DNA of 64,000 nt from Sipunculus nudus (taxonomy: Eukaryota; Annelida; Sipuncula; Golfingiida; Sipunculidae): assembly GCA_026874595.1 (NCBI GenBank), contig CM049310.1:45537058-45601057 (forward strand). The letters are read 5' to 3'. Position 1 is the first letter of the stretch, and each line of letters opens with the position of its first letter. The position numbers and the translations under genes were made by a program. Under the pieces are notes generated by a model that was not told the origin of the DNA, made no database searches, and saw only the letters and a program-made list of their open reading frames with translations. Shown here in pieces: positions 1-64,000 of the stretch.

Positions 1-263
1 AAGAACGGTCTCCTGTCATATTTGCACAAATTTGAATATAATGATTTTTGGCTAAGCTGACTAAAAGAGCGGGATGATGCAGGATATAGCCTACCCAACG
101 CGCCTGGTGGTGCGTTTACACAAACATAAGCAGAGAACCAGGTGGTACTGGGCTACGTCTCTAAATGCTTGAACAGCATGCGTCGTATCGAGATGCGTTT
201 TAAAGAAATGGAATCGCGGGGGATGATTATACGTTAAAGGCGCGTTTTCTCGCTCGTTCATTG

Positions 264-264
<1 letters not shown>

Positions 265-336
<72 letters not shown>

Positions 337-372
337 AATATATGTATATATATATACACACACACACACACT
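265..372. repeat. (CT)n-(TA)n-(CA)n compound microsatellite
   Basis: About 50 bp of CT, then TA, then CA dinucleotides. The apparent - strand reading frame through it is repeat translation only. Confidence 0.95.
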
Positions 373-1099
373 AGAGTGACGATAGAAAACGGATGACCTT
401 GACAGATCCATGACAACCAATAGATTAATCTGGCACAGATTTGACAACCCTCTTATCAAATATATATTTGACAATCTGAGTTGTAGTTTTAGGTACACTC
501 ATTTGACAACCCTAAAATTGTCGATTTGACAGTTCTATTTTTTCAGTGTTTATGTTGTTGTTGATGAGCTGAGGTCAAGTCAATTTGTCTTTTGCATGCT
601 TCTCCAAGAATGCTGGTGATTTGAGACCAACAAATAATACAGCAGCAGTCACAGCTGCTTTTCTGGTATGTGCTGGGCGGAGACTCTGTTTTTCCGTCCT
701 CATATTTTCTTCGTCACAAAACCGTGACTGGCCCGGCCGCTTGCTTCAAACGTGGGATTACGTTGATGGCTGGTATGGCGTCAAGGAATCAGTCAGCAGC
801 CCGGGTGGACTGTGGGCACAAATGACTACTGACAATTTACAGAATGAGCGATATTACAAGCATCAATTGGCACCTACTAGCTAGCACCCTAACTAACCGA
901 CCTTACCACTTATTGTATCAGCCGCAACAGAGTTTCGCAGATACTATTTTTTCGTGCAGCCACCACAACCCCCCCCCCCCCCCCCCCCGAACCCCACCCC
1001 CAACACACCGCCACGTTCGTTTTTGTAGGACTACGCTGGTCTGGTCTTTCTGAAGCCCGGCATAGTTATAGGGTAATATGGGAACTGGTCCCTTAGAAA

Positions 1100-1720
1100 G
1101 ATTGTTGACGCCTCCTACAAGCCTTTTTACGTGGTGCTCATCTATTGGTCTTTTACAGTGACAACAAGTATCTCAGTAGTATGTATTGTGCCTATTTTGT
1201 GAATGTCCATAGATCATGGAATGTGTTATCTCATACTTAAGACTGGTGGCGCCATCTGCGATAGATGAAGTAAATCCATGAGTTTGCTTTGGGTGAAAAC
1301 CTCTCAAATCTCAGAAGTGGTTCAATGAATCGGCATGTATTTGGCATGTTAATCCATCTTGGATATAGTTCTCGTACACATGACAGGTGGCGCCATCTAC
1401 AATCATGTATTCGTTAAATGCATTTATGCATTTATCTCAGGAGTGGTTTGACGGTTTGGCCTAAAATCTTGCATGTCCAAAGCTCTAGGATGGCATTATT
1501 GTACACATAATTGGTGGTACCATGCACTTACATTAATCTTTACTTCGTCAATCCGTGCATCTTGGGATACTTGGGTATCTCTGATGCCTTAAATTATGAT
1601 TGCTGTCACGCCAGGAGACATTCTATCCGAAACTTCATTCATGCCTCTGTAATTTGGTGGATATCTGTGGTCGCTCGTCCTTGGTGCTCTTGACCTTGAT
1701 TTCCCGGGGACCTCTGTGTG
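1100..1720 (+). repeat. Diverged copy of pearl/Helentron core repeat
   Basis: Carries GTGGCGCCATCTGCGATAG, CTCAGGAGTGGTTTGACG and GGTGGCGCCATCTACAATC with the same spacing and flanking words as the 43.6-45.5 kb element. No terminal hairpins were seen here, so it is a fragment. Confidence 0.65.
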
Positions 1721-2448
1721 TGTAATAATGGATTCAAGGGGTTGATGCATCCCCCCCCCCCCCTCCAGCACGGCTTGATAAAAATAGAAAAAGAAAACCG
1801 TAAAAGAGAAAGTGAGAGTCTACTGATTACACAAATGTTAAAGTCGCCAAGCAGTGATACCATCTCTTTGCTTATTGTGCTTTTCAATGTTTGCACTAAT
1901 AATCATTTATGTAGTTGTAATTCACCTGAATGAAAAGATTGACCTACTTACACAAGATTCAGTCTCTCGCAGTTCCCTTTTCTTAACATAATCGCTGTTA
2001 AATGCTCTGCAACCAATCAACAAAGATATTGCTGACCTGTACGGTAAAGCGGACTGATTCTTAGGTCCACAAAATCAAGAGGTGAGGACCGAGAGAATCT
2101 GGAACTTTTTTTTAACAAACTTGTGAATCAGTAACTCCCTGCCTATAATATCTTTCAAACGGTAATTTTATCAGTAAATATTTACTCTGATTTTATTAAA
2201 GCTAGTAGTGGACCTCAGAATCAGGCTGATGGCATATAAAAACTTTTTCAACCGGTCCGACATATTGTCTGCCCAAGTGAATTTATTCAGTGATTGTATT
2301 ATATTACGAGGCAACGATTTGTCGTTGGTCGATAATGTGTTGCTGGTATCGTCGAAGCACAGAGGTTTTTTAAGGAGCCCCAAGCTTGAAAATTGGGTAT
2401 GTTAATTTTATACTAAACGATAATTTATTAAAAAAAATATCCAGTGAT

Positions 2449-2453
<5 letters not shown>

Positions 2454-2518
<65 letters not shown>

Positions 2519-2662
2519 GTTCAGCGACCACCTTAAAATAACAACCACTTCAAAGGACGGCCCCAATACTTTTTTTTGCTCCTTATTTCAAACCTCGCTT
2601 TTAATACCACTTCGAAAATGCTAACACCTCTCGAGGTGCCTTTGGATCGTAGCGTCGATGTT

Positions 2663-2733
<71 letters not shown>

Positions 2734-2743
2734 AGAGAGAGAG
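2454..2743. repeat. Two (TA)n tracts, the second ending in (AG)n
   Basis: TA runs of about 62 bp (2454-2515) and about 63 bp (2668-2730), then AGAGAGAGAGAG. Confidence 0.9.
2521..2665. repeat. ACCACC/AACAACCACTT-type repeat fragment between TA tracts
   Basis: GCGACCACCTTAAAATAACAA followed by other CCACTT words, sandwiched by two TA microsatellites. It resembles the ACCACC-motif segments at 16375-16560 and 37580-37680. Confidence 0.35.
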
Positions 2744-2999
2744 AACAAATATACCATACATGATAAAAATATCGATTGACCGTGCATTTGAATAACAGGT
2801 AATACATTAAATTTCATCTGTGTCCAATTACTCTGTATTCAAACGAAAGTTATTGTCAGAATTTAACAGATGAATAGATCTAGTGTGTCGGTAGTGACCT
2901 CTCGTGGAGACTCCTTGCTCTAATGTATTAGCACCCGCTTCACTAGAAGTAAATATGTTAGGAGGGGTCTCCTTTTACCATGGTAGTTAAGACTACTTA

Positions 3000-4140
3000 T
3001 CTCAACTCTACATGTTAAAATTAAAGGTAAAAAATGTAACATTTCAAGGAAACACCTGTTTATATTTAATATGCGTATGCTTACAAAATATTACCTCTCA
3101 TGTGAAGTCCTAACCGAAAGAACAACCAGGTTAATATATTTTGCCTTGAATCAATTCTTATCCGAAACACTGAAACGGACTGCAATAGCCTCTTCACTAC
3201 ATTTATCCCTGCGTCGCACATGAACTGTTCTTCGCTTCATATTCGCGAGGCCAACATTTCGCGATTTCAACCTATTCACTCTTTTGCGAGGGTTCAATTT
3301 TCGCGATCTCTCCATAAAGTATAACCCTGATTTTATGAATTAATCATACAGTGAAGTATGTGCGCAAAATCTGAACGGGACCCCAAGTGGATATTGAACA
3401 AGCAGAAAGCAAAGTTCATTGTTCACAGATAATTTTAAGATTTGATTATTATATTATCATCATAACAGCTATCTTACATTAACGGTAACATTCAAGATCA
3501 ATTATTATTTATAAAAATCAATGTTTTGCTTTTCGACTTTTCTTCCACCGTGACGATTGTGACTCTTAATTTGTTCATGACTGTTTTATTTAATTTTATT
3601 TATTGATAAGTTCCCCTTTGCGAAGATCGCGAATTTTCAAAACGTCGAGAACTTAAAAGCAACCACAGTGTTTAGAGGCCCCCGTGCATTGTGGGTGTCA
3701 GATTTAGACCCAAACAGTCCCTCAACACCTGAGTCGTACTCGTGAGAGTCAGAGTGTACGCAACGTGTCTTTTGGTCTTGTGGTTTGGCGGAACGAAATA
3801 CCAGCGCCATCTACCGGTCAACGCTAAATGCAATTATTACCCCTCGCTTAAGATCGGCCGAAAATTGTTTTGAATTCTTAATTCGCCTAATAAAGTATAT
3901 ATTTTAAATCTAGCAGAGTGTTCTATATAATGAAATTTGTAGCGGTGCACTGCCATCTAAAACTTTTATTAAATTTTCACATTAGAAAAATATTTAAATT
4001 AACAAGGCCTACAGGCCTAATGCGAACCTGTGCATTGGGAAATACACCAGGTATAATGCTTCAATGCTGGACCATGACTTCTCATGTATATGAACAATGC
4101 AGGTACTAAACATTTTGAATAAGAAACAATTACACAAACA
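3000..4140. other. No gene seen
   Basis: AT-rich sequence without long open frames. 3230-3320 contains repeated TTCGCGA words (TATTCGCGAGG, TTTCGCGATTTC, TTTTCGCGATC), a motif common in degenerate mollusc repeats. Confidence 0.5.
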
Positions 4141-4785
4141 TCACTGCTGAAATTCTGGCATGGATGCACACAACACAACTAGGGACCCATGGGTCTCAAC
4201 GCTCAGTTGAATTTGTCTATAAGGATATTTTGAAAGAAAATTTTCAGAATGACAGTCCCGTGACCTTAACCAATGACCTTGTAACCAAAAAATCTTAGAA
4301 CTTAATATCCTTGGACTTGCAGCATTAGGATTATTGTAACAATCTTTTAAAAAGACCTTGACCTCTGACCAGATAACCTCAAATTCTACAGGTTTCCTCA
4401 CTTTGGGCACGTAAGCCATGTGTGAACGTTGGAAAGTTCAGGATGAAAAGTTTGATTTACAGTGCATCCACAATCTTTTTAAAGATGTGGCTTCTGTGAC
4501 CTTCAACTTAGATCGCTGGACCCTGAAAATCAAAATGAATTTACATATGTGGTTGGTCATTATAAAATCAAGTTTGAAGCCAGTCTGTCTATCCAAAGCA
4601 GAATTATCATTCATAAACTAATTTGTGAATGGATGGGCCCTGTGACCTTGACCTTCGACCTATGACCCCCCAAAAAAACCAGAATCTTCCCCTAGTTGCA
4701 GGTTAGCAATATCCTGAAGATGGAAGATTTGCGATGAAAAGTTTGGCTTCAAATGCACATGCATTCCTTTTAATTCCTTTTAATT
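4141..4785. repeat. Array of ~110-145-bp units with GACCTTGACC boxes (left of LINE)
   Basis: Units recur at about 4245, 4355, 4495 and 4640, each with a TGTGACCTTGACCTYYGACC-like box followed by GACCCYNAAAATCAA. The next unit appears only after the LINE, at 8256. Boundaries are approximate. Confidence 0.7.
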
Positions 4786-4791
4786 AGCACA

Positions 4792-5043
4792 GTGATTAGC
4801 AGACCCTCTAAGATATACTCTAAAAGAATAAGACTTCTGAATACCGCACTAGAAATCTACGCTGAAAAAAACGCATGGACTCTGCTAATGAATGATAACC
4901 TTGGTCCATTTTCACTAAAATCTGACAACCTCCATCTAAACAAGGAAGGCTCAAAGGCATTCCGTTCAAATATATGTGATGTAATCAAAATCGCAACCTC
5001 TCTTAAAAATTTTCACAAGCAAGCAGTAATAGAATTAACATGA
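4792..5043 (+). pseudogene. LINE ORF1 C-terminal fragment (SGNH/esterase-like)
   Basis: About 83 codons ending in DNLHLNKEGSKAF. The DxxH pair matches the catalytic Asp-His block V of SGNH hydrolases, a domain known in ORF1 of CR1-group LINEs. The N-terminal part is lost by 5' truncation. The stop codon overlaps the ORF2 start as ATGA (5040-5043). Confidence 0.7.
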
Positions 5044-7973
5044 ACAGTACCCCTTACAACGAGAGTTACTTACCTGGTCACAACAATGACGGGTTCATTC
5101 CCGATTATCAAAACGTGCCTTCCTCAAACACGCATGATAATGGTACCTCAATTGAAACACTCCTACAGTGTATCCGAAAGAAGAATGGCCTAACTATAAT
5201 CCACTTAAATGTAAGAAGTCTTCCTCCCAAGTTCGACGAATTAGTGCTCCTCTTAAAGGTTGGTTCGGTCCATGTAGTATGTCTCACTGAGACTTGGTTG
5301 GACGATAGTATCGCAACCCATGAAATCGAAATCCCGGGGTATACTCTCTACCGAAAAGACCGAAATAGACGTGGTGGAGGTGTTGCCATTTATGTACAAA
5401 GTTCCTTGCAATCTACCGTATGTCCTTTTATTTCTAATGATCATCTAGAAGTAATCTGGGTCCAAATTCAATGGAACAGACGTAACTCTCTGATCGGGTG
5501 AATATATAGACCGCCTCACTCTGACAAAAGTTATTTACAACTTCTCTTCGATAACATTAGCCTTGCTATGGCTAAACATGTTCATACAGTGATCATAGGC
5601 GATTTTAATATTGATTTTAATAACCCCAAAGCGTCTATAAATGTTGAGTTGGTGAATATGGCCACATCATACAACCTTCATCAACTTATAACCTCCCCAA
5701 CTCGAGTCACCGCAACCTCATCCAGTACGAAAGATTTGATTTTTACAAATACACCCGGTATTCACTCATCATCCGGCGTTATTCCGTGGTCACTTAGCGA
5801 TCATTATATTATTTTTACCCGGCTCTCAGGAGGCAGTTGCCAAAAAGGAACCAAATTTGTGAGAGTTAGGTCCTTTAAGAAATTTGATCCCCTTGCCTTC
5901 AAGCAGTCCATTCAGTCATCATTAACATTTCACTGTCTTCCCGATGTAAATGATGTCATCTCAGAATCTATGGCGTGATGAATTTCTGACCATATGTAAT
6001 AAACACGCACCTTTTAGAACGTTTAGAGTTAGAAATAATAGACACAATCCCTGGATGTCACCTGATATCCAGCGTCTAATATATAACCGAGAACGCATTC
6101 GTAAATCTGCTGTGTCAAATAATGATCCACAGCTGTGGGCACAGTTCAGGCGGTTACGTAATCGGGTCACTTGCATGATCCGTCAACTGAAACGTTCATA
6201 TTATAGACACAAGGCACAGTCATCAAAATCTCCCAAGGAGATTTGGCAGTCTTTAAAACACGTGATCAATCCAGTTAGCCGGGGTCAAGATAGTCCAGAT
6301 ATAATCGGGATGACCTGAATGACTTCTTTGCCTCAGTTGGAAAAACTTTAACCAAAGCATTTACCAAAGATGTTGTGCAGGACCAACCTGATTTTACTGA
6401 TTCTCGGTTTTCAATCCCTCAAATGAGCCAACAGGATGTCGTGAAACTTCTAGTCGCATTTAAGAATAAACATGGCATTGATGTCCTTAATATGCCGGGG
6501 TTCTTACTTGGAGAGGCTGCGGTCATCTTAGCGCCATCGCTGACACATATTCTTAACTTATCACTCAGTACAGGAATAGTTCCTCCTGACTGGAAGTGTG
6601 CAAGGGTGGTACCCATTTATAAGGGTAAAGGGAAACTTTCTGATACTAACAATTACCTGCCAATTTCGATCACCAGCCATGTGATTAAAATCTTAGAGAA
6701 GCACATGAAACGTCATCTCCTTAATTACTTAAACCACAAACGCTTGATATCTCCTGAACAAACTGCCTTTCTTGCAAACAACTCTACCCAAACTGCATTA
6801 CATAGAATAGTTGATAATTGGCTGACAGTTATAAACTGCGGACGTGTAAACTCCATATGCTTTCTCGACCTTAAAAAAGGTTTTGATTCCCTAAATCACG
6901 ATATATTATTGGGTAAATTAAAACGGTATGGCGTAAATGGAAACTGGCACACCTGGTTTTATAATTATTTATACGACCGAAAGCAGTTTGTCTGCTTCAA
7001 TAACTATAATTCTGAGGTGAAAACCATCGATACAGGTGTACCACAAGGCACTGTACTTGGACCCATTCTTTTCCTACTATATCTTAATGACTTGCCCGAT
7101 AATGTAACAGACGCAAAATGCTCGATTTATGCTGACGACATCACGCTATACGCAGACGGCATCGATCGCGAATCAGCACAACATAAGTTACAGGCTGCTG
7201 TAGACCAAGTTACTAAATGGCTTAATAAAAACAAACTAATTGCAAACACCACAAAATCAGCTACTATGCTTGTGAGTTCCAAGCAACGCAAACAATCAAA
7301 TTCATTACAAATAATTATCGATAAAGATATTGTCCCGAATGTCGATGAATTTTCTCACCTTGGCTTGATCATTGACGCCCATCTCACATGGAAATCTCAC
7401 ACTTCTACCGTTTTTCAACAGCTATGTTGCAAAATTGGACTTTTACATCGGCTCAGCAAATTTCTACCACAGAAGTTTTTAGTCACTATATATCACGCCT
7501 TTGTTCAACCCTCAATAGATTATAGCCTAACAGTATGGGGCAGCTGTCCCAGCACATTCCGTGCCGCAATCCAACGAATGCAGTGTCGTGCGGCTAGGAT
7601 AATAACAAAAAATTACGACCCAACTCAAAGAAGTTTAGATTTAGTGAAAGAAATAGGCTTAATGACAATTGAACAGCGATATTTGTACCTCCTATCTATT
7701 TTAACCTATAAATGCATAAATGATTTAGCCCCTTCATATTTATGTAAGAATTTTCATATGGCGAAGGGCATTCATAATTATTCGACGCGGTTAACCGAAA
7801 ACAAAAATTGTATCCTTCCGAAACCGCGTATTGAAGCCTTCAAGGCTACCTCTTTTTATACAGGCAGTACTCTATGGAACTCCCTTCCTCGACACATTAA
7901 GTTTGCTTCTAATTTGCAGCATTTTAAAAAATTATCACGTTCGTACTTCTCCGATTTTACAATGATGTCATAA
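5040..7973 (+). pseudogene. LINE ORF2, endonuclease and reverse transcriptase, broken
   Basis: AP-endonuclease motifs are in order: LNVRSL, CLTETWL, GGGVAIYV, GDFNID, SLSDH. Then comes a reverse transcriptase with LDLKKGFD, GVPQGTVLGP and YADD, and a C-terminal LWNSLP block. Lesions: TGA at 5499-5501 between GGGVAIYV and YRPP; a frameshift near 5950-5975; another near 6290-6315. The conserved NYRPIS motif reads NYLPIS. The longest open piece is 6375-7973 (532 codons). It cannot make a full protein as it stands. Confidence 0.9.
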
Positions 7974-8255
7974 TCTTATCACAGCACGAAATTGTTCTAG
8001 ATGTAATCGTTGCTCTTACCGTTGTTAGTACCGTCCCTTTTATTAATTTTATGATATTATCATTCCTTTGTAATGATTTTACAGTCTCATTATGTCTTTT
8101 ATATTTCGCATTGTACATGTACTTTTATGTATTTTTATTATCATGTTCCATTGTTTATAATATCTTGTATATCTTGGAAGAGGGCCCTGCTTATAACAGA
8201 ATTCTTATTCTGGTACAGGCCACCCTTCACAATATTATAATAAATAAATAAATTA

Positions 8256-8560
8256 AAGAAATGGGTCCTGTGACCTTGACCTTTGACCGTTGGACCCCAA
8301 AATCAACATGGTTCTTACTTGGGTGGTGGGCCATTTATAAGTTAAGTTTGACAATATATCAAACTTAACTGGAGTTATCATCTGGAAACTACTTTGTGTG
8401 GATGGACGGATTGACAGACAGACAGACATACAAACACACAGACTGACAGACAGGGTGATTAGTATTGGGCATCCACTTGTGATCAATAAACACACCAGGT
8501 TTTGGGACACCAGATGTAATGATAGCTGAGAATCTGACATGATCGTGTCATTTTATAGTA
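8256..8560. repeat. Right part of the GACCTTGACC array
   Basis: It resumes the left array with GTCCTGTGACCTTGACC, then CAAACTTAACTGGAGTTATC and a GACAGACAGACAGACA tract. Together with 4141-4785 it was one array before the LINE inserted. Confidence 0.65.
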
Positions 8561-8699
8561 AATAAATAGAAAAATATTTGTTAAAATTGGAAAACCGTCA
8601 CGTTTAAGGAACTGACAAAACTAGTCATGGTCAATATTCAAGGCAAGATTCATGACAAACCATGCATGATTTTGGAGGTTTTGTATCAAATTTTTTAAT

Positions 8700-8927
8700 A
8701 TTCTGGCGGGTACTTTCAAGCCCCATAGCTTAAAGGAAAAAGGTCGCAGTGACCTAATTTCAGGTTTCCAAGGAAATTTTTAATTGACCTCCCTGGATGT
8801 TCACTTAGAAGTTTCTAGGACCAGCTGTTATGATTTGTGCCCTGCTAACGGACGGCTGGACATCCAGACGGACGACGGACAAAGCGCCATTCCTATACCT
8901 CAGTTGACATACAGTCAGCTGAGCTAA
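8700..8927 (+). repeat. Tail of a GACGGACG/CTAA repeat element
   Basis: Ends with CAGACGGACGACGGACAAAG, a short CAGTTGAC...CAGCTGAG pairing stretch, and CTAA (8924-8927). This combination resembles Helitron/Helentron 3' ends and recurs at 12160-12228. Confidence 0.45.
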
Positions 8928-9269
8928 AATTGATTGTAGCTGGCACCACCAGTCTTGTATACAAAAAGGTTTCAGGGATATATACATATGCCCAAGTTCA
9001 GACTGATATATCAAACCCCTCCTGAGAAATAAGCAGGGACACACACTTTGCAAAAAATTATTGTAGGTGGCATCACCAGTCTTGTATACGACAAGTATAC
9101 GATAATTAAAATACGATAGGTATAAATATGCCCAATTTCAAAATGATATATCAAATTCCTCTATAGAAATAAGCAGGCACAAAAGTCACACACTGTGCAA
9201 AAATAGGTCAAAATATTAGGCCAATACATCAAACTTACCTTAAGTCTGATGCATGGGGCTGACCACGCT

Positions 9270-9700
9270 TAGGTAAGAAAGGCAGTTGCCCCGAGTGAAC
9301 TGTGACAAATTTGCTAGCTCAGGCTACTGCACTGAGTGAACTCATGACCTGCACCTGGCTAGACTGGGTGAACTTTTGACCTGTACCTGGCTGCACTGAG
9401 TGAACTCTTGACCTGTTGCCTAATCTGATACAGTTGGCAGTCTGCCAAAGCTATAAATAGATTGGCTCCACATGCAGCCCTGAGGGGCATGACACCCATG
9501 AGGTGATCATATGGTGCCCATGAGGTGTTCACGTGTCACCCATGAGGGGATCACATGCCTTGTGCTTGGCTGCACTGTCTGAACTCTTGACCTATATCTG
9601 GCTGCACTGAATGAACTCTTGATCTATTGCCAAATCTGAAACAGTTGGCAGTTTCTTAACCTATGTAAATATACAGACACAATCTTGGCCTGTTGGCAAA
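9270..9700. repeat. Short tandem repeats: CTGCACTGAGTGAACTC and CCATGAGGTG units
   Basis: At least five units carry CTGCACTGAGTGAACTCTTG followed by ACCTG..CCTGGCT, with periods of about 44-50 bp. They flank a separate run of three CCCATGAGG(T/G)G..ATCA units (9485-9555) that carries a TCACGTG E-box. Confidence 0.65.
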
Positions 9701-9719
9701 TCTGTTTACACATACTAAA

Positions 9720-12228
9720 AGACTTTGGCTAAAATGTTTTTTTTTCAAGCTGAAATATTCATAAACTTTTTATCAAAATATCTAGAAAAATAAAAGATTC
9801 AGTTCTTTCATTGTTAAAGGTCCGATAATTTTGCCAAAAATCATTCAAGTAAACTTGAACAAAGGCCACCTAAGAATAATTTTTGTGCCATGTAACAGAA
9901 ATTATAATTGAAAAAATAATTTTGTAGAAGAACAGTTTTGCAGTCCTCAATTTGAGTTAGACATAATAATGGCCATAAGACCAATTAAGTTTTCCTGATA
10001 TTATTGAAAGAACCATGTCCTACGATAATTCTTTTGAAAAAATGTAACGATTCAACTTGACAGTTTCATCATAAACATTTTAAGCTGAAAGAGGCTAAAA
10101 TGATGAGGTTTTTGCCCATAAAAAACAGGTCAATGTAGGTGGCACATCAAAATCTGCAATTTCAAATATGAGTTATGTGACCAACATTTGCACAATACTT
10201 GGTAATGCTAGCTTCTGTCATTTCTGAGATAACTATGTCAGTATGCTTACTTGGCCAAATGACCGTTCAAATTCATTTAACTGCACTAAAATTCATCAAA
10301 TGCAAACCATTTGAACAACTACGAGAGTGCTTGCCTCTGGGATCATTTCTGTAAAATATTGAACAATTTGGCTGGACCGTTTACAAGAAGACTTTTAAAG
10401 GTTTTTCAGCTTTTCCCCTATAAAATCTAAGTAAATGCAGATAACAAAAAACATAAGCTGAACCCCACAACATTTGATATGTGACAGGTAATTGCATAAA
10501 ATCTGGGGATGGTAGCTCCTGCAATTCCTGAGAAATTATGGGTTGTTATACAGATGATTGATGACCCCTGTACAAAAAATGGTCAATGCAGGTGGCGCCA
10601 CCAATACCTGAACTTCATATATGACTCATGTGACCAACACTGGCATAAAATTTGGTGATGATAGCTCTGGCCGTTTCTGAGACTGTCATTTTAGTATGCT
10701 TTTTTGGACAGATGACTAAGTTCAACTTCCTGTAATTCGGCCAAAATTCACAGAACTTGAACCATTTGAACAAATTTGAGAGAGATGGTATAAAAGATTA
10801 TTTCTGTGAAATATTGAACAAACTGGCTTGACCATTTCAGACGAGAAGATTTTTAAAGGTTTTTAGCCTTTTCTCTATAAAATCTAAGAAAATGCAGATT
10901 TTTTTCAGATGGCTAATTTTTTGCATTAAATTTCATAATGCTAGCTCCAGTCATTTTCGAAATAGTATGGGTTAACGTATACCTATGATTGTAAACATTG
11001 CCTGGCATGAGGAATATCTAAAAATCATAAATCTACATTTTTTTAAAGTTTTTAAAAAACATTCTTGTCAATATTAACCAAAGATAACCTGAAATCTAAA
11101 TGTCTGGAGGCATGATGTACCGGATGCTGGTAAACTGGTTCCAGGCTAGATGTATCTGCTTCACACAGCTAACATATATGGCAAAATGACTCAATTCAAT
11201 CTTTATTATTCAGCCTATATTCATTCTTTGGAACCATAAAAGACAATTATTATAAGAATTATTCAGGGGATTATTCCTGTAAAATATTAAACAAATTGGC
11301 CTCAGTGGCGTCAGTCAAAAAACGTTTTGCAGGTTTATAACTCATATGGGAAAATAAAGCAAAATGGCTAAGTTAAGCTTCCAATAACTCAGCCAAAAAT
11401 CACTTAACCAAAACCATTTAAACAAACTTTAATTATCAACATCTAAGGATGATTAATGTGTGAGATTTAAGAATTTGGCCCAGTGGTTTTTGAGAAGAAG
11501 ATCTTTGTAGCAACTGAGCTAAAATGGGCTGTTATGGCATATGACTAAATTCAGCTTCCCATAAATCAGCCAAAAGTCACTGAACTTAGACCATTTGAAC
11601 AAACTTCAGAAAGCACTACCCTAGGATCATTTCTGTGCGATATTAAACAATTTGGCCAAATGGTTTCAGAGAAGAAGTTTTTTGTAGCTGTCAGTATGAT
11701 ACAGACACTGATGACCCCCGTTCAAAAAAGGCCGATGCAGGTGGCGCCACCAATACCTGAATTTCAGACATGACTCATATGACCAACATTGGCATAAAAT
11801 TTGGTGATGACAGCTCCGGCCGTTTCTAAGATTGTAATTTTAGTATGCTTTTTTGGACAGATGACTAAGTTCAACTAGTTGTAACTCGGCCAAAAATCAC
11901 CGAACTTTAACCATTCGAACAAACTTCAGAGAGATTGTTCCAGGGATCATTTCTGTGAAATATTGGACAATTTGGCTGAACAGTTTCGGAGAAGAAGATT
12001 TTTAAAGTTTTTTTTAGCTTTTTCTCTATAAAATCTAAGAAAATGCAGTTAGCCAAAAAATAAGCAAAATCCGATAAAGTTTATTAGATGACTAATTTTT
12101 TGCAGAAAATTTCCTGATGCTAACTCTTGCCGTTTTCAAGATAGTATGGGTTAACGTACAGACGACGGACGACGGACGACGGACGCCGGACGACGCTACA
12201 CCATCGCATAAGCTCACAGGTTCGCTAA
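9720..12228 (+). repeat. Composite tandem repeat family with CTAA-type 3' tail
   Basis: Four diverged copies of a roughly 400-480-bp unit: about 10118-10573, 10574-10990, 11340-11690 and 11700-12165. Shared blocks are ACCATTTGAACAAACTT, GATCATTTCTGTGAAATATT, GAGAAGAAGATTTTTAAAG and, in two copies, AGGTGGCGCCACCAATACCTG. The last copy ends in repeated GACGACG, then CATCGCATAAGCTCAC and CTAA. There is no coding potential. Confidence 0.75.
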
Positions 12229-12529
12229 AAATGAGTGAGCACCCAGTATGAGCAAGATGAATTTTAGAGTGCTCATTATTAACTAAATAAAATCATTAAT
12301 AAATATTTTTAATTATATTTAATTTCGACAATAATCGTAAACAGAATTACGCATGATAAGTGAGCAAACAAATAGTATGGAGATGTTAATCATATATTTT
12401 AAGCAGTCTTACTAATGCTTAGACATTTTGTTTTCTAAAATAAATCTTCTACGTAATTATGTGATTATGAAAACAAATAATAAAAAGCTTAGAATAAGAC
12501 AACACATTAAGATAATTCAATCGTTAATC

Positions 12530-13256
12530 AATCGTTATATAATATAATATAATATAATAAAATATAATATAATATAATAGAATATAATATAATACGATAT
12601 GATGTAATATAATATAATATGATATAACATAATATAATATAATCAATATAATACGATATAATATAATATAATATACTATAATATAATATAATGTTATATA
12701 ATATAATACAATATAATTCGATATGATATAATATAATGTAATGTGATAAAATATAATGTAATATAATTTAATATAATTTAATTTAATATAATACGATATG
12801 ATATAATATAATGTATTATAATATAATATAATATAATATAATACGATATGATATAATATAATGTAATAGAATATAATATAATATAATACGATATGATATA
12901 ACATAACGTAATATAATTTAATATAATGTTTTATAATGTAATATAATATAATATAATTCGATATGATATAATATAATGTAATGTGATAAAATATAATGTA
13001 ATATAATTTAATATAATATAATACGATATGATATAATAAAATGTATTATAATATAATTAATATAATATAATACGATATGATATAATATAATGTAATATAA
13101 TATAATATAATATAATACGATATGATATAATATATTGTTATGTATTATAATATAATATAATATAATATAATATTATATAATTTAATATAATGTAATAAAA
13201 TATAATATAATACGATATGATATGATATGATATAATTTAATATAATATAATATAAT
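12530..13256. repeat. AT-rich pentanucleotide satellite (TATAA)n
   Basis: About 730 bp of AATAT/TATAA pentamers. A variant cassette AATACGATATGATATAATAT recurs at least seven times, giving a higher-order pattern. The reading frame across it on the - strand is only repeat translation. Confidence 0.92.
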
Positions 13257-13325
13257 CAGTGATGTAATACTCAAGTCCTTTTTTTTTAGGGATTCGGACC
13301 TGGACTCGAGGGTCCTTGACTTATA
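13256..13325. repeat. Short fragment of the GGACTC-motif repeat
   Basis: CAGTGATGTAATACTCAAGTCC, then ACCTGGACTCGAGGGTCC: the inverse of the right end of the element at 39462-39966, directly abutting the pentanucleotide satellite. Confidence 0.5.
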
Positions 13326-13899
13326 TATATTATATTACCTAATTCAACTAATCACTATATATTATACTCCAGTTAATGAATGTTTAAACAAGATATAAAA
13401 TGCATCATTGACCTCTGTATTACCGCCACACACTAATAAACTGAAATATCGATTATCATTTGGTTTCCTTCATAGTTATATGATAAGTGCCATCTGTGGT
13501 TTCTAAGTGTACATACTAAAATATAGGCTATAGGGTTTCAACATTTGAGATGAAGAAACATTATACCGGCACATCAAGACCACGTGCAATTGTTTACAAA
13601 CTCAACATTACAGGCACGCGAGAGAGTTATTTGACCCATTTGCACTTTTTTATCCTAGCAACGCTATCATTTATGACCTAATTATCATACACCCATCGCA
13701 ACCAGTGCTATCCGGACACGCTGCGGCTGCGGTTCACAGAAACACAGAGATCAATTCACCGTGAATTGAAGGCTATTGATTAATTCCACACAGACAAAAT
13801 AATTCGTTGATATTATATTATTGATGAAATTCTGTAATGCGTGCAAGATCCGGGGTTCACTTATGCATATATATACACATAGGTAATAAAAAAATGGAC

Positions 13900-14111
13900 T
13901 CCGTGACCCGAGGTCTGGGGACGCCCCGGCAATGTCAATGCCAAGGCCGACCGGCATATCCTCAATGTCTACAGCACAGACGACCTCTAACAGTATTGTA
14001 TAAACGTCCGGCTTCAGTTCTTGGAGGTTATTTCTCAGATGCTGCAGTTGCTGGACAGGCAGTCGTGATGTTGGCTGATCAGATGCTGATGTCGTCAGTG
14101 CCAGCAGCTGG
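13900..14111 (-). CDS. Candidate exon of unknown gene
   Basis: The - strand is open across it, with an acceptor-like CACTGTAG at 14112. The peptide contains PVQQLQHLRNNLQELKPDVY and VVCAVDIEDMPVGLGIDIAG, which is not low complexity and looks protein-like. No clear donor or partner exon was found. The overlapping + strand frame (13837-14124) looks like its shadow. Confidence 0.2.
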
Positions 14112-14375
14112 CTGGCTACAGTGATGTCGCACACACACGCATGCATGTGTGCGTGTGGGGGTATACCTGTACTGGCAATGCCTCACCTAGAATCTTTGAA
14201 AATCCGGCCCAGCTGACGGTAAGACCACGTGTGGCATGGCTGTACGTTATTTATGAGTGTATTGGCTGTGTTTATAGATAGGCCTATCGCATTTTGTGTA
14301 GAGCATCAATTCAATGAGTACTTGTGTGTATTCATGAGATGGGAGCGTGTGTATCTTTTACTTTTAGTTTTGTAA

Positions 14376-14378
<3 letters not shown>

Positions 14379-14423
<45 letters not shown>
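14379..14423. repeat. (TA)n microsatellite
   Basis: About 44 bp of pure TA. Confidence 0.9.
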
Positions 14424-14425
<2 letters not shown>

Positions 14426-15637
14426 CTTCTAAAGTAAAGAACATTTATAAAGGTCAATGGCCATTTGTGGGTGTGTCTGTGTATGGGGGTGGGAAGGGGG
14501 GGGGGGTGGGGAAGGGCGAGTTGAGGGGCTCCTTAGAAACTGAAAGGCATTTTAAAGCAATAAATTTGTCTCTATGCATCAATGAATAATAATGTGTTCT
14601 TTTTTTATATAAATTTATATTTAAACATGATAAGTTAAAACCCATAAAACCAAGTTATAAATTACTAGTAATTGAAGGAAGAACTACTATTACTAGACGA
14701 CACACATATTTATGTGTGTGTAGGGGTGTGGGTGTTTGTTCAGGTGTTTCTGTGCATGTGTGTAACTATAGCCTATATCTTGCCTGCATACACGTACGTT
14801 TTAGGGTTTGAACGGACATATTTCCTTCTTTTTTTCAGAGGTCTTTCATGAAGCTCTGGACAGAGACTAAAAAAAATTCGTGGTTGAGCACACGTTACAT
14901 GTTTATATATTAAGTCTTACTCAAAGAAGGCTGAAACACATCATGGTGAAAAAATTATTTTTCAGTCATAAGTGACAGTCTCACGTGACAGAAACTATCC
15001 GCATATTCAATAACAACTTATGTATTCGTTAAGTTTATTGAACGATTTTTTTCTGAATTAACTACCTATTAATATTCTCAATGTAAGCGTTAAAACGTTA
15101 GTAAGTATATTATTTAAGTGTAGAGCCTCTACACTGATCGTGACATGCGGCAGTGTCCCACAGACATCTTATTGGATGTAGGTTGTGTCCACTCATTTGA
15201 CTCATTTCCTCTAAATACACGACAGGAAACACGTATGGCTAATGAAAGATGTGTCACGTTGACTTGTAACTTCATTCTAGTTCATATTTAACGAATACAT
15301 TAATGTCTAACACTCCAAGTTGTATCAGTCTTTGGACCTCCGGTTCTGACGTGCACTCAAATGTATCATGCTTGAACCGAATTGATTTACTCTTTATAAA
15401 TTCTTTAAATAAACCAATATGTGTATGTACGTTTATATCGGTTCATTTATATAAATACATGTACATCTGCGTGTTTCTGTGTCTGAAATTAATGAGGCGC
15501 AGAGTTCACTACACCACATTATTATGTTAAAACAAAATTATTACTGTATCTTAGGTCAAATGCTTGTAACTAGTTTCAAATTTCACCGACAGATGCCGCT
15601 ACCTGACTCACGGCACCTAGGTTTGCTGGGTGCGACC

Positions 15638-16267
15638 ATGGCTGTGTACCTGCCGACCCTTGCCAGCTCTTGGACAGTATCTGCTCGGAATCTGATCTCA
15701 GCTCTCACCAGTATGATTCCCGGCGGACAAAAAATACGTGAAAATAGCTCAAACCCTCCCCTGTGGTTAACAATCGCAGGAATATTACCAAGTTTCATCG
15801 GTGCATACATAATATTAAAATACTTGTATCATCGGAGAAAAAGTAAGCTGCTGCCAGTTGTTCATTTAGGAAACTCCACGGTACCTCTTTACATATGGCT
15901 GGCCAAGCAGCGGCAAAAACGTGGCGAAATATTTTATATCACATTGAATCGACAGGAGATTTTGGTGCTTAATAGTTATGACGTCATCAAGGAAGCGTGT
16001 AGCGACAGGAAAACGGATTTTGGAGATCGGACACACGAGTACGCTGCACTGCGGTCTTCCTTCAATGGCCTCGATCTGGGTTTCACAGATTTTGGTTCAG
16101 AATGGATATTCATGCGCAAACTTTCCACCAGGGGGCTGCAAAATCCACTAAAACACATGCCTGATCTAATGCAAGAGGAAGTAGCCGAACTACTTACAAA
16201 GTGTGTCGAAAACAAAGATTATAGCGCGGTGATTGCGGAGGTGCACGTGAACACTATGTTACACCTG
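15638..16267 (+). CDS. P450 exon 1 (anchor to C-helix)
   Basis: Codes for residues 1-210: N-terminal extension, membrane anchor, the VVHLGN turn, and the WIFMR C-helix motif that contacts haem propionate in P450s. It ends phase 0 at CTG followed by GTATGT. In-frame ATGs at 15479, 15524, 15560 and 15593 are alternative starts with weaker context. Confidence 0.9.
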
Positions 16268-19200
16268 GTATGTTGACTTTATTGATAACTTATTAAGTGA
16301 TTAAAAGGATACATTGTAAGTCAATGCAATTTACAACATGACGATACTATTATCCGGCATTTTCAGTAGTACAAGGGTACCTGTCTGAAAGACCACAAAA
16401 ATAATAAGACCACCTGTCTATTAAGACCACCCTTGAGTGAACCGAACGCATTCATATTGGTTATAACTGACCTGTATGTCTATAAAGACAAACTGTGAAT
16501 TGAGACAACATTTTTTTTTAGTCCAGCAGGTGGTCTTATTACACAGGACTCGCTCTACTTGATGTTTTCCGAATTTAAAATCCGTGGATTGTGTTCATGA
16601 CTACAGGCATAATTTGTATTTCAAGTCAGTTGTTTTAAAGTGTTAAATGGAGCAAATTTAAAACTAAAGCAATATGATACGTATTCAGTTATACCTCTGT
16701 TACTGCTGCTACAACTTGAAAAAAAAAATCAAATATTAGCCCAAATCAAATTGAAAAATGCAACCCAAAACGTGACAGTTATGTTGAAACCGCATTGCGT
16801 TTAGCTTTGAAACTAGGCTTTTCGACATAAATATTGAAAACTTGTCTGTATGTGTTATAAAGGATGGATATTATACAACACATTTTCTTTTTAATTTTTG
16901 GTATCATATGTAAGTTTAGGTGTCGGTTGTTAATCTGATTTGTTATATTCTCAGCTATGTGGGAAGAGAACGGAGGGTATCGGTATTAAGGTTAACGACG
17001 TGCTAGACTTTGGCGCCCTCTGGTTGGAGTGCACGGCACCAGGCTTCGGCTCGGAGCAGGACTCCTATCCCATACTTCGCCTCCTACCGCTCTCGGACAC
17101 ACACCGGAAGTTACGTGATCTCCACAAACTACAGAATGAGATAATCCATCCCATAATAAAATGCGCAATGGTGAGTATGGCAGCACAACAGTGTTATACA
17201 TTGAAGAAAGGTTTGCATGTTCTTGGCCTACATCACAGGGCATTTTGGCATGTCTCTTCAAACATTGCTTAATGCATTGATAACTCCAAGGGCGGATCCA
17301 GGATTTAGAAAAAAAAAAGGGGGGGGGGGGGGGTCCAACCCAGGAGGACTAATAAAACCCTTAAAAAAGGTCCCAAGGTCTGGAAAAGGGGAGGTCCAGA
17401 CCGCAAAGTTTTGTCTGAAGCCCTTGAAAAACTTTGTTTCTGATGAAAAAGGAGGGGGGGGGGGGGGGTCCGGACACCCTGCCCCCCCCCCCCCCTGGAT
17501 CCGCTTCTGAACTCTGTTAAAAGATTTCACTTAATTGTTGAATTTCAAAGCAGAATGATATTTGTCAAATACACAAAATCACAGATTCTAATAGACATCC
17601 ACATTAAAAAACAAAACGTGAAAAATATGATCTGTGGTATAACTGTAACCATACAGAGTGATACACATTCGTACGCGCAGAGAAGGTCCCAGCTTTCATT
17701 ATATTTGCCTTTTTAATACTTTCCTGTGGATATAAAATACACTTGGGCATATAGACAAAGTTTACATTTTAATTCCCCTTTCTTTTAATAGGTATGCGAT
17801 ATGGTTCACATTAATTTACACAAATCAGTAACAGCGCACCTATCCCTGCATAACTACTTATGTATCACAACTGTTGATCTATTTGTTTATCATATTTAAG
17901 GGGACCGCCGGCGAAAACACGGTTATACGATACTTCGCGGAAAACATGAACCACTCGTTAGGGAATTCATCATCGTCGACCAATACACTAAAAGGACTGA
18001 CACAAACCTTCCTTATAGCAGGTGAAGTTTACATAAAAATATTTTTCAGATAATAACATCACTGATTACTATTAAAATTACTATTTACTATTAGCCCTCT
18101 GTCATATTTAGTCATATACATACCGACGAATCAATGTTGCATTTTCGCCTATTACGTAGTTCATTCTGAAATATATATGTTTATCTGTTGAAATATTTGG
18201 AATATTTGGAATATTAGTTCTAGATGTAAAATAATGCGTTCAATTTTGCTCTCAATTAGTCAAAGATACAGTGGGCTGTTTTCTTTGACAGGATTAAAGT
18301 CTACGGCAGATGAAATTATTTAAATCGGTTTTTATTGAAACATCTTCTTGGCCCCATAAAAATCCCTGATCTTTCCTTGACAACAATTCTGAGATTGTGC
18401 GCTGCTCTGTATGTTTGAATGTTAGTTAAATTTCAAATTTGATTAACCTAAAAACTCTGGGTTTACAATAAGAGTTAAGTTTTAATATTATTCATTGTGC
18501 TATATTTTAGGTATAGAGACCGTGCGATCAGCATTTACACATTTAGTATACCTGGTTGCCCACCATCCACGTGTTCAAGACGTTATTCATTCCGAGTTGG
18601 ACACAGTCGTGGGGAGACACCTGAAGCCAGCTTTGTCGCACAAGGCCGACCTGCACTTCCTAAACGCAGCCATACTGGAGACCCTGCGGTTAGTTACGGT
18701 GGTGCCATCTGTCAGGCGACGGACGAGAACAAACACCAAAGTTGGGGGATACCAGCTACAGGCCGGAACACAGGTAGATACAAATATTTTTTTTTCTGCG
18801 GGTGTGTCTGTTAATTTTACAGAACGACAGTGAACAGTTTATTGAATAAAGATGTAATACGGATAGCTCATTACGACATCTGGTTCTTTAAGCAGTACCA
18901 CCGCTTTGTTAAGACGTTGCTAAGTGATTCACGTGCTGGCTCTCGGAGCAGAAGGTACACCGTTCGTCTACGAGGTTCGATGTTTTATGGTGAAATTGTG
19001 AAATCACAGCCAACAGAATCACGGAATTGACTGTCTACTCCACCAGTTGTGACTTCTGGATGTCCCTAAATCGGTGTATATGAAACCTGAAGTCGAAAAA
19101 GCTTAAAATAAAATCATCATACTAATCATAAATGTTTAAAGAAAAGAGTTTGTTAAGTACATGGACTTCATAGTAATGTAAGCCTTTGAAAAGTTATTAA

Positions 19201-22200
19201 TACTGTTTTTTTTAAACAAAATAATAATAAAAAAATAAAATTGATAAAAAAGAGCTTATGTCAGACATTCAAGGAATTCTCGTAAATACATTTTGAATAG
19301 ATATTAATGACCAATTAAACTTAATGCTGGTGAAATTGCAAAGAAAAGGGCTCATTTTTACATTCTATTTTTACAGCTGTCAGATATGTAATGAATTTAA
19401 ATCATATCTGGAAATAAGAATGCTTTTCCAAATTTTCCATTTGTGTTTTTAAGGATAATTTTACCCGAACGCTATCACCATCGATAACGTGGTTATATAG
19501 AACTCTAGCTCGTGGAATCAGTTCATTTTTTTTAAGAATATCCTCAGTTTCTCAAAAACATACTTATTTTAAGATTCAGCAATGTATTCTATTTTCGCAT
19601 CCGCTCCGGGGCCGTTCTTTCTTTAGTTAAAACTCCTGTAGTACAAGGTTATGTCTTGATTAATTATACAAAAATCAAATCAAATAATACACACATATAT
19701 TTGATTGACAGGTTCTTGTTAATATATGGGCGGCCCATCATGACGTCAACAACTGGGACGACCCGTTTGTTTTTCTCCCTGAGCGGTTTTTAGATGACAA
19801 GGGGTGTCTCCTGCCAGTTGACAGTCCCGTCCGGAGAAGGTAAGGAACGGATCACGCTACCTTTGGTCTAAAATCACAGGCGCTTGAATCTCTATTTATA
19901 ATAAAGTCTTCATATCTCCAATGTTCTTATAAATACTACGACGGAATCAGGTCAAACGACCCAATTATAAAACGGTTATACCGAGTTATCACTTGTAATA
20001 TGACAAGGTAGGCAACTCGGCAAAAACCTTTCGACGGCGGCCATTCCAAATGGGTCATCACCTGCCTGTCAACGAAGGCCGCTTCTGCCGGGTCTGTTTA
20101 AAACGTGGAGAGATGGAAAATTCGCGGAGAACTCGTGGAGAATTTGCTAAGAGTTTTTATATGCAATAATACTTTTAAATACACAATAAAATAACTTAAA
20201 ATGTCCAATTTTATTACACTTAACATATTTATTCACTGGTAAATGACCGAAATAATTAAAAATCTGCACATTCACGTAAAATTCAGCTCTCTCAGTTGTT
20301 TGGGCAAGCAGGGTCTTAAGATTTTATTTGTGTTATGCAAGAGACAACGAATAGCATCAGGCGATTGTGGGCAATTTGCGATTGCAAATGCAGTTGATTT
20401 TTGTTTCAATCCAAAAATTAAACGAATTCAACATTTTAACCAGGATTTTATGCAAAAACACTTAGTTTATTGTTTCAGTTCAGGCATTTCCTACAGCAAA
20501 ACTTTTTCCTAGAATACCAAAGGCTAATTTTATGCAACTAGGACCATTGGGATTGAATGTGAATATGGGTTAGGAGATGTATTCAAAGACATGATTGGGT
20601 GTCATAAAAAAGTGTAATTTCATTAAAAAGGGTTTCATTAAAATGTGCATTTGTCTTTAAAATAACTAAAACAATTAATGGTTTTTATGAAGATAATACA
20701 AATAAGTTATTGTACTGTTGCTGTATGTATGTGTACATTGTGCTATATTTTTCATTTTATTTTTTATAAAATACCCTGTATTGTTATGGTCAGAAAGAAG
20801 TGTGGTGTATTTTGCACAGAATAATAAAAATATAATTCTTTAACTGTGATCACAATATATATTTACTATTTTTTTCTTTTATTTTATTTAATCCTATTGC
20901 CAATTTGATTCATTGGTTAACTTTTATTAAATTGTTGCATGTAAATTGGTCCAGATACACTATTAATGGTGATAGTGTTTTTATCTATCAATAAATGTAG
21001 GTAAAAGAATGTTTTTTATTATATTATATATTTCGTTCACCACCTGTAAATAAGATACACCTGCATAGTTTTGCTTTGGTTTGCACAATAAACTGTTGAA
21101 ACATTAATTGTTTTGCGGTTTCGTCTTAAGATCTGTCAGTGTCAGCTGGTGACTCAGACGGGTTTTATATTTTGCGTAACGCATTCACTTGGCAGTGAGT
21201 CTACATTGTTTAGCATTAAAGATGAATTATGAAGTTTTTTTTTTTAAATTATCTCCGTAATTTAACTGTGCCCAATTATGTTAAGGGTAATATATTTGCA
21301 GTTTTGAGTGATTTTAATATGTATATAAAAGTATCATTGCATATGAACACTCTCCGCCAATTCTCCGGGAATTCTCAGCGAATTCTCGATCTCTCCACGG
21401 ATTCTGCGCGTTTTAGACGGACCCGCTTCCGCCACCGTTTGGAATGGACGACAACGAAATTCAGACATGACTGCAAAAGGTTATCCAGGCCACTTGTATT
21501 AGTGGTTGAAGCAAGGGAAGGTGGATTGATTTGATTCTGTAACTCCCTTATATTGAACATGCATACGGATTACGCATAAAAGGAAGATAAAGCGAGTATA
21601 AGCGGGTCAAGAACGTAACTTCCCTTATTATCGCTCGAAAGGTTTTTGGCCAAGTTACCTACCTTGTGTCATATTACAAGTGATAACTCAGTATTACTGG
21701 GTCGTTCGACCTGATTTCGTCGTAGTATTTATAAGAACATTAGAGATATGAAGACTTTTATTATAAATAGGGATTCAAGCACCTGTGCTGAAATAAACTG
21801 TGTATACAGGTTATGCTAGACAGTCTATTCCTCTTCTTCCACCAGAGGGCGTTTTAATGATAACAAACATAATTAACTTGGGGACGGCTGACACTGCTTG
21901 ACCCAACTGTCAAAATTCCTTTAACCACAATGATTTACCAAGAGAGTCCTTTTTTTAGTAGTATTATGAAGAGTTTATATTTCCCTGTTTTGTAAATGAA
22001 AGAAACCCTCCCATCGAATTGGAAAGTCATGATACTACATGGACCATTGGTGTATGCAAACATAATAACTATGCACTTTATCCCTTACTTTTAAAGCTGG
22101 ATTTATTTTTTAAAATTGGCTAACATAGTCTCGTGTGGTTGAATATTTTACATTTTTAATTAAAAAAAAATTGTTACAGGTTGATAGCATTCGGTATGGG

Positions 22201-22414
22201 CCAGCGGGTATGCGTTGGTGCCATTCTTGCCAAGCAGCGGCTGTTCCTCCAAGCATCCGCCCTCCTACAGAAATTCCATTTGGGTCTGTCTTCCAAGTGC
22301 AACTGCTTCCCGGGCTACCAGAATTCTAGCGGGAAATTAAAATTTGATCATCTACAAGAAAAGGAGAGCGCGATCTGGAAATGTGACGCAATAAAACTAA
22401 CTCTGAGAGAATGA
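15638..22414 (+). CDS. Cytochrome P450, clan-2-like, complete six-exon gene
   Basis: Predicted membrane-bound haem-thiolate monooxygenase of the endoplasmic reticulum; substrate unknown. Exons 15638-16267, 16955-17170, 17901-18021, 18511-18773, 19712-19839 and 22180-22414 join in frame into 530 residues, close to the usual 500. Seen: a hydrophobic anchor (about 41-63) followed by basic HRRK; C-helix WxxxR (W156, R160); I-helix AGIET (322-326); K-helix ETLR (E379, R382); PERF (433-436); haem loop [10 protein letters not shown] with ligand Cys464. The start at 15638 is chosen because ACCATGG is a strong Kozak context. The frame stays open upstream to 15479, which would give 583 residues. The Pro-rich hinge usual after the anchor is weak (LLPVVHLGN). 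All introns are GT-AG. The key catalytic motifs are present, so the gene looks functional. The subfamily cannot be assigned by eye. Confidence 0.93.
16375..16560. repeat. AAGACCACC-motif repeat in P450 intron 1
   Basis: AAGACCACC/AAGACCACCC occurs twice, and GTGGTCTTATTACACAGGAC inverted near the end; the ends are weakly inverted. A related segment is at 37580-37680 (ACGACCACCCGGCTAAGACG). Confidence 0.4.
16955..17170 (+). CDS. P450 exon 2
   Basis: The acceptor is TTCTCAG and the donor ATG followed by GTGAGT; both ends are phase 0. It codes for residues 211-282, the helix F-G region, which is typically variable and substrate-defining. Confidence 0.88.
17291..17504. mobile_element. MITE with GGCGGATCCAGG terminal inverted repeats (P450 intron 2)
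   Basis: The left end GCGGATCCAGG (17292-17302) is inverted as CCTGGATCCGC (17494-17504). The interior shares ACCCAGGAGGACTAAT, a GTCC..AAAGGTCC block and long poly-G/poly-C runs with the copy at 50461. It lies wholly inside an intron. Confidence 0.8.
17901..18021 (+). CDS. P450 exon 3 (start of I-helix)
   Basis: The acceptor is ATATTTAAG and the donor GCAG followed by GTGAAG. It ends phase 1 inside the Gly codon of the I-helix AGIET oxygen-activation motif. It includes a Ser/Asn-rich loop (GNSSSSTN) before LTQTFLIA. Confidence 0.88.
18511..18773 (+). CDS. P450 exon 4 (I-helix end, ExxR)
   Basis: The acceptor is TATTTTAG. It completes AGIET and carries the K-helix ETLR (E379/R382). It ends phase 0 at ACACAG followed by GTAGAT. 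Confidence 0.9.
19712..19839 (+). CDS. P450 exon 5 (PERF region)
   Basis: The acceptor is GATTGACAG. It codes for [16 protein letters not shown]...PERFLDDKG, the typical meander approach. It ends phase 2 at AGAAG followed by GTAAGG. The next intron is 2.3 kb, lengthened by a DNA transposon. Confidence 0.9.
19875..21787. mobile_element. Long-TIR DNA transposon in P450 intron 5
   Basis: CACAGGCGCTTGAATC at 19875 is inverted at 21787 (CACAGGTGCTTGAATC). The inverted similarity continues for about 170 bp (TTTATAATAAA, AAATACTACGACG, ATCACTTGTAATATGAC). A further inverted block (GGAGAGAT..AATTCGC) lies inside. The flanks CTAAAAT and CTGAAAT are a possible 7-bp target duplication with one mismatch. 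The interior keeps a Ulp1-like protease remnant; no transposase catalytic region was recognised. It is non-autonomous now. Confidence 0.82.
20243..20512 (+). pseudogene. Ulp1/C48-like cysteine protease C-terminal remnant
   Basis: An 89-codon open stretch with [19 protein letters not shown]. The Q....DCGxFAIA box is the oxyanion Gln and catalytic Cys region of Ulp1-like peptidases (Cys codon 20366-20368), which several large DNA transposon groups encode. The upstream His/Asp part is missing. It lies between the two TIRs of the host element, which supports a transposon origin. Confidence 0.6.
22180..22414 (+). CDS. P450 exon 6 (haem-binding loop and C-terminus)
   Basis: The acceptor is TTGTTACAG, entering phase 2. 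[10 protein letters not shown] is the canonical haem signature; the thiolate Cys codon is 22211-22213. It ends at TGA 22412-22414. A possible AATAAA polyadenylation signal lies about 365 bp downstream, near 22779. Confidence 0.93.
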
Positions 22415-23986
22415 GAGACCAAGAATTGTTAATGTAACCAAAGTTCTTTCGTCGTCAAGCGAGTCATGCCACATTGTTAATGATACACTTATATAATATA
22501 AACATGATGATACACACAAACACTGATACAAAAACAATCAGCAGAGCTAAGAATGTATGGGGTATAGGAGTATTTGCACGATATGTTGATAGCGTTTTAA
22601 CTTTTACGTCATGACATTCTTTGGCTGATGAACAGTAAGGATTTCACGACACCTCTAACAAATCAAAAACCCGAATCAGGGTAGTAGGCGGACGCGCCAA
22701 ACTTGTCAAAGGTCCGCACTGGATTCGGATAGGTTCTCACTTTGGGGCGCGCATTCGATTTTCTAACCAGTTAGCAAAAATAAATTTTGTGGAATTTTGT
22801 TTTAGAAATTTCACCTTTGACTTTAAATTGATATATTTTTCAATCAATCGTAAGGCCCCAATTTGTCAAACAGTTACATAAAGACACGTGTTATCATCTA
22901 CGATAATGAATTTAGCTGCATGAAATGCGCAATCGACATGGTCTGTCGTGAAAATGTTGTTTTGAGAATCATGTTCTTGTAGTGATATTTTTTTAGGTTT
23001 TTGTTGATACATGTTTTTGTCGTTTACATTAACAAAATAATAAATCTAATTCAAGTGATAACTGTGACATTGAAGGGATTTTATCATGCATACATGACTC
23101 TGCCCATGTATTCATTAACACATATATTTCCATACATATGCATATATGCAGTAAAAAAATTGTTTATTTTTTAAGTGAAATCACCTGTCTTTACAGATAA
23201 ATATATATTTGTCAACCATATAGGTCTACCCACTAAATACAATGTATTCATTACACTCTTCATAATAGGTGTTTTTTATAACTGAATGAATTGTTGTTAT
23301 CTATAGAAATGTTCTTGTGTAAGAAAATTGTTGCTTGTTTCCATCCCGTTAAAACGTTTTTTTTGTACCCTCATACTTCTGTTTATATAGAAATATTGAA
23401 TATTGTACATATCTCCCTGCCATTGTATTCTTATAATCCAGAAGCCATATCTAGGACCACAGCTTTAATTATTTTGAAAACTTCATTCTAGGGAACACCG
23501 ATAATCTGATATTTCACGATGTAATCAAATATAATTTTAATTTCAGCAAGACATGCAAGAGTCTGGTCTAATATCATACATTGGAAATTTAGATTATGTG
23601 TTTGGCACTCACATGTCTCGCCTCCTTATCCCACCACGCACACAAATACTTTTTTTTCTTAAGTGCTCTTTGGGATAAACTAAGTAAAAATTTACCGTTT
23701 AGACTTTATGTTGACCTGGATAAAATCGAAGCTGCTCTGTCACCTGCAAACCTCTTAATAAACCAACATTCTGATGTAATGTAAACTTTTGTCAATTTTT
23801 TAATAAAAGTGAATTGTAATTTACACTTGGGCCTGTTCATACCGTTCCGTATTTCCTGTTGTAGTACCAGAATTCTGTCATAGATGTCGCTCCAAAGGGA
23901 TACCATTACGGTAACCACTTGACAGGTCTTTAATATGAGCAACTAAAAACGGATCGATAAGGGCAAAATATAAAATAAATAAATAA
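22415..23986. other. P450 3' flank, no further gene seen
   Basis: Probable 3' UTR up to the AATAAA near 22779, then AT-rich sequence. The short open frames (23291-23491, 23596-23784) have no recognisable content or splice partners. Confidence 0.5.
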
Positions 23987-24262
23987 AAGGTATGGTTCTC
24001 AGGCACCGCCCGCGTCAATTTTAACCCCCACGTCAATTTTTTTTTTTGTTTATCATCCTTCAAGAAGATAAAATAATACAATTTTGATATGATTTCCTTT
24101 GTTATGATGTGCTTTTACCTGTTCAGCAAAAGATTCTGCAATTTTCATGCTTTTCCCTTATCATTTGACATTTTTATCGAAGCATACAAAAAAATAATAA
24201 AAATAAAAAAAACCGTCCGCCCGTATTGATTTCTGAAAAAAAAAGCCTGAGAACCAAACCTT
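23987..24262. mobile_element. MITE with AAGGTATGGTTCTCAGGC inverted ends
   Basis: The left AAGGTATGGTTCTCAGGCA (23987-24005) is inverted as GCCTGAGAACCAAACCTT (24245-24262). The interior holds GACATTTTTATCGAAGCATAC, shared with the copy at 59900-60538. Confidence 0.85.
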
Positions 24263-24610
24263 ATTAGTTTGGCCTAATAACAAATTTTAAGTTCTGTGTA
24301 TTATCCTATTTGTACCCAAACGGTGAGCCTTAATGTTCACACATAATGACCCCCCGGGGAAGGTTTTTTTATTAACATTTATTGGTAACTAAATAGGGCC
24401 TAGTGAAAGGCTAGTTGTTGACTGCATTTAGCCAACATCACATAGTTATTATGCATAGTTTTCTATACACTTTATTATCGTAATTCTGCCCATGATATCA
24501 CACTTGCAAAGTTTTCAACTTCGGTTTCATCAAATCATGTAATTATCATGGTATATTTGGTCGACAGTAACAACACTTATTTCGAGTGATAGGTTTTGTT
24601 TTTGCCTACA

Positions 24611-24730
24611 CTGAGGAGGTTATGCTCTCACCTCCGTTTGTTTGCCTTTGTTTGTCAGTTAGTAGGACTACGTTGATACTACTGAACTAATTTCACGAAA
24701 CACACGTTGAACCGACATTTGCTAACTCCG
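24611..24730 (+). repeat. GTTATGCTCTCACC-TTTGTTTG dispersed repeat
   Basis: GAGGTTATGCTCTCACCTCC followed by GTTTG repeats and GATACTACTGAACTAATTTC. A related copy at 37694-37860 has GGGTATGCTTTCATCCTCG, GTGTTTG repeats and GAACGGATTCCGATGG. This is a common invertebrate repeat type. Confidence 0.45.
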
Positions 24731-26271
24731 CACATGCACTGTCAGTGAGTTCTTGGTTTGTCAACTTGCAGGTGCTCCTTTTCTATCTTCTCTCCATCAA
24801 ACAAGCTATCAACACCAGGAAACCGTTGCATACAGAGCAAGCTTCCACTGCTCAACAATATATTTTTATGTCGCATATTTGTAACAGGATTACCCAACGA
24901 CCACTGGACCGAATGCCATAACAGTGCGTATAGCGAAGGAACATACTGATTTCACTCTCATTATGGTGGCTACCATTCCCCTATTAATGGCTCCTGAAAC
25001 TAGTCTGTTCCGGTCACGACTGTTGTGATAGAAAATATCTGATGGTAATAACGTTAACTAATTGTTTATATATTTGATCAGTAGATGGCAGCACAAGTGC
25101 CTCAATCAAGAGCCAGTGCTACACATATTAAATATACTATATTTCAATGGATGAACTAAGGTGTTCCCAGTTGAGTAGCTTCGTTCAAGGAATAGCCCGG
25201 AACCCTTGGTGATGCCTTTCAATCAATGCGTCTGCTTTCTGGCGCCTTATCGCGTGACGTCCTTTTATGTAAATGTTTGCCTTCTTTACTAGAGAGCATG
25301 GGTTTGCAGACTCACGTGTTCCCTCCTATCAGTGGTCAAGTTACACCCCAGAGATATTTATCCAAAGATCGGACACTGTAACATCTCTTTAAGCTTAGCG
25401 CTGCGTTTTATATATTTTTGTTTGCAAAAAACTTATTGTCAGTCTAAAAAGCCTTTAACTAGAACTGTGCCAGAAATACTAAACACTTGATTTATTATGC
25501 TGCACGACACACTTCTAAATGGAGGTCAATGTATCGCAGGCATTGGACTTAACGACACAATAACAATATCCTCGCTGACACAAAGTGAAAAAAACATGTG
25601 TGCCTGTGACAAAGGTTGCATTGACGCTATTTAAACAACTAGGATATAACAAATTCTTGCGTCGAGACACGTCTGCAGAATTTCGGCCTGGACAGAGTTT
25701 CCAAAGGGCGAATGTACATGTGCCGAATCAACTGGGTAGTCCCTGATAGATGGACCGGCGAGGTCCTTCACAAAATATTGTGAAAATACTCAGAATTTCT
25801 GGGAAAATATGGAAAACCGGCACCCCTAAGGACACACTATCCATCTTTCCTGATATTTCAAAAGAAAATTTTCTTTGGCGTTGCCACAGAGGAGCTGAGT
25901 CGCAACGGTTGAGTGCCAGCAGCTTCAGTTATAATAAAGATTTTAGAGTTACATGTATTGACAATAATACATACATGTGAATTAAGGGCGTAATAACCAA
26001 GTTTTAAAATGACACGTTTTATTAGACCTCCATTATGTTCTGTTTTGGTGTGTGTGTTGCTTCGTTTCATGACATTTTATGGAGGGTTCTCCTTGAACCA
26101 GACAGGAACCATTAACGCCTATAGGGAATCTACAGTATGTTTTGTTACCACTTTGTTAAGTTTGTTCACACATGCCGAGGGCCAGAGATATTTACTTGAA
26201 TTAAAGGCCGCCTATTTGGCGGACAGAGCTTACCTGTGACGCAACTGACAAGCTGGTAAATTAGTTCATAT

Positions 26272-26335
<64 letters not shown>

Positions 26336-27474
26336 GATATTATCTCTCGATGATTGCAGGCTGGTGTTCATCACGTAGGAGGAAAGTAAAAAAAACTTTT
26401 TAAAATTTTTATAAATTAATCTTCTTTAAGTATAATACACAATTATAAATAAGTTATATATCTGTGTCACAGCATTTGGCACAAAAAATAATTTCCACTT
26501 TTCAAAAGGCACATGACTAGACTTTTATCGTTGCGTGATTTATTTGAAAGAGAGATGACATGGTACAAGGACAAGTCATTCCAGTGTCTGCCAGAGGACT
26601 TATGAGAGAGCTATTGCCGTCATATATTGTTTCCAATCCTAATAGATTATGCTATCAGGCAAACAGCAAGCCCAAGAGAGGTTCCTACTTCTCTAACGGG
26701 GCCCGGACTATAACGCGTATTGATACGATAGAAATTGACACCCCGGTGGCGGTGAGAAATGGCGGACTCACAAATGGTGATAAATGACTCGGTTAGACAT
26801 CTCTCTTTTATCGGACGGGATCTATATCTGTAGCTCCTGTACAGAATGGTACTAACTTCAAGGAGCGCCCGTATTAGGCGAATCTGTGAAAGCTTCCCCT
26901 GAAGAATCGCAGAAGATTTATTTGCAATCTATTCTATTTATTTTCCCAGTCAGTTATTAACTTTATTTGGCGTGATACTCTAAATGATAAAATCATTTGG
27001 ATGACAAATTCTTTTCCCTAAAACAATAATAACCCACTGGAAATGATTAAATCCTGATCCCCTCTACTTGGTCCTAGTATCTGGATTTTGTAGATTTTTA
27101 CAGTTGTACTGGTAAAATATAAATATAAGACTTTCGTTAGAAGAGAGGAAAAGGAATTGCATGAATGAATACACTTATGTTTGGTAGGAGGTTGGAGGAG
27201 TTACCCCTTCCAAACGCTGAGAAAATTTCACAAAATGCATGACCTTTGGAAAACAGTTAAACATTATCAAGGATTATGAAAACTATTTGATAAGTCTTAT
27301 GGATTAAATATATGGATAAAGTGATAAACTTTAATGAACTGCTTGAGCACTATTTAATTTACCTTCGGTTTTGCAGCTGATAGTAAAATTTGGTGTAAAT
27401 AATACCTGACATAGCCGTGAACTCAAACTGAATCTTTCACAATGCGTATTATCATAATTGATTGAACACGTGAA
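24731..27474. other. No gene seen apart from an AG microsatellite
   Basis: Several short open frames (24758-24949, 25750-25980, 26009-26239, 26560-26787) lack recognisable domains, splice context or homology to each other. Confidence 0.45.
26274..26338. repeat. (AG)n microsatellite
   Basis: About 64 bp of AG with one GG interruption. Confidence 0.95.
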
Positions 27475-30400
27475 ATGAGATGTTACATGCATGATTCCCT
27501 GGATGAAATTCTCGATCAAGAGGACAAGGTTGGTGATCCAGGGGACGAAACTGATGATCAAGAGGACAAAGAGAGTGATCCAGGGGACGAAACTGGTGAT
27601 CAAGAGGACAAAGAGAGAGATCCAGGGGACGAAACTGATGATCAAGAGGACAAGGATGGTGATCCAGGGGACGAAACTGATGATCAAGAGGACAAAGGTG
27701 GTGATCCAGGGGACGAAACTGATGATCAAGAGGACAAGGTTGGTAAACCAGGGGACGAAACTGATGATCAAGAGGACAAGAATGGTGATCCAGGGGACGA
27801 AACTGATGATCAAGAGGACAAGGATGGTGATCCAGGGGACGAAACTGATGATCAAGAGGACAAGAATGGTGATCCAGGGGACGAAACTGATGATCAAGAG
27901 GACAAAGATGGTGATCCAGGGGACGCAACTGATGATCAAGAGGACAAGGTTGGTGATCCAGGGGACGAAACTGATGATCAAGAGGACAAGGATGGTGATC
28001 CAGGGGACGAAACTGATGATCAAAAGGACAAGAATGGTGATCCAGGGGACGAAACTGATGATCAAGAGGACAAGGTTGGTGAACCAGGGGACGAAACTGA
28101 TGATCAAGAGGACAAGAATGGTGATCCAGGGGACGAAACTGATGATCAAGAGGACAAGGTTGGTAATCCAGGGGACGAAACTGATGATCAAGAGGACAAG
28201 GTTGGTGATCCAGGGGACGAAACTGATGATCAAGAGGACAAGGATGGTGATCCAGGGGACGAAACTGATGATCAAGAGGACAAAGATGGTGATCCAGGGG
28301 ACGAAACTGATGATCAAGAGGACAAAGAGAGTGATCCAGGGGACGAAACTGATGATCAAGAGGACAAAGATGGTGATCCAGGGGACAAAACTGATGATCA
28401 AGAGGACAAGGATGGTGATCCAGGGGACGAAACTGATGATCAAGAGGACAAGGTTGGTGATCCAGGGGACGCAACTGATGATCAAGAGGACAAGGTTGGT
28501 AAACCAGGGGACGAAACTGATGATCAAGAGGACAAGAATGGTGATCCAGGGGACGAAACTGATGATCAAGAGGACAAGGATGGTGATCCAGGGGACGAAA
28601 CTGATGATCAAGAGGACAAAGAGAGTGATCCAGGGGACGAAACTGGTGATCAAGAGGACAAAGAGAGTGATCCAGGGGACGAAACTGATGATCAAGAGGA
28701 CAAGGATGGTGATCCAGGGGACGAAACTGATGATCAAGAGGACAAAGGTGGTGATCCAGGGGACGAAACTGATGATCAAGAGGACAAGGTTGGTAAACCA
28801 GGGGACGAAACTGATGATCAAGAGGACAAGAATGGTGATCCAGGGGACGAAACTGATGATCAAGAGGACAAGGATGGTGATCCAGGGGACGAAACTGATG
28901 ATCAAGAGGACAAGAATGGTGATCCAGGGGACGAAACTGATGATCAAGAGGACAAAGATGGTGATCCAGGGGACGCAACTGATAATCAAGAGGACAAAGA
29001 TGGTGATCCAGGGGACGAAACTGATGATCAAGAGGACAAGGATGGTAAACCAGGGGACGAAACTGATGATCAAGAGGACAAAGAGAGTGATCCAGGGGAC
29101 GAAACTGATGATCAAGAGGACAAAGATGGTGATCCAGGGGACGAAACTGATGATCAAGAGGACAAGGATGGTGATCCAGGGGACGAATCTGATGATCAAG
29201 AGGACAAGGTTGGTGATCCAGGGGACGCAACTGATGATCAAGAGGACAAGGTTGGTAAGCCAGGGGACGAAACTGATGATCAAGAGGACAAGAATGGTGA
29301 TCCAGGGTACGAAACTGATGATCAAGAGGACAAGGATGGTGATCCAGGGGACGAAACTGATGATCAAGAGGACAAAGATGGTGATCCAGGGGACGAAACT
29401 GATGATCAAGAGGACAAGGTTGGTAAACCAGGGGACGAAACTGATGATCAAGAGGACAAGGATGGTGATCCAGGGGACGAAACTGATGATCAAGAGGACA
29501 AGGATGGTGATCCAGGGGACGAAACTGATGATCAAGAGGACAAAGATGGTGATCCAGGGGACGAAACTGATGATCAAGAGGACAAAGAGAGTGATCCAGG
29601 GGACGAAACTGATGATCAAGAGGACAAAGATGGTGATCCAGGGGACAAAACTGATGATCAAGAGGACAAGGATGGTGATCCAGGGGACGAAACTGATAAT
29701 CAAGAAGACAAGGATGGTGATCCAGGGGACGAAACTGATGATCAAGAGGACAAAGATGGTGATCCAGGGGACGAAACTGATGATCAAGAGGACAAAGAGA
29801 GTGATCCAGGGGACGAAACTGATGATCAAGAGGACAAAGATGGTGTTCCAGGGGACAAAACTGATGATCAAGAGGACAAGGATGGTGATCCAGGGGACGA
29901 AACTGATGATCAAGAGGACAAGGTTGGTGATCCAGGGGACGCAACTGATGATCAAGAGGACAAGGTTGGTAAACCAGGGGACGAAACTGATGATCAAGAG
30001 GACAAGGTTGGTGATCCAGGGGACGAAACTGATGATCAAGAGGACAAGGATGGTGATCCAGGGGACGAAACTGATGATCAAGAGGACAAAGAGAGTGATC
30101 CAGGGGACGAAACTGGTGATCAAGAGGACAAAGAGAGTGATCCAGGGGACGAAACTGATGATCAAGAGGACAAGGATGGTGATCCAGGGGACGAAACTGA
30201 TGATCAAGAGGACAAAGGTGGTGATCCAGGGGACGAAACTGATGATCAAGAGGACAAGGTTGGTAAACCAGGGGACGAAACTGATGATCAAGAGGACAAG
30301 AATGGTGATCCAGGGGACGAAACTGATGATCAAGTGGACAAGGATGGTGATCCAGGGGACGAAACTGATGATCAAGAGGACAAGAATGGTGATCCAGGGG

Positions 30401-31191
30401 ACGAAACTGATGATCAAGAGGACAAAGATGGTGATCCAGGGGACGCAACTGATGATCAAGAGGACAAGGTTGGTGATCCAGGGGACGAAACTGATGATCA
30501 AGAGGACAAGGATGGTGATCCAGGGGACGAAACTGATGATCAAAAGGACAAGAATGGTGATCCAGGGGACGAAACTGATGATCAAGAGGACAAGGTTGGT
30601 GAACCAGGGGACGAAACTGATGATCAAGAGGACAAGAATGGTGATCCAGGGGACGAAACTGATGATCAAGAGGACAAGGTTGGTAATCCAGGGGACGAAA
30701 CTGATGATCAAGAGGACAAGGTTGGTGATCCAGGGGACGAAACTGATGATCAAGAGGACAAGGATGGTAATCCAGGGGACGAAACTGATGATCAAGAGGA
30801 CAAGGCTGGTGATCCAGGGGACGAAACTGATGATCAAGAGGACAAGGATGGTGATCCAGGGGACGAAACTGATGATCAAGAGGACAAGGATGGTGATCCA
30901 GGGGACGCAACTGATGATCAAGAGGACATGGATGGTGATCCAGGGGACGAAACTGATGATCAAGAGGACAAGGATGGTGATCCAGGGGACGAAACTGATG
31001 ATCAAAAGGACAAGAATGGTGATCCAGGGGACGGAACTGATGATCAAGAGGACAAGGTTGGTAATCCAGGGGACGAAACTGATGATCAAGAGGACAAGAA
31101 TGGTGATCCAGGGGACGAAACTGATGATAATGAATACACAGTTGGTGATCCAGGAGACGACAGTGTTGACCCAAGAGGGAGAGGACATTGA
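27475..31191 (+). CDS. Hypothetical acidic repeat ORF across the minisatellite
   Basis: An ATG-initiated 1238-codon frame: MRCYMHDSLDEIL, about 87 tandem 14-residue units rich in Asp/Glu, then a short DSVDPRGRGH end. Acidic low-complexity secreted proteins exist in mollusc shell matrix, but there is no secretory leader here. Substitutions in this frame are mostly amino-acid-changing (D to V, N, K, G), which argues against purifying selection. Three other frames are equally open. Recorded as a possibility only. Confidence 0.15.
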   Translation: MRCYMHDSLDEILDQEDKVGDPGDETDDQEDKESDPGDETGDQEDKERDPGDETDDQEDKDGDPGDETDDQEDKGGDPGDETDDQEDKVGKPGDETDDQEDKNGDPGDETDDQEDKDGDPGDETDDQEDKNGDPGDETDDQEDKDGDPGDATDDQEDKVGDPGDETDDQEDKDGDPGDETDDQKDKNGDPGDETDDQEDKVGEPGDETDDQEDKNGDPGDETDDQEDKVGNPGDETDDQEDKVGDPGDETDDQEDKDGDPGDETDDQEDKDGDPGDETDDQEDKESDPGDETDDQEDKDGDPGDKTDDQEDKDGDPGDETDDQEDKVGDPGDATDDQEDKVGKPGDETDDQEDKNGDPGDETDDQEDKDGDPGDETDDQEDKESDPGDETGDQEDKESDPGDETDDQEDKDGDPGDETDDQEDKGGDPGDETDDQEDKVGKPGDETDDQEDKNGDPGDETDDQEDKDGDPGDETDDQEDKNGDPGDETDDQEDKDGDPGDATDNQEDKDGDPGDETDDQEDKDGKPGDETDDQEDKESDPGDETDDQEDKDGDPGDETDDQEDKDGDPGDESDDQEDKVGDPGDATDDQEDKVGKPGDETDDQEDKNGDPGYETDDQEDKDGDPGDETDDQEDKDGDPGDETDDQEDKVGKPGDETDDQEDKDGDPGDETDDQEDKDGDPGDETDDQEDKDGDPGDETDDQEDKESDPGDETDDQEDKDGDPGDKTDDQEDKDGDPGDETDNQEDKDGDPGDETDDQEDKDGDPGDETDDQEDKESDPGDETDDQEDKDGVPGDKTDDQEDKDGDPGDETDDQEDKVGDPGDATDDQEDKVGKPGDETDDQEDKVGDPGDETDDQEDKDGDPGDETDDQEDKESDPGDETGDQEDKESDPGDETDDQEDKDGDPGDETDDQEDKGGDPGDETDDQEDKVGKPGDETDDQEDKNGDPGDETDDQVDKDGDPGDETDDQEDKNGDPGDETDDQEDKDGDPGDATDDQEDKVGDPGDETDDQEDKDGDPGDETDDQKDKNGDPGDETDDQEDKVGEPGDETDDQEDKNGDPGDETDDQEDKVGNPGDETDDQEDKVGDPGDETDDQEDKDGNPGDETDDQEDKAGDPGDETDDQEDKDGDPGDETDDQEDKDGDPGDATDDQEDMDGDPGDETDDQEDKDGDPGDETDDQKDKNGDPGDGTDDQEDKVGNPGDETDDQEDKNGDPGDETDDNEYTVGDPGDDSVDPRGRGH
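27508..31170. repeat. 42-bp minisatellite, about 87 copies
   Basis: The unit reads GATGATCAAGAGGACAAGGA, then TGGTGATCCAGGGGACGAAACT. Variation is concentrated in the AAG-GAT-GGT-GAT stretch. Because 42 is divisible by 3 and the unit has no stop in four of six frames, four overlapping open frames of 1238-1337 codons arise. In one + frame (27475-31191, ATG start) it would make an acidic 14-residue repeat (DGDPGDETDDQEDK). No signal peptide, splice evidence or recognisable flanking domain supports translation. Large blocks are near-identical at offsets of 25, 30, 35 and 60 units. Confidence 0.95.
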
Positions 31192-31829
31192 TTTGATGGT
31201 GAAATCAATAAACAGTGAACCTTTGTCAAAATTTAGCATACGTTTTCCCCAGATGCAATTATCAGTTCAGTTCTTGATACAATTGTGCATGCCACTCGAA
31301 CTCATGCCGGTGTCAGTTTATTGTTACGGAGGAAGAACTACCACTATGGACATTGCTGTGGTTGATGAATGGCCATGGTACACATGTAATTCACTCGTTC
31401 ATTTAATAATGATAAACGAAGTCGTCAAACAAAGACACAGAGGTAAGCTTGAGACAACCGTGAACAGAGTGCGCCGACCGGCAAATTGCCATCAATCGAG
31501 ATGACATGAAGGTCCGACAAATTTTATTTCCTTCCAGGATTTCCAACTGTAGTACTCCCTATGAAAAATTGGTGACTGTCTGAATTGTGGATGGTGAGAG
31601 TTTTGACTGCATTTTTTTTTTAAAGTTTTATCCCGCCATGATGATATATTAATGATCGCTCAGGTATTTGCCTTTGCATTACTTGCCAAATAAAAAAATT
31701 TGGAAGTTGGTGCTTAGAACTGGAGCGTTTGCGAAAAAAATGTAACACTTGATTACATTACAATAAGCAAAACACACTAAATGCCAAGTGTAACCTTCTA
31801 GCCATACGGGGTATCCCTTATTCCAGCGT

Positions 31830-31830
<1 letters not shown>

Positions 31831-31899
<69 letters not shown>
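31831..31899. repeat. (TA)n microsatellite
   Basis: About 69 bp of pure TA, between the minisatellite and the solo LTR. Confidence 0.95.
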
Positions 31900-31904
<5 letters not shown>

Positions 31905-32344
31905 CTGCGTGTAGCACAGGTGTCACCACGTCTGTTTGTGCTGGCTGCTGATTTTCATCACAAGGATAAACCGGATGACCATAGAGCAATGGTTCCCATA
32001 TACTCGGTCAGCTCCGTTATCTTTCCCAGCATCCACTCAGCACTCACTGTCATCCCTGCCTGTGGTTACCAACGGCTACTGTATACCCACTGTATTTCCA
32101 TACGCTTACGAGCTGCACGATTCATCAGATAACCGTCTGCATGGATAACCAGCATACGTGCGGCCGTAATTAACAGGTCTGTTTTTATTTTATACATTAA
32201 TAATTTTGAGCTGTATTACCATGATATTAGATCATATATCTTGTTACGGAACTTAATATCAACAGATCACATATGCGTGATGAACATACATTTTGTCAAA
32301 GAGATAAAAAAAAATCAGATTCTATAACACTAGGCAGCGTGAAA

Positions 32345-33054
32345 TGTCTAGGGGAATGAATAAAGAAGTCAGTGGTTTTTTGTTAACAAATAACTATAAT
32401 TTATTCTTAAAACAGCACTAACATTACAATACACTAAATCAATACAATTACACAGAATAACAGCGGTATAACAACAAATTAATACAATCACACAGTAAAA
32501 TAAACAAAGTGCACAGTACCTGGATACCACTGTCACAGCGATAAGTCCTTTAAAATGCAAAACCTGGCGAACACTTCACACGAATTCTCTCGGAGAATAA
32601 CAGTCCAATGTAAAAACTCTTGTTCCATGCAATCCAGAAAGTAAACTTGAGACAGGCAGCATTAAATTGTACAGAGTTAGTAATAGTAGAATTCCTGATA
32701 TTACTGGATAATAGAATAGGTACAACACACTGACTAACAAACTTCCGTGTCCGTTGAAATATTCTCTCACCTCTCTCTCTGCTCTAAAACACAGCCTATT
32801 TATATCCTATTTATAACCTCTCGCCCCAAGCCGAGAATTTTCCACTTCTCGAACAATCTGAAGAATCTTACAAAGTACACACGTTCAAAGAACATACCAG
32901 AACAACGAATGACGTGTCTCAACATATCAGGCTCGGCCAGGCGAGAAAGCACCAAGCTAGCATATTAACGAGAGTTCGACCAGTACGGATTAAACTAAGA
33001 ATGCAACACGCGGCCAGACACGGGCGCTACAACACGAGTTACGCCCGTGTCACA
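32345..33054 (-). mobile_element. Solo LTR of an LTR retrotransposon
   Basis: A 710-bp unit reading TGTGACACGG...CCTAGACA on the - strand, with TG/CA ends and near-matching 5-bp flanks (TGAAA and TAAAA on the + strand). It has a TATA-type promoter (TTATAAATAGGATATAAATA, around 32795-32818) and an AATAAA (32400-32405) near its 3' end. The 5' end can fold as GACACGGGCG..CGCCCGTGTC. There is no second LTR or gag/pol in the window, so it is probably the product of LTR-LTR recombination. It resembles Ty3-type LTRs; the family is not assigned. Confidence 0.7.
32795..32818 (-). promoter_or_regulatory. Predicted LTR TATA box pair
   Basis: Two TATAAATA copies 9 bp apart on the - strand inside the solo LTR, about 240 bp from its 5' end, followed by a purine-rich GAGCAGAGAGAGAGG stretch where transcription could start. 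Confidence 0.4.
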
Positions 33055-35500
33055 TAAAAAAAGGGCACCTGTAACAATCTATATATTGTCAAAAGATCAG
33101 TAATAGAGTATGTTAAATTTTCTTGATAAATTTTGAATCTAGCAAATCTCTCTTCTATGTTAAATTATAATTGTAATCGGTATTTTGTTGTACAACCCTG
33201 TTTTTTTACGAAAAAAAATAACGATCAAATAGAGCAGACGCTTGATTTTATCTCAACATAATATACGGGATACTTAATGGTTCACAGCTAGAAAATCTGT
33301 CCACTCTCTGCCCACCCATCCATTATCAACGAGAATATAAATTTTTCTATGGTTCAGTGGTTGCTTTCCTGATGCACGTGAAATCAGTATTTCAAATATA
33401 AAATTAAAAAAAAAAATGTACGTGACAACATTAACACGATAACAACATTCAGAACGAAATGGTGGTCATGCTGTTTAAAATGACATTAAGAGTAACAATA
33501 TTACAGAAGCTTTGGTCGATATGACATTGTTATTGTGGTACATAAAGGTAATGTAGCGATTAAAAGTAAACCCCTGATGGCCAAATAGGCTCGCCTTCAT
33601 CACTCACGTATTTATATACCTTTAGGTCAATTGAAACAATAAATTAGATGCATATTGTATAAAACCGTCGATCTTGAAAATATATACTCAAGGTATAAAA
33701 GCAACCCAGCTGAATGAGCGCTTTAGGTGGTTCGGGTATTCCATTCACTTCGTAGTTTCTCCTAGTCCTCCAGCAGTACAGGGGAACCCGCATTGACAAT
33801 CAACCACCCACGTTTAACGACTACCTTTCTTTGACGACCAGTATTATTGGTCAAGGTGTCGGTGTAAATGCTTAATCCTCTGTAAACAATTAACACCTTC
33901 GGTCCAGGGCCTGTGATAAAACGACGTGGCCCCAAATCTGGATGAAAACTCGTCAGTGATTGTCATTTAAAGGGGCCCAATCACCTATAAAGCATGTTGA
34001 GTTTACACGAAAAATAGGTTCTTCCCTTAGAAATAAAACTTGTATCTGCCAAAATATTGCCCTGAGCCGTTTGCTTACTCCTATAAACGAATGTTGAAAA
34101 GAGTTGACCAGGCGCGATCACAGGTTTCCACATAAAAACAGCGCTTGCTTCGCCTATGCTACAACTCGTGTCAATCTGGAGATGCCCTGATTGACCTGGC
34201 CTTAAAAAATGTAATACATGTGCCCGCTAGCTGAAACATTACGTGTTTCGGCTCTCAATCGGACCTCCGGTCACGCAGCCTTAAAACTGTAAACAAACAC
34301 ACTTTGACTGTGTTTAAACGCGCAGAGCCAGAACAAGGTGTTAACAGATACTGTGACTGGGGGCTGGGATGGTTTTGCTGGGAAATTTTCATATAAAGTA
34401 AAACTGAACTGATAGTGTGAAAGAATAGGTATAATATTGTTCCTAATTATGTTCCTAATTAATAGCATCAGTACAAATGATTAGAAGCACACGGACAGAT
34501 AAAGTAATGTCGCAAAATACGAAATTGCATGTGGTAAGATTTATACGAGATGTGAACGATATTGTAATTGGCAACGTAATGGTGCCAAAAAAAATCAGAG
34601 GGGACCATATCGTTTTGAGCACTTTTTTTCAGTAAACGTATTAGCGGGAGTTAATTGGACATTGTACAATTAAACCGGTAAATTGGCTTATATATAATAG
34701 GATACAAATCAGCCCTACAGGAAATTTTATCTATTAATAGAAACTGTTTAACAGTTAACCATTTGAGTAAACCTGCTATTTTTGGTTAACCTAGAAAGCT
34801 GTTATCTGATGATATAAAACCCTTATTGGTAATTAGTAGCTTTATATATCTATATTACCGTAAAGCTTTGCTGACCATCATTATATCTAATACATACACT
34901 GAAAACCACGCTTGTTCCATTCACTCAAAATACTGTACATTACACGGAAATCGAAGATTGTGTCTATTTGTCCTCATTTCCTGGTAAAAAAAAAACTCAC
35001 GCACAAGGGATTCATAAGCGCTGTGGTCATGTAGGTACACTTTCATCTCACTATCATTTTTTTTTATAAATTGAGCTGAGTATGATAATTGTTGAAATTC
35101 ACGTGTTGTGTACCAATGATTCCTTGTTTTAGATTCCTTGTAAATAATTATTAATATTTGTATATTTTACTATTGGTAACTTACTAACAAGTCGGTGTGT
35201 TTATGGCTATTGTTTATAACCGAGTGACCCCTGGCCTAGTCTTAACCGCATTTTTTGCGCCCTCGTTACCCAGGAGATAACGGGTACTGCTTATTGGTGG
35301 CAGGAAAATATAGATGATATAAACCCTCTTGCATATACCCATCGCTGCTTGAAATGTGATCCACAAGGAACTGAAGGAGACAATAACAATGTACATCCCC
35401 CCCACATTAAGGCAAACAAACAAACAAACAAACAAACAGGAAGCAAAAGTGTAAAGTTAAATAAAACTGTAATCGTCTTTTTTATAACAACTGCACGTAT
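33055..35500. other. Intergenic, upstream of the FG-GAP gene
   Basis: No open frame with recognisable content. An (AAAC)n run is at 35415-35440. Any promoter or 5' UTR exon for the gene starting at 35520 should lie here, but none could be fixed. Confidence 0.45.
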
Positions 35501-35519
35501 CTTTCATTAGACTGCCGGG

Positions 35520-35595
35520 ATGTTTGGCCTGGTCCTGAGTTGTGTGGTCCTACTCAACCTTTGGGGACCAGCATGTTCCCGCTTGAACAAAGCAG
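35520..35595 (+). CDS. FG-GAP gene exon 1 (signal peptide)
   Basis: The ATG at 35520 codes for MFGLVLSCVVLLNLWGPACS, a classic secretory leader, then RLNKA. The donor is GCAG followed by GTAAGA, phase 1. A pyrimidine-rich CTTTCATTAG just upstream (35501-35510) could be an acceptor for a 5' UTR exon, so transcription may begin further upstream. Confidence 0.8.
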
Positions 35596-35663
35596 GTAAG
35601 AAGATCTAGTTTATAATATTTTCAATGATATTAACCTTTAGATACATCATGTGGTAATAGTAT

Positions 35664-35697
<34 letters not shown>

Positions 35698-38600
35698 CAA
35701 TAAAGACAATAAAATTAAAAACAGCGACGACGGAGTCACCTTTCCTCCATAAAACCATCTACGGTTGTTTAATTGGTGTATACACAAAATTATGTGGTTA
35801 CTGGTTAAGCCCTCTGACCGACTCGTTACACTTTGCACTGGTAATTGGTGTGGTTTCATTACTTAAGTATATCTTCTAACGTTTTAGTGGGAGCTCTTAA
35901 ATTGCAACAGTATATAAACCTTATTAGAATTAATTATCATTATGATAATCTTTTTGTTATACTGCAGTGTATAATACAACATTTAGTATAGGTCTATGGT
36001 TATAAGTACAGTTCTACTAGTAAAATATATAGTTCTCAGTGGAAACATTATATATACATGTACTTTCAAGTTTAAACATTATCGTTTTACCATTTTACTA
36101 TTATTACAGGTTTTTGTCAATGATAATATCCTTGTAAATATAATTTGTTTTGTTTCCTTTTACCATATGCTCAAGAATATATTGTCGGTAGCCTTTTTTA
36201 AATGAAATTTAATCTAATTTAATTGAAAAATTACGAATATGGTTATATATGTTTCCTCTGATAAAAAAATGGTTCTATGATATATGAATGCCGATATTAA
36301 TATTTATATGTGTTATCAAATTATCTTATTTATAGTGTTTAGGAAATCGCAGTTTATAATTTTGTTTTATTATTTTATAATATAATTAATTATAATTCGT
36401 ATATGAAAATGCGCTTCAGGGCTTGAAATGTAATGAGAGCAGTGGGTTATTATCATGTAATTAGTTGCCTCGGGTCGACTAACAGAGAAAAATGTGTAAC
36501 TTGAACTATGATATAACACATTTGACAATAAAAAAATCACAGTTATACCGTTTTTGCAGAATCCAAGCCTTTTCGTTGCAGATGAATTTTGTCTGCATCT
36601 CACACTGGTTTCTGGACTTTAAATGTATATTTATACGTAAGTCACAGAAAACCCATCGCGACAAGATATTATATATCCTTATGACAGCTTTGCAGTTCTT
36701 AGACTGGCCCAGTCGATGCAGTGGTTAGGACTTAATTCCCCTCGCTTACAGACGTATCAAATTTGCTCTCGCTGTGTCGCAACGCTTAGATACTGCTAAT
36801 TCGCGGAAAATTATAAAATAATTTATGGCCCTCTGACCGACTCATTTCATTTAGTAAAAAGATCTGGCACTGAGTTACTTCTATCGGTATACTTAGAATC
36901 ACATTTTATTTTACTCAGTTTAGTAGCAAACATGAATACTAAAGCCCTGGCGAGCTAAGCATGGCTGACATTGTCAACATCCAGCGATCTTGCTAATTTA
37001 AATCTTTTCCAAGCAAAGCCCGTGTCGTCAAACATGTACCAGGACTTATGCAGGGCCCAGTCTCTGTTCTGGGTTCAATCATCCCGTCACATAACATCGG
37101 TGCAGGTGTAAGTAATTTACCTCTCTTTCATCATAAAGATCCTCGATTATCGCTCAGAGAATGGGGATTTCAGAAGCGGTGAACGAAACTACTGTGGACT
37201 TACACGAATCTCGGATGCTGAACTTAGTCAATAAACAATAAATGGGTCATATGAATAAGCGTTGAAGACCAGTCAACTCCAAAGGGAAACAGAAAACTGC
37301 ATTAATATTAAAACATGATTAGCCAATGTGGACTAGGTCTTCGCTTCTGTCATAGCGTCATTTCCAAATAAACGTGATGCTGCAGAAAAGAGAGAGTGAA
37401 TTTGACCCCGTCTGGCTCAGTGTTAAACTAGATATTTTATTATACGACCATATTATATTTCTATTGAAATACTTCAACTAAATAAATTGTGTGAATTGGC
37501 AGTTATCCTAGGCTCCCATCATCCATTTTAAGAAAAGCTGTGAATCATGAGTTTACGGCTAGCAAATATACATATAAAGTGAAATCTTGTATGACGACCA
37601 CCCGGCTAAGACGACTCGTCCAAGAGTTATGCAAGTTATCAAAAAAACTTCCCGCTAACACGACCGTTTGGCTATCTTGCAGGACCCCTGTCGGGAGGGT
37701 ATGCTTTCATCCTCGTTAGTTTTTGTGTTTGTGTGCGTGTTTGCGTGAACGTGTTTGTGTGCTTGTTCACAACATAACTCACGTAATCATGAACGGATTC
37801 CGATGGACCATTCAGCACGTTTCGGGAAATGGACAAATAATATTGTGGTGCGGATCTGGCACATGATCTGGTTTGAGGGGCAACATCATGGAATATTTAC
37901 AAATGTACAATCACTTAGGCATGAATGAACATGGGAATATGGGCAAATAAGTAAATGTTAACACGGTTTCGGGAGCATCCCGCGAAAGGGATCCCCATGT
38001 GACGTTGGCTTGCATTCTTTAGACTTGATAGATCATGCTGTTATATGGTTTTGTGGACTGTGACCATACTCGTCAGGCCCTGTAGCTACTTTGTGTCCGC
38101 CTCCCTCCTGTTTCTGACACATTTAGGATATTCAGTTTCAAATATATGTCCGTCTCCTCTGTGAGAACATAATTCATTGATTACACGAAACTACATTGGT
38201 CCATTAAAGAGAGAAATATATATTCGATTTATCGGCACAAGATTGTTATATACTATAGTGAACTATAGTACACTATACTACTCCAACTAATTTGTACTAT
38301 ATCGTAAATATACATATTTAACCTCATCATAATGAACAGTACTACACTATATAATATTATTATTATTCCATTTGCTAAACTAATCTCTATTGTAATGTTC
38401 TATAAATATATTATACACTACTGTGTTGTGTTTTATATTCACAGTAAACAGTGGACGGTGAGAAAGAAATTGCAGCCATGTGGTGTAATAATAATTAATG
38501 CACATAAAGAGTTAGCTGATACAAATGTGTTAGTGGTAATAGTATAGATAAATATACCAAAGGTTGTAAAAGCTAGAATTAGAGCAAATGGAAAGTAGGG

Positions 38601-41600
38601 GATCAAATGGGAAGTTAGGGGATCAAAAATATAAAATATATAATAAAAATATAATGTGCTGTTGATTCAATAGGCTGGTGATTATATTACAGCTGTGTTG
38701 ATTGTGAGTCTATGTGGCTTAACACCCCCACATCCGCCTTCCTACATGTTTATATATCCCTAACAAAACCACACATACACGGATTATCGTGTCAGATTAT
38801 CGCTGTAATCCTGGTCACAATCATTCTACAATTTCACTGAGGTCTATAGAAGAACCACCCTTGAAATCGAGGGTAATCCGGTACATATGGAAATTTTCGT
38901 ATGCTCTCGGAGGATACCGCCGGTATTCTTCGTGCGTTTTCGGAGAGCTCCGTCTGTTATGTTCGTGCGTCCTCGTACTACATCGTAGTTGTAAGCTTTC
39001 AATAGAAACAGGAAGCTAAGTTATTCATTGGATGTTTTGTTTGCAGAACCAAATGTACTTTAAATTAGACAAAATGCATCATGTTACAAAATAGATTACC
39101 CTTAACAATATTCATGAAAAGATACCTATGAGATATTATGGATGGAACAGTTATATACCTTGATACATCTGGAATATTACTCATAGTGTCCTGTAATTGA
39201 CACATTGACAGGATCAAAACATTATCAATAAGATATTACTGAGTTACAACAGGCGTAGTAACACTAAATTAATCAAATTTATTATTTCAACATAAATATC
39301 ATTTAAACGTTCTTTTGACGTAGTTTATCCCCTTCTTCTTGGGTCAATGTACATATTTACATTTCTAAAGCACTGGATTTACCTTTCTGTAGATAGTAAG
39401 GGCTATGGCTTGGTATGTATACTGTGAATTCAGAAATGCAATCGGTCGAGAAATTAACATTGAAGGACTCGAGTACGGACTTGGACTCGAATCCGGACTC
39501 GTCTATACTTATTTAAGGACTCGGATTCTTACTTGGACTACAGGGTCCTGGACTCGGTCATGTACTCGGACCCGGAGGTAAGGACTCGAGAAACTAGGCA
39601 GAGTATTTTTCGAGTCCAGCAGGTAGGAAGCTCTGTCACATACTGGGAAAATATTTAATTACAGGGGAAAACTTTTGACAGAATATTACAAGAGAAAGAG
39701 TTTATATACCAAATCTTAGCTCTGCATTGGGAGCTAAATGTGACTAAACATTCAAGTCAAAAGCATGTGACATAAAAATACTTGAAGTTATCTTAAATTT
39801 CAATTTTAAAATTCTTTTAATAAGGAGTTTTTTTGGGGAATGGACTCGGATTTGGACTCGGGTTCAAGATGATTTGGACTGGTAAAAGGTGGACTTGGAC
39901 TCGAACCTCAAGGACTCGGACTTTGACTCGGACACAGATGGTGTGGACTCGACTACATCAGTGTTTCAGAGTGAATACTATAAGGTCAATAATTTAAATC
40001 TTCATGGGCCACGTTGTATCATCATCATTGCGCGCATATAGAGATCTACATTTTCTTAACAGTAATTTAGTTCAAAGGTATAATGTTACACACGAAACTA
40101 AAGTCTGTAACATCACTTTGCTCCAGGGTGCGCCAGACGAGGGTACTATGACCCGGATGTAGTGATGGCGGGATTTGGAAACACTGTGTAAGTTAATTAT
40201 AAACATGGATTGTATCATATGTCATCATGTCTAAGCCCGGCACTAAAGAGTCCTTCTGTTCTGTTGGGTATATATATATATATATATCCCATATAAAATA
40301 AAATTCCGCACGAGTTCAAGTATATGATTATGTTGAATCAAAGTCTCAAATTTTAACTTTCGTAACAAGCGTGATCAGTTCTGCATGATCTTTGTCTACG
40401 TCTAAATGTCAACTTTAAATAGTGACTAGTCTTCCTAGGAAATTCCTAATCGATTTTCAAAGGCCATCTTAAGTTCGGTGACTGCAAAGCATGACAGCTG
40501 TTTTGTTACAGCAGAGGCGGTTTTTCAAAATAAACTTCAGTACGTAGGAATAAAAGGAATAAAGACAGACCTCGTGCGGCTGTGAAGTATTTTATAAAAT
40601 ATTTTATACAAGTATACTTGTTGTCACTGGAATATATACCCGCATATTCCAATATTTCACATATTATTGTGACCGTATTATAAAAAAGTTCAGTAAAAGC
40701 AGAAAAGGCGCAATAAATTCTGGAGCCGTGGCAGGAATTCTTTAGAGAAACTTTCTCTTTCCGGTAGGAGTAATACATAGTTGTTTCGCGTTCGTATACG
40801 CCTTGCATAATCTATGAGGTTGACTTTGACGCTGAACTGGGGATTTATCTAGAATTCTAGATATATAACACTCACTTCTTGTGGTCTCAGTTCAATACAA
40901 TATTTGCCTTGTGAATGAATATAAAGAAACTCCATCCGTGTCAGATCATATGTAGGCTAATGCTGTTCTGATTTCATGAACATAATTTACAATAAATTTT
41001 GCCCAAAAAATAGTTTCACACTAATTGTTTACTTGCAAATTGTGAGTAATTTATAATGTACAGTTTCAGCATTCTAGATGCATATCCTGTATACCATAAT
41101 TGCACCCCCACCAGGGGCTTGAGATAATATGTAATCAAACGTTTTGTACCTAATTTGTTTGTTATTGTAAATAGCATAAATAAAAGCGCGTTAAAAAATC
41201 AGCCATTTATCTGTATTATTTTTTATTTTACGAAGATTGACACCACCTGTAAGTTGGAACGTGACGACAACTTTCAAGGAGGCTTCCCACTTCACAATGA
41301 GGGATGGGAATGTCCTTAAACTGTCAGCACGTGCCGTTGTCAGGGTAACGGACATCGACGAAGATGGAACACAAGACCTCGTTGTGGCGAGCGAGGGAAA
41401 AATCTTCTATTATCGCCAGGTCAATGGGAAGCTTGAACCTGCGGCTGATATCACATCTGACGGTAGACCAATTGACACCGAATGTAAAAACCCGAAGGGA
41501 ACCGGATTTGCATACACTGACATCACAGGTGACGGCCAATCAGATATCATAATCAGTGCAGAGAAGACCCTCTATTACTACCCTAGCTCTGGACGACGTC

Positions 41601-43366
41601 ACGCCACCTTCAGAGCCAGAGTAATGTTAGGCAAAATACATTCAGATATCTTCGATATCGGTGACTGGAACAGAGATGGCTTGAAGGATGTAATTGTTGG
41701 TCAGTTCAACGGGGATTTTAGTTACTACCCTAATGTTGGTAATGTCACAACTCCACGCCTGGGGGCGCTGAGGTCGCTGATAAATCTAGGAACGATGCCA
41801 TATTATCGGTATCCGCGAATTCTGGACGTAAATCGGGATGGAGTGATCGATCTTGTATACAGTATCAATTGGGGAGAATTCGGACTTTGCGTTCAGGGCA
41901 ACGGTGCTTACTTTAACTTAGAAATGCTGAAACTGATAAACGGTGAGAAAATTAACGTCAGGGAGAGGTACAAAGAGCACCAGGCACCAGAGGTTGCTGA
42001 TTTCAATGGCGACGGTATCATGGATTTAATCACTTCCGGACAGACTGGCGATATTATCATTTTTACAGGTGTGAATATCATTCAAGAAAGCCTAAATGAA
42101 ATTCAGTATTTCTTTAACAAGAATGCACTTAACCTAACAGAAGCACTGGATACGGATGACTTTGTCTACAATGCATTATACGACTCTAATCGAAAGCTGC
42201 AATTAGTCGTGAATAGTAATAGCTTTAACATTGAGCAGAAAAAGGAGGTGTTTAACTTTTACGTGTATTTAACCATGAAATACCCCCAGTATCTCCTACG
42301 TCATGCTTGGTCCAGCGGGTCGATGGCTTACTTAGCGTCATATATATGGATTATTATGTCGGAGTGCCTGCCCGACACACCTGAAAATAGGGCTGCTCTA
42401 GCAACCCTAACAAATCAAACACTGTACGACCAAGGTATTTATAGGGACTTCGGTATATTTCTCATCAATAACAACCAGGCGGCGCCACACGCAGTCAAGC
42501 TCATCTACACATTTTTCGCCTTGAAAGACCCGGCATATTATTCACTTTCTATGGTAACCCAGAGAGAATTTTTACAACCGGCGCGCAAGGCAAAGTTTAG
42601 TTCGGTGAGAAATTCAAGTATCAATATATTTGCTGATATGCAGAATGCTGAAAACCCCTTCCCACAAGACTGTGAGGTTTGCAAAGAGTCGCATCGATCA
42701 GTAGGGGTGATGACGTATATAATTGCTCTTGCACATGAGGTTGGCCACAATGAGTTAGACCAAGCAAAAGCCCTCGCCTACAGGCCTGAATTGAAGCTAC
42801 GAAAGTTCCAGATCCTCTCCAAAGTCACAGCTGATCACGTGGTATGGAAAGATCCAGTAGACAAAGGGTATGATGATAATCTCACACAAGCACGTTTCCT
42901 GGAGAGGAAATTATGGGATGGTAAGGGAAATTGGTTCGGATTTATGAGAAGCTTTTTCACCTCGAACAAAGATGGAGTACTTTGCAACATGAACAGCCCA
43001 CGTGGTAACCTTGACTACTTCATCCGGGCACCTCAGGAAGCCTTTGCTACCCTAACCAATCAATATTTCTCAGATTCCAAACTCATGTTAGACTTTACGG
43101 TGGAGAGAACGAAAAAAGGATTTCCAAGAAATCTCGACTGGTTTTTATTGGTAGCTGAATACTATAGTCGTCATGGAAGCATGCTTCCTATGTACGTCAT
43201 TAATACGCGGGGTAACATGAGGCGCTTTTTTGCCTCACTGAAGCGTAACGAGGAAGGATATATTAATGGTTTGACGGTGAAGCGTCCGGATTATGAACCT
43301 GGGCCTCACGTATACAACTTCACCCTCGGAATTGACGGGTTTGTTACGGCTGTACAGACATCGTAA
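35520..43366 (+). CDS. Secreted FG-GAP/VCBS repeat protein with HEVGH metallopeptidase-like domain
   Basis: Exons 35520-35595, 40127-40187 and 41236-43366 join in phase (1, then 2) into 755 residues. Seen: an N-terminal signal peptide ending near GPACS (1-20); five DxDxDGxxD-type calcium loops at about 85-94, 141-149, 189-197, 243-251 and 301-309, matching FG-GAP/VCBS propeller blades; then a roughly 430-residue domain with CEVC (525-528) and AHEVGHNELD, whose HExxH is H546/E547/H550. HExxH is the zinc and catalytic motif of gluzincins. The third ligand is not obvious; E647 in PQEAF is one candidate, an arrangement reminiscent of ATLF-type peptidases. The protein is probably extracellular. 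Peptidase activity is inference: the motif could be structural or degenerate. A second reading is a non-enzymatic lectin-like secreted protein. The family is not recognised by name. Confidence 0.82.
35660..35700. repeat. (AG)n plus poly-G in intron 1 of the FG-GAP gene
   Basis: GAGAGAG repeated, then nine G. Confidence 0.85.
37694..37860 (+). repeat. Second GTTATGC-TTTGTTTG repeat copy
   Basis: Diverged copy of the 24611 repeat, in intron 1 of the FG-GAP gene. Confidence 0.4.
39462..39966. repeat. GGACTC-motif dispersed repeat
   Basis: Two clusters of GGACTCGR/GGACTTGGACTCG words (39462-39600 and 39840-39966) flank about 240 bp of unrelated AT-rich sequence, inside intron 1 of the FG-GAP gene. 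The right end GTCGACTACATCAGTG-type sequence is inverted at 13256. Confidence 0.6.
40127..40187 (+). CDS. FG-GAP gene exon 2
   Basis: A 61-bp exon between CTTTGCTCCAG and GTAAGT, phase 1 in and phase 2 out. It codes for GCARRGYYDPDVVMAGFGNT. Its phases fit exon 1 and exon 3 exactly, which is the main support. Confidence 0.78.
41236..43366 (+). CDS. FG-GAP gene exon 3 (propeller and HEVGH domain)
   Basis: The acceptor is TTTTACGAAG. One 2.1-kb exon holds all five calcium loops and the peptidase-like domain, ending at TAA 43364-43366. The single large terminal exon carrying two domains suggests that the domain fusion is old or that introns were lost. Confidence 0.9.
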
Positions 43367-43648
43367 ACTCTAAAAGAAAATGTGTACCATTTTAATTTTA
43401 AAATGTTAGTTAATATACATAATTAAGGTTACTTAGTCAATAACCTTGCACAAACACAAGATTTTTTTACAGTATTAACGACTCTCAATTGACAAAATAT
43501 GAAAAACTCATAAATGTACATGTTATTATTTTGTTATGCATACATATGCTGTTTGATTACTTAATTCCAGGCCTTTTTACATTATTATTATAGGAACTAT
43601 TATTGTTCGCTCTCTAACCAGTAGAATATTCATCTCAATGTTATTGTA

Positions 43649-45523
43649 TCGCCAGACAAAGTCTGGAGAAAATATGGTTTGGGCACGGTTGCGCCGCCGC
43701 CGCCGCTGCCGAGATTTCGTTTGGACGCGATAACTCAAAAAATATTTTACGGATCTTTACCAAACGTAAGACGTGCATAGATATGGGTGAGAGGACGGAG
43801 CCTACTAAAAATGGGGTCATGATCTTAATTAGGAGAGTGACCTTGATCTTGAATAGGTCAATTTTTTGGAAAATCACACACATTCTTAAACATCTCAAGA
43901 AATCTTGCATGGATTGATCCAAAAATAAACTTGATCGAAGATCTTAGATAGTGTTGTCATGTACCGGAAACTGGTGGCGCCACCTGTTATCCTTTTCTTG
44001 TTTTCGTGCCATTTAATACCCCTTCATTGCCACTTAACAGTACTTTGAGAATTATAAGTCAAAAGCTAATGGACAGATTTCTTTTATATTATGCATATAC
44101 ATAGACATGGGTTATGGGATGATGTATATTTAAAATGTGGTCATGACCTTTCCAATGAGAGTGACCTTGACCTTGAATATTGCCATATATGGTGAAAATC
44201 ACATTAAATCATAAATATCTCAATAAGAGATGTATGCATTGGTCCAAAAATCAAATTGACCGAAGTTCTTAGATAGCTTTGTTTTTTGTGGAAGACAGGT
44301 GGCGCTTCCTTCTGTCTTTCTCTTGTTTTCGTGCCTTTTAATACCCAATCTTTGTCACTTGACAGTACTGTGAGCATTATAAGTCTAAAACTTGTAGACA
44401 GATTGGGCCGAAATTGAGCATGTACATTGATCATGGATAACTCCATCTTGTAGTCAAGACTGTGGTGCCATCGGCAATCGTTTGCCGTGGCGTCCATCTC
44501 TACATGTGCCTTTGGTGAGAATTGCTCAAATCTCCGGAGTGGTCCTTGGTATTGGTCTGAAATTTGACATGTCCATCCATCTCGGAAATTTTCTCGTAAA
44601 CCAGACAGGTGGCGCCACCTGCCTTGCCGTTTTTGTAGAATAAATTAATGCCCTTTTCTGAGGAGTGATTTGCACTATTGGCCTGAAATTGTGCCTATCC
44701 ATAGATCTTGGCACTCCTCCATCCTTTACTCAAGACAGTTGGCGCCATCTACAATCGTTTTGCTGTAGCATCCATCTGTTCATCTGCTTTAGGTGAAAAT
44801 TGCTCATATGTCCGGAGTGGTTCAAGGTATTTGTCTGAAATTTGGCATGTTTATCCATCTTTGAAAGTTTTCTCATAAACCAGACAGGTGGCGCCACCTA
44901 CCTTTCCGTTTTTGTAGAAAAAAAAATTAATGCCCTTTTCTGAGGAGTGGTTTGCTCTTTTGGCCTGAAATTGTGCATATCCATGGATCTTGGTCTCCTC
45001 CATCTTGTACATAAGACTGGTGGTGTCACCTACCTTCCCTTTTTTTTTAGAATACAATAATGCCCTTTTCTCAGGAGTGATTTTGCCTATTGGCCTGAAA
45101 TTGTGCATATCTATAGATCTTGCACTCCGCCAACTTGTACTCAAGATTAGTGGCGCCTTCTGCAATCGTTTGCCATGACGTCCACATGTATATTTGTTTT
45201 AGATGAAAATTGCTCATATCTGAGGAGCCTTCAATGTGTTGGTCTCCATTTTGGCATGTACATCCATCTTGGAGAGTTTTCTCGTCAACCAGACAGGTGG
45301 CGCCACCTACCTTACCATTTTTATAGTATAAATTCATCCCCTTTTCATAAGAGTGGTTCTCTTTATTGGCCCCAATATTTGCTAAAATATTGTTTCTCAA
45401 GTTGATAGATGGAAGAAACAATAGTCGCTTTTCAATTGTCAGTATATTCTTAAAGGGAGGGGGGGGGGGGGGAATTAATTGCCTGGCGATAATATGGCAC
45501 CTGCGGTGCCAAGAAATATCTAG
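43649..45523 (+). mobile_element. Helentron/pearl-like non-autonomous element
   Basis: Starts TC after A (43648) and ends CTAG before T, the A/T insertion habit of Helitrons. A 15-nt hairpin, GGCACC-TGC-GGTGCC (45496-45510), lies 9 nt before CTAG. ATCGCCAG at the 5' end is inverted as CTGGCGAT just before the hairpin, as in Helentron asymmetric inverted repeats. The core has about 150-bp tandem units (for example near 44490, 44640, 44785, 44930), several with AGGTGGCGCCACCT. This layout matches the pearl elements of bivalves. No Rep/helicase gene is present, so it needs a partner in trans. Confidence 0.68.
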
Positions 45524-46580
45524 TTTTTATATTAGTTTTATCTAGTCAAGGTGTTCAGTCTGATCTATTTCTGCTTGCGTCCATGACAAATACAGGTGTA
45601 TCTGTTGGCGGTCATATATTTAAATTAGTTTGTTACATAGTGGATTCAACTGAAAGTTCTAACCTCCCCATCAAAAAGTAAACAGACTTTTATTCTTTTT
45701 TTCATTGTCTGAAAGTATGTTTTTTTTTTAGTATAAAAGTAAAATGAGTTATTTTGGGTATTCTATTTGCTTTTTCTTTTATATATGTCTAATACGTTTC
45801 TAATTGGATCTATGTAGGGTGAAATGGTGGCATTATTCAAAGCACTCTCTGGTGGCGGATGCTCGAGTTGGATCTTAATTCAAACCTTATTCAAATCATA
45901 CATCACGTATAAATACTCCTAATATTCTTACTGAGCCCGTGTAGACGGCATTTTGAAAATGTTTATCCCACTACCAAGATAAAATATTTCTGGATGATTC
46001 TCGAAACAAAATATTGAGTGAGTGAAGTGGCAAAGGCCTCTTGAACTTTCATGATGAGATATGATATCGTTCCTACGAGTCACTCAACGAGATGTACTCT
46101 TAGGAACGAGGTCGTCACCAGTAGAAACGTGGTACTGTCTCATTGAAAAAGAGACACTGTCTCTGGTAACAGCGATATCAGTTCTATCCCTATGCAAACT
46201 ATTATCTTTTTTATATACATTTTATTTCGGGACTTCATGTAATAATTCTAAAAATTAGTTCCCGTTCTAAATCTGACAGCACATTGAGACAGAGACTAAA
46301 GGTATATGTGGTTTTATTGCAAAGTCAGCAATCTGAACAACAAAACAAGGTAAGCTGAAATTTGCATGAGGTATCGCCATCATGGTATCTCTAAATCTCT
46401 CTCTCTATATACGTAATGTTAAGCAAAATGCATGCTGGGAACAAGGTAAGGAGTTTCAGGTTGATGTACACATATTTTATGTATGTCTGTATAACAGTAT
46501 ATTTGTATTCCTGTTCGAATGTAATATTATATCACAAATGTTGATGTACATTGTACATATCGGATTCAAGAGGGAAACTG
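45524..46580. other. Intergenic between convergent genes
   Basis: AT-rich; only two short unrecognised open frames. It lies between the Helentron-like element and the 3' end of the iGluR-like gene. Confidence 0.45.
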
Positions 46581-46642
46581 CATTTTGAATAAAAATTAGC
46601 TTTAATATTTTTCATTTTCATATTTAATTTTCCCTATTTGGT

Positions 46643-47449
46643 TCATCGCAAAATCTCGAATGGGAATGCCACGTTAAGAAGTAACAATACAAAAAGCAGC
46701 GCTGAGTTTCCCCAATCACGTGTTCTGGAAGGTGAAGAGGACGGAGCTGTACTCTGAACGTAGCGATTTTTGTCATGTGACCTTAACCAAGATGGCTCCG
46801 TCGCTCTTTCCGGTTCATCGCGGAGAGGCTCCAGTGGGGTTGGGCTGAAGAAAGCTTCAGTTGTCGTCCTAATTCTTTTTGATTTACTCCGTCGGCAGTC
46901 TCCACTCCACCATTTCCGGTACAATCTGGCTATATCTCCCTTCTTTTTTAAAGATTTAATTGCATTATTTAAATCCTTCAGCAGAGGTGAACCTTTACTA
47001 ACAGCGAAAGCGTACTCGTTTGGGTTAAGCAGTTCTTTATCATTTAGTGTAACTAAATTGCACGGTTTGTGTCCGGTGAGATAATCCGCAAATGTACTTT
47101 CCAAGAGAAAAACAAAGGAGCCATTTGAGCGGCGTACTCGGTTTATTCCATCCGTTGATGAACGTTCTAATCCAGAAGGCTCTGACGTAGACATTTTCGT
47201 CCACATATTTTTCAGGTCGGGGTCACGTGACCCTCTGAAGTACCACATCGTCATACTGCCATCAATAACTCCATACGTTAAGTCTGTCTGGTTTGCTAAT
47301 TCTCTAATTGAAGTAACAGGTAAAGTTTCTCCCTTTATTGGTCTTTTGAAGACAGCTTTAATCCCCACAGTAATGAAAGGCTCCGTAAAATCCACGACTT
47401 CCTCCCTCGCAGGTCGTTTACTGAGGGCGCCGGCGGCTACTGTCGCCTC
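46643..47449 (-). CDS. iGluR-like gene exon 4 (S1-S2 fusion, stalk, GPI tail)
   Basis: The acceptor is TATGTTTTAG. One exon carries the end of S1 (ALSKRPAREEVVDF, Arg122), the direct S1-S2 junction, all of S2 (LLEST with Glu224; KPC and GDC cysteines), the stalk and the hydrophobic C-terminus, and ends at TGA 46645-46643. The junction lies inside an exon, so the missing pore cannot be a missed exon. An ATTAAA on this strand near 46628-46623 is a possible polyadenylation signal. Confidence 0.93.
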   Translation of the reverse strand, partial: EATVAAGALSKRPAREEVVDFTEPFITVGIKAVFKRPIKGETLPVTSIRELANQTDLTYGVIDGSMTMWYFRGSRDPDLKNMWTKMSTSEPSGLERSSTDGINRVRRSNGSFVFLLESTFADYLTGHKPCNLVTLNDKELLNPNEYAFAVSKGSPLLKDLNNAIKSLKKKGDIARLYRKWWSGDCRRSKSKRIRTTTEAFFSPTPLEPLRDEPERATEPSWLRSHDKNRYVQSTAPSSSPSRTRDWGNSALLFVLLLLNVAFPFEILR

Positions 47450-48700
47450 CTAAAACATACACATGTAATATACATTTACATATACTGTTACGTTGCGAGG
47501 TTGTTTAATCTATCCTGTAGAGGAAATAATCATGGCACACTATGGAGACATATATTGTCTCGGTATATATATAACGAGTTCGATCCCATTAGAATCAGAC
47601 ACACCACAGGTTAAATTAGAAAATCATTTTCATTGTAAGTGGATATAGATTTAGATTTGTCGAGCATCAGTAAAAATGTTGAAACAAACATTATATGGCA
47701 GCGAAATCATATAAGTGATGCTATACTATGTTTTTAGCATGTGATAATCCTGGTAAGTTTAAGAAACAAACTTTTCTGAATGTAAAAAGTTTCACATGAC
47801 CGTATACATACCTAATTATTTAATTTCTATAACATTTATTTTTTCTATTATGCCCTCATTTATTTCTTGCAGACATGCAAAAAAATTATATCTGATCACA
47901 CGAACCCCTCGTAAAATTTCTCCAATCATTCCGTTCCATGTTCCGTTTCCGGTTGGTCTCCCGTAGCCGCCGTCCTTGACCATTTCGATGGTGTAAGGTA
48001 CCCTAAGTAGACGGGCCAACTTCCGGATGAGGTCTGGGATGAAACCCTCGTAAGGCATTCCTCCTCTCTCATACCCATCATCATGCAGTGTCAGAAATGG
48101 CGGCTCCTACGAAATTACCAATGGATGAAAAAGCCATTGAGCGATTTACAAAATCTCTTATGTACAATCTCTCTTGGCGATGTAATTGTGTTTATTTATA
48201 TACGATTATAATGAAAAACAAAAGGCTATGGAATTACAAAAAAATTCCTTTCCTTCGCTCTTTTCAAATTTCATGATTATTTGATGATTTCCTTCCTGAC
48301 CCATCCATCATAACGCACGATAATAATAATAATAATATGCTTTTAATGTAATTAATAATCACAATAACTGGACTATTACCACATTTAATGATGACAAATA
48401 TTTATAGTTTTTCTTCTACTACTTCTACTACTACTACTACTCATAATAATAATAAAAATGATATAAATAATAATGTTTATAAAAATAATAAGGATATAAA
48501 TAATAATGTTTATAAAAATAATAATAATAAAAGTAAAATTAAAAATAATAATAATTATAAGAATAATAATAAAGTAATATTAATAATAGTAATAATAATA
48601 AAAGTAAAAATAATAATAATAAAAGTAAAATTAAAAATAATAATAATTATAAAAATAATAATAAAGTAATATTAATAATAGTAATAATAATAAAAGTAAA

Positions 48701-48756
<56 letters not shown>

Positions 48757-48841
48757 TAATAATAATAATAAAAGTAAAATTAATAATAATAATAATAATA
48801 TAAATAAAAGTAAATTGATAATAATAATAATAATAATAATG

Positions 48842-48894
<53 letters not shown>

Positions 48895-48905
48895 GGAAAA
48901 TCAAT

Positions 48906-48943
<38 letters not shown>

Positions 48944-49819
48944 TGATAATAATAATAATAATAAAAAATAATAATAATAATGTGTAAAATAGTAAAAAAG
49001 AAAGGATCCTACTGCTTGCTGAAAAGATTACTGAGAAAACATGCTTTTAGAGAAGAAAGGTGAGAGACTTTAACTTGCAGCCGAGAACAGGGAACGACAA
49101 AAACACTCACAACAATACTTGTAAAGATGACCAACTTCTGCTTCCCGCTTCCTTTTCTGGATGTGCCTCCACGACCTGGAAAAATACGCGGAAAAATACG
49201 TGTATCATATACAGGTCAGATTGAACAGCCATCAATCATAGCGAGACGTCCATCTGTCATGATCTGAGTCCTAATCGAGGTAATCTATCACAGGGTGACA
49301 GTTAGTTGGTACCGGTGGCGGGTTAACAATAAACGGGGATATAATGGTTCGGTAATTTGATTGGATTTCACACGCAGGAACAAGTTGTCCAGTTTTGTAT
49401 TACATCACGCCTACTGTGGCCTTGTTCAAACTGTGCTTATCAGTCATATCTTAAATGGCCGTCGAAGTGTGTGTGTGTGTGTGTGTGTATTCGTGCCTCG
49501 GGGACGGATAAAGCGATCCTCTTGACAAAATAAAACGGTAGATATCATTAGTTGCTAACAGTATTACATCACTGTCTTCATGCAACCAACAGTTAATCAT
49601 AGGTACCATTGCCTGATTCTGTAATATATTACATTTAAGCCAAATGAAATCGTTAATAGAACCTCACCGATTTCTGGAATTAATAATCACACAAAGTTAG
49701 TGTAAAGGGAAACTTTACTGACCAAATATTAAGCAATGTTTTTGTATAGAGAATGTACTCTTACCAACTATAAACGGGAAACAAACGACCACCGTCCACA
49801 AGCCAGAACGGAAATCCAT
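46643..49819 (-). CDS. Channel-less GPI-type ionotropic glutamate receptor ligand-binding protein
   Basis: Exons 49819-49765, 49175-49111, 48106-47906 and 47449-46643 join in phase (1, 0, 0) into 375 residues. Seen: signal peptide 1-19; S1 lobe from KLVIFTSIVEPPF to VFKRP (about 32-144); a short IKGETLPVT linker; S2 lobe from SIRELANQ to GDC292; a Ser/Thr/Pro-rich basic stalk; a hydrophobic C-terminus ALLFVLLLLNVAFPF after WGNS (352-371). In known iGluRs about 110 residues (M1, pore loop, M2, M3) separate S1 and S2, and M4 follows S2; here all are absent, as is the amino-terminal domain. Residues matching known ligand contacts are kept: Tyr59, Arg122, Thr174, Glu224. The S2 disulfide pair Cys237/Cys292 is kept too. 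Inferred: an extracellular GPI-anchored amino-acid-binding protein, perhaps a decoy or co-receptor, not an ion channel. Confidence 0.9.
47906..48106 (-). CDS. iGluR-like gene exon 3 (S1 lobe)
   Basis: The acceptor is AATTTCGTAG. It codes for EPPFLTL...PYEGFIPDL...GTWNGMIGEILRG, the core of iGluR S1 including the ligand-stacking Tyr59. The donor GGG followed by GTTCGT is weak but phase 0, and it restores the conserved reading into exon 4. Confidence 0.88.
48390..48985. repeat. (AAT)n-rich tract in iGluR-like intron 2
   Basis: About 600 bp of AAT/TAA trinucleotides with interspersed AAAGTAAAATTAA words. The apparent reading frames here are low-complexity artefacts. Confidence 0.93.
49111..49175 (-). 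CDS. iGluR-like gene exon 2
   Basis: A 65-bp exon between TTTTTCCAG and GTGAGT. It codes for a basic Gly/Ser linker, then KLVIFTSIV, the first beta-strand of S1. It enters phase 1 and leaves phase 0. Confidence 0.85.
49765..49819 (-). CDS. iGluR-like gene exon 1 (signal peptide)
   Basis: The ATG at 49819 sits in ATCATGG, with A at -3 and G at +4. It codes for MDFRSGLWTVVVCFPFIV, a secretory leader. The donor is GTTG followed by GTAAGA, phase 1. The exon continues upstream as 5' UTR to about 49863. Confidence 0.85.
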
Positions 49820-49863
49820 GATCCTCTAGCTTAATGGTTCATTGGCATCAGTTCGTCTTGGCT
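49820..49863 (-). promoter_or_regulatory. 5' UTR of iGluR-like gene with acceptor and a 5-codon uORF
   Basis: A pyrimidine-rich TTTTTTTTCTTTCTCAG on the - strand ends at 49864, implying a spliced leader exon further upstream that was not located. A small upstream ORF (49848-49831: five codons, then TAA) ends 11 bases before the main ATG and could dampen translation. Inference only. Confidence 0.5.
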
Positions 49864-49865
49864 CT

Positions 49866-50460
49866 GAGAAAGAAAAAAAATAAAGTATATAAAAAGAAAT
49901 AAAGCAATAGAACTTACAAAAGCATTTAATGATATAAATTTAAATATAGACACTTCCAACCAACAAAGGAAAAATACACGGTACAATTATATGCTGTCTC
50001 CAGTGCAAGTATAGCTTTTTTTGGTATTGCTGATATTATATATCATATAATAATACCTTGGAATTATATATGAGTTAAATATAATTTAGAATAAATCTAC
50101 ACATGACTGATTCAAATGAGGTTTTGTAGAGATGCCAACCCTTTATCAAAGATGTTAAAATGCTCACAGAGAGGTGGTAATAGGATTATTGGTGTTGGGG
50201 TGTGGTGGAGGTCTACGCTCTCCGAGTACTTTATCAGTTGGGTAATGAAAGAGTCCCCGAAACTAAATCTGTAATCACCGATGACTCATGCACGTGAACG
50301 AATCCCTTTTCCAGGCTAAGACGACTGCTCGCGGCAACACTCCGTTTCACCTAGTCTAAAGAACCACCCGGCAGCACCTAAATTACAGCTGCTCCCACTA
50401 GCTTCGTGGTCAACTTCCTGGATTACATGTATACCCCCGTGTGAACTACATATCTACCAG
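49866..50460. other. Upstream flank of iGluR-like gene
   Basis: A leader exon is expected upstream because a strong acceptor precedes the coding exon. No donor or promoter could be chosen confidently. Confidence 0.4.
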
Positions 50461-50672
50461 GGGCGGAGCCAGGATCAGGAAAAGGAAGGGTCCAGCCCAG
50501 GAGGACTAATCACAAAACCTAAAACAAAGGTCCTCAAGTGCGGAAAAGGGGGAGTCCAGGTCGCATAAATCAGTCTGAAATCCTTAAAAAAAGGCGTTGG
50601 CTGAAAAAAGTGTGTGTGTGGGGGGGGGGGGGGATCCGGACCCCCTGGGCCCCTCCCCTGGACCCGCTTCTG
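50461..50672. mobile_element. Second copy of the GGCGGATCCAGG MITE
   Basis: The left end GGGCGGAGCCAGG pairs with the right end CCCCTGGACCCGCTTCTG. The interior AGCCCAGGAGGACTAATCAC and a poly-G run match the copy at 17291-17504. Its ends are more diverged. Confidence 0.75.
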
Positions 50673-51847
50673 TCTACGGTATGCTCTAAGGGAAGGAGGA
50701 TGAAACCCTCTTGTTTTTCTGGTTTTATTCAAATTTTTCTGTCGTGTAGAACTATGGAGTAAAGGTGGCATTGTCTTTTGAGTGAAGATGATGACAAACG
50801 TATGAAATGAAAGCGATATGATGTTATTATAAACCCTCTGGATTTCATGGTTTATATTCCAGTTAAACCCATTTGAAGCTGAGGAGTTAGAGCAATTATG
50901 TGGCGTTCCGTTTAGAATTCACCACAAACTCTAGCTTAAGTAGAAGCACTGATCAAAAGTTCAGCTCCGTAACCATTGAGCCATGTCCTGTCCAAACAAA
51001 CTTATTATCCATATAACTGATATGCCCCTGATTTGAAACTTTATTCATTTCACATGCTTTAATACTTGTTACATGAAATTTGGACACTTGACACCAAGAC
51101 AAAACATTTTTTTTTTAAATTGCACAATATATATTACAGTTTACTTGAATAAGTTTAAGAAATACAAAGTTTGGATGATTAAGATATATACCATGAGATT
51201 ACTTTTGAGCATGAGTAATATTTTCTCAAATAACCATGCTTTTTCTGTTGCAAAAAAAAAAAAAAAACTGTACACAGTTGCATGTATTTTACACAAAACT
51301 AAAAACTATTGAAATAATGTATTATTAACGAAAACATAGTATTTATAAATTGTATGCATCCGTCTAGGCTGAATAATCGTTCATTTAACCTTCTAGGTTC
51401 AATCAACTATTCATTCCCGGCCTCAAAATTCAGACATGCAGAAAAAACAAACATAACACCAGAGAGACAGAATTAAAGGCATACAGTGTTGAATGTTTCT
51501 TCTCAAGACAATTGAAAGAAACTGCAAGAGAGCCTTTACACAGAAACCCGATAGACCACCTTGCAGAGCCTTTGTAACAACTCCCATCAGTCGCATATTT
51601 AGTATCATGGCCGGATACTTGGTTCCCTGTTTTACATAAACTCCGTGGCTCTACTTTATATTGGTCAATATATCACGGAATAGAGAACCGTAGGGAGGCT
51701 GGGCATGTTTGTTAACTTGACTTTGTTCAAGGTGCTGTTTAGTTTATATTTATGTCTGGACAGTACTAAAGGAGTTTTAATGCATTTTGACTCGTGAATT
51801 TAAAAAAAAGCGTTAAAGTAGTTACTGGTTTTGAGTTTCAAAATGAT

Positions 51848-51935
51848 ATGGACAGTCCGTCGGCTCTCTCCGCTAGCGACGGGGGTTCGAACTCCAACAT
51901 TGCCATGAGAGTTGGTTTCCTCCAGCCCTACAGAC
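51848..51935 (+). mobile_element. tRNA-like SINE fragment with strong B-box
   Basis: GGGTTCGAACTCC (51883-51895) is a near-perfect B-box. It is followed by TTGGTTTCCTCCAGCCCTAC and a TA microsatellite. The A-box is poor. Confidence 0.35.
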
Positions 51936-51999
51936 TATATATATATATATATATATATATAGGCCTATATATATAGGCCTATATTAGTTATTACACCTA

Positions 52000-54150
52000 G
52001 TTGTACAGTCAGTAAATAAATTTATTGTATATATACATAAATCTGTCTGTAACTTCTACATATGTCGTTATATAAGATAATGGATTTCCAAGAATTTTAG
52101 TATTGCAGTGCGTCTTGAGGATATTACAATTTTGCATTCACTGTGTTTCCCAGCAACTTGTAAACTGTCCGTAACGCCGAAATCTGCTGGTGGACACAGA
52201 AAAAACCTCGGAGAGGTACGTCAACCCTTTAGATCTTTTTGGTACATTCTTGAGAAGAAAATGTTCAGTGTAATGATTAAGATTAATTTGGACCGTGAAA
52301 AGATACTATGTGCACATTGATAAGATTAGATATTTTTTTTTCTAAAAACGTAGTGGGGGGGGGGGGGAAGTGTCGAATTGCTAGATCTAGATTAAGAACC
52401 AGAATCTATTCAAATGCTGAAATCGAGATCAATTGCAAGTCCTGCACATTGTTTATAAGTAATTTCCTGATGGGGATTGATAATATTAATAAGACTATAC
52501 AGATTAAAAAGGAGGAACACCGTATTTCGTTCTTCTTTCTTTAGTTCTATTTACCACACACTAAAACATTTCTGAAAAACAATATCTATGTAAATTTCGC
52601 AATTTGAAGTGGACTTTACCAAATACTTCAATTTCTTAAATTAATGGAACGTGATGTGCCCGCTGTAGGGAAAAATTCTGAGCATTTACAACTATTATAA
52701 AATAGTTATTATTATTTGAATGATACCACAAGCCATACGATACCTTGTATCACACAAGCCTTGAGCTGAATAAAACCACAGAGTAAAAATAGGTTTATAA
52801 TAAAATATTAAATTAAAATATGTTTATATATTCGGAACATTCACAGTTCGTTTTTCTCATATTTGAGGATGTCTTTCAGGATTCTCCAATATTAAAAATG
52901 TGATGCTCTGCAACATCTGAACAATATCCAGATTTAGAGTATCTGTTGTACAAACATTCGTAGTTTCTCCGGGTTTCAGTTTTGGCCGGTCATCCTTTTA
53001 TTGTGTTGGAATGATTTGTAGTACTAATAGCATGTAAGCCACCTTTTCTATGTTCTGAAGGGCTCCGGGCAGGACGGTAAGATTTAGATAATATTATATT
53101 GGTGGCGGAAATCCAGACTGAGCCATTCGTGCCCAGGGTGCTATACAAAACTGTCTCCCTGATTAAGAAGGTTCAGGCGAGTGGGCCGTTATTCTTATTG
53201 CGGGCTGTATTTATTGGTGTTCCTTTTTCTATGCTGTAAAATATACGATTTCCCCCCGTGTCATAGTATTACCTTCTCCATCATCAACGAGAGAAAAAAA
53301 TCCGTTCCCGAAATAACATGATGGTTTTTACAACTGATCGCCTCTTGAGAAATCATCATCTCTATGGCTGCGATTGTGACTTGTGTCTTCGCTCCCGTTG
53401 ATTTTTCAGTTTTATTTTCCGGTTTCGTGTTTCATCATTGATTGAGTGTAAAGGTTATATAGCGCACGATTTGTGTTTTCTGTATTAATGGTATTGTGGC
53501 AAGGAAAATGGTTTAAAGGATATATCATCATTACTGACGCCATACGATTTTTCCCCGCCAAAACATGTGTACTCTGCAGAAAACCGCTAATACACCATTG
53601 TGTTGTGAAAAATAACTTGTCAACTGTTCATGTGAAAACATGAACCCCTCGATGTGTTCAAGCTTTTATTATCTGCCCATGACAGAATGGGCGTAGCTGT
53701 AAAATAATACTTTTGCATTCGGTTTTAGGTTGTTATCACCCAGGACTTCTTCAGTAAATAAAGACTTAAACAGCTTAAAATAAGTTTATGAAGGCTGCTT
53801 CTACGCAAGTACGGCTTCATTGTATTTGGAAGCAAAATCATGTAGCTGTTCTAGAATTATACTATAATTAATAATTTTTTGTCTTCATCACAGTATAAAA
53901 TCTACATGCACACGCTTTACATTCCATCGGCTGGCGTGAGTACAGTTCAACTATAGACTTCTTTTTTGTTGTATAATGAAATTTAAAATGAGGCAATTAG
54001 AAGAAACCGGCGTCTTAATGAAAAAGTGTAGTTTTCTCAAAGGGGAAAAGGTAAAGAAATAATGTTCACTGTAAAAACAGCGTGGAGCAGTTACACACAT
54101 TTTAAACACGTTAAACCCTTAAAGGCGTTTAGAAATATGTTTTAAAGCTT
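52000..54150. other. No confident gene seen
   Basis: AT-rich with a poly-G run at about 52353. One weak exon-like stretch (52152-52215) was examined and rejected. GC-richer islands near 53040-53210 have no reading frame. Confidence 0.4.
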
Positions 54151-54151
54151 C

Positions 54152-54170
54152 ACACACACACACACACCCT

Positions 54171-54207
<37 letters not shown>

Positions 54208-54208
54208 T
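54152..54208. repeat. (CA)n-(TA)n microsatellite
   Basis: CA repeats with a CCTC interruption, then TA. Confidence 0.9.
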
Positions 54209-54657
54209 TCCATGTTCTTTCACAGAAGAATAGGTGTCATTATGCTGAACATGGTTAGCGGTGTGACACGTTTAGCAAAGTGTTTATGTTCATCACCATA
54301 TATGATCATATCACAAGTTCATTACGGGGCTCCACGCATGAGCTTAACACTAACACAACAAAACGTTCGAAGCTTCTAAACTTGTGGAGTGCTGTTGAAG
54401 GTTTCATTTTGCCCATAATGGTGAGCCATTTTCTAGCAGCAGTTGCCACAGCACCCCATTCTGTACAGAGATCTTACTTACAGCAACTTCGTGGTGCATG
54501 GTTATATTTGCAAAAGTAAGTGTCAATTTGTAACTTGTAAATGATCTCCTTTTTTGTAATTTGACTTAATTGCTTCGTAGTCTGCCTATGGGTCAGAATG
54601 TAAACAGGCTTAGGGCTATGTATTTATGAATTCATAATATAAATAAAATTTATATAG

Positions 54658-54659
<2 letters not shown>

Positions 54660-54703
<44 letters not shown>

Positions 54704-54722
54704 GTGTTATATGTGTGTGTGT
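54660..54722. repeat. (TA)n-(TG)n microsatellite
   Basis: About 45 bp of TA with one TTTA, then GTGTGTGTG. Confidence 0.85.
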
Positions 54723-55925
54723 AGCGGGCAGAATGCATATATATCTGTGACAGCAGTCCCATAGCAGCAGTGCGCTATGTATACCCAACCGAACATTTTT
54801 CTTTGTTTTATAAGATTACACAGCAGCGATAGATACAATAGTCAAGATCGTATTTGGTCAATTCCTATTTGGTCGAGATCCAATGTCGTAAGTTGAAAAC
54901 TTTCCTTGTTTTGATATGAATAATATGAAAGATAGGCCTAATTTAACAGAATAATAATTACTTTATATACGATATAACTAACAGCCATCCATAATACGGA
55001 ACAAGGTACAATAAATGAGCTGTTTACACATACCAGGTAAGCCAGTCCGTGTAGCTGTGTGAAGAGGTTCTACTGACTGCAATACTGACTGAACTTTTGG
55101 ATTTAAACACATATCAATCATGATTTCGGTGTTTTATTATTAGTTTATCAATTACTATGATTACTTAATACAGGATACAGCAAAATCATAAAAATGTATT
55201 ACATCAGTTAATCCCATTAGTCATATATGAATATCAATGAGCAAATTAGGCTATGAGTTTACCAGACACCTTATTGCTTAGTTTTATTTGTTTATTTAGA
55301 TTGAGACGTCCTTCCCAAGTAATACGTCTTATAACTTGCGTCAGATCTTATACATGCAGTTAAACATCACATGTGTGTTTATGTTTATATAATTTTTATA
55401 TGACACAACTTCTCAACAGCACCACAAAATCTGCTGTCCTGTTATATTATATAAATTATAAATTTTCTTTAACATTATAAAAGTGTATTGTAAAATGTTG
55501 TCATGAAACAAAAATTCCTTTATTTACCTATGAACTTCATGGCATTAATCTGCCAGTTGATTACATATGATGGTGTGTTTTACATTTTCTCAGTTAATAT
55601 AACTAAGTTTGAGAGTTTATAGTTGAACTCGGGGACACAAGTGCAACATGCAATGAACCGCTACAAAACTGGCTGATCTGCTTGACATTGTTCAAGGAGA
55701 GTCTGATGATGAGGTATGGAATAGGCACTTAGCCTTTTTTACCAATTACTTTTGTTTCCTGAGAAAAGTGTCAACTTTGGGCATTCAGAGAAAGATGTTT
55801 ATCCTTAAAATAGGTATAATAGGTATAATACAGGGATCAAAATCTTGGTGACATAAGGGTACATTCATGTATGCCAGATATTATAAAACAATCATGATCT
55901 ATCCTGCTTTGGATTCTCACAAAAT

Positions 55926-55985
55926 AACCTAATGGTTAAAGCTTTGTATTTCTGATTAGGAAATTCAAGTTTGAACCCCTCCCCC
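55926..55985 (+). mobile_element. tRNA-like SINE fragment
   Basis: CCTAATGGTTAAAGC (A-box-like) and AAGTTTGAACCCC (B-box-like), about 26 bp apart. The body was not delimited. Confidence 0.35.
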
Positions 55986-56984
55986 TCCACACAAACAAAA
56001 TGTTGAAATCTGGGTAGATCATGGCTATTTAATAGCCAGTGCCTCCATATGTCTATCAGGGTCCGGTCAGTCTTGATCCTCCTACAGAAATGCATTTCTA
56101 AAAATAAAAGATAAGAATATGATGTCCTAATTCTTTTAAATCAAATCTGCAAGAATCTAACATGAATCTGCTAATTCTTGAAGGGGGAGGGGGGGGGGGA
56201 TGTATGGGTATATATTAACAGCAGACAAAGTCACCACATTGAAAGTTTTTCTAGCATGAGGGTTGTAATTTTCTGAAGGTATTCATTATTGTCTATTGAT
56301 AACTCATCTTCAATTAGGTGAGCAGGGTTATTTCTTTCTCATTAATCAATCTCAATAAAACTCTTTATATGCAAGAACAGTATGAGATTTTTTTTTACGG
56401 AGAAAAAACTGTTCTGCTTTTCCAAATCTCATAATATACATTTATTGGCATTATCTATACAACTATTTACATTTGCAGGAATTTCCAGATGAACAGGAGC
56501 ACCAGACTTAAAATTTGAAGTTTAATACCCCAAAATTACAGCCTGTGATGCAAGTTGTAGATGTGAGTCATTTGGCTGGCGGGAACTGAACCAGACTGTC
56601 TAGATACCTTAACCCCCGCCACATACGTCAGACAATAGGTATACAACAGGTCTACGGAAGAAAATGGAAAGTAAGAAAGGAATTAAGATGTTTTGCGACA
56701 AAAAAAGATGTCGTGTCTGGATAATTTTGTAGGTCTGCCGTGGGATGTTCCACGACTGTTATACAAAAGACCATGAGTTCCGGACGATTGTTTGAGATCG
56801 AGGTTATCACAATCGTAAGCATATCCTAGCATAGTTTAAACGTTAAGTGCATGACAGAATGTTTAACTGTCGTCGTCATTTTTGCTACTGCCATGGGTTT
56901 ATCGTAGTACTATATTCTGTGTTGAATGCCTGTGGTAGGAACATCGTACTGTCTCATTTCAACAGCCGTACTGCATATATATTA

Positions 56985-56986
<2 letters not shown>

Positions 56987-57046
<60 letters not shown>

Positions 57047-57047
57047 A
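56987..57047. repeat. (TA)n microsatellite
   Basis: About 60 bp of TA with one TTTA. Confidence 0.92.
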
Positions 57048-57384
57048 ATGTGAACGCGACAACAGTTGCTCTACGCTCTTTACACAGCGCTTTACGTTTA
57101 CCTTTAGGGCTACTACCTATATCGTAAGCCAGTTGCTTCTTAAGAAGCGCAAGATTTTTGCTGCCTCGGGAGCGTACAGTTGTTCCATCTCTCATACGTA
57201 TGTTGCATAAGACAAAGCCCTTAACCTCTGAAATTCTAGGCTTTCACTATAAGGTTCCTCTTGACAGATAAAAATTGTTACAAAAACACAATCCAATGTT
57301 GTACAATAAACATTTACCAATCATCGAAAAAGAAAAACATATATGCCTTTTCATTATTGTGATACAGTTCATTGTCATACAGCC

Positions 57385-57530
57385 TTCGGTGATTTAGAGG
57401 TAGGGTACTGACTTAAAGCCAGAAGGTAGTGAGTTCAAATCTCAGCCGAGTAGCGGTGAGACTTTTCAGGGTCGGCTTTACTCAAGGTGAGCGCTCTGCA
57501 GGCTCAATTGAAGGCTTTGCAACATGGCCG
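57385..57530 (+). mobile_element. tRNA-like SINE head
   Basis: An A-box-like TGATTTAGAGGTAGGG, then a B-box GAGTTCAAATCTC with a T-arm-like stem (TGAG-TTCAAAT-CTCA). The acceptor stem does not close, so it is a SINE or tRNA pseudogene, not a functional tRNA. Confidence 0.5.
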
Positions 57531-57749
57531 TGTATCTTTCATAAACGAGTTGGTCTTTTGGGAGTTCCTCGGTTTTTATGAATATGTAATGGTGTTGGAT
57601 ACAAACACAGGACCATCAGGTGCGGTAGACACCGGGCATGGTTAAAATAAAAAAAAAAATGACCGGAAGCGAGTTTTACTGCCATGTCATGTATTTCCTT
57701 GCAGTCATCCTGATTCCAGGGCATCAGATTTTCATCAGAAGAATGGGAT

Positions 57750-59640
57750 TAGGATGATACCGTATTCGTTGGTGCTGCTTTTCTTTTTTATATTCTGGAG
57801 TATGTAAATATCATGAAGGATACTTCTTCCAAAACAGGAAATAAGTATAAATGTTGATAAATAACACAGACTATTGTGTCGTCTAAGCCTGGAGCTGTTC
57901 ATATTTAACCAGTCTCACGTCAAAATGCATGAAATATCCCAAATCTAACTTTATTTGATCCAGAATCTTTACTTGATCTAGACAGAACCAGGGGATTAAT
58001 ATCTACAGGTAATTTAGATGTTAGAGACCGTGTAAACTTAGTTTAATACTGGATTATGATTGATCAGGGACCACAGGTACAACAACACGTCTAGTTCCCT
58101 TCATCTGGGAATCATCAGACCATGCTACCGTGTAATTCCAGTTATCGCACACGGCGAATCAGTGATTCTGTGTGTCTGACGGTAAGCATTGTTAGTAGTA
58201 CATAACCAGTTTGATATCGATGTTTAGTCCTAACTCTCACGGTAAATACAAACTTGTACACACACACACACGCACACCATCACACACATGTGGCAATGGT
58301 CACAATCATATCTCTATGTCTGTCCTAAGGTAGTTAGCACCTGGACAGCGCTCACATACGCGACAGATGTAATTTTTACCGTGAAGTATAAGTCCCATAG
58401 AGGACCCGGCAGAGCTACGGCAGTGCCACGGATAGGTCCGGGGTGATCCGTGGTAATCCTTGCCTATTACTACCTATTGTTGTAGTACTGCCTGCTTCAG
58501 TGGGACTGTAACTTAAAATGTTATTTTACATCCAAAAGAGATAACAAACTTCCTTGCACAAAGAAGAACCTGAAGAGACCCATGATCTCTTATATCTTAT
58601 CGGGAAACGGAAGGACAATATACAGACTAACAGGGGGCAGGTTTGAAGGATTTTGATATTTGTTAAAACTACATCGTTAATTATTTAACTCTGGTTCAAA
58701 TTTGCCTCTGACACAACAAAAGAACAACACCCACACACATACACACTCTGAGCTGAACCTGCGTGTGAACCCAGAACCGGTGAACACATATAAAGCATTA
58801 TCATTTTAATTGTGACCATCCGGCTAACAAACTGTCTGTAGTTACAGCTATTTCTGTTAAAATTCATACAAATGTCACTTGGGAATATCCTGACTTTGAC
58901 AGAGCCATAAAAATTTTCCCATTAACGTTTCAATCACCGTCGGAACATTTTGTACCATTACAGACAGACACCCTGCCGGGGCGTGAAGCTAAAAACTTAA
59001 TCATGGCCGGAAAACGAGAAATCATAAAGGGCCGAACAAAAGCGTAGCAGCATTCGCTGCCGGACAGCAATCGTGATACTTTCCGCGGGAATGTGAACAG
59101 ACGACACAAAGTGGATCGATAATGGCGGGAAAAATACCGCGCTCCCCCGAGACCCCGGTAAATTTAACCTGGTTAACAGTCATCGTTTAGTATGAGGCTT
59201 CCGTCGTGTGCTGTCAACCATTTTTGTTCTAATGGTGTGGTTTTCAGTCACATTGGCGGGTGATACAGTACGTGATGACCCAAACATATAGAGAATAATA
59301 ATTAACACTGCTATTGTGTAGCATTATGTTATTATATTCTGAAAATATGTAAAAATATATTCGTGATGTTTCAAGCAGCTTCAGTGCTGTTTCAGATATC
59401 ACGATTTGCAAAAGACTATTTGGATTTCGGTAAGTGTGACCGGAGACATACCGATGACTACTGGTGCGGCATGGAAAATAAATTAGTATTAGGTCCCCAT
59501 GATTTAGATTAAAGGTTAAAATGGCTCGTGTGTAAGGGTGTATAGTTCAAAATCTAATAAATTTCTTTGTTATCTTACAGAGAACACCCGTATAAGGTAA
59601 AACATAACGGGACAAAGACCTGAAAACACCAGTGTGTTTT
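57750..59640. other. No confident gene; GC-richer island at 58965-59160
   Basis: A (CA)n tract at 58257. The stretch 58965-59160 is clearly more GC- and CpG-rich than its surroundings (GGCCGGAAAACG, CCGCGGGAATG, ATACCGCGCTCCCCC) without an open frame; it could be a regulatory island. Confidence 0.35.
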
Positions 59641-59661
59641 GTTACAGAGCTTGAACCCCAG

Positions 59662-59748
59662 CTGATGTTTTGCAACAAGAGGATGATATTGATGAGAAGC
59701 CCTTCTATGGTTATGGCAAAACATTGAAGAAGGATAGCACCTTACACG
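59662..59748 (+). CDS. Candidate orphan exon
   Basis: Between an acceptor-like TTGAACCCCAG and the donor CACG followed by GTAAAT lies an 87-bp open stretch reading DVLQQEDDIDEKPFYGYGKT, then LKKDSTLH. The composition looks protein-like, and the reading frame is closed just outside by TGA. No partner exon was found and the family is not recognised. It could be part of a gene extending beyond the window. Confidence 0.22.
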
Positions 59749-59899
59749 GTAAATCTTGGCTCTGAAAAGAACATTAGACAGTGCACTTTGGAGTAAAGGA
59801 TCCCCGGTTCAAGAGCTTCCACGAAAATTTCGTGAAAAATCAACAGAGCTTATAAGGGATTTATCCCTTTATCTTCGGTACAGGTTATAAGGCCAATAA

Positions 59900-60538
59900 A
59901 AGGTATGGTTCTCAGGCACTTTTTTCAGAAATCAGTGCGGGCGGGCGGAATTTTCTTGTTACCTTTGTTGTATGTTTCGATAAAAATGTCATATGGTCAG
60001 GGAGAAGCATGATAATAACAATTTTTTTCTAAACAGGTAAAAGCACTAAATTACAAAGGAAAACTTAAAAAGGTAAAAGGTAAAGGTATGGGGTTTATAG
60101 TCTTCTATTACCGCTGTAGTCGCAGTCTCAGATGACTTTTAACATTTTGCCTTCCTGATCTTTCAGGCCTGTTCATTCTTGCTGCTTTTCTCTGCTCCCT
60201 GGGGAGCATACAACCCAAGCAGCCATTACAGGCGCTAGAAGGTTATTCGTTATACATTTGCCTGCCACCCATGACCAGTACCCATTCACTTCTGGGTCGA
60301 GAGAGCATGACCTTGTGGTAAAGACTTTGTCCAGGAGTCTTAGCGAAGAAGGCGATCTGAACGGTACGCGAACCCACAACCCTTAGGTCACAGGTCCCGC
60401 GCCCTAACCATTACGCCACCACGCTTCACAACTTATCACAATTGTATTATTTTACCTTCTTTAAAATTGAAAAATCAAAATAAAAATTTTGATACGGGGG
60501 TTAATATTGACACGGGCGGTGCCTGAAAACCATATCTT
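59900..60538. mobile_element. Second AAGGTATGGTTCTCAGGC MITE, interrupted by a SINE
   Basis: The left AAGGTATGGTTCTCAGGCA (59900-59918) and right GCCTGAAAACCATATCTT are inverted ends. Relative to the copy at 23987 it lies in inverted orientation and is lengthened by about 350 bp of tRNA-derived sequence between about 60070 and 60426. Confidence 0.8.
60075..60426 (-). mobile_element. tRNA-derived SINE inserted in a MITE
   Basis: On the - strand it starts AAGCGTGGTGGCGTAATGGTT, giving an A-box-like GTGGCGTAATGGTTAGGGCG (60419-60400) and a B-box-like GGTTCGCGTACC (60374-60363) about 26 bp later: pol III promoter spacing. A non-tRNA body of about 280 bp follows. The end near 60075 is approximate. 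Confidence 0.65.
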
Positions 60539-60693
60539 TTATTTTTTATTTTTTACTTATTTTGCCTTATGCCTGTATTAATCAGAATCGGTACAAACTG
60601 TAATTAGGATGGCGTAATAGAAAAATATAATTCTTGTTATATGGTTATACCTATCATCATAAAAGAACTATTGTACAAAGTATATTTATTTAT

Positions 60694-60741
60694 ACACACA
60701 CACACATATATATATATATATAAATATATATATATATACTT
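60694..60741. repeat. (CA)n-(TA)n microsatellite
   Basis: CACACACACACA followed by TA repeats. Confidence 0.9.
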
Positions 60742-60744
60742 TTG

Positions 60745-62006
60745 CGGTGATGGTGATATTATTTTGAAAGATGAATATAGTCAAATACGAAAGAATGACT
60801 ATAGCTTCAAAGACATGATTCATAAGATAACTTGGCACTGGGGATAGCTAAATTTAAAGTTACGGGTGCTATTTAGAGAAATAAATTCCCCTTTGGCAGA
60901 TAAATATACCTATTATACCGTAGGGATACAGATGCAGCTTTTGATATATTTTGTTCTTTTGGAATGAAAATAAAAGAAAACGCGGATTTTGAAAGGGGTT
61001 ATCTTTGAACGATCTCTTTAGGACTTGTGTTTATAATTGTTTCCAATTTATTAGGGCTTTTGAGAAGATTAATTAGTTTTCTGAGCATGAAGGCAGACCA
61101 ATTAGGAAATACCGGATGATTGATGGCATGGCGTTAAAAGCATGATACCGGTCTCACTGGCTCCTACCAAACAGTGATAGATGGTTTTGTAAATGCAAAT
61201 TCGGATAGATCAAAAACGAAACAAAAAACAAGTTTCGTCATATTTCTTCCCAGAAAGAACAGGTTTAGAATAAGCGATCTTCACAGAAACAGCTTAAAAT
61301 AAAAAAAAGTCTGCACACATTCAAAATTGATTATTATATTATATATTAAGTTTTGTTCTTGTTTGCGCTGTACTTTTTAAAGAGGTCTCTCTAGACACAA
61401 TTGCGTAGGAATGGCCTAATGTTCTTGTCACAAACGACGGTCAGACCTGTTAAGAATAACGCTATAATCAAGCCTATCCATGGGAAGTGGAGGCTAAGAG
61501 CGTTTATGAGTTTATTTTTTTGTATGAATACACTTCTCAGATACCCCCGAGTGCAAGACCAACGTTTACAACTTTTTCTCTCTCCCCCTCTCCCTCCCGA
61601 GATTGTGCTAGATCTCAAATGTGGCTCATTTAAAAAACAATTGACCTTGTTGGCACAATATTTGTCATAGTTGACAGATTTTTATCTAAAAATATAATCA
61701 GACCTTGACCCAATTTCCAAGGTCATATACTCCATGGCCAATCTCCATTATCGCTCGGTTCTGTCCCTGTAATAATCACCGCTGATATTTAATTTTGGGT
61801 TTTAACATACTCTTCATGCCTATAGGACCCTAAATACTACTTACTTGCGGGGAATTAACTGGGGAGAGGTCGTTAGAAGGCCGGGATATGGTAGGGGGCG
61901 CTTAGAGGGGTGGAGAAGGATTCCCTTTTGATTGATTTTGATCGAGGGGGCGTTCCTCTAAATCCGACCCTTTAATTAAGTTATTAAGAAATGAGGTGAA
62001 TTAAGG

Positions 62007-62053
<47 letters not shown>

Positions 62054-64000
62054 ACGGCCACTGCCCATTTTAATGACAATTACTTTTCAGTTTTAACTTA
62101 GTTTTATAAAGCATTTATGAACTTGTATGGATATTTACTGAGTATCAAAATATTTTAATGTTAGAAAACCATTTATAAAGGCAAGAAACGTGCATATCCA
62201 TCGTTCCTTCATAATTTTCCAGCGACAAAATGTGAGTTTTTTATTATGCAGTATTGGTAAACAAATACAAATTAAAATATGATCTACCTAATTCCTGGCG
62301 TAACATACAACGCAATTTAATTGTTGTTCAACTATACTACCGCCAACATATCAAGAAACGAGTTATAACGGTAATAATATCCGTAATTACAATTAAAATT
62401 CAGTTATATTCTACACAGTCGTTTATAAAGTATACGATTTGCAATAAATGGGGCCGCACTGACACATCTTGTAATAAAAACACCTGGGTCAAGTCGTTTT
62501 AATTCATTTACTATAATAATTTTAATTTATTTGATCGATTTTTAAATATTTCGCAATATGAAAGAATAAATAAGGTCAAATACTTTATATTTAATTTCCT
62601 TTAATAGTTAGTCGAAATCCCAAAGGTAGAAAAAAAAGAAGGAAGCGTAGGTATAGAAAAAGGAAACCTAGGCTTTGACGCTCTCTTTTTTATAGGGCTT
62701 GGGTAGCTGGGGGATTTCGCCCTAATTTCATCTATTCAGCTCAGCACTGTTTAAATTGAAATGAACCAAATCGGGTAAATCGACAGTATATAGTGTTTAG
62801 ATAGGTTTTTGCGATGTTGTACGTGTCATATTTCCGCTGTATTGTCCGGATTATTTCCGTCTACATCGCTCTTTGTGTGACGGCTCTTGGCTCTGATGAC
62901 CTTAAACTTCATTGGTGTAATTTTCCAGTCATTTTGGTCTTTTTTTCGGGGAAATGCCAACATGCACAACACTAAACGGCCCTCTTGAAACTGTATCTTT
63001 ATTTTCGACTTCTGCATGTTCTGCTATTATTTTCCCTTGATTTGAGGAAGTGGTGCATAACATTCAGTCCGCACTCTTTGTGGAATGATAAATATGATAA
63101 GAATAGCATGTTGTAATTTAAACTTCATTTTACATATAGGGCAAGAAACAATTCGCAAATAATGTCATGACATCTCACCAAAACTGAAATCCTCCGGGCG
63201 CACATTGTGTTTTTTTTTCTGTTTAGATCTTCTAACTATCCAACATTCAGTTTCATGACGAATCTAGCAAACCAGCCAAAGCCACCCTTCTAACAGTTTA
63301 AAAAAAAAAACAAGTCCCATGCCGTATAGGCGGAAACTCCGGGGCGTATAAAAACACCCGAATGACAACGGTGTAGTAATATTCACTTAACTAAAGGCCT
63401 CATACATGGCGCCTAATTTCTCCTCCGAGCAAACGCAATGAGCTTAACTTGAGCAGACTACATGGTGTCCCGAGAGAAGCTGATTTCCGGTTCCGGTGCG
63501 TTAGGACTTGGTTTGATAAGTTTAATGTCATGATTACCCACCAGGGGATCTGAATGTTATCAAACTCCAACGTGTCGCTCTAACCGGAAGACACGCATTC
63601 TTAAGACAATTGTAGGATATTAAGGCTTATATCATTTCCTACTTGCTTCCGTTTTATTTCACAAAACTGGTTACTGGAATGGCCGTATTGTGCCCCATGT
63701 TGGTATAACTCCTGCAAGGAAATTCAATCATTATTTTAAGTGAGTTAAAGAACTTCGAATTTATTTTAGTTCATTTTTTTATCAATGGTATTTGAAGTGA
63801 GGTATAAATATGTGGTTTATTGTTAAACCTTAACTTTAAATTATTTATCATTATGTATATGTTGATGTGTGAGTGCGAGTGTGAGATAACACGATAAACT
63901 GTTTCTGTTATAATTTTGTCGAATAAAACATTTAAAAAATACATGAAAATATTTACATCCTTTGGGACAACGTGCCTTTAATCAACAGTACAAGTCAGTC
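60745..64000. other. No gene seen
   Basis: AT-rich, with one TA microsatellite. The short open frames (61401-61670, 62254-62502, 62826-63017) have no recognisable content. Confidence 0.4.
62009..62051. repeat. (TA)n microsatellite
   Basis: About 42 bp of pure TA. Confidence 0.9.

Follow-up and report, generated by a model that had tools for sequence, protein, structure and literature searches.

A gene on the minus strand of a 64-kb stretch of Sipunculus nudus DNA (the whole stretch that was analysed, hereafter the window) raises the question of whether the ligand-binding domain (LBD) of an ionotropic glutamate receptor (iGluR) can exist in an animal as a natural protein that has no ion channel, and of what such a protein would do. 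Four exons between 49819 and 46643, joined computationally, gave 1128 bases in a single frame that encode 375 residues and a stop codon, and all three introns of the gene were GT-AG. The claim of the earlier note that four exons join in exact phase into a 375-residue protein was thus borne out to the base, in coordinates, intron borders and frame. The features are collected in Table 1. The start codon has A at -3 and G at +4. The exon 3 donor is weak; the junction that it forms was spanned without a gap in alignments to two related proteins, P0002 and P0003. A further relative, P0013, which is represented by its protein only, reads ...VLQ|DADFAAAP where exons 3 and 4 meet, which would suit a frame that continues out of an intron into an exon. 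The real coding sequence of P0013 appears to begin at the position that matches the border of exons 3 and 4 in the S. nudus gene, which hints at an intron common to the two genes. Intron 2 of the receptor gene carries an ATA/ATT trinucleotide repeat of about 540 bases (48443-48981).

Table 1. Exons of the S. nudus receptor gene and segments of the encoded protein, with positions in the window
Feature	Position	Size	Strand	Remarks
Exon 1: start codon and hydrophobic, signal-peptide-like N-terminus MDFRSGLWTVVVCFPFIV	49765..49819	55 bases	-	ATG; donor gtaaga; best 11-residue hydropathy 2.43
Exon 2: spacer and first S1 strand	49111..49175	65 bases	-	acceptor ttccag; donor gtgagt
Exon 3: first half of S1 (GFIPDL ... 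TWNGMIGEILRG)	47906..48106	201 bases	-	weak donor gttcgt; aligned to relatives
Exon 4: S1 end, linker, whole S2, stalk, hydrophobic tail and stop	46643..47449	807 bases	-	open throughout
S1 end, residues 108-144	47339..47449		-	includes conserved ligand arginine R122
Linker IKGETLPVT	47312..47338	9 residues	-	replaces M1-pore-M2-M3
S2, residues 154-292	46895..47311		-	conserved T174, E224, Y253; Cys pair 237/292
Stalk	46700..46894	65 residues	-	Ser/Thr/Pro 25/65; Arg 10/65
C-terminal hydrophobic tail LLFVLLLLNVAFPFEILR	46646..46699		-	GPI-signal-like; best 14-residue hydropathy 2.59, then 4 residues

The protein consists of a hydrophobic N-terminus, an iGluR S1S2 clamshell, a 65-residue stalk and a hydrophobic C-terminus. 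At an E value of 0.001, Pfam matched the 375-residue protein to PF10613 (Lig_chan-Glu_bd) with 95 bits and to SBP_bac_3 with 54 bits, and gave no match to the channel profile PF00060 (Lig_chan). The latter was matched in all of the three channel-bearing proteins scanned (P0004-P0006). The best match in the PDB was a GluA3 S1S2 construct (E 2.9e-52); the best 60 of 371 matches were AMPA LBDs and one kainate LBD, and the best 60 of 421 in a second search were AMPA LBDs. Homology of the S1S2 LBD, as seen in Pfam, in the PDB and in the tree described below, places the protein by descent in the iGluR superfamily.

The earlier note had also described a linker of nine residues that takes the place of the channel between S1 and S2, and an absent amino-terminal domain. 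Both descriptions hold. The linker IKGETLPVT lies within one exon, and no M1-pore-M3 module (PF00060) is found between S1 and S2. Since the 807-base exon runs uninterrupted from the last part of S1 through the linker into S2, there is no junction at which M1-M3 could be spliced in, and the protein cannot be the product of an alternative transcript of a channel gene in S. nudus. Only about 30 residues precede S1, and the Pfam match begins at residue 34. An amino-terminal domain is not universal among iGluRs, and kainate-binding proteins are without one. After S2, the hydrophobic tail ends the protein with no cytoplasmic part. It showed no likeness to M4 (mean z 0.56, versus 0.87 for M1-M3), and its interpretation as a shortened M4 is unsupported. 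When the window was searched by tblastn (E values up to 1) with the 375-residue protein and P0001-P0006 as queries, neither a second copy nor an M1-M3 piece was detected; the matches, including those of the channel-bearing P0004-P0006, were confined to the LBD pieces of the receptor gene. The protein contains three N-glycosylation sequons and three cysteines, of which residues 237 and 292 align with the conserved iGluR pair C718/C773.

The earlier note had proposed a search for proteins that possess the binding domain and lack the channel. Protein searches found nine of them (P0001, P0002, P0003, P0007, P0008, P0009, P0010, P0012 and P0013), together with four channel-bearing proteins from a tick (P0004), a crow (P0005), a scallop (P0006) and an acorn worm (P0011). 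Candidates were 0.55 to 1.75 times as long as the query, a range outside which full-length receptors of about 900 residues fall. In two of the searches the scored set was the 8000 candidates with the most words in common. A third search used a query that spanned the S1-S2 join in channel-less members; 34 candidates were scored and eight passed, and as this query is biased to such matches, the count gives no estimate of their frequency. No relative was confirmed among 10 and 21 pattern matches in two scans of viral contigs.

The closest relative, P0001 (239 residues), is 60% identical to the S. nudus protein over 173 gap-free residues, begins inside the equivalent of exon 4 and sits on a 305 kb ENA contig. 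Apart from this pair, identity of the S. nudus protein or P0002 to the other members was 32-44%. Seven of the nine relatives reside on contigs of 1.06 to 1.40 kb with a near-complete reading frame, which suggests that these contigs are transcripts; P0013 is on a contig of 3.2 kb. In the alignment, the distance between the S1 and S2 anchors was 24-31 residues in all ten channel-less proteins (the S. nudus protein counted), 22-25 in five PDB LBD entries and 136-146 in the four channel-bearing relatives. A C-terminal hydrophobic run followed by 1 to 8 residues was seen by hydropathy in all ten, and at least 19 residues follow the best hydrophobic run near the end of the four channel-bearing proteins. 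The N-terminus is hydrophobic in six of the ten (the S. nudus protein, P0002, P0003, P0007, P0009 and P0012). A clear 5' end is missing from the remaining four, where P0008 lacks an initial Met and P0010, P0013 and P0001 begin at or inside the domain. P0003 has one extra hydrophobic stretch (107-123) within the domain. The stalk is long in the S. nudus protein and P0001, and short in the other eight. The predicted model of P0002 is a clamshell. By these sequences, the channel-less layout is that of a family, not a singleton, and the nine relatives of the same layout and the model of one of them strengthen the original claim of a channel-less architecture of iGluR descent.

Phylogeny against the AMPA and kainate receptors, another check put forward in the earlier note, was carried out by maximum likelihood (LG+G4, outgroup GluN1) on 19 LBD rows, two of them fragments, and 272 columns; the rows contained no invertebrate AMPA or kainate receptors, full-length or other, and no prokaryotic binding proteins. 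The ten channel-less proteins formed one clade (aLRT 99.1, bootstrap 94; 93.9/88 with the fragments removed), apart from the mammalian GluA, GluK and GluD rows, and the branching order within it is unsettled. Together with the scallop and acorn-worm receptors they formed a joint group (94.9/93; 91.7/88 with the fragments removed). Over aligned columns, the S. nudus protein shares 35-38% identity with GluK2, GluA3 and GluA4, and the clade did not group with GluA3/GluA4, GluK2 or GluD1, these classes being represented by mammalian rows only. AU tests rejected an exclusive grouping of the whole clade with mammalian GluA (0.0096), GluK2 (0.00085) or GluD1 (0.0018), and rejected none of the groupings with the tick (0.069), crow (0.107), acorn-worm (0.084) or scallop (0.605) receptor. 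When the S. nudus protein and P0001 alone were moved to GluA (0.0045) or GluK2 (0.0033), the topology was rejected. It was not rejected when they were joined with the scallop receptor (0.29) or, marginally, the acorn-worm receptor (0.056), nor when they were placed outside a group that united the remaining channel-less proteins with the scallop (0.29) or the acorn-worm (0.061) receptor.

These sequences are best explained by a single loss of the channel; two losses, the second beside the scallop receptor or, marginally, the acorn-worm receptor, would be possible. The scallop and acorn-worm proteins (Ylistrum 'glutamate receptor U1-like', P0006, and Ptychodera 'glutamate receptor 3-like', P0011) are the nearest channel-bearing neighbours in the 19-row tree and share a GFIPD/GYIPD motif with the channel-less proteins. 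P0011 is also without an amino-terminal domain. The two differ from the channel-less proteins in the presence of Lig_chan, detected by Pfam in P0006 and listed among the precomputed domains of P0011. The P0006 sequence starts within S1, perhaps because its gene model is truncated. A nearer full-length channel-bearing relative may lie beyond the length range searched.

Binding-site positions were read from a MAFFT alignment with GluA3, GluA4, GluK2, GluD1 and GluN1; they are given in GluA2 numbering, with the residue roles that we take to apply there. R485 is conserved in all nine channel-less proteins that cover the site, and T655 and E705 are conserved in all ten, as in GluA and GluK2. Y732 is present in all ten and Y450 in eight of nine, the exception being Ile in P0013, whose start is doubtful. 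C718 is present in all ten and C773 in eight, and P0008 and P0009 have a Cys two residues further on. In the S. nudus protein the contacts of an α-amino-acid LBD are thus retained as R122 (R485), T174 (T655) and E224 (E705). Position 655, which is Thr in GluA and GluK2, is Val in GluN1 and GluD1, and the Thr of the channel-less proteins would make glutamate the likeliest ligand. The S. nudus protein departs from the pattern at P478 (Ala), T480 (Ser) and S654 (Met), so its affinity and ligand could differ. The other eight channel-less proteins covering the first two sites have Pro and Thr there. Position 654 reads M, M, R, L, T, F, Y, F, S and F across the ten proteins; as Ser is kept in one only, the ligand preference may have shifted. 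From the residues at the site, the ligand would be an α-amino acid, most likely L-glutamate.

The N-terminal signal and the C-terminal hydrophobic tail with no cytoplasmic part, both recognised by hydropathy, give the S. nudus protein the layout of a GPI-anchored protein. The tail is probably a GPI signal, with which its sequence is compatible, and it could instead be a short membrane span. The protein is best read as an anchored amino-acid-binding protein, comparable to the acetylcholine-binding protein (AChBP). The N-terminal signal would direct it into the ER, where the chain would fold as an S1S2 clamshell, and the C-terminal signal would probably be exchanged for a GPI anchor that holds the clamshell at the cell exterior. 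Since the clamp residues are kept, closure on an α-amino acid, most likely L-glutamate, is expected; since there is no pore, the protein cannot conduct, and closure would gate no current. The simplest function would be capture near receptors, which would lower or hold the free ligand and compete with the receptors, and a shed form would carry the ligand off. Most likely the protein would thus buffer or bind glutamate, much as molluscan AChBP has been proposed to do with acetylcholine. We assign a probability of about 0.5 to this reading as a whole, that is, to a natural channel-less member of the iGluR superfamily that enters the ER, closes its clamshell on an α-amino acid and acts as a likely GPI-anchored, possibly shed, glutamate binder of the cell surface.

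The main rival to capture is a role as a ligand-dependent co-receptor or adhesion partner, in which the anchored clamshell would pair with the LBDs of channel subunits or with proteins in trans and closure would alter the contact, as in a GluD-like organiser without a channel. LBDs of known receptors dimerise, the tail is suited to anchoring rather than free release in all ten proteins, and the stalk of the S. nudus protein is long. However, the trans contacts of GluD are made by the amino-terminal domain, which is absent here, and we consider this role unlikely, though it deserves to be weighed. About as doubtful is a sink or sensor for another ligand, either other amino acids or kainate- or domoate-like compounds of food and algae. 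The near loss of Ser at position 654 while the α-amino-acid clamp is retained would suit such a ligand, and the available text of PMC3423370 offers a precedent in the similar role proposed for AChBP towards phytotoxins, but the invariant T655 and E705 speak for a site of the GluA and GluK2 type.

It is very improbable that an ordinary channel gene has here decayed, or been assembled wrongly, into a fragment: the weak donor of exon 3 would fit this, but the 807-base exon is open, splicing is in phase, P0001 keeps its high identity, and ten sequences of a single clade all lack the channel at the same place. Indeed, the nine channel-less relatives lead us to reject a pseudogene or a mis-assembly. 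We give scarcely any weight to an origin outside the iGluRs, in an amino-acid-binding protein of bacterial type that an animal took up, to which the SBP_bac_3 match and the automatic naming of P0007, P0009 and P0010 as ABC-type amino acid transport substrate-binding proteins would point, because PF10613 outscored SBP_bac_3, the best 60 PDB matches in either search were all AMPA LBDs or the one kainate LBD, and none of 50 pattern matches to two peptide patterns was confirmed as a relative in a set of 84,980 prokaryote species with one genome apiece.

The usual account of glutamate signalling involves channels, G-protein-coupled receptors and transporters. A conserved family of channel-less clamshells, if real, would add a binding protein able to buffer or capture extracellular glutamate, and evolution would have independently produced the S1S2 construct of crystallographers. 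GluA2 S1S2J and similar constructs are made in the laboratory, whereas the S. nudus version is genomic and comes with a secretion-like signal, a stalk and a hydrophobic tail of its own. AChBP, a water-soluble pentamer, is homologous to the LBD of nicotinic receptors and unrelated to S1S2. The channel-less proteins show no nicotinic or Cys-loop LBD homology, being S1S2 by sequence and, for P0002, by the predicted model; the likeness to AChBP is one of kind, not of descent. As far as the available part of PMC3423370 describes it, AChBP, found in gastropods and an annelid, is likewise a receptor binding domain that has parted from its channel and persists as a protein in its own right; molluscan glia secrete it, it can block cholinergic transmission in cell culture, and its role in vivo is disputed. 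A naturally channel-free LBD could serve structural work as AChBP has for nicotinic receptors. We judge the odds to lie slightly in favour of an unnamed animal family of anchored channel-less clamshells that probably arose by one channel loss in an invertebrate receptor belonging to none of the classical classes (AMPA, kainate and delta), has since diverged widely and would comprise dedicated extracellular glutamate binders, the glutamate counterpart of AChBP. The truncated metabotropic glutamate receptor SmGBP of Schistosoma mansoni is, according to the accessible portion of PMC3206071, also a surface glutamate-binding flytrap without a membrane domain; it differs in being kin to metabotropic receptors, not to iGluR S1S2, and its authors did not find a GPI anchor highly probable.

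No description of a channel-less animal iGluR was found among the literature matches listed, whose coverage includes few subscription journals. In the parts available, a broad survey of animal glutamate receptors excluded iGluRs that did not keep at least four residues of SYTANLAAF, the pore motif (PMC6307864), and another recognised iGluRs by the same motif (PMC5225553). Channel-less proteins lack SYTANLAAF by construction, so they would drop out of motif-based surveys and are easily missed. The available portions of PMC12226733 and PMC2950845 contain no mention of a channel-less architecture, and those of an oyster survey (PMC10642201) and a gastropod survey (PMC12837371) report Lig_chan in every iGluR or IR described.

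Rfam and tRNA scans of the window found nothing. About 3.3 kb from the 3' end of the receptor gene, on the opposite strand, FG-GAP repeats are encoded in a single open frame of 723 codons (41195-43366, +); Pfam matches extend up to residue 290, and the remainder had none at 0.001. A tandem repeat with a 42-base unit occupies 27514-31160 in 86.8 copies with 93% matches and is open on both strands in four frames of 1241-1341 codons, with plus-strand units like GDPGDETDDQEDK. Its frame at 27466 had no Pfam match, and the repeat may encode a large, acidic repeat protein, or it may be a minisatellite with a period that is a multiple of three. A LINE-type element (5007-7973, +) comprises two endonuclease stretches and a 559-codon reverse-transcriptase stretch in one frame with stops between them (PF03372, PF14529, PF00078). 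An open frame at 15455-16276 (+) encodes the N-terminal part of a cytochrome P450 (PF00067, E 6.4e-10, profile positions 27-141 of 462). Downstream of the receptor gene, a tandem unit of about 278 bases is present in 2.2 copies (44402-45140) and is perhaps a dispersed repeat.
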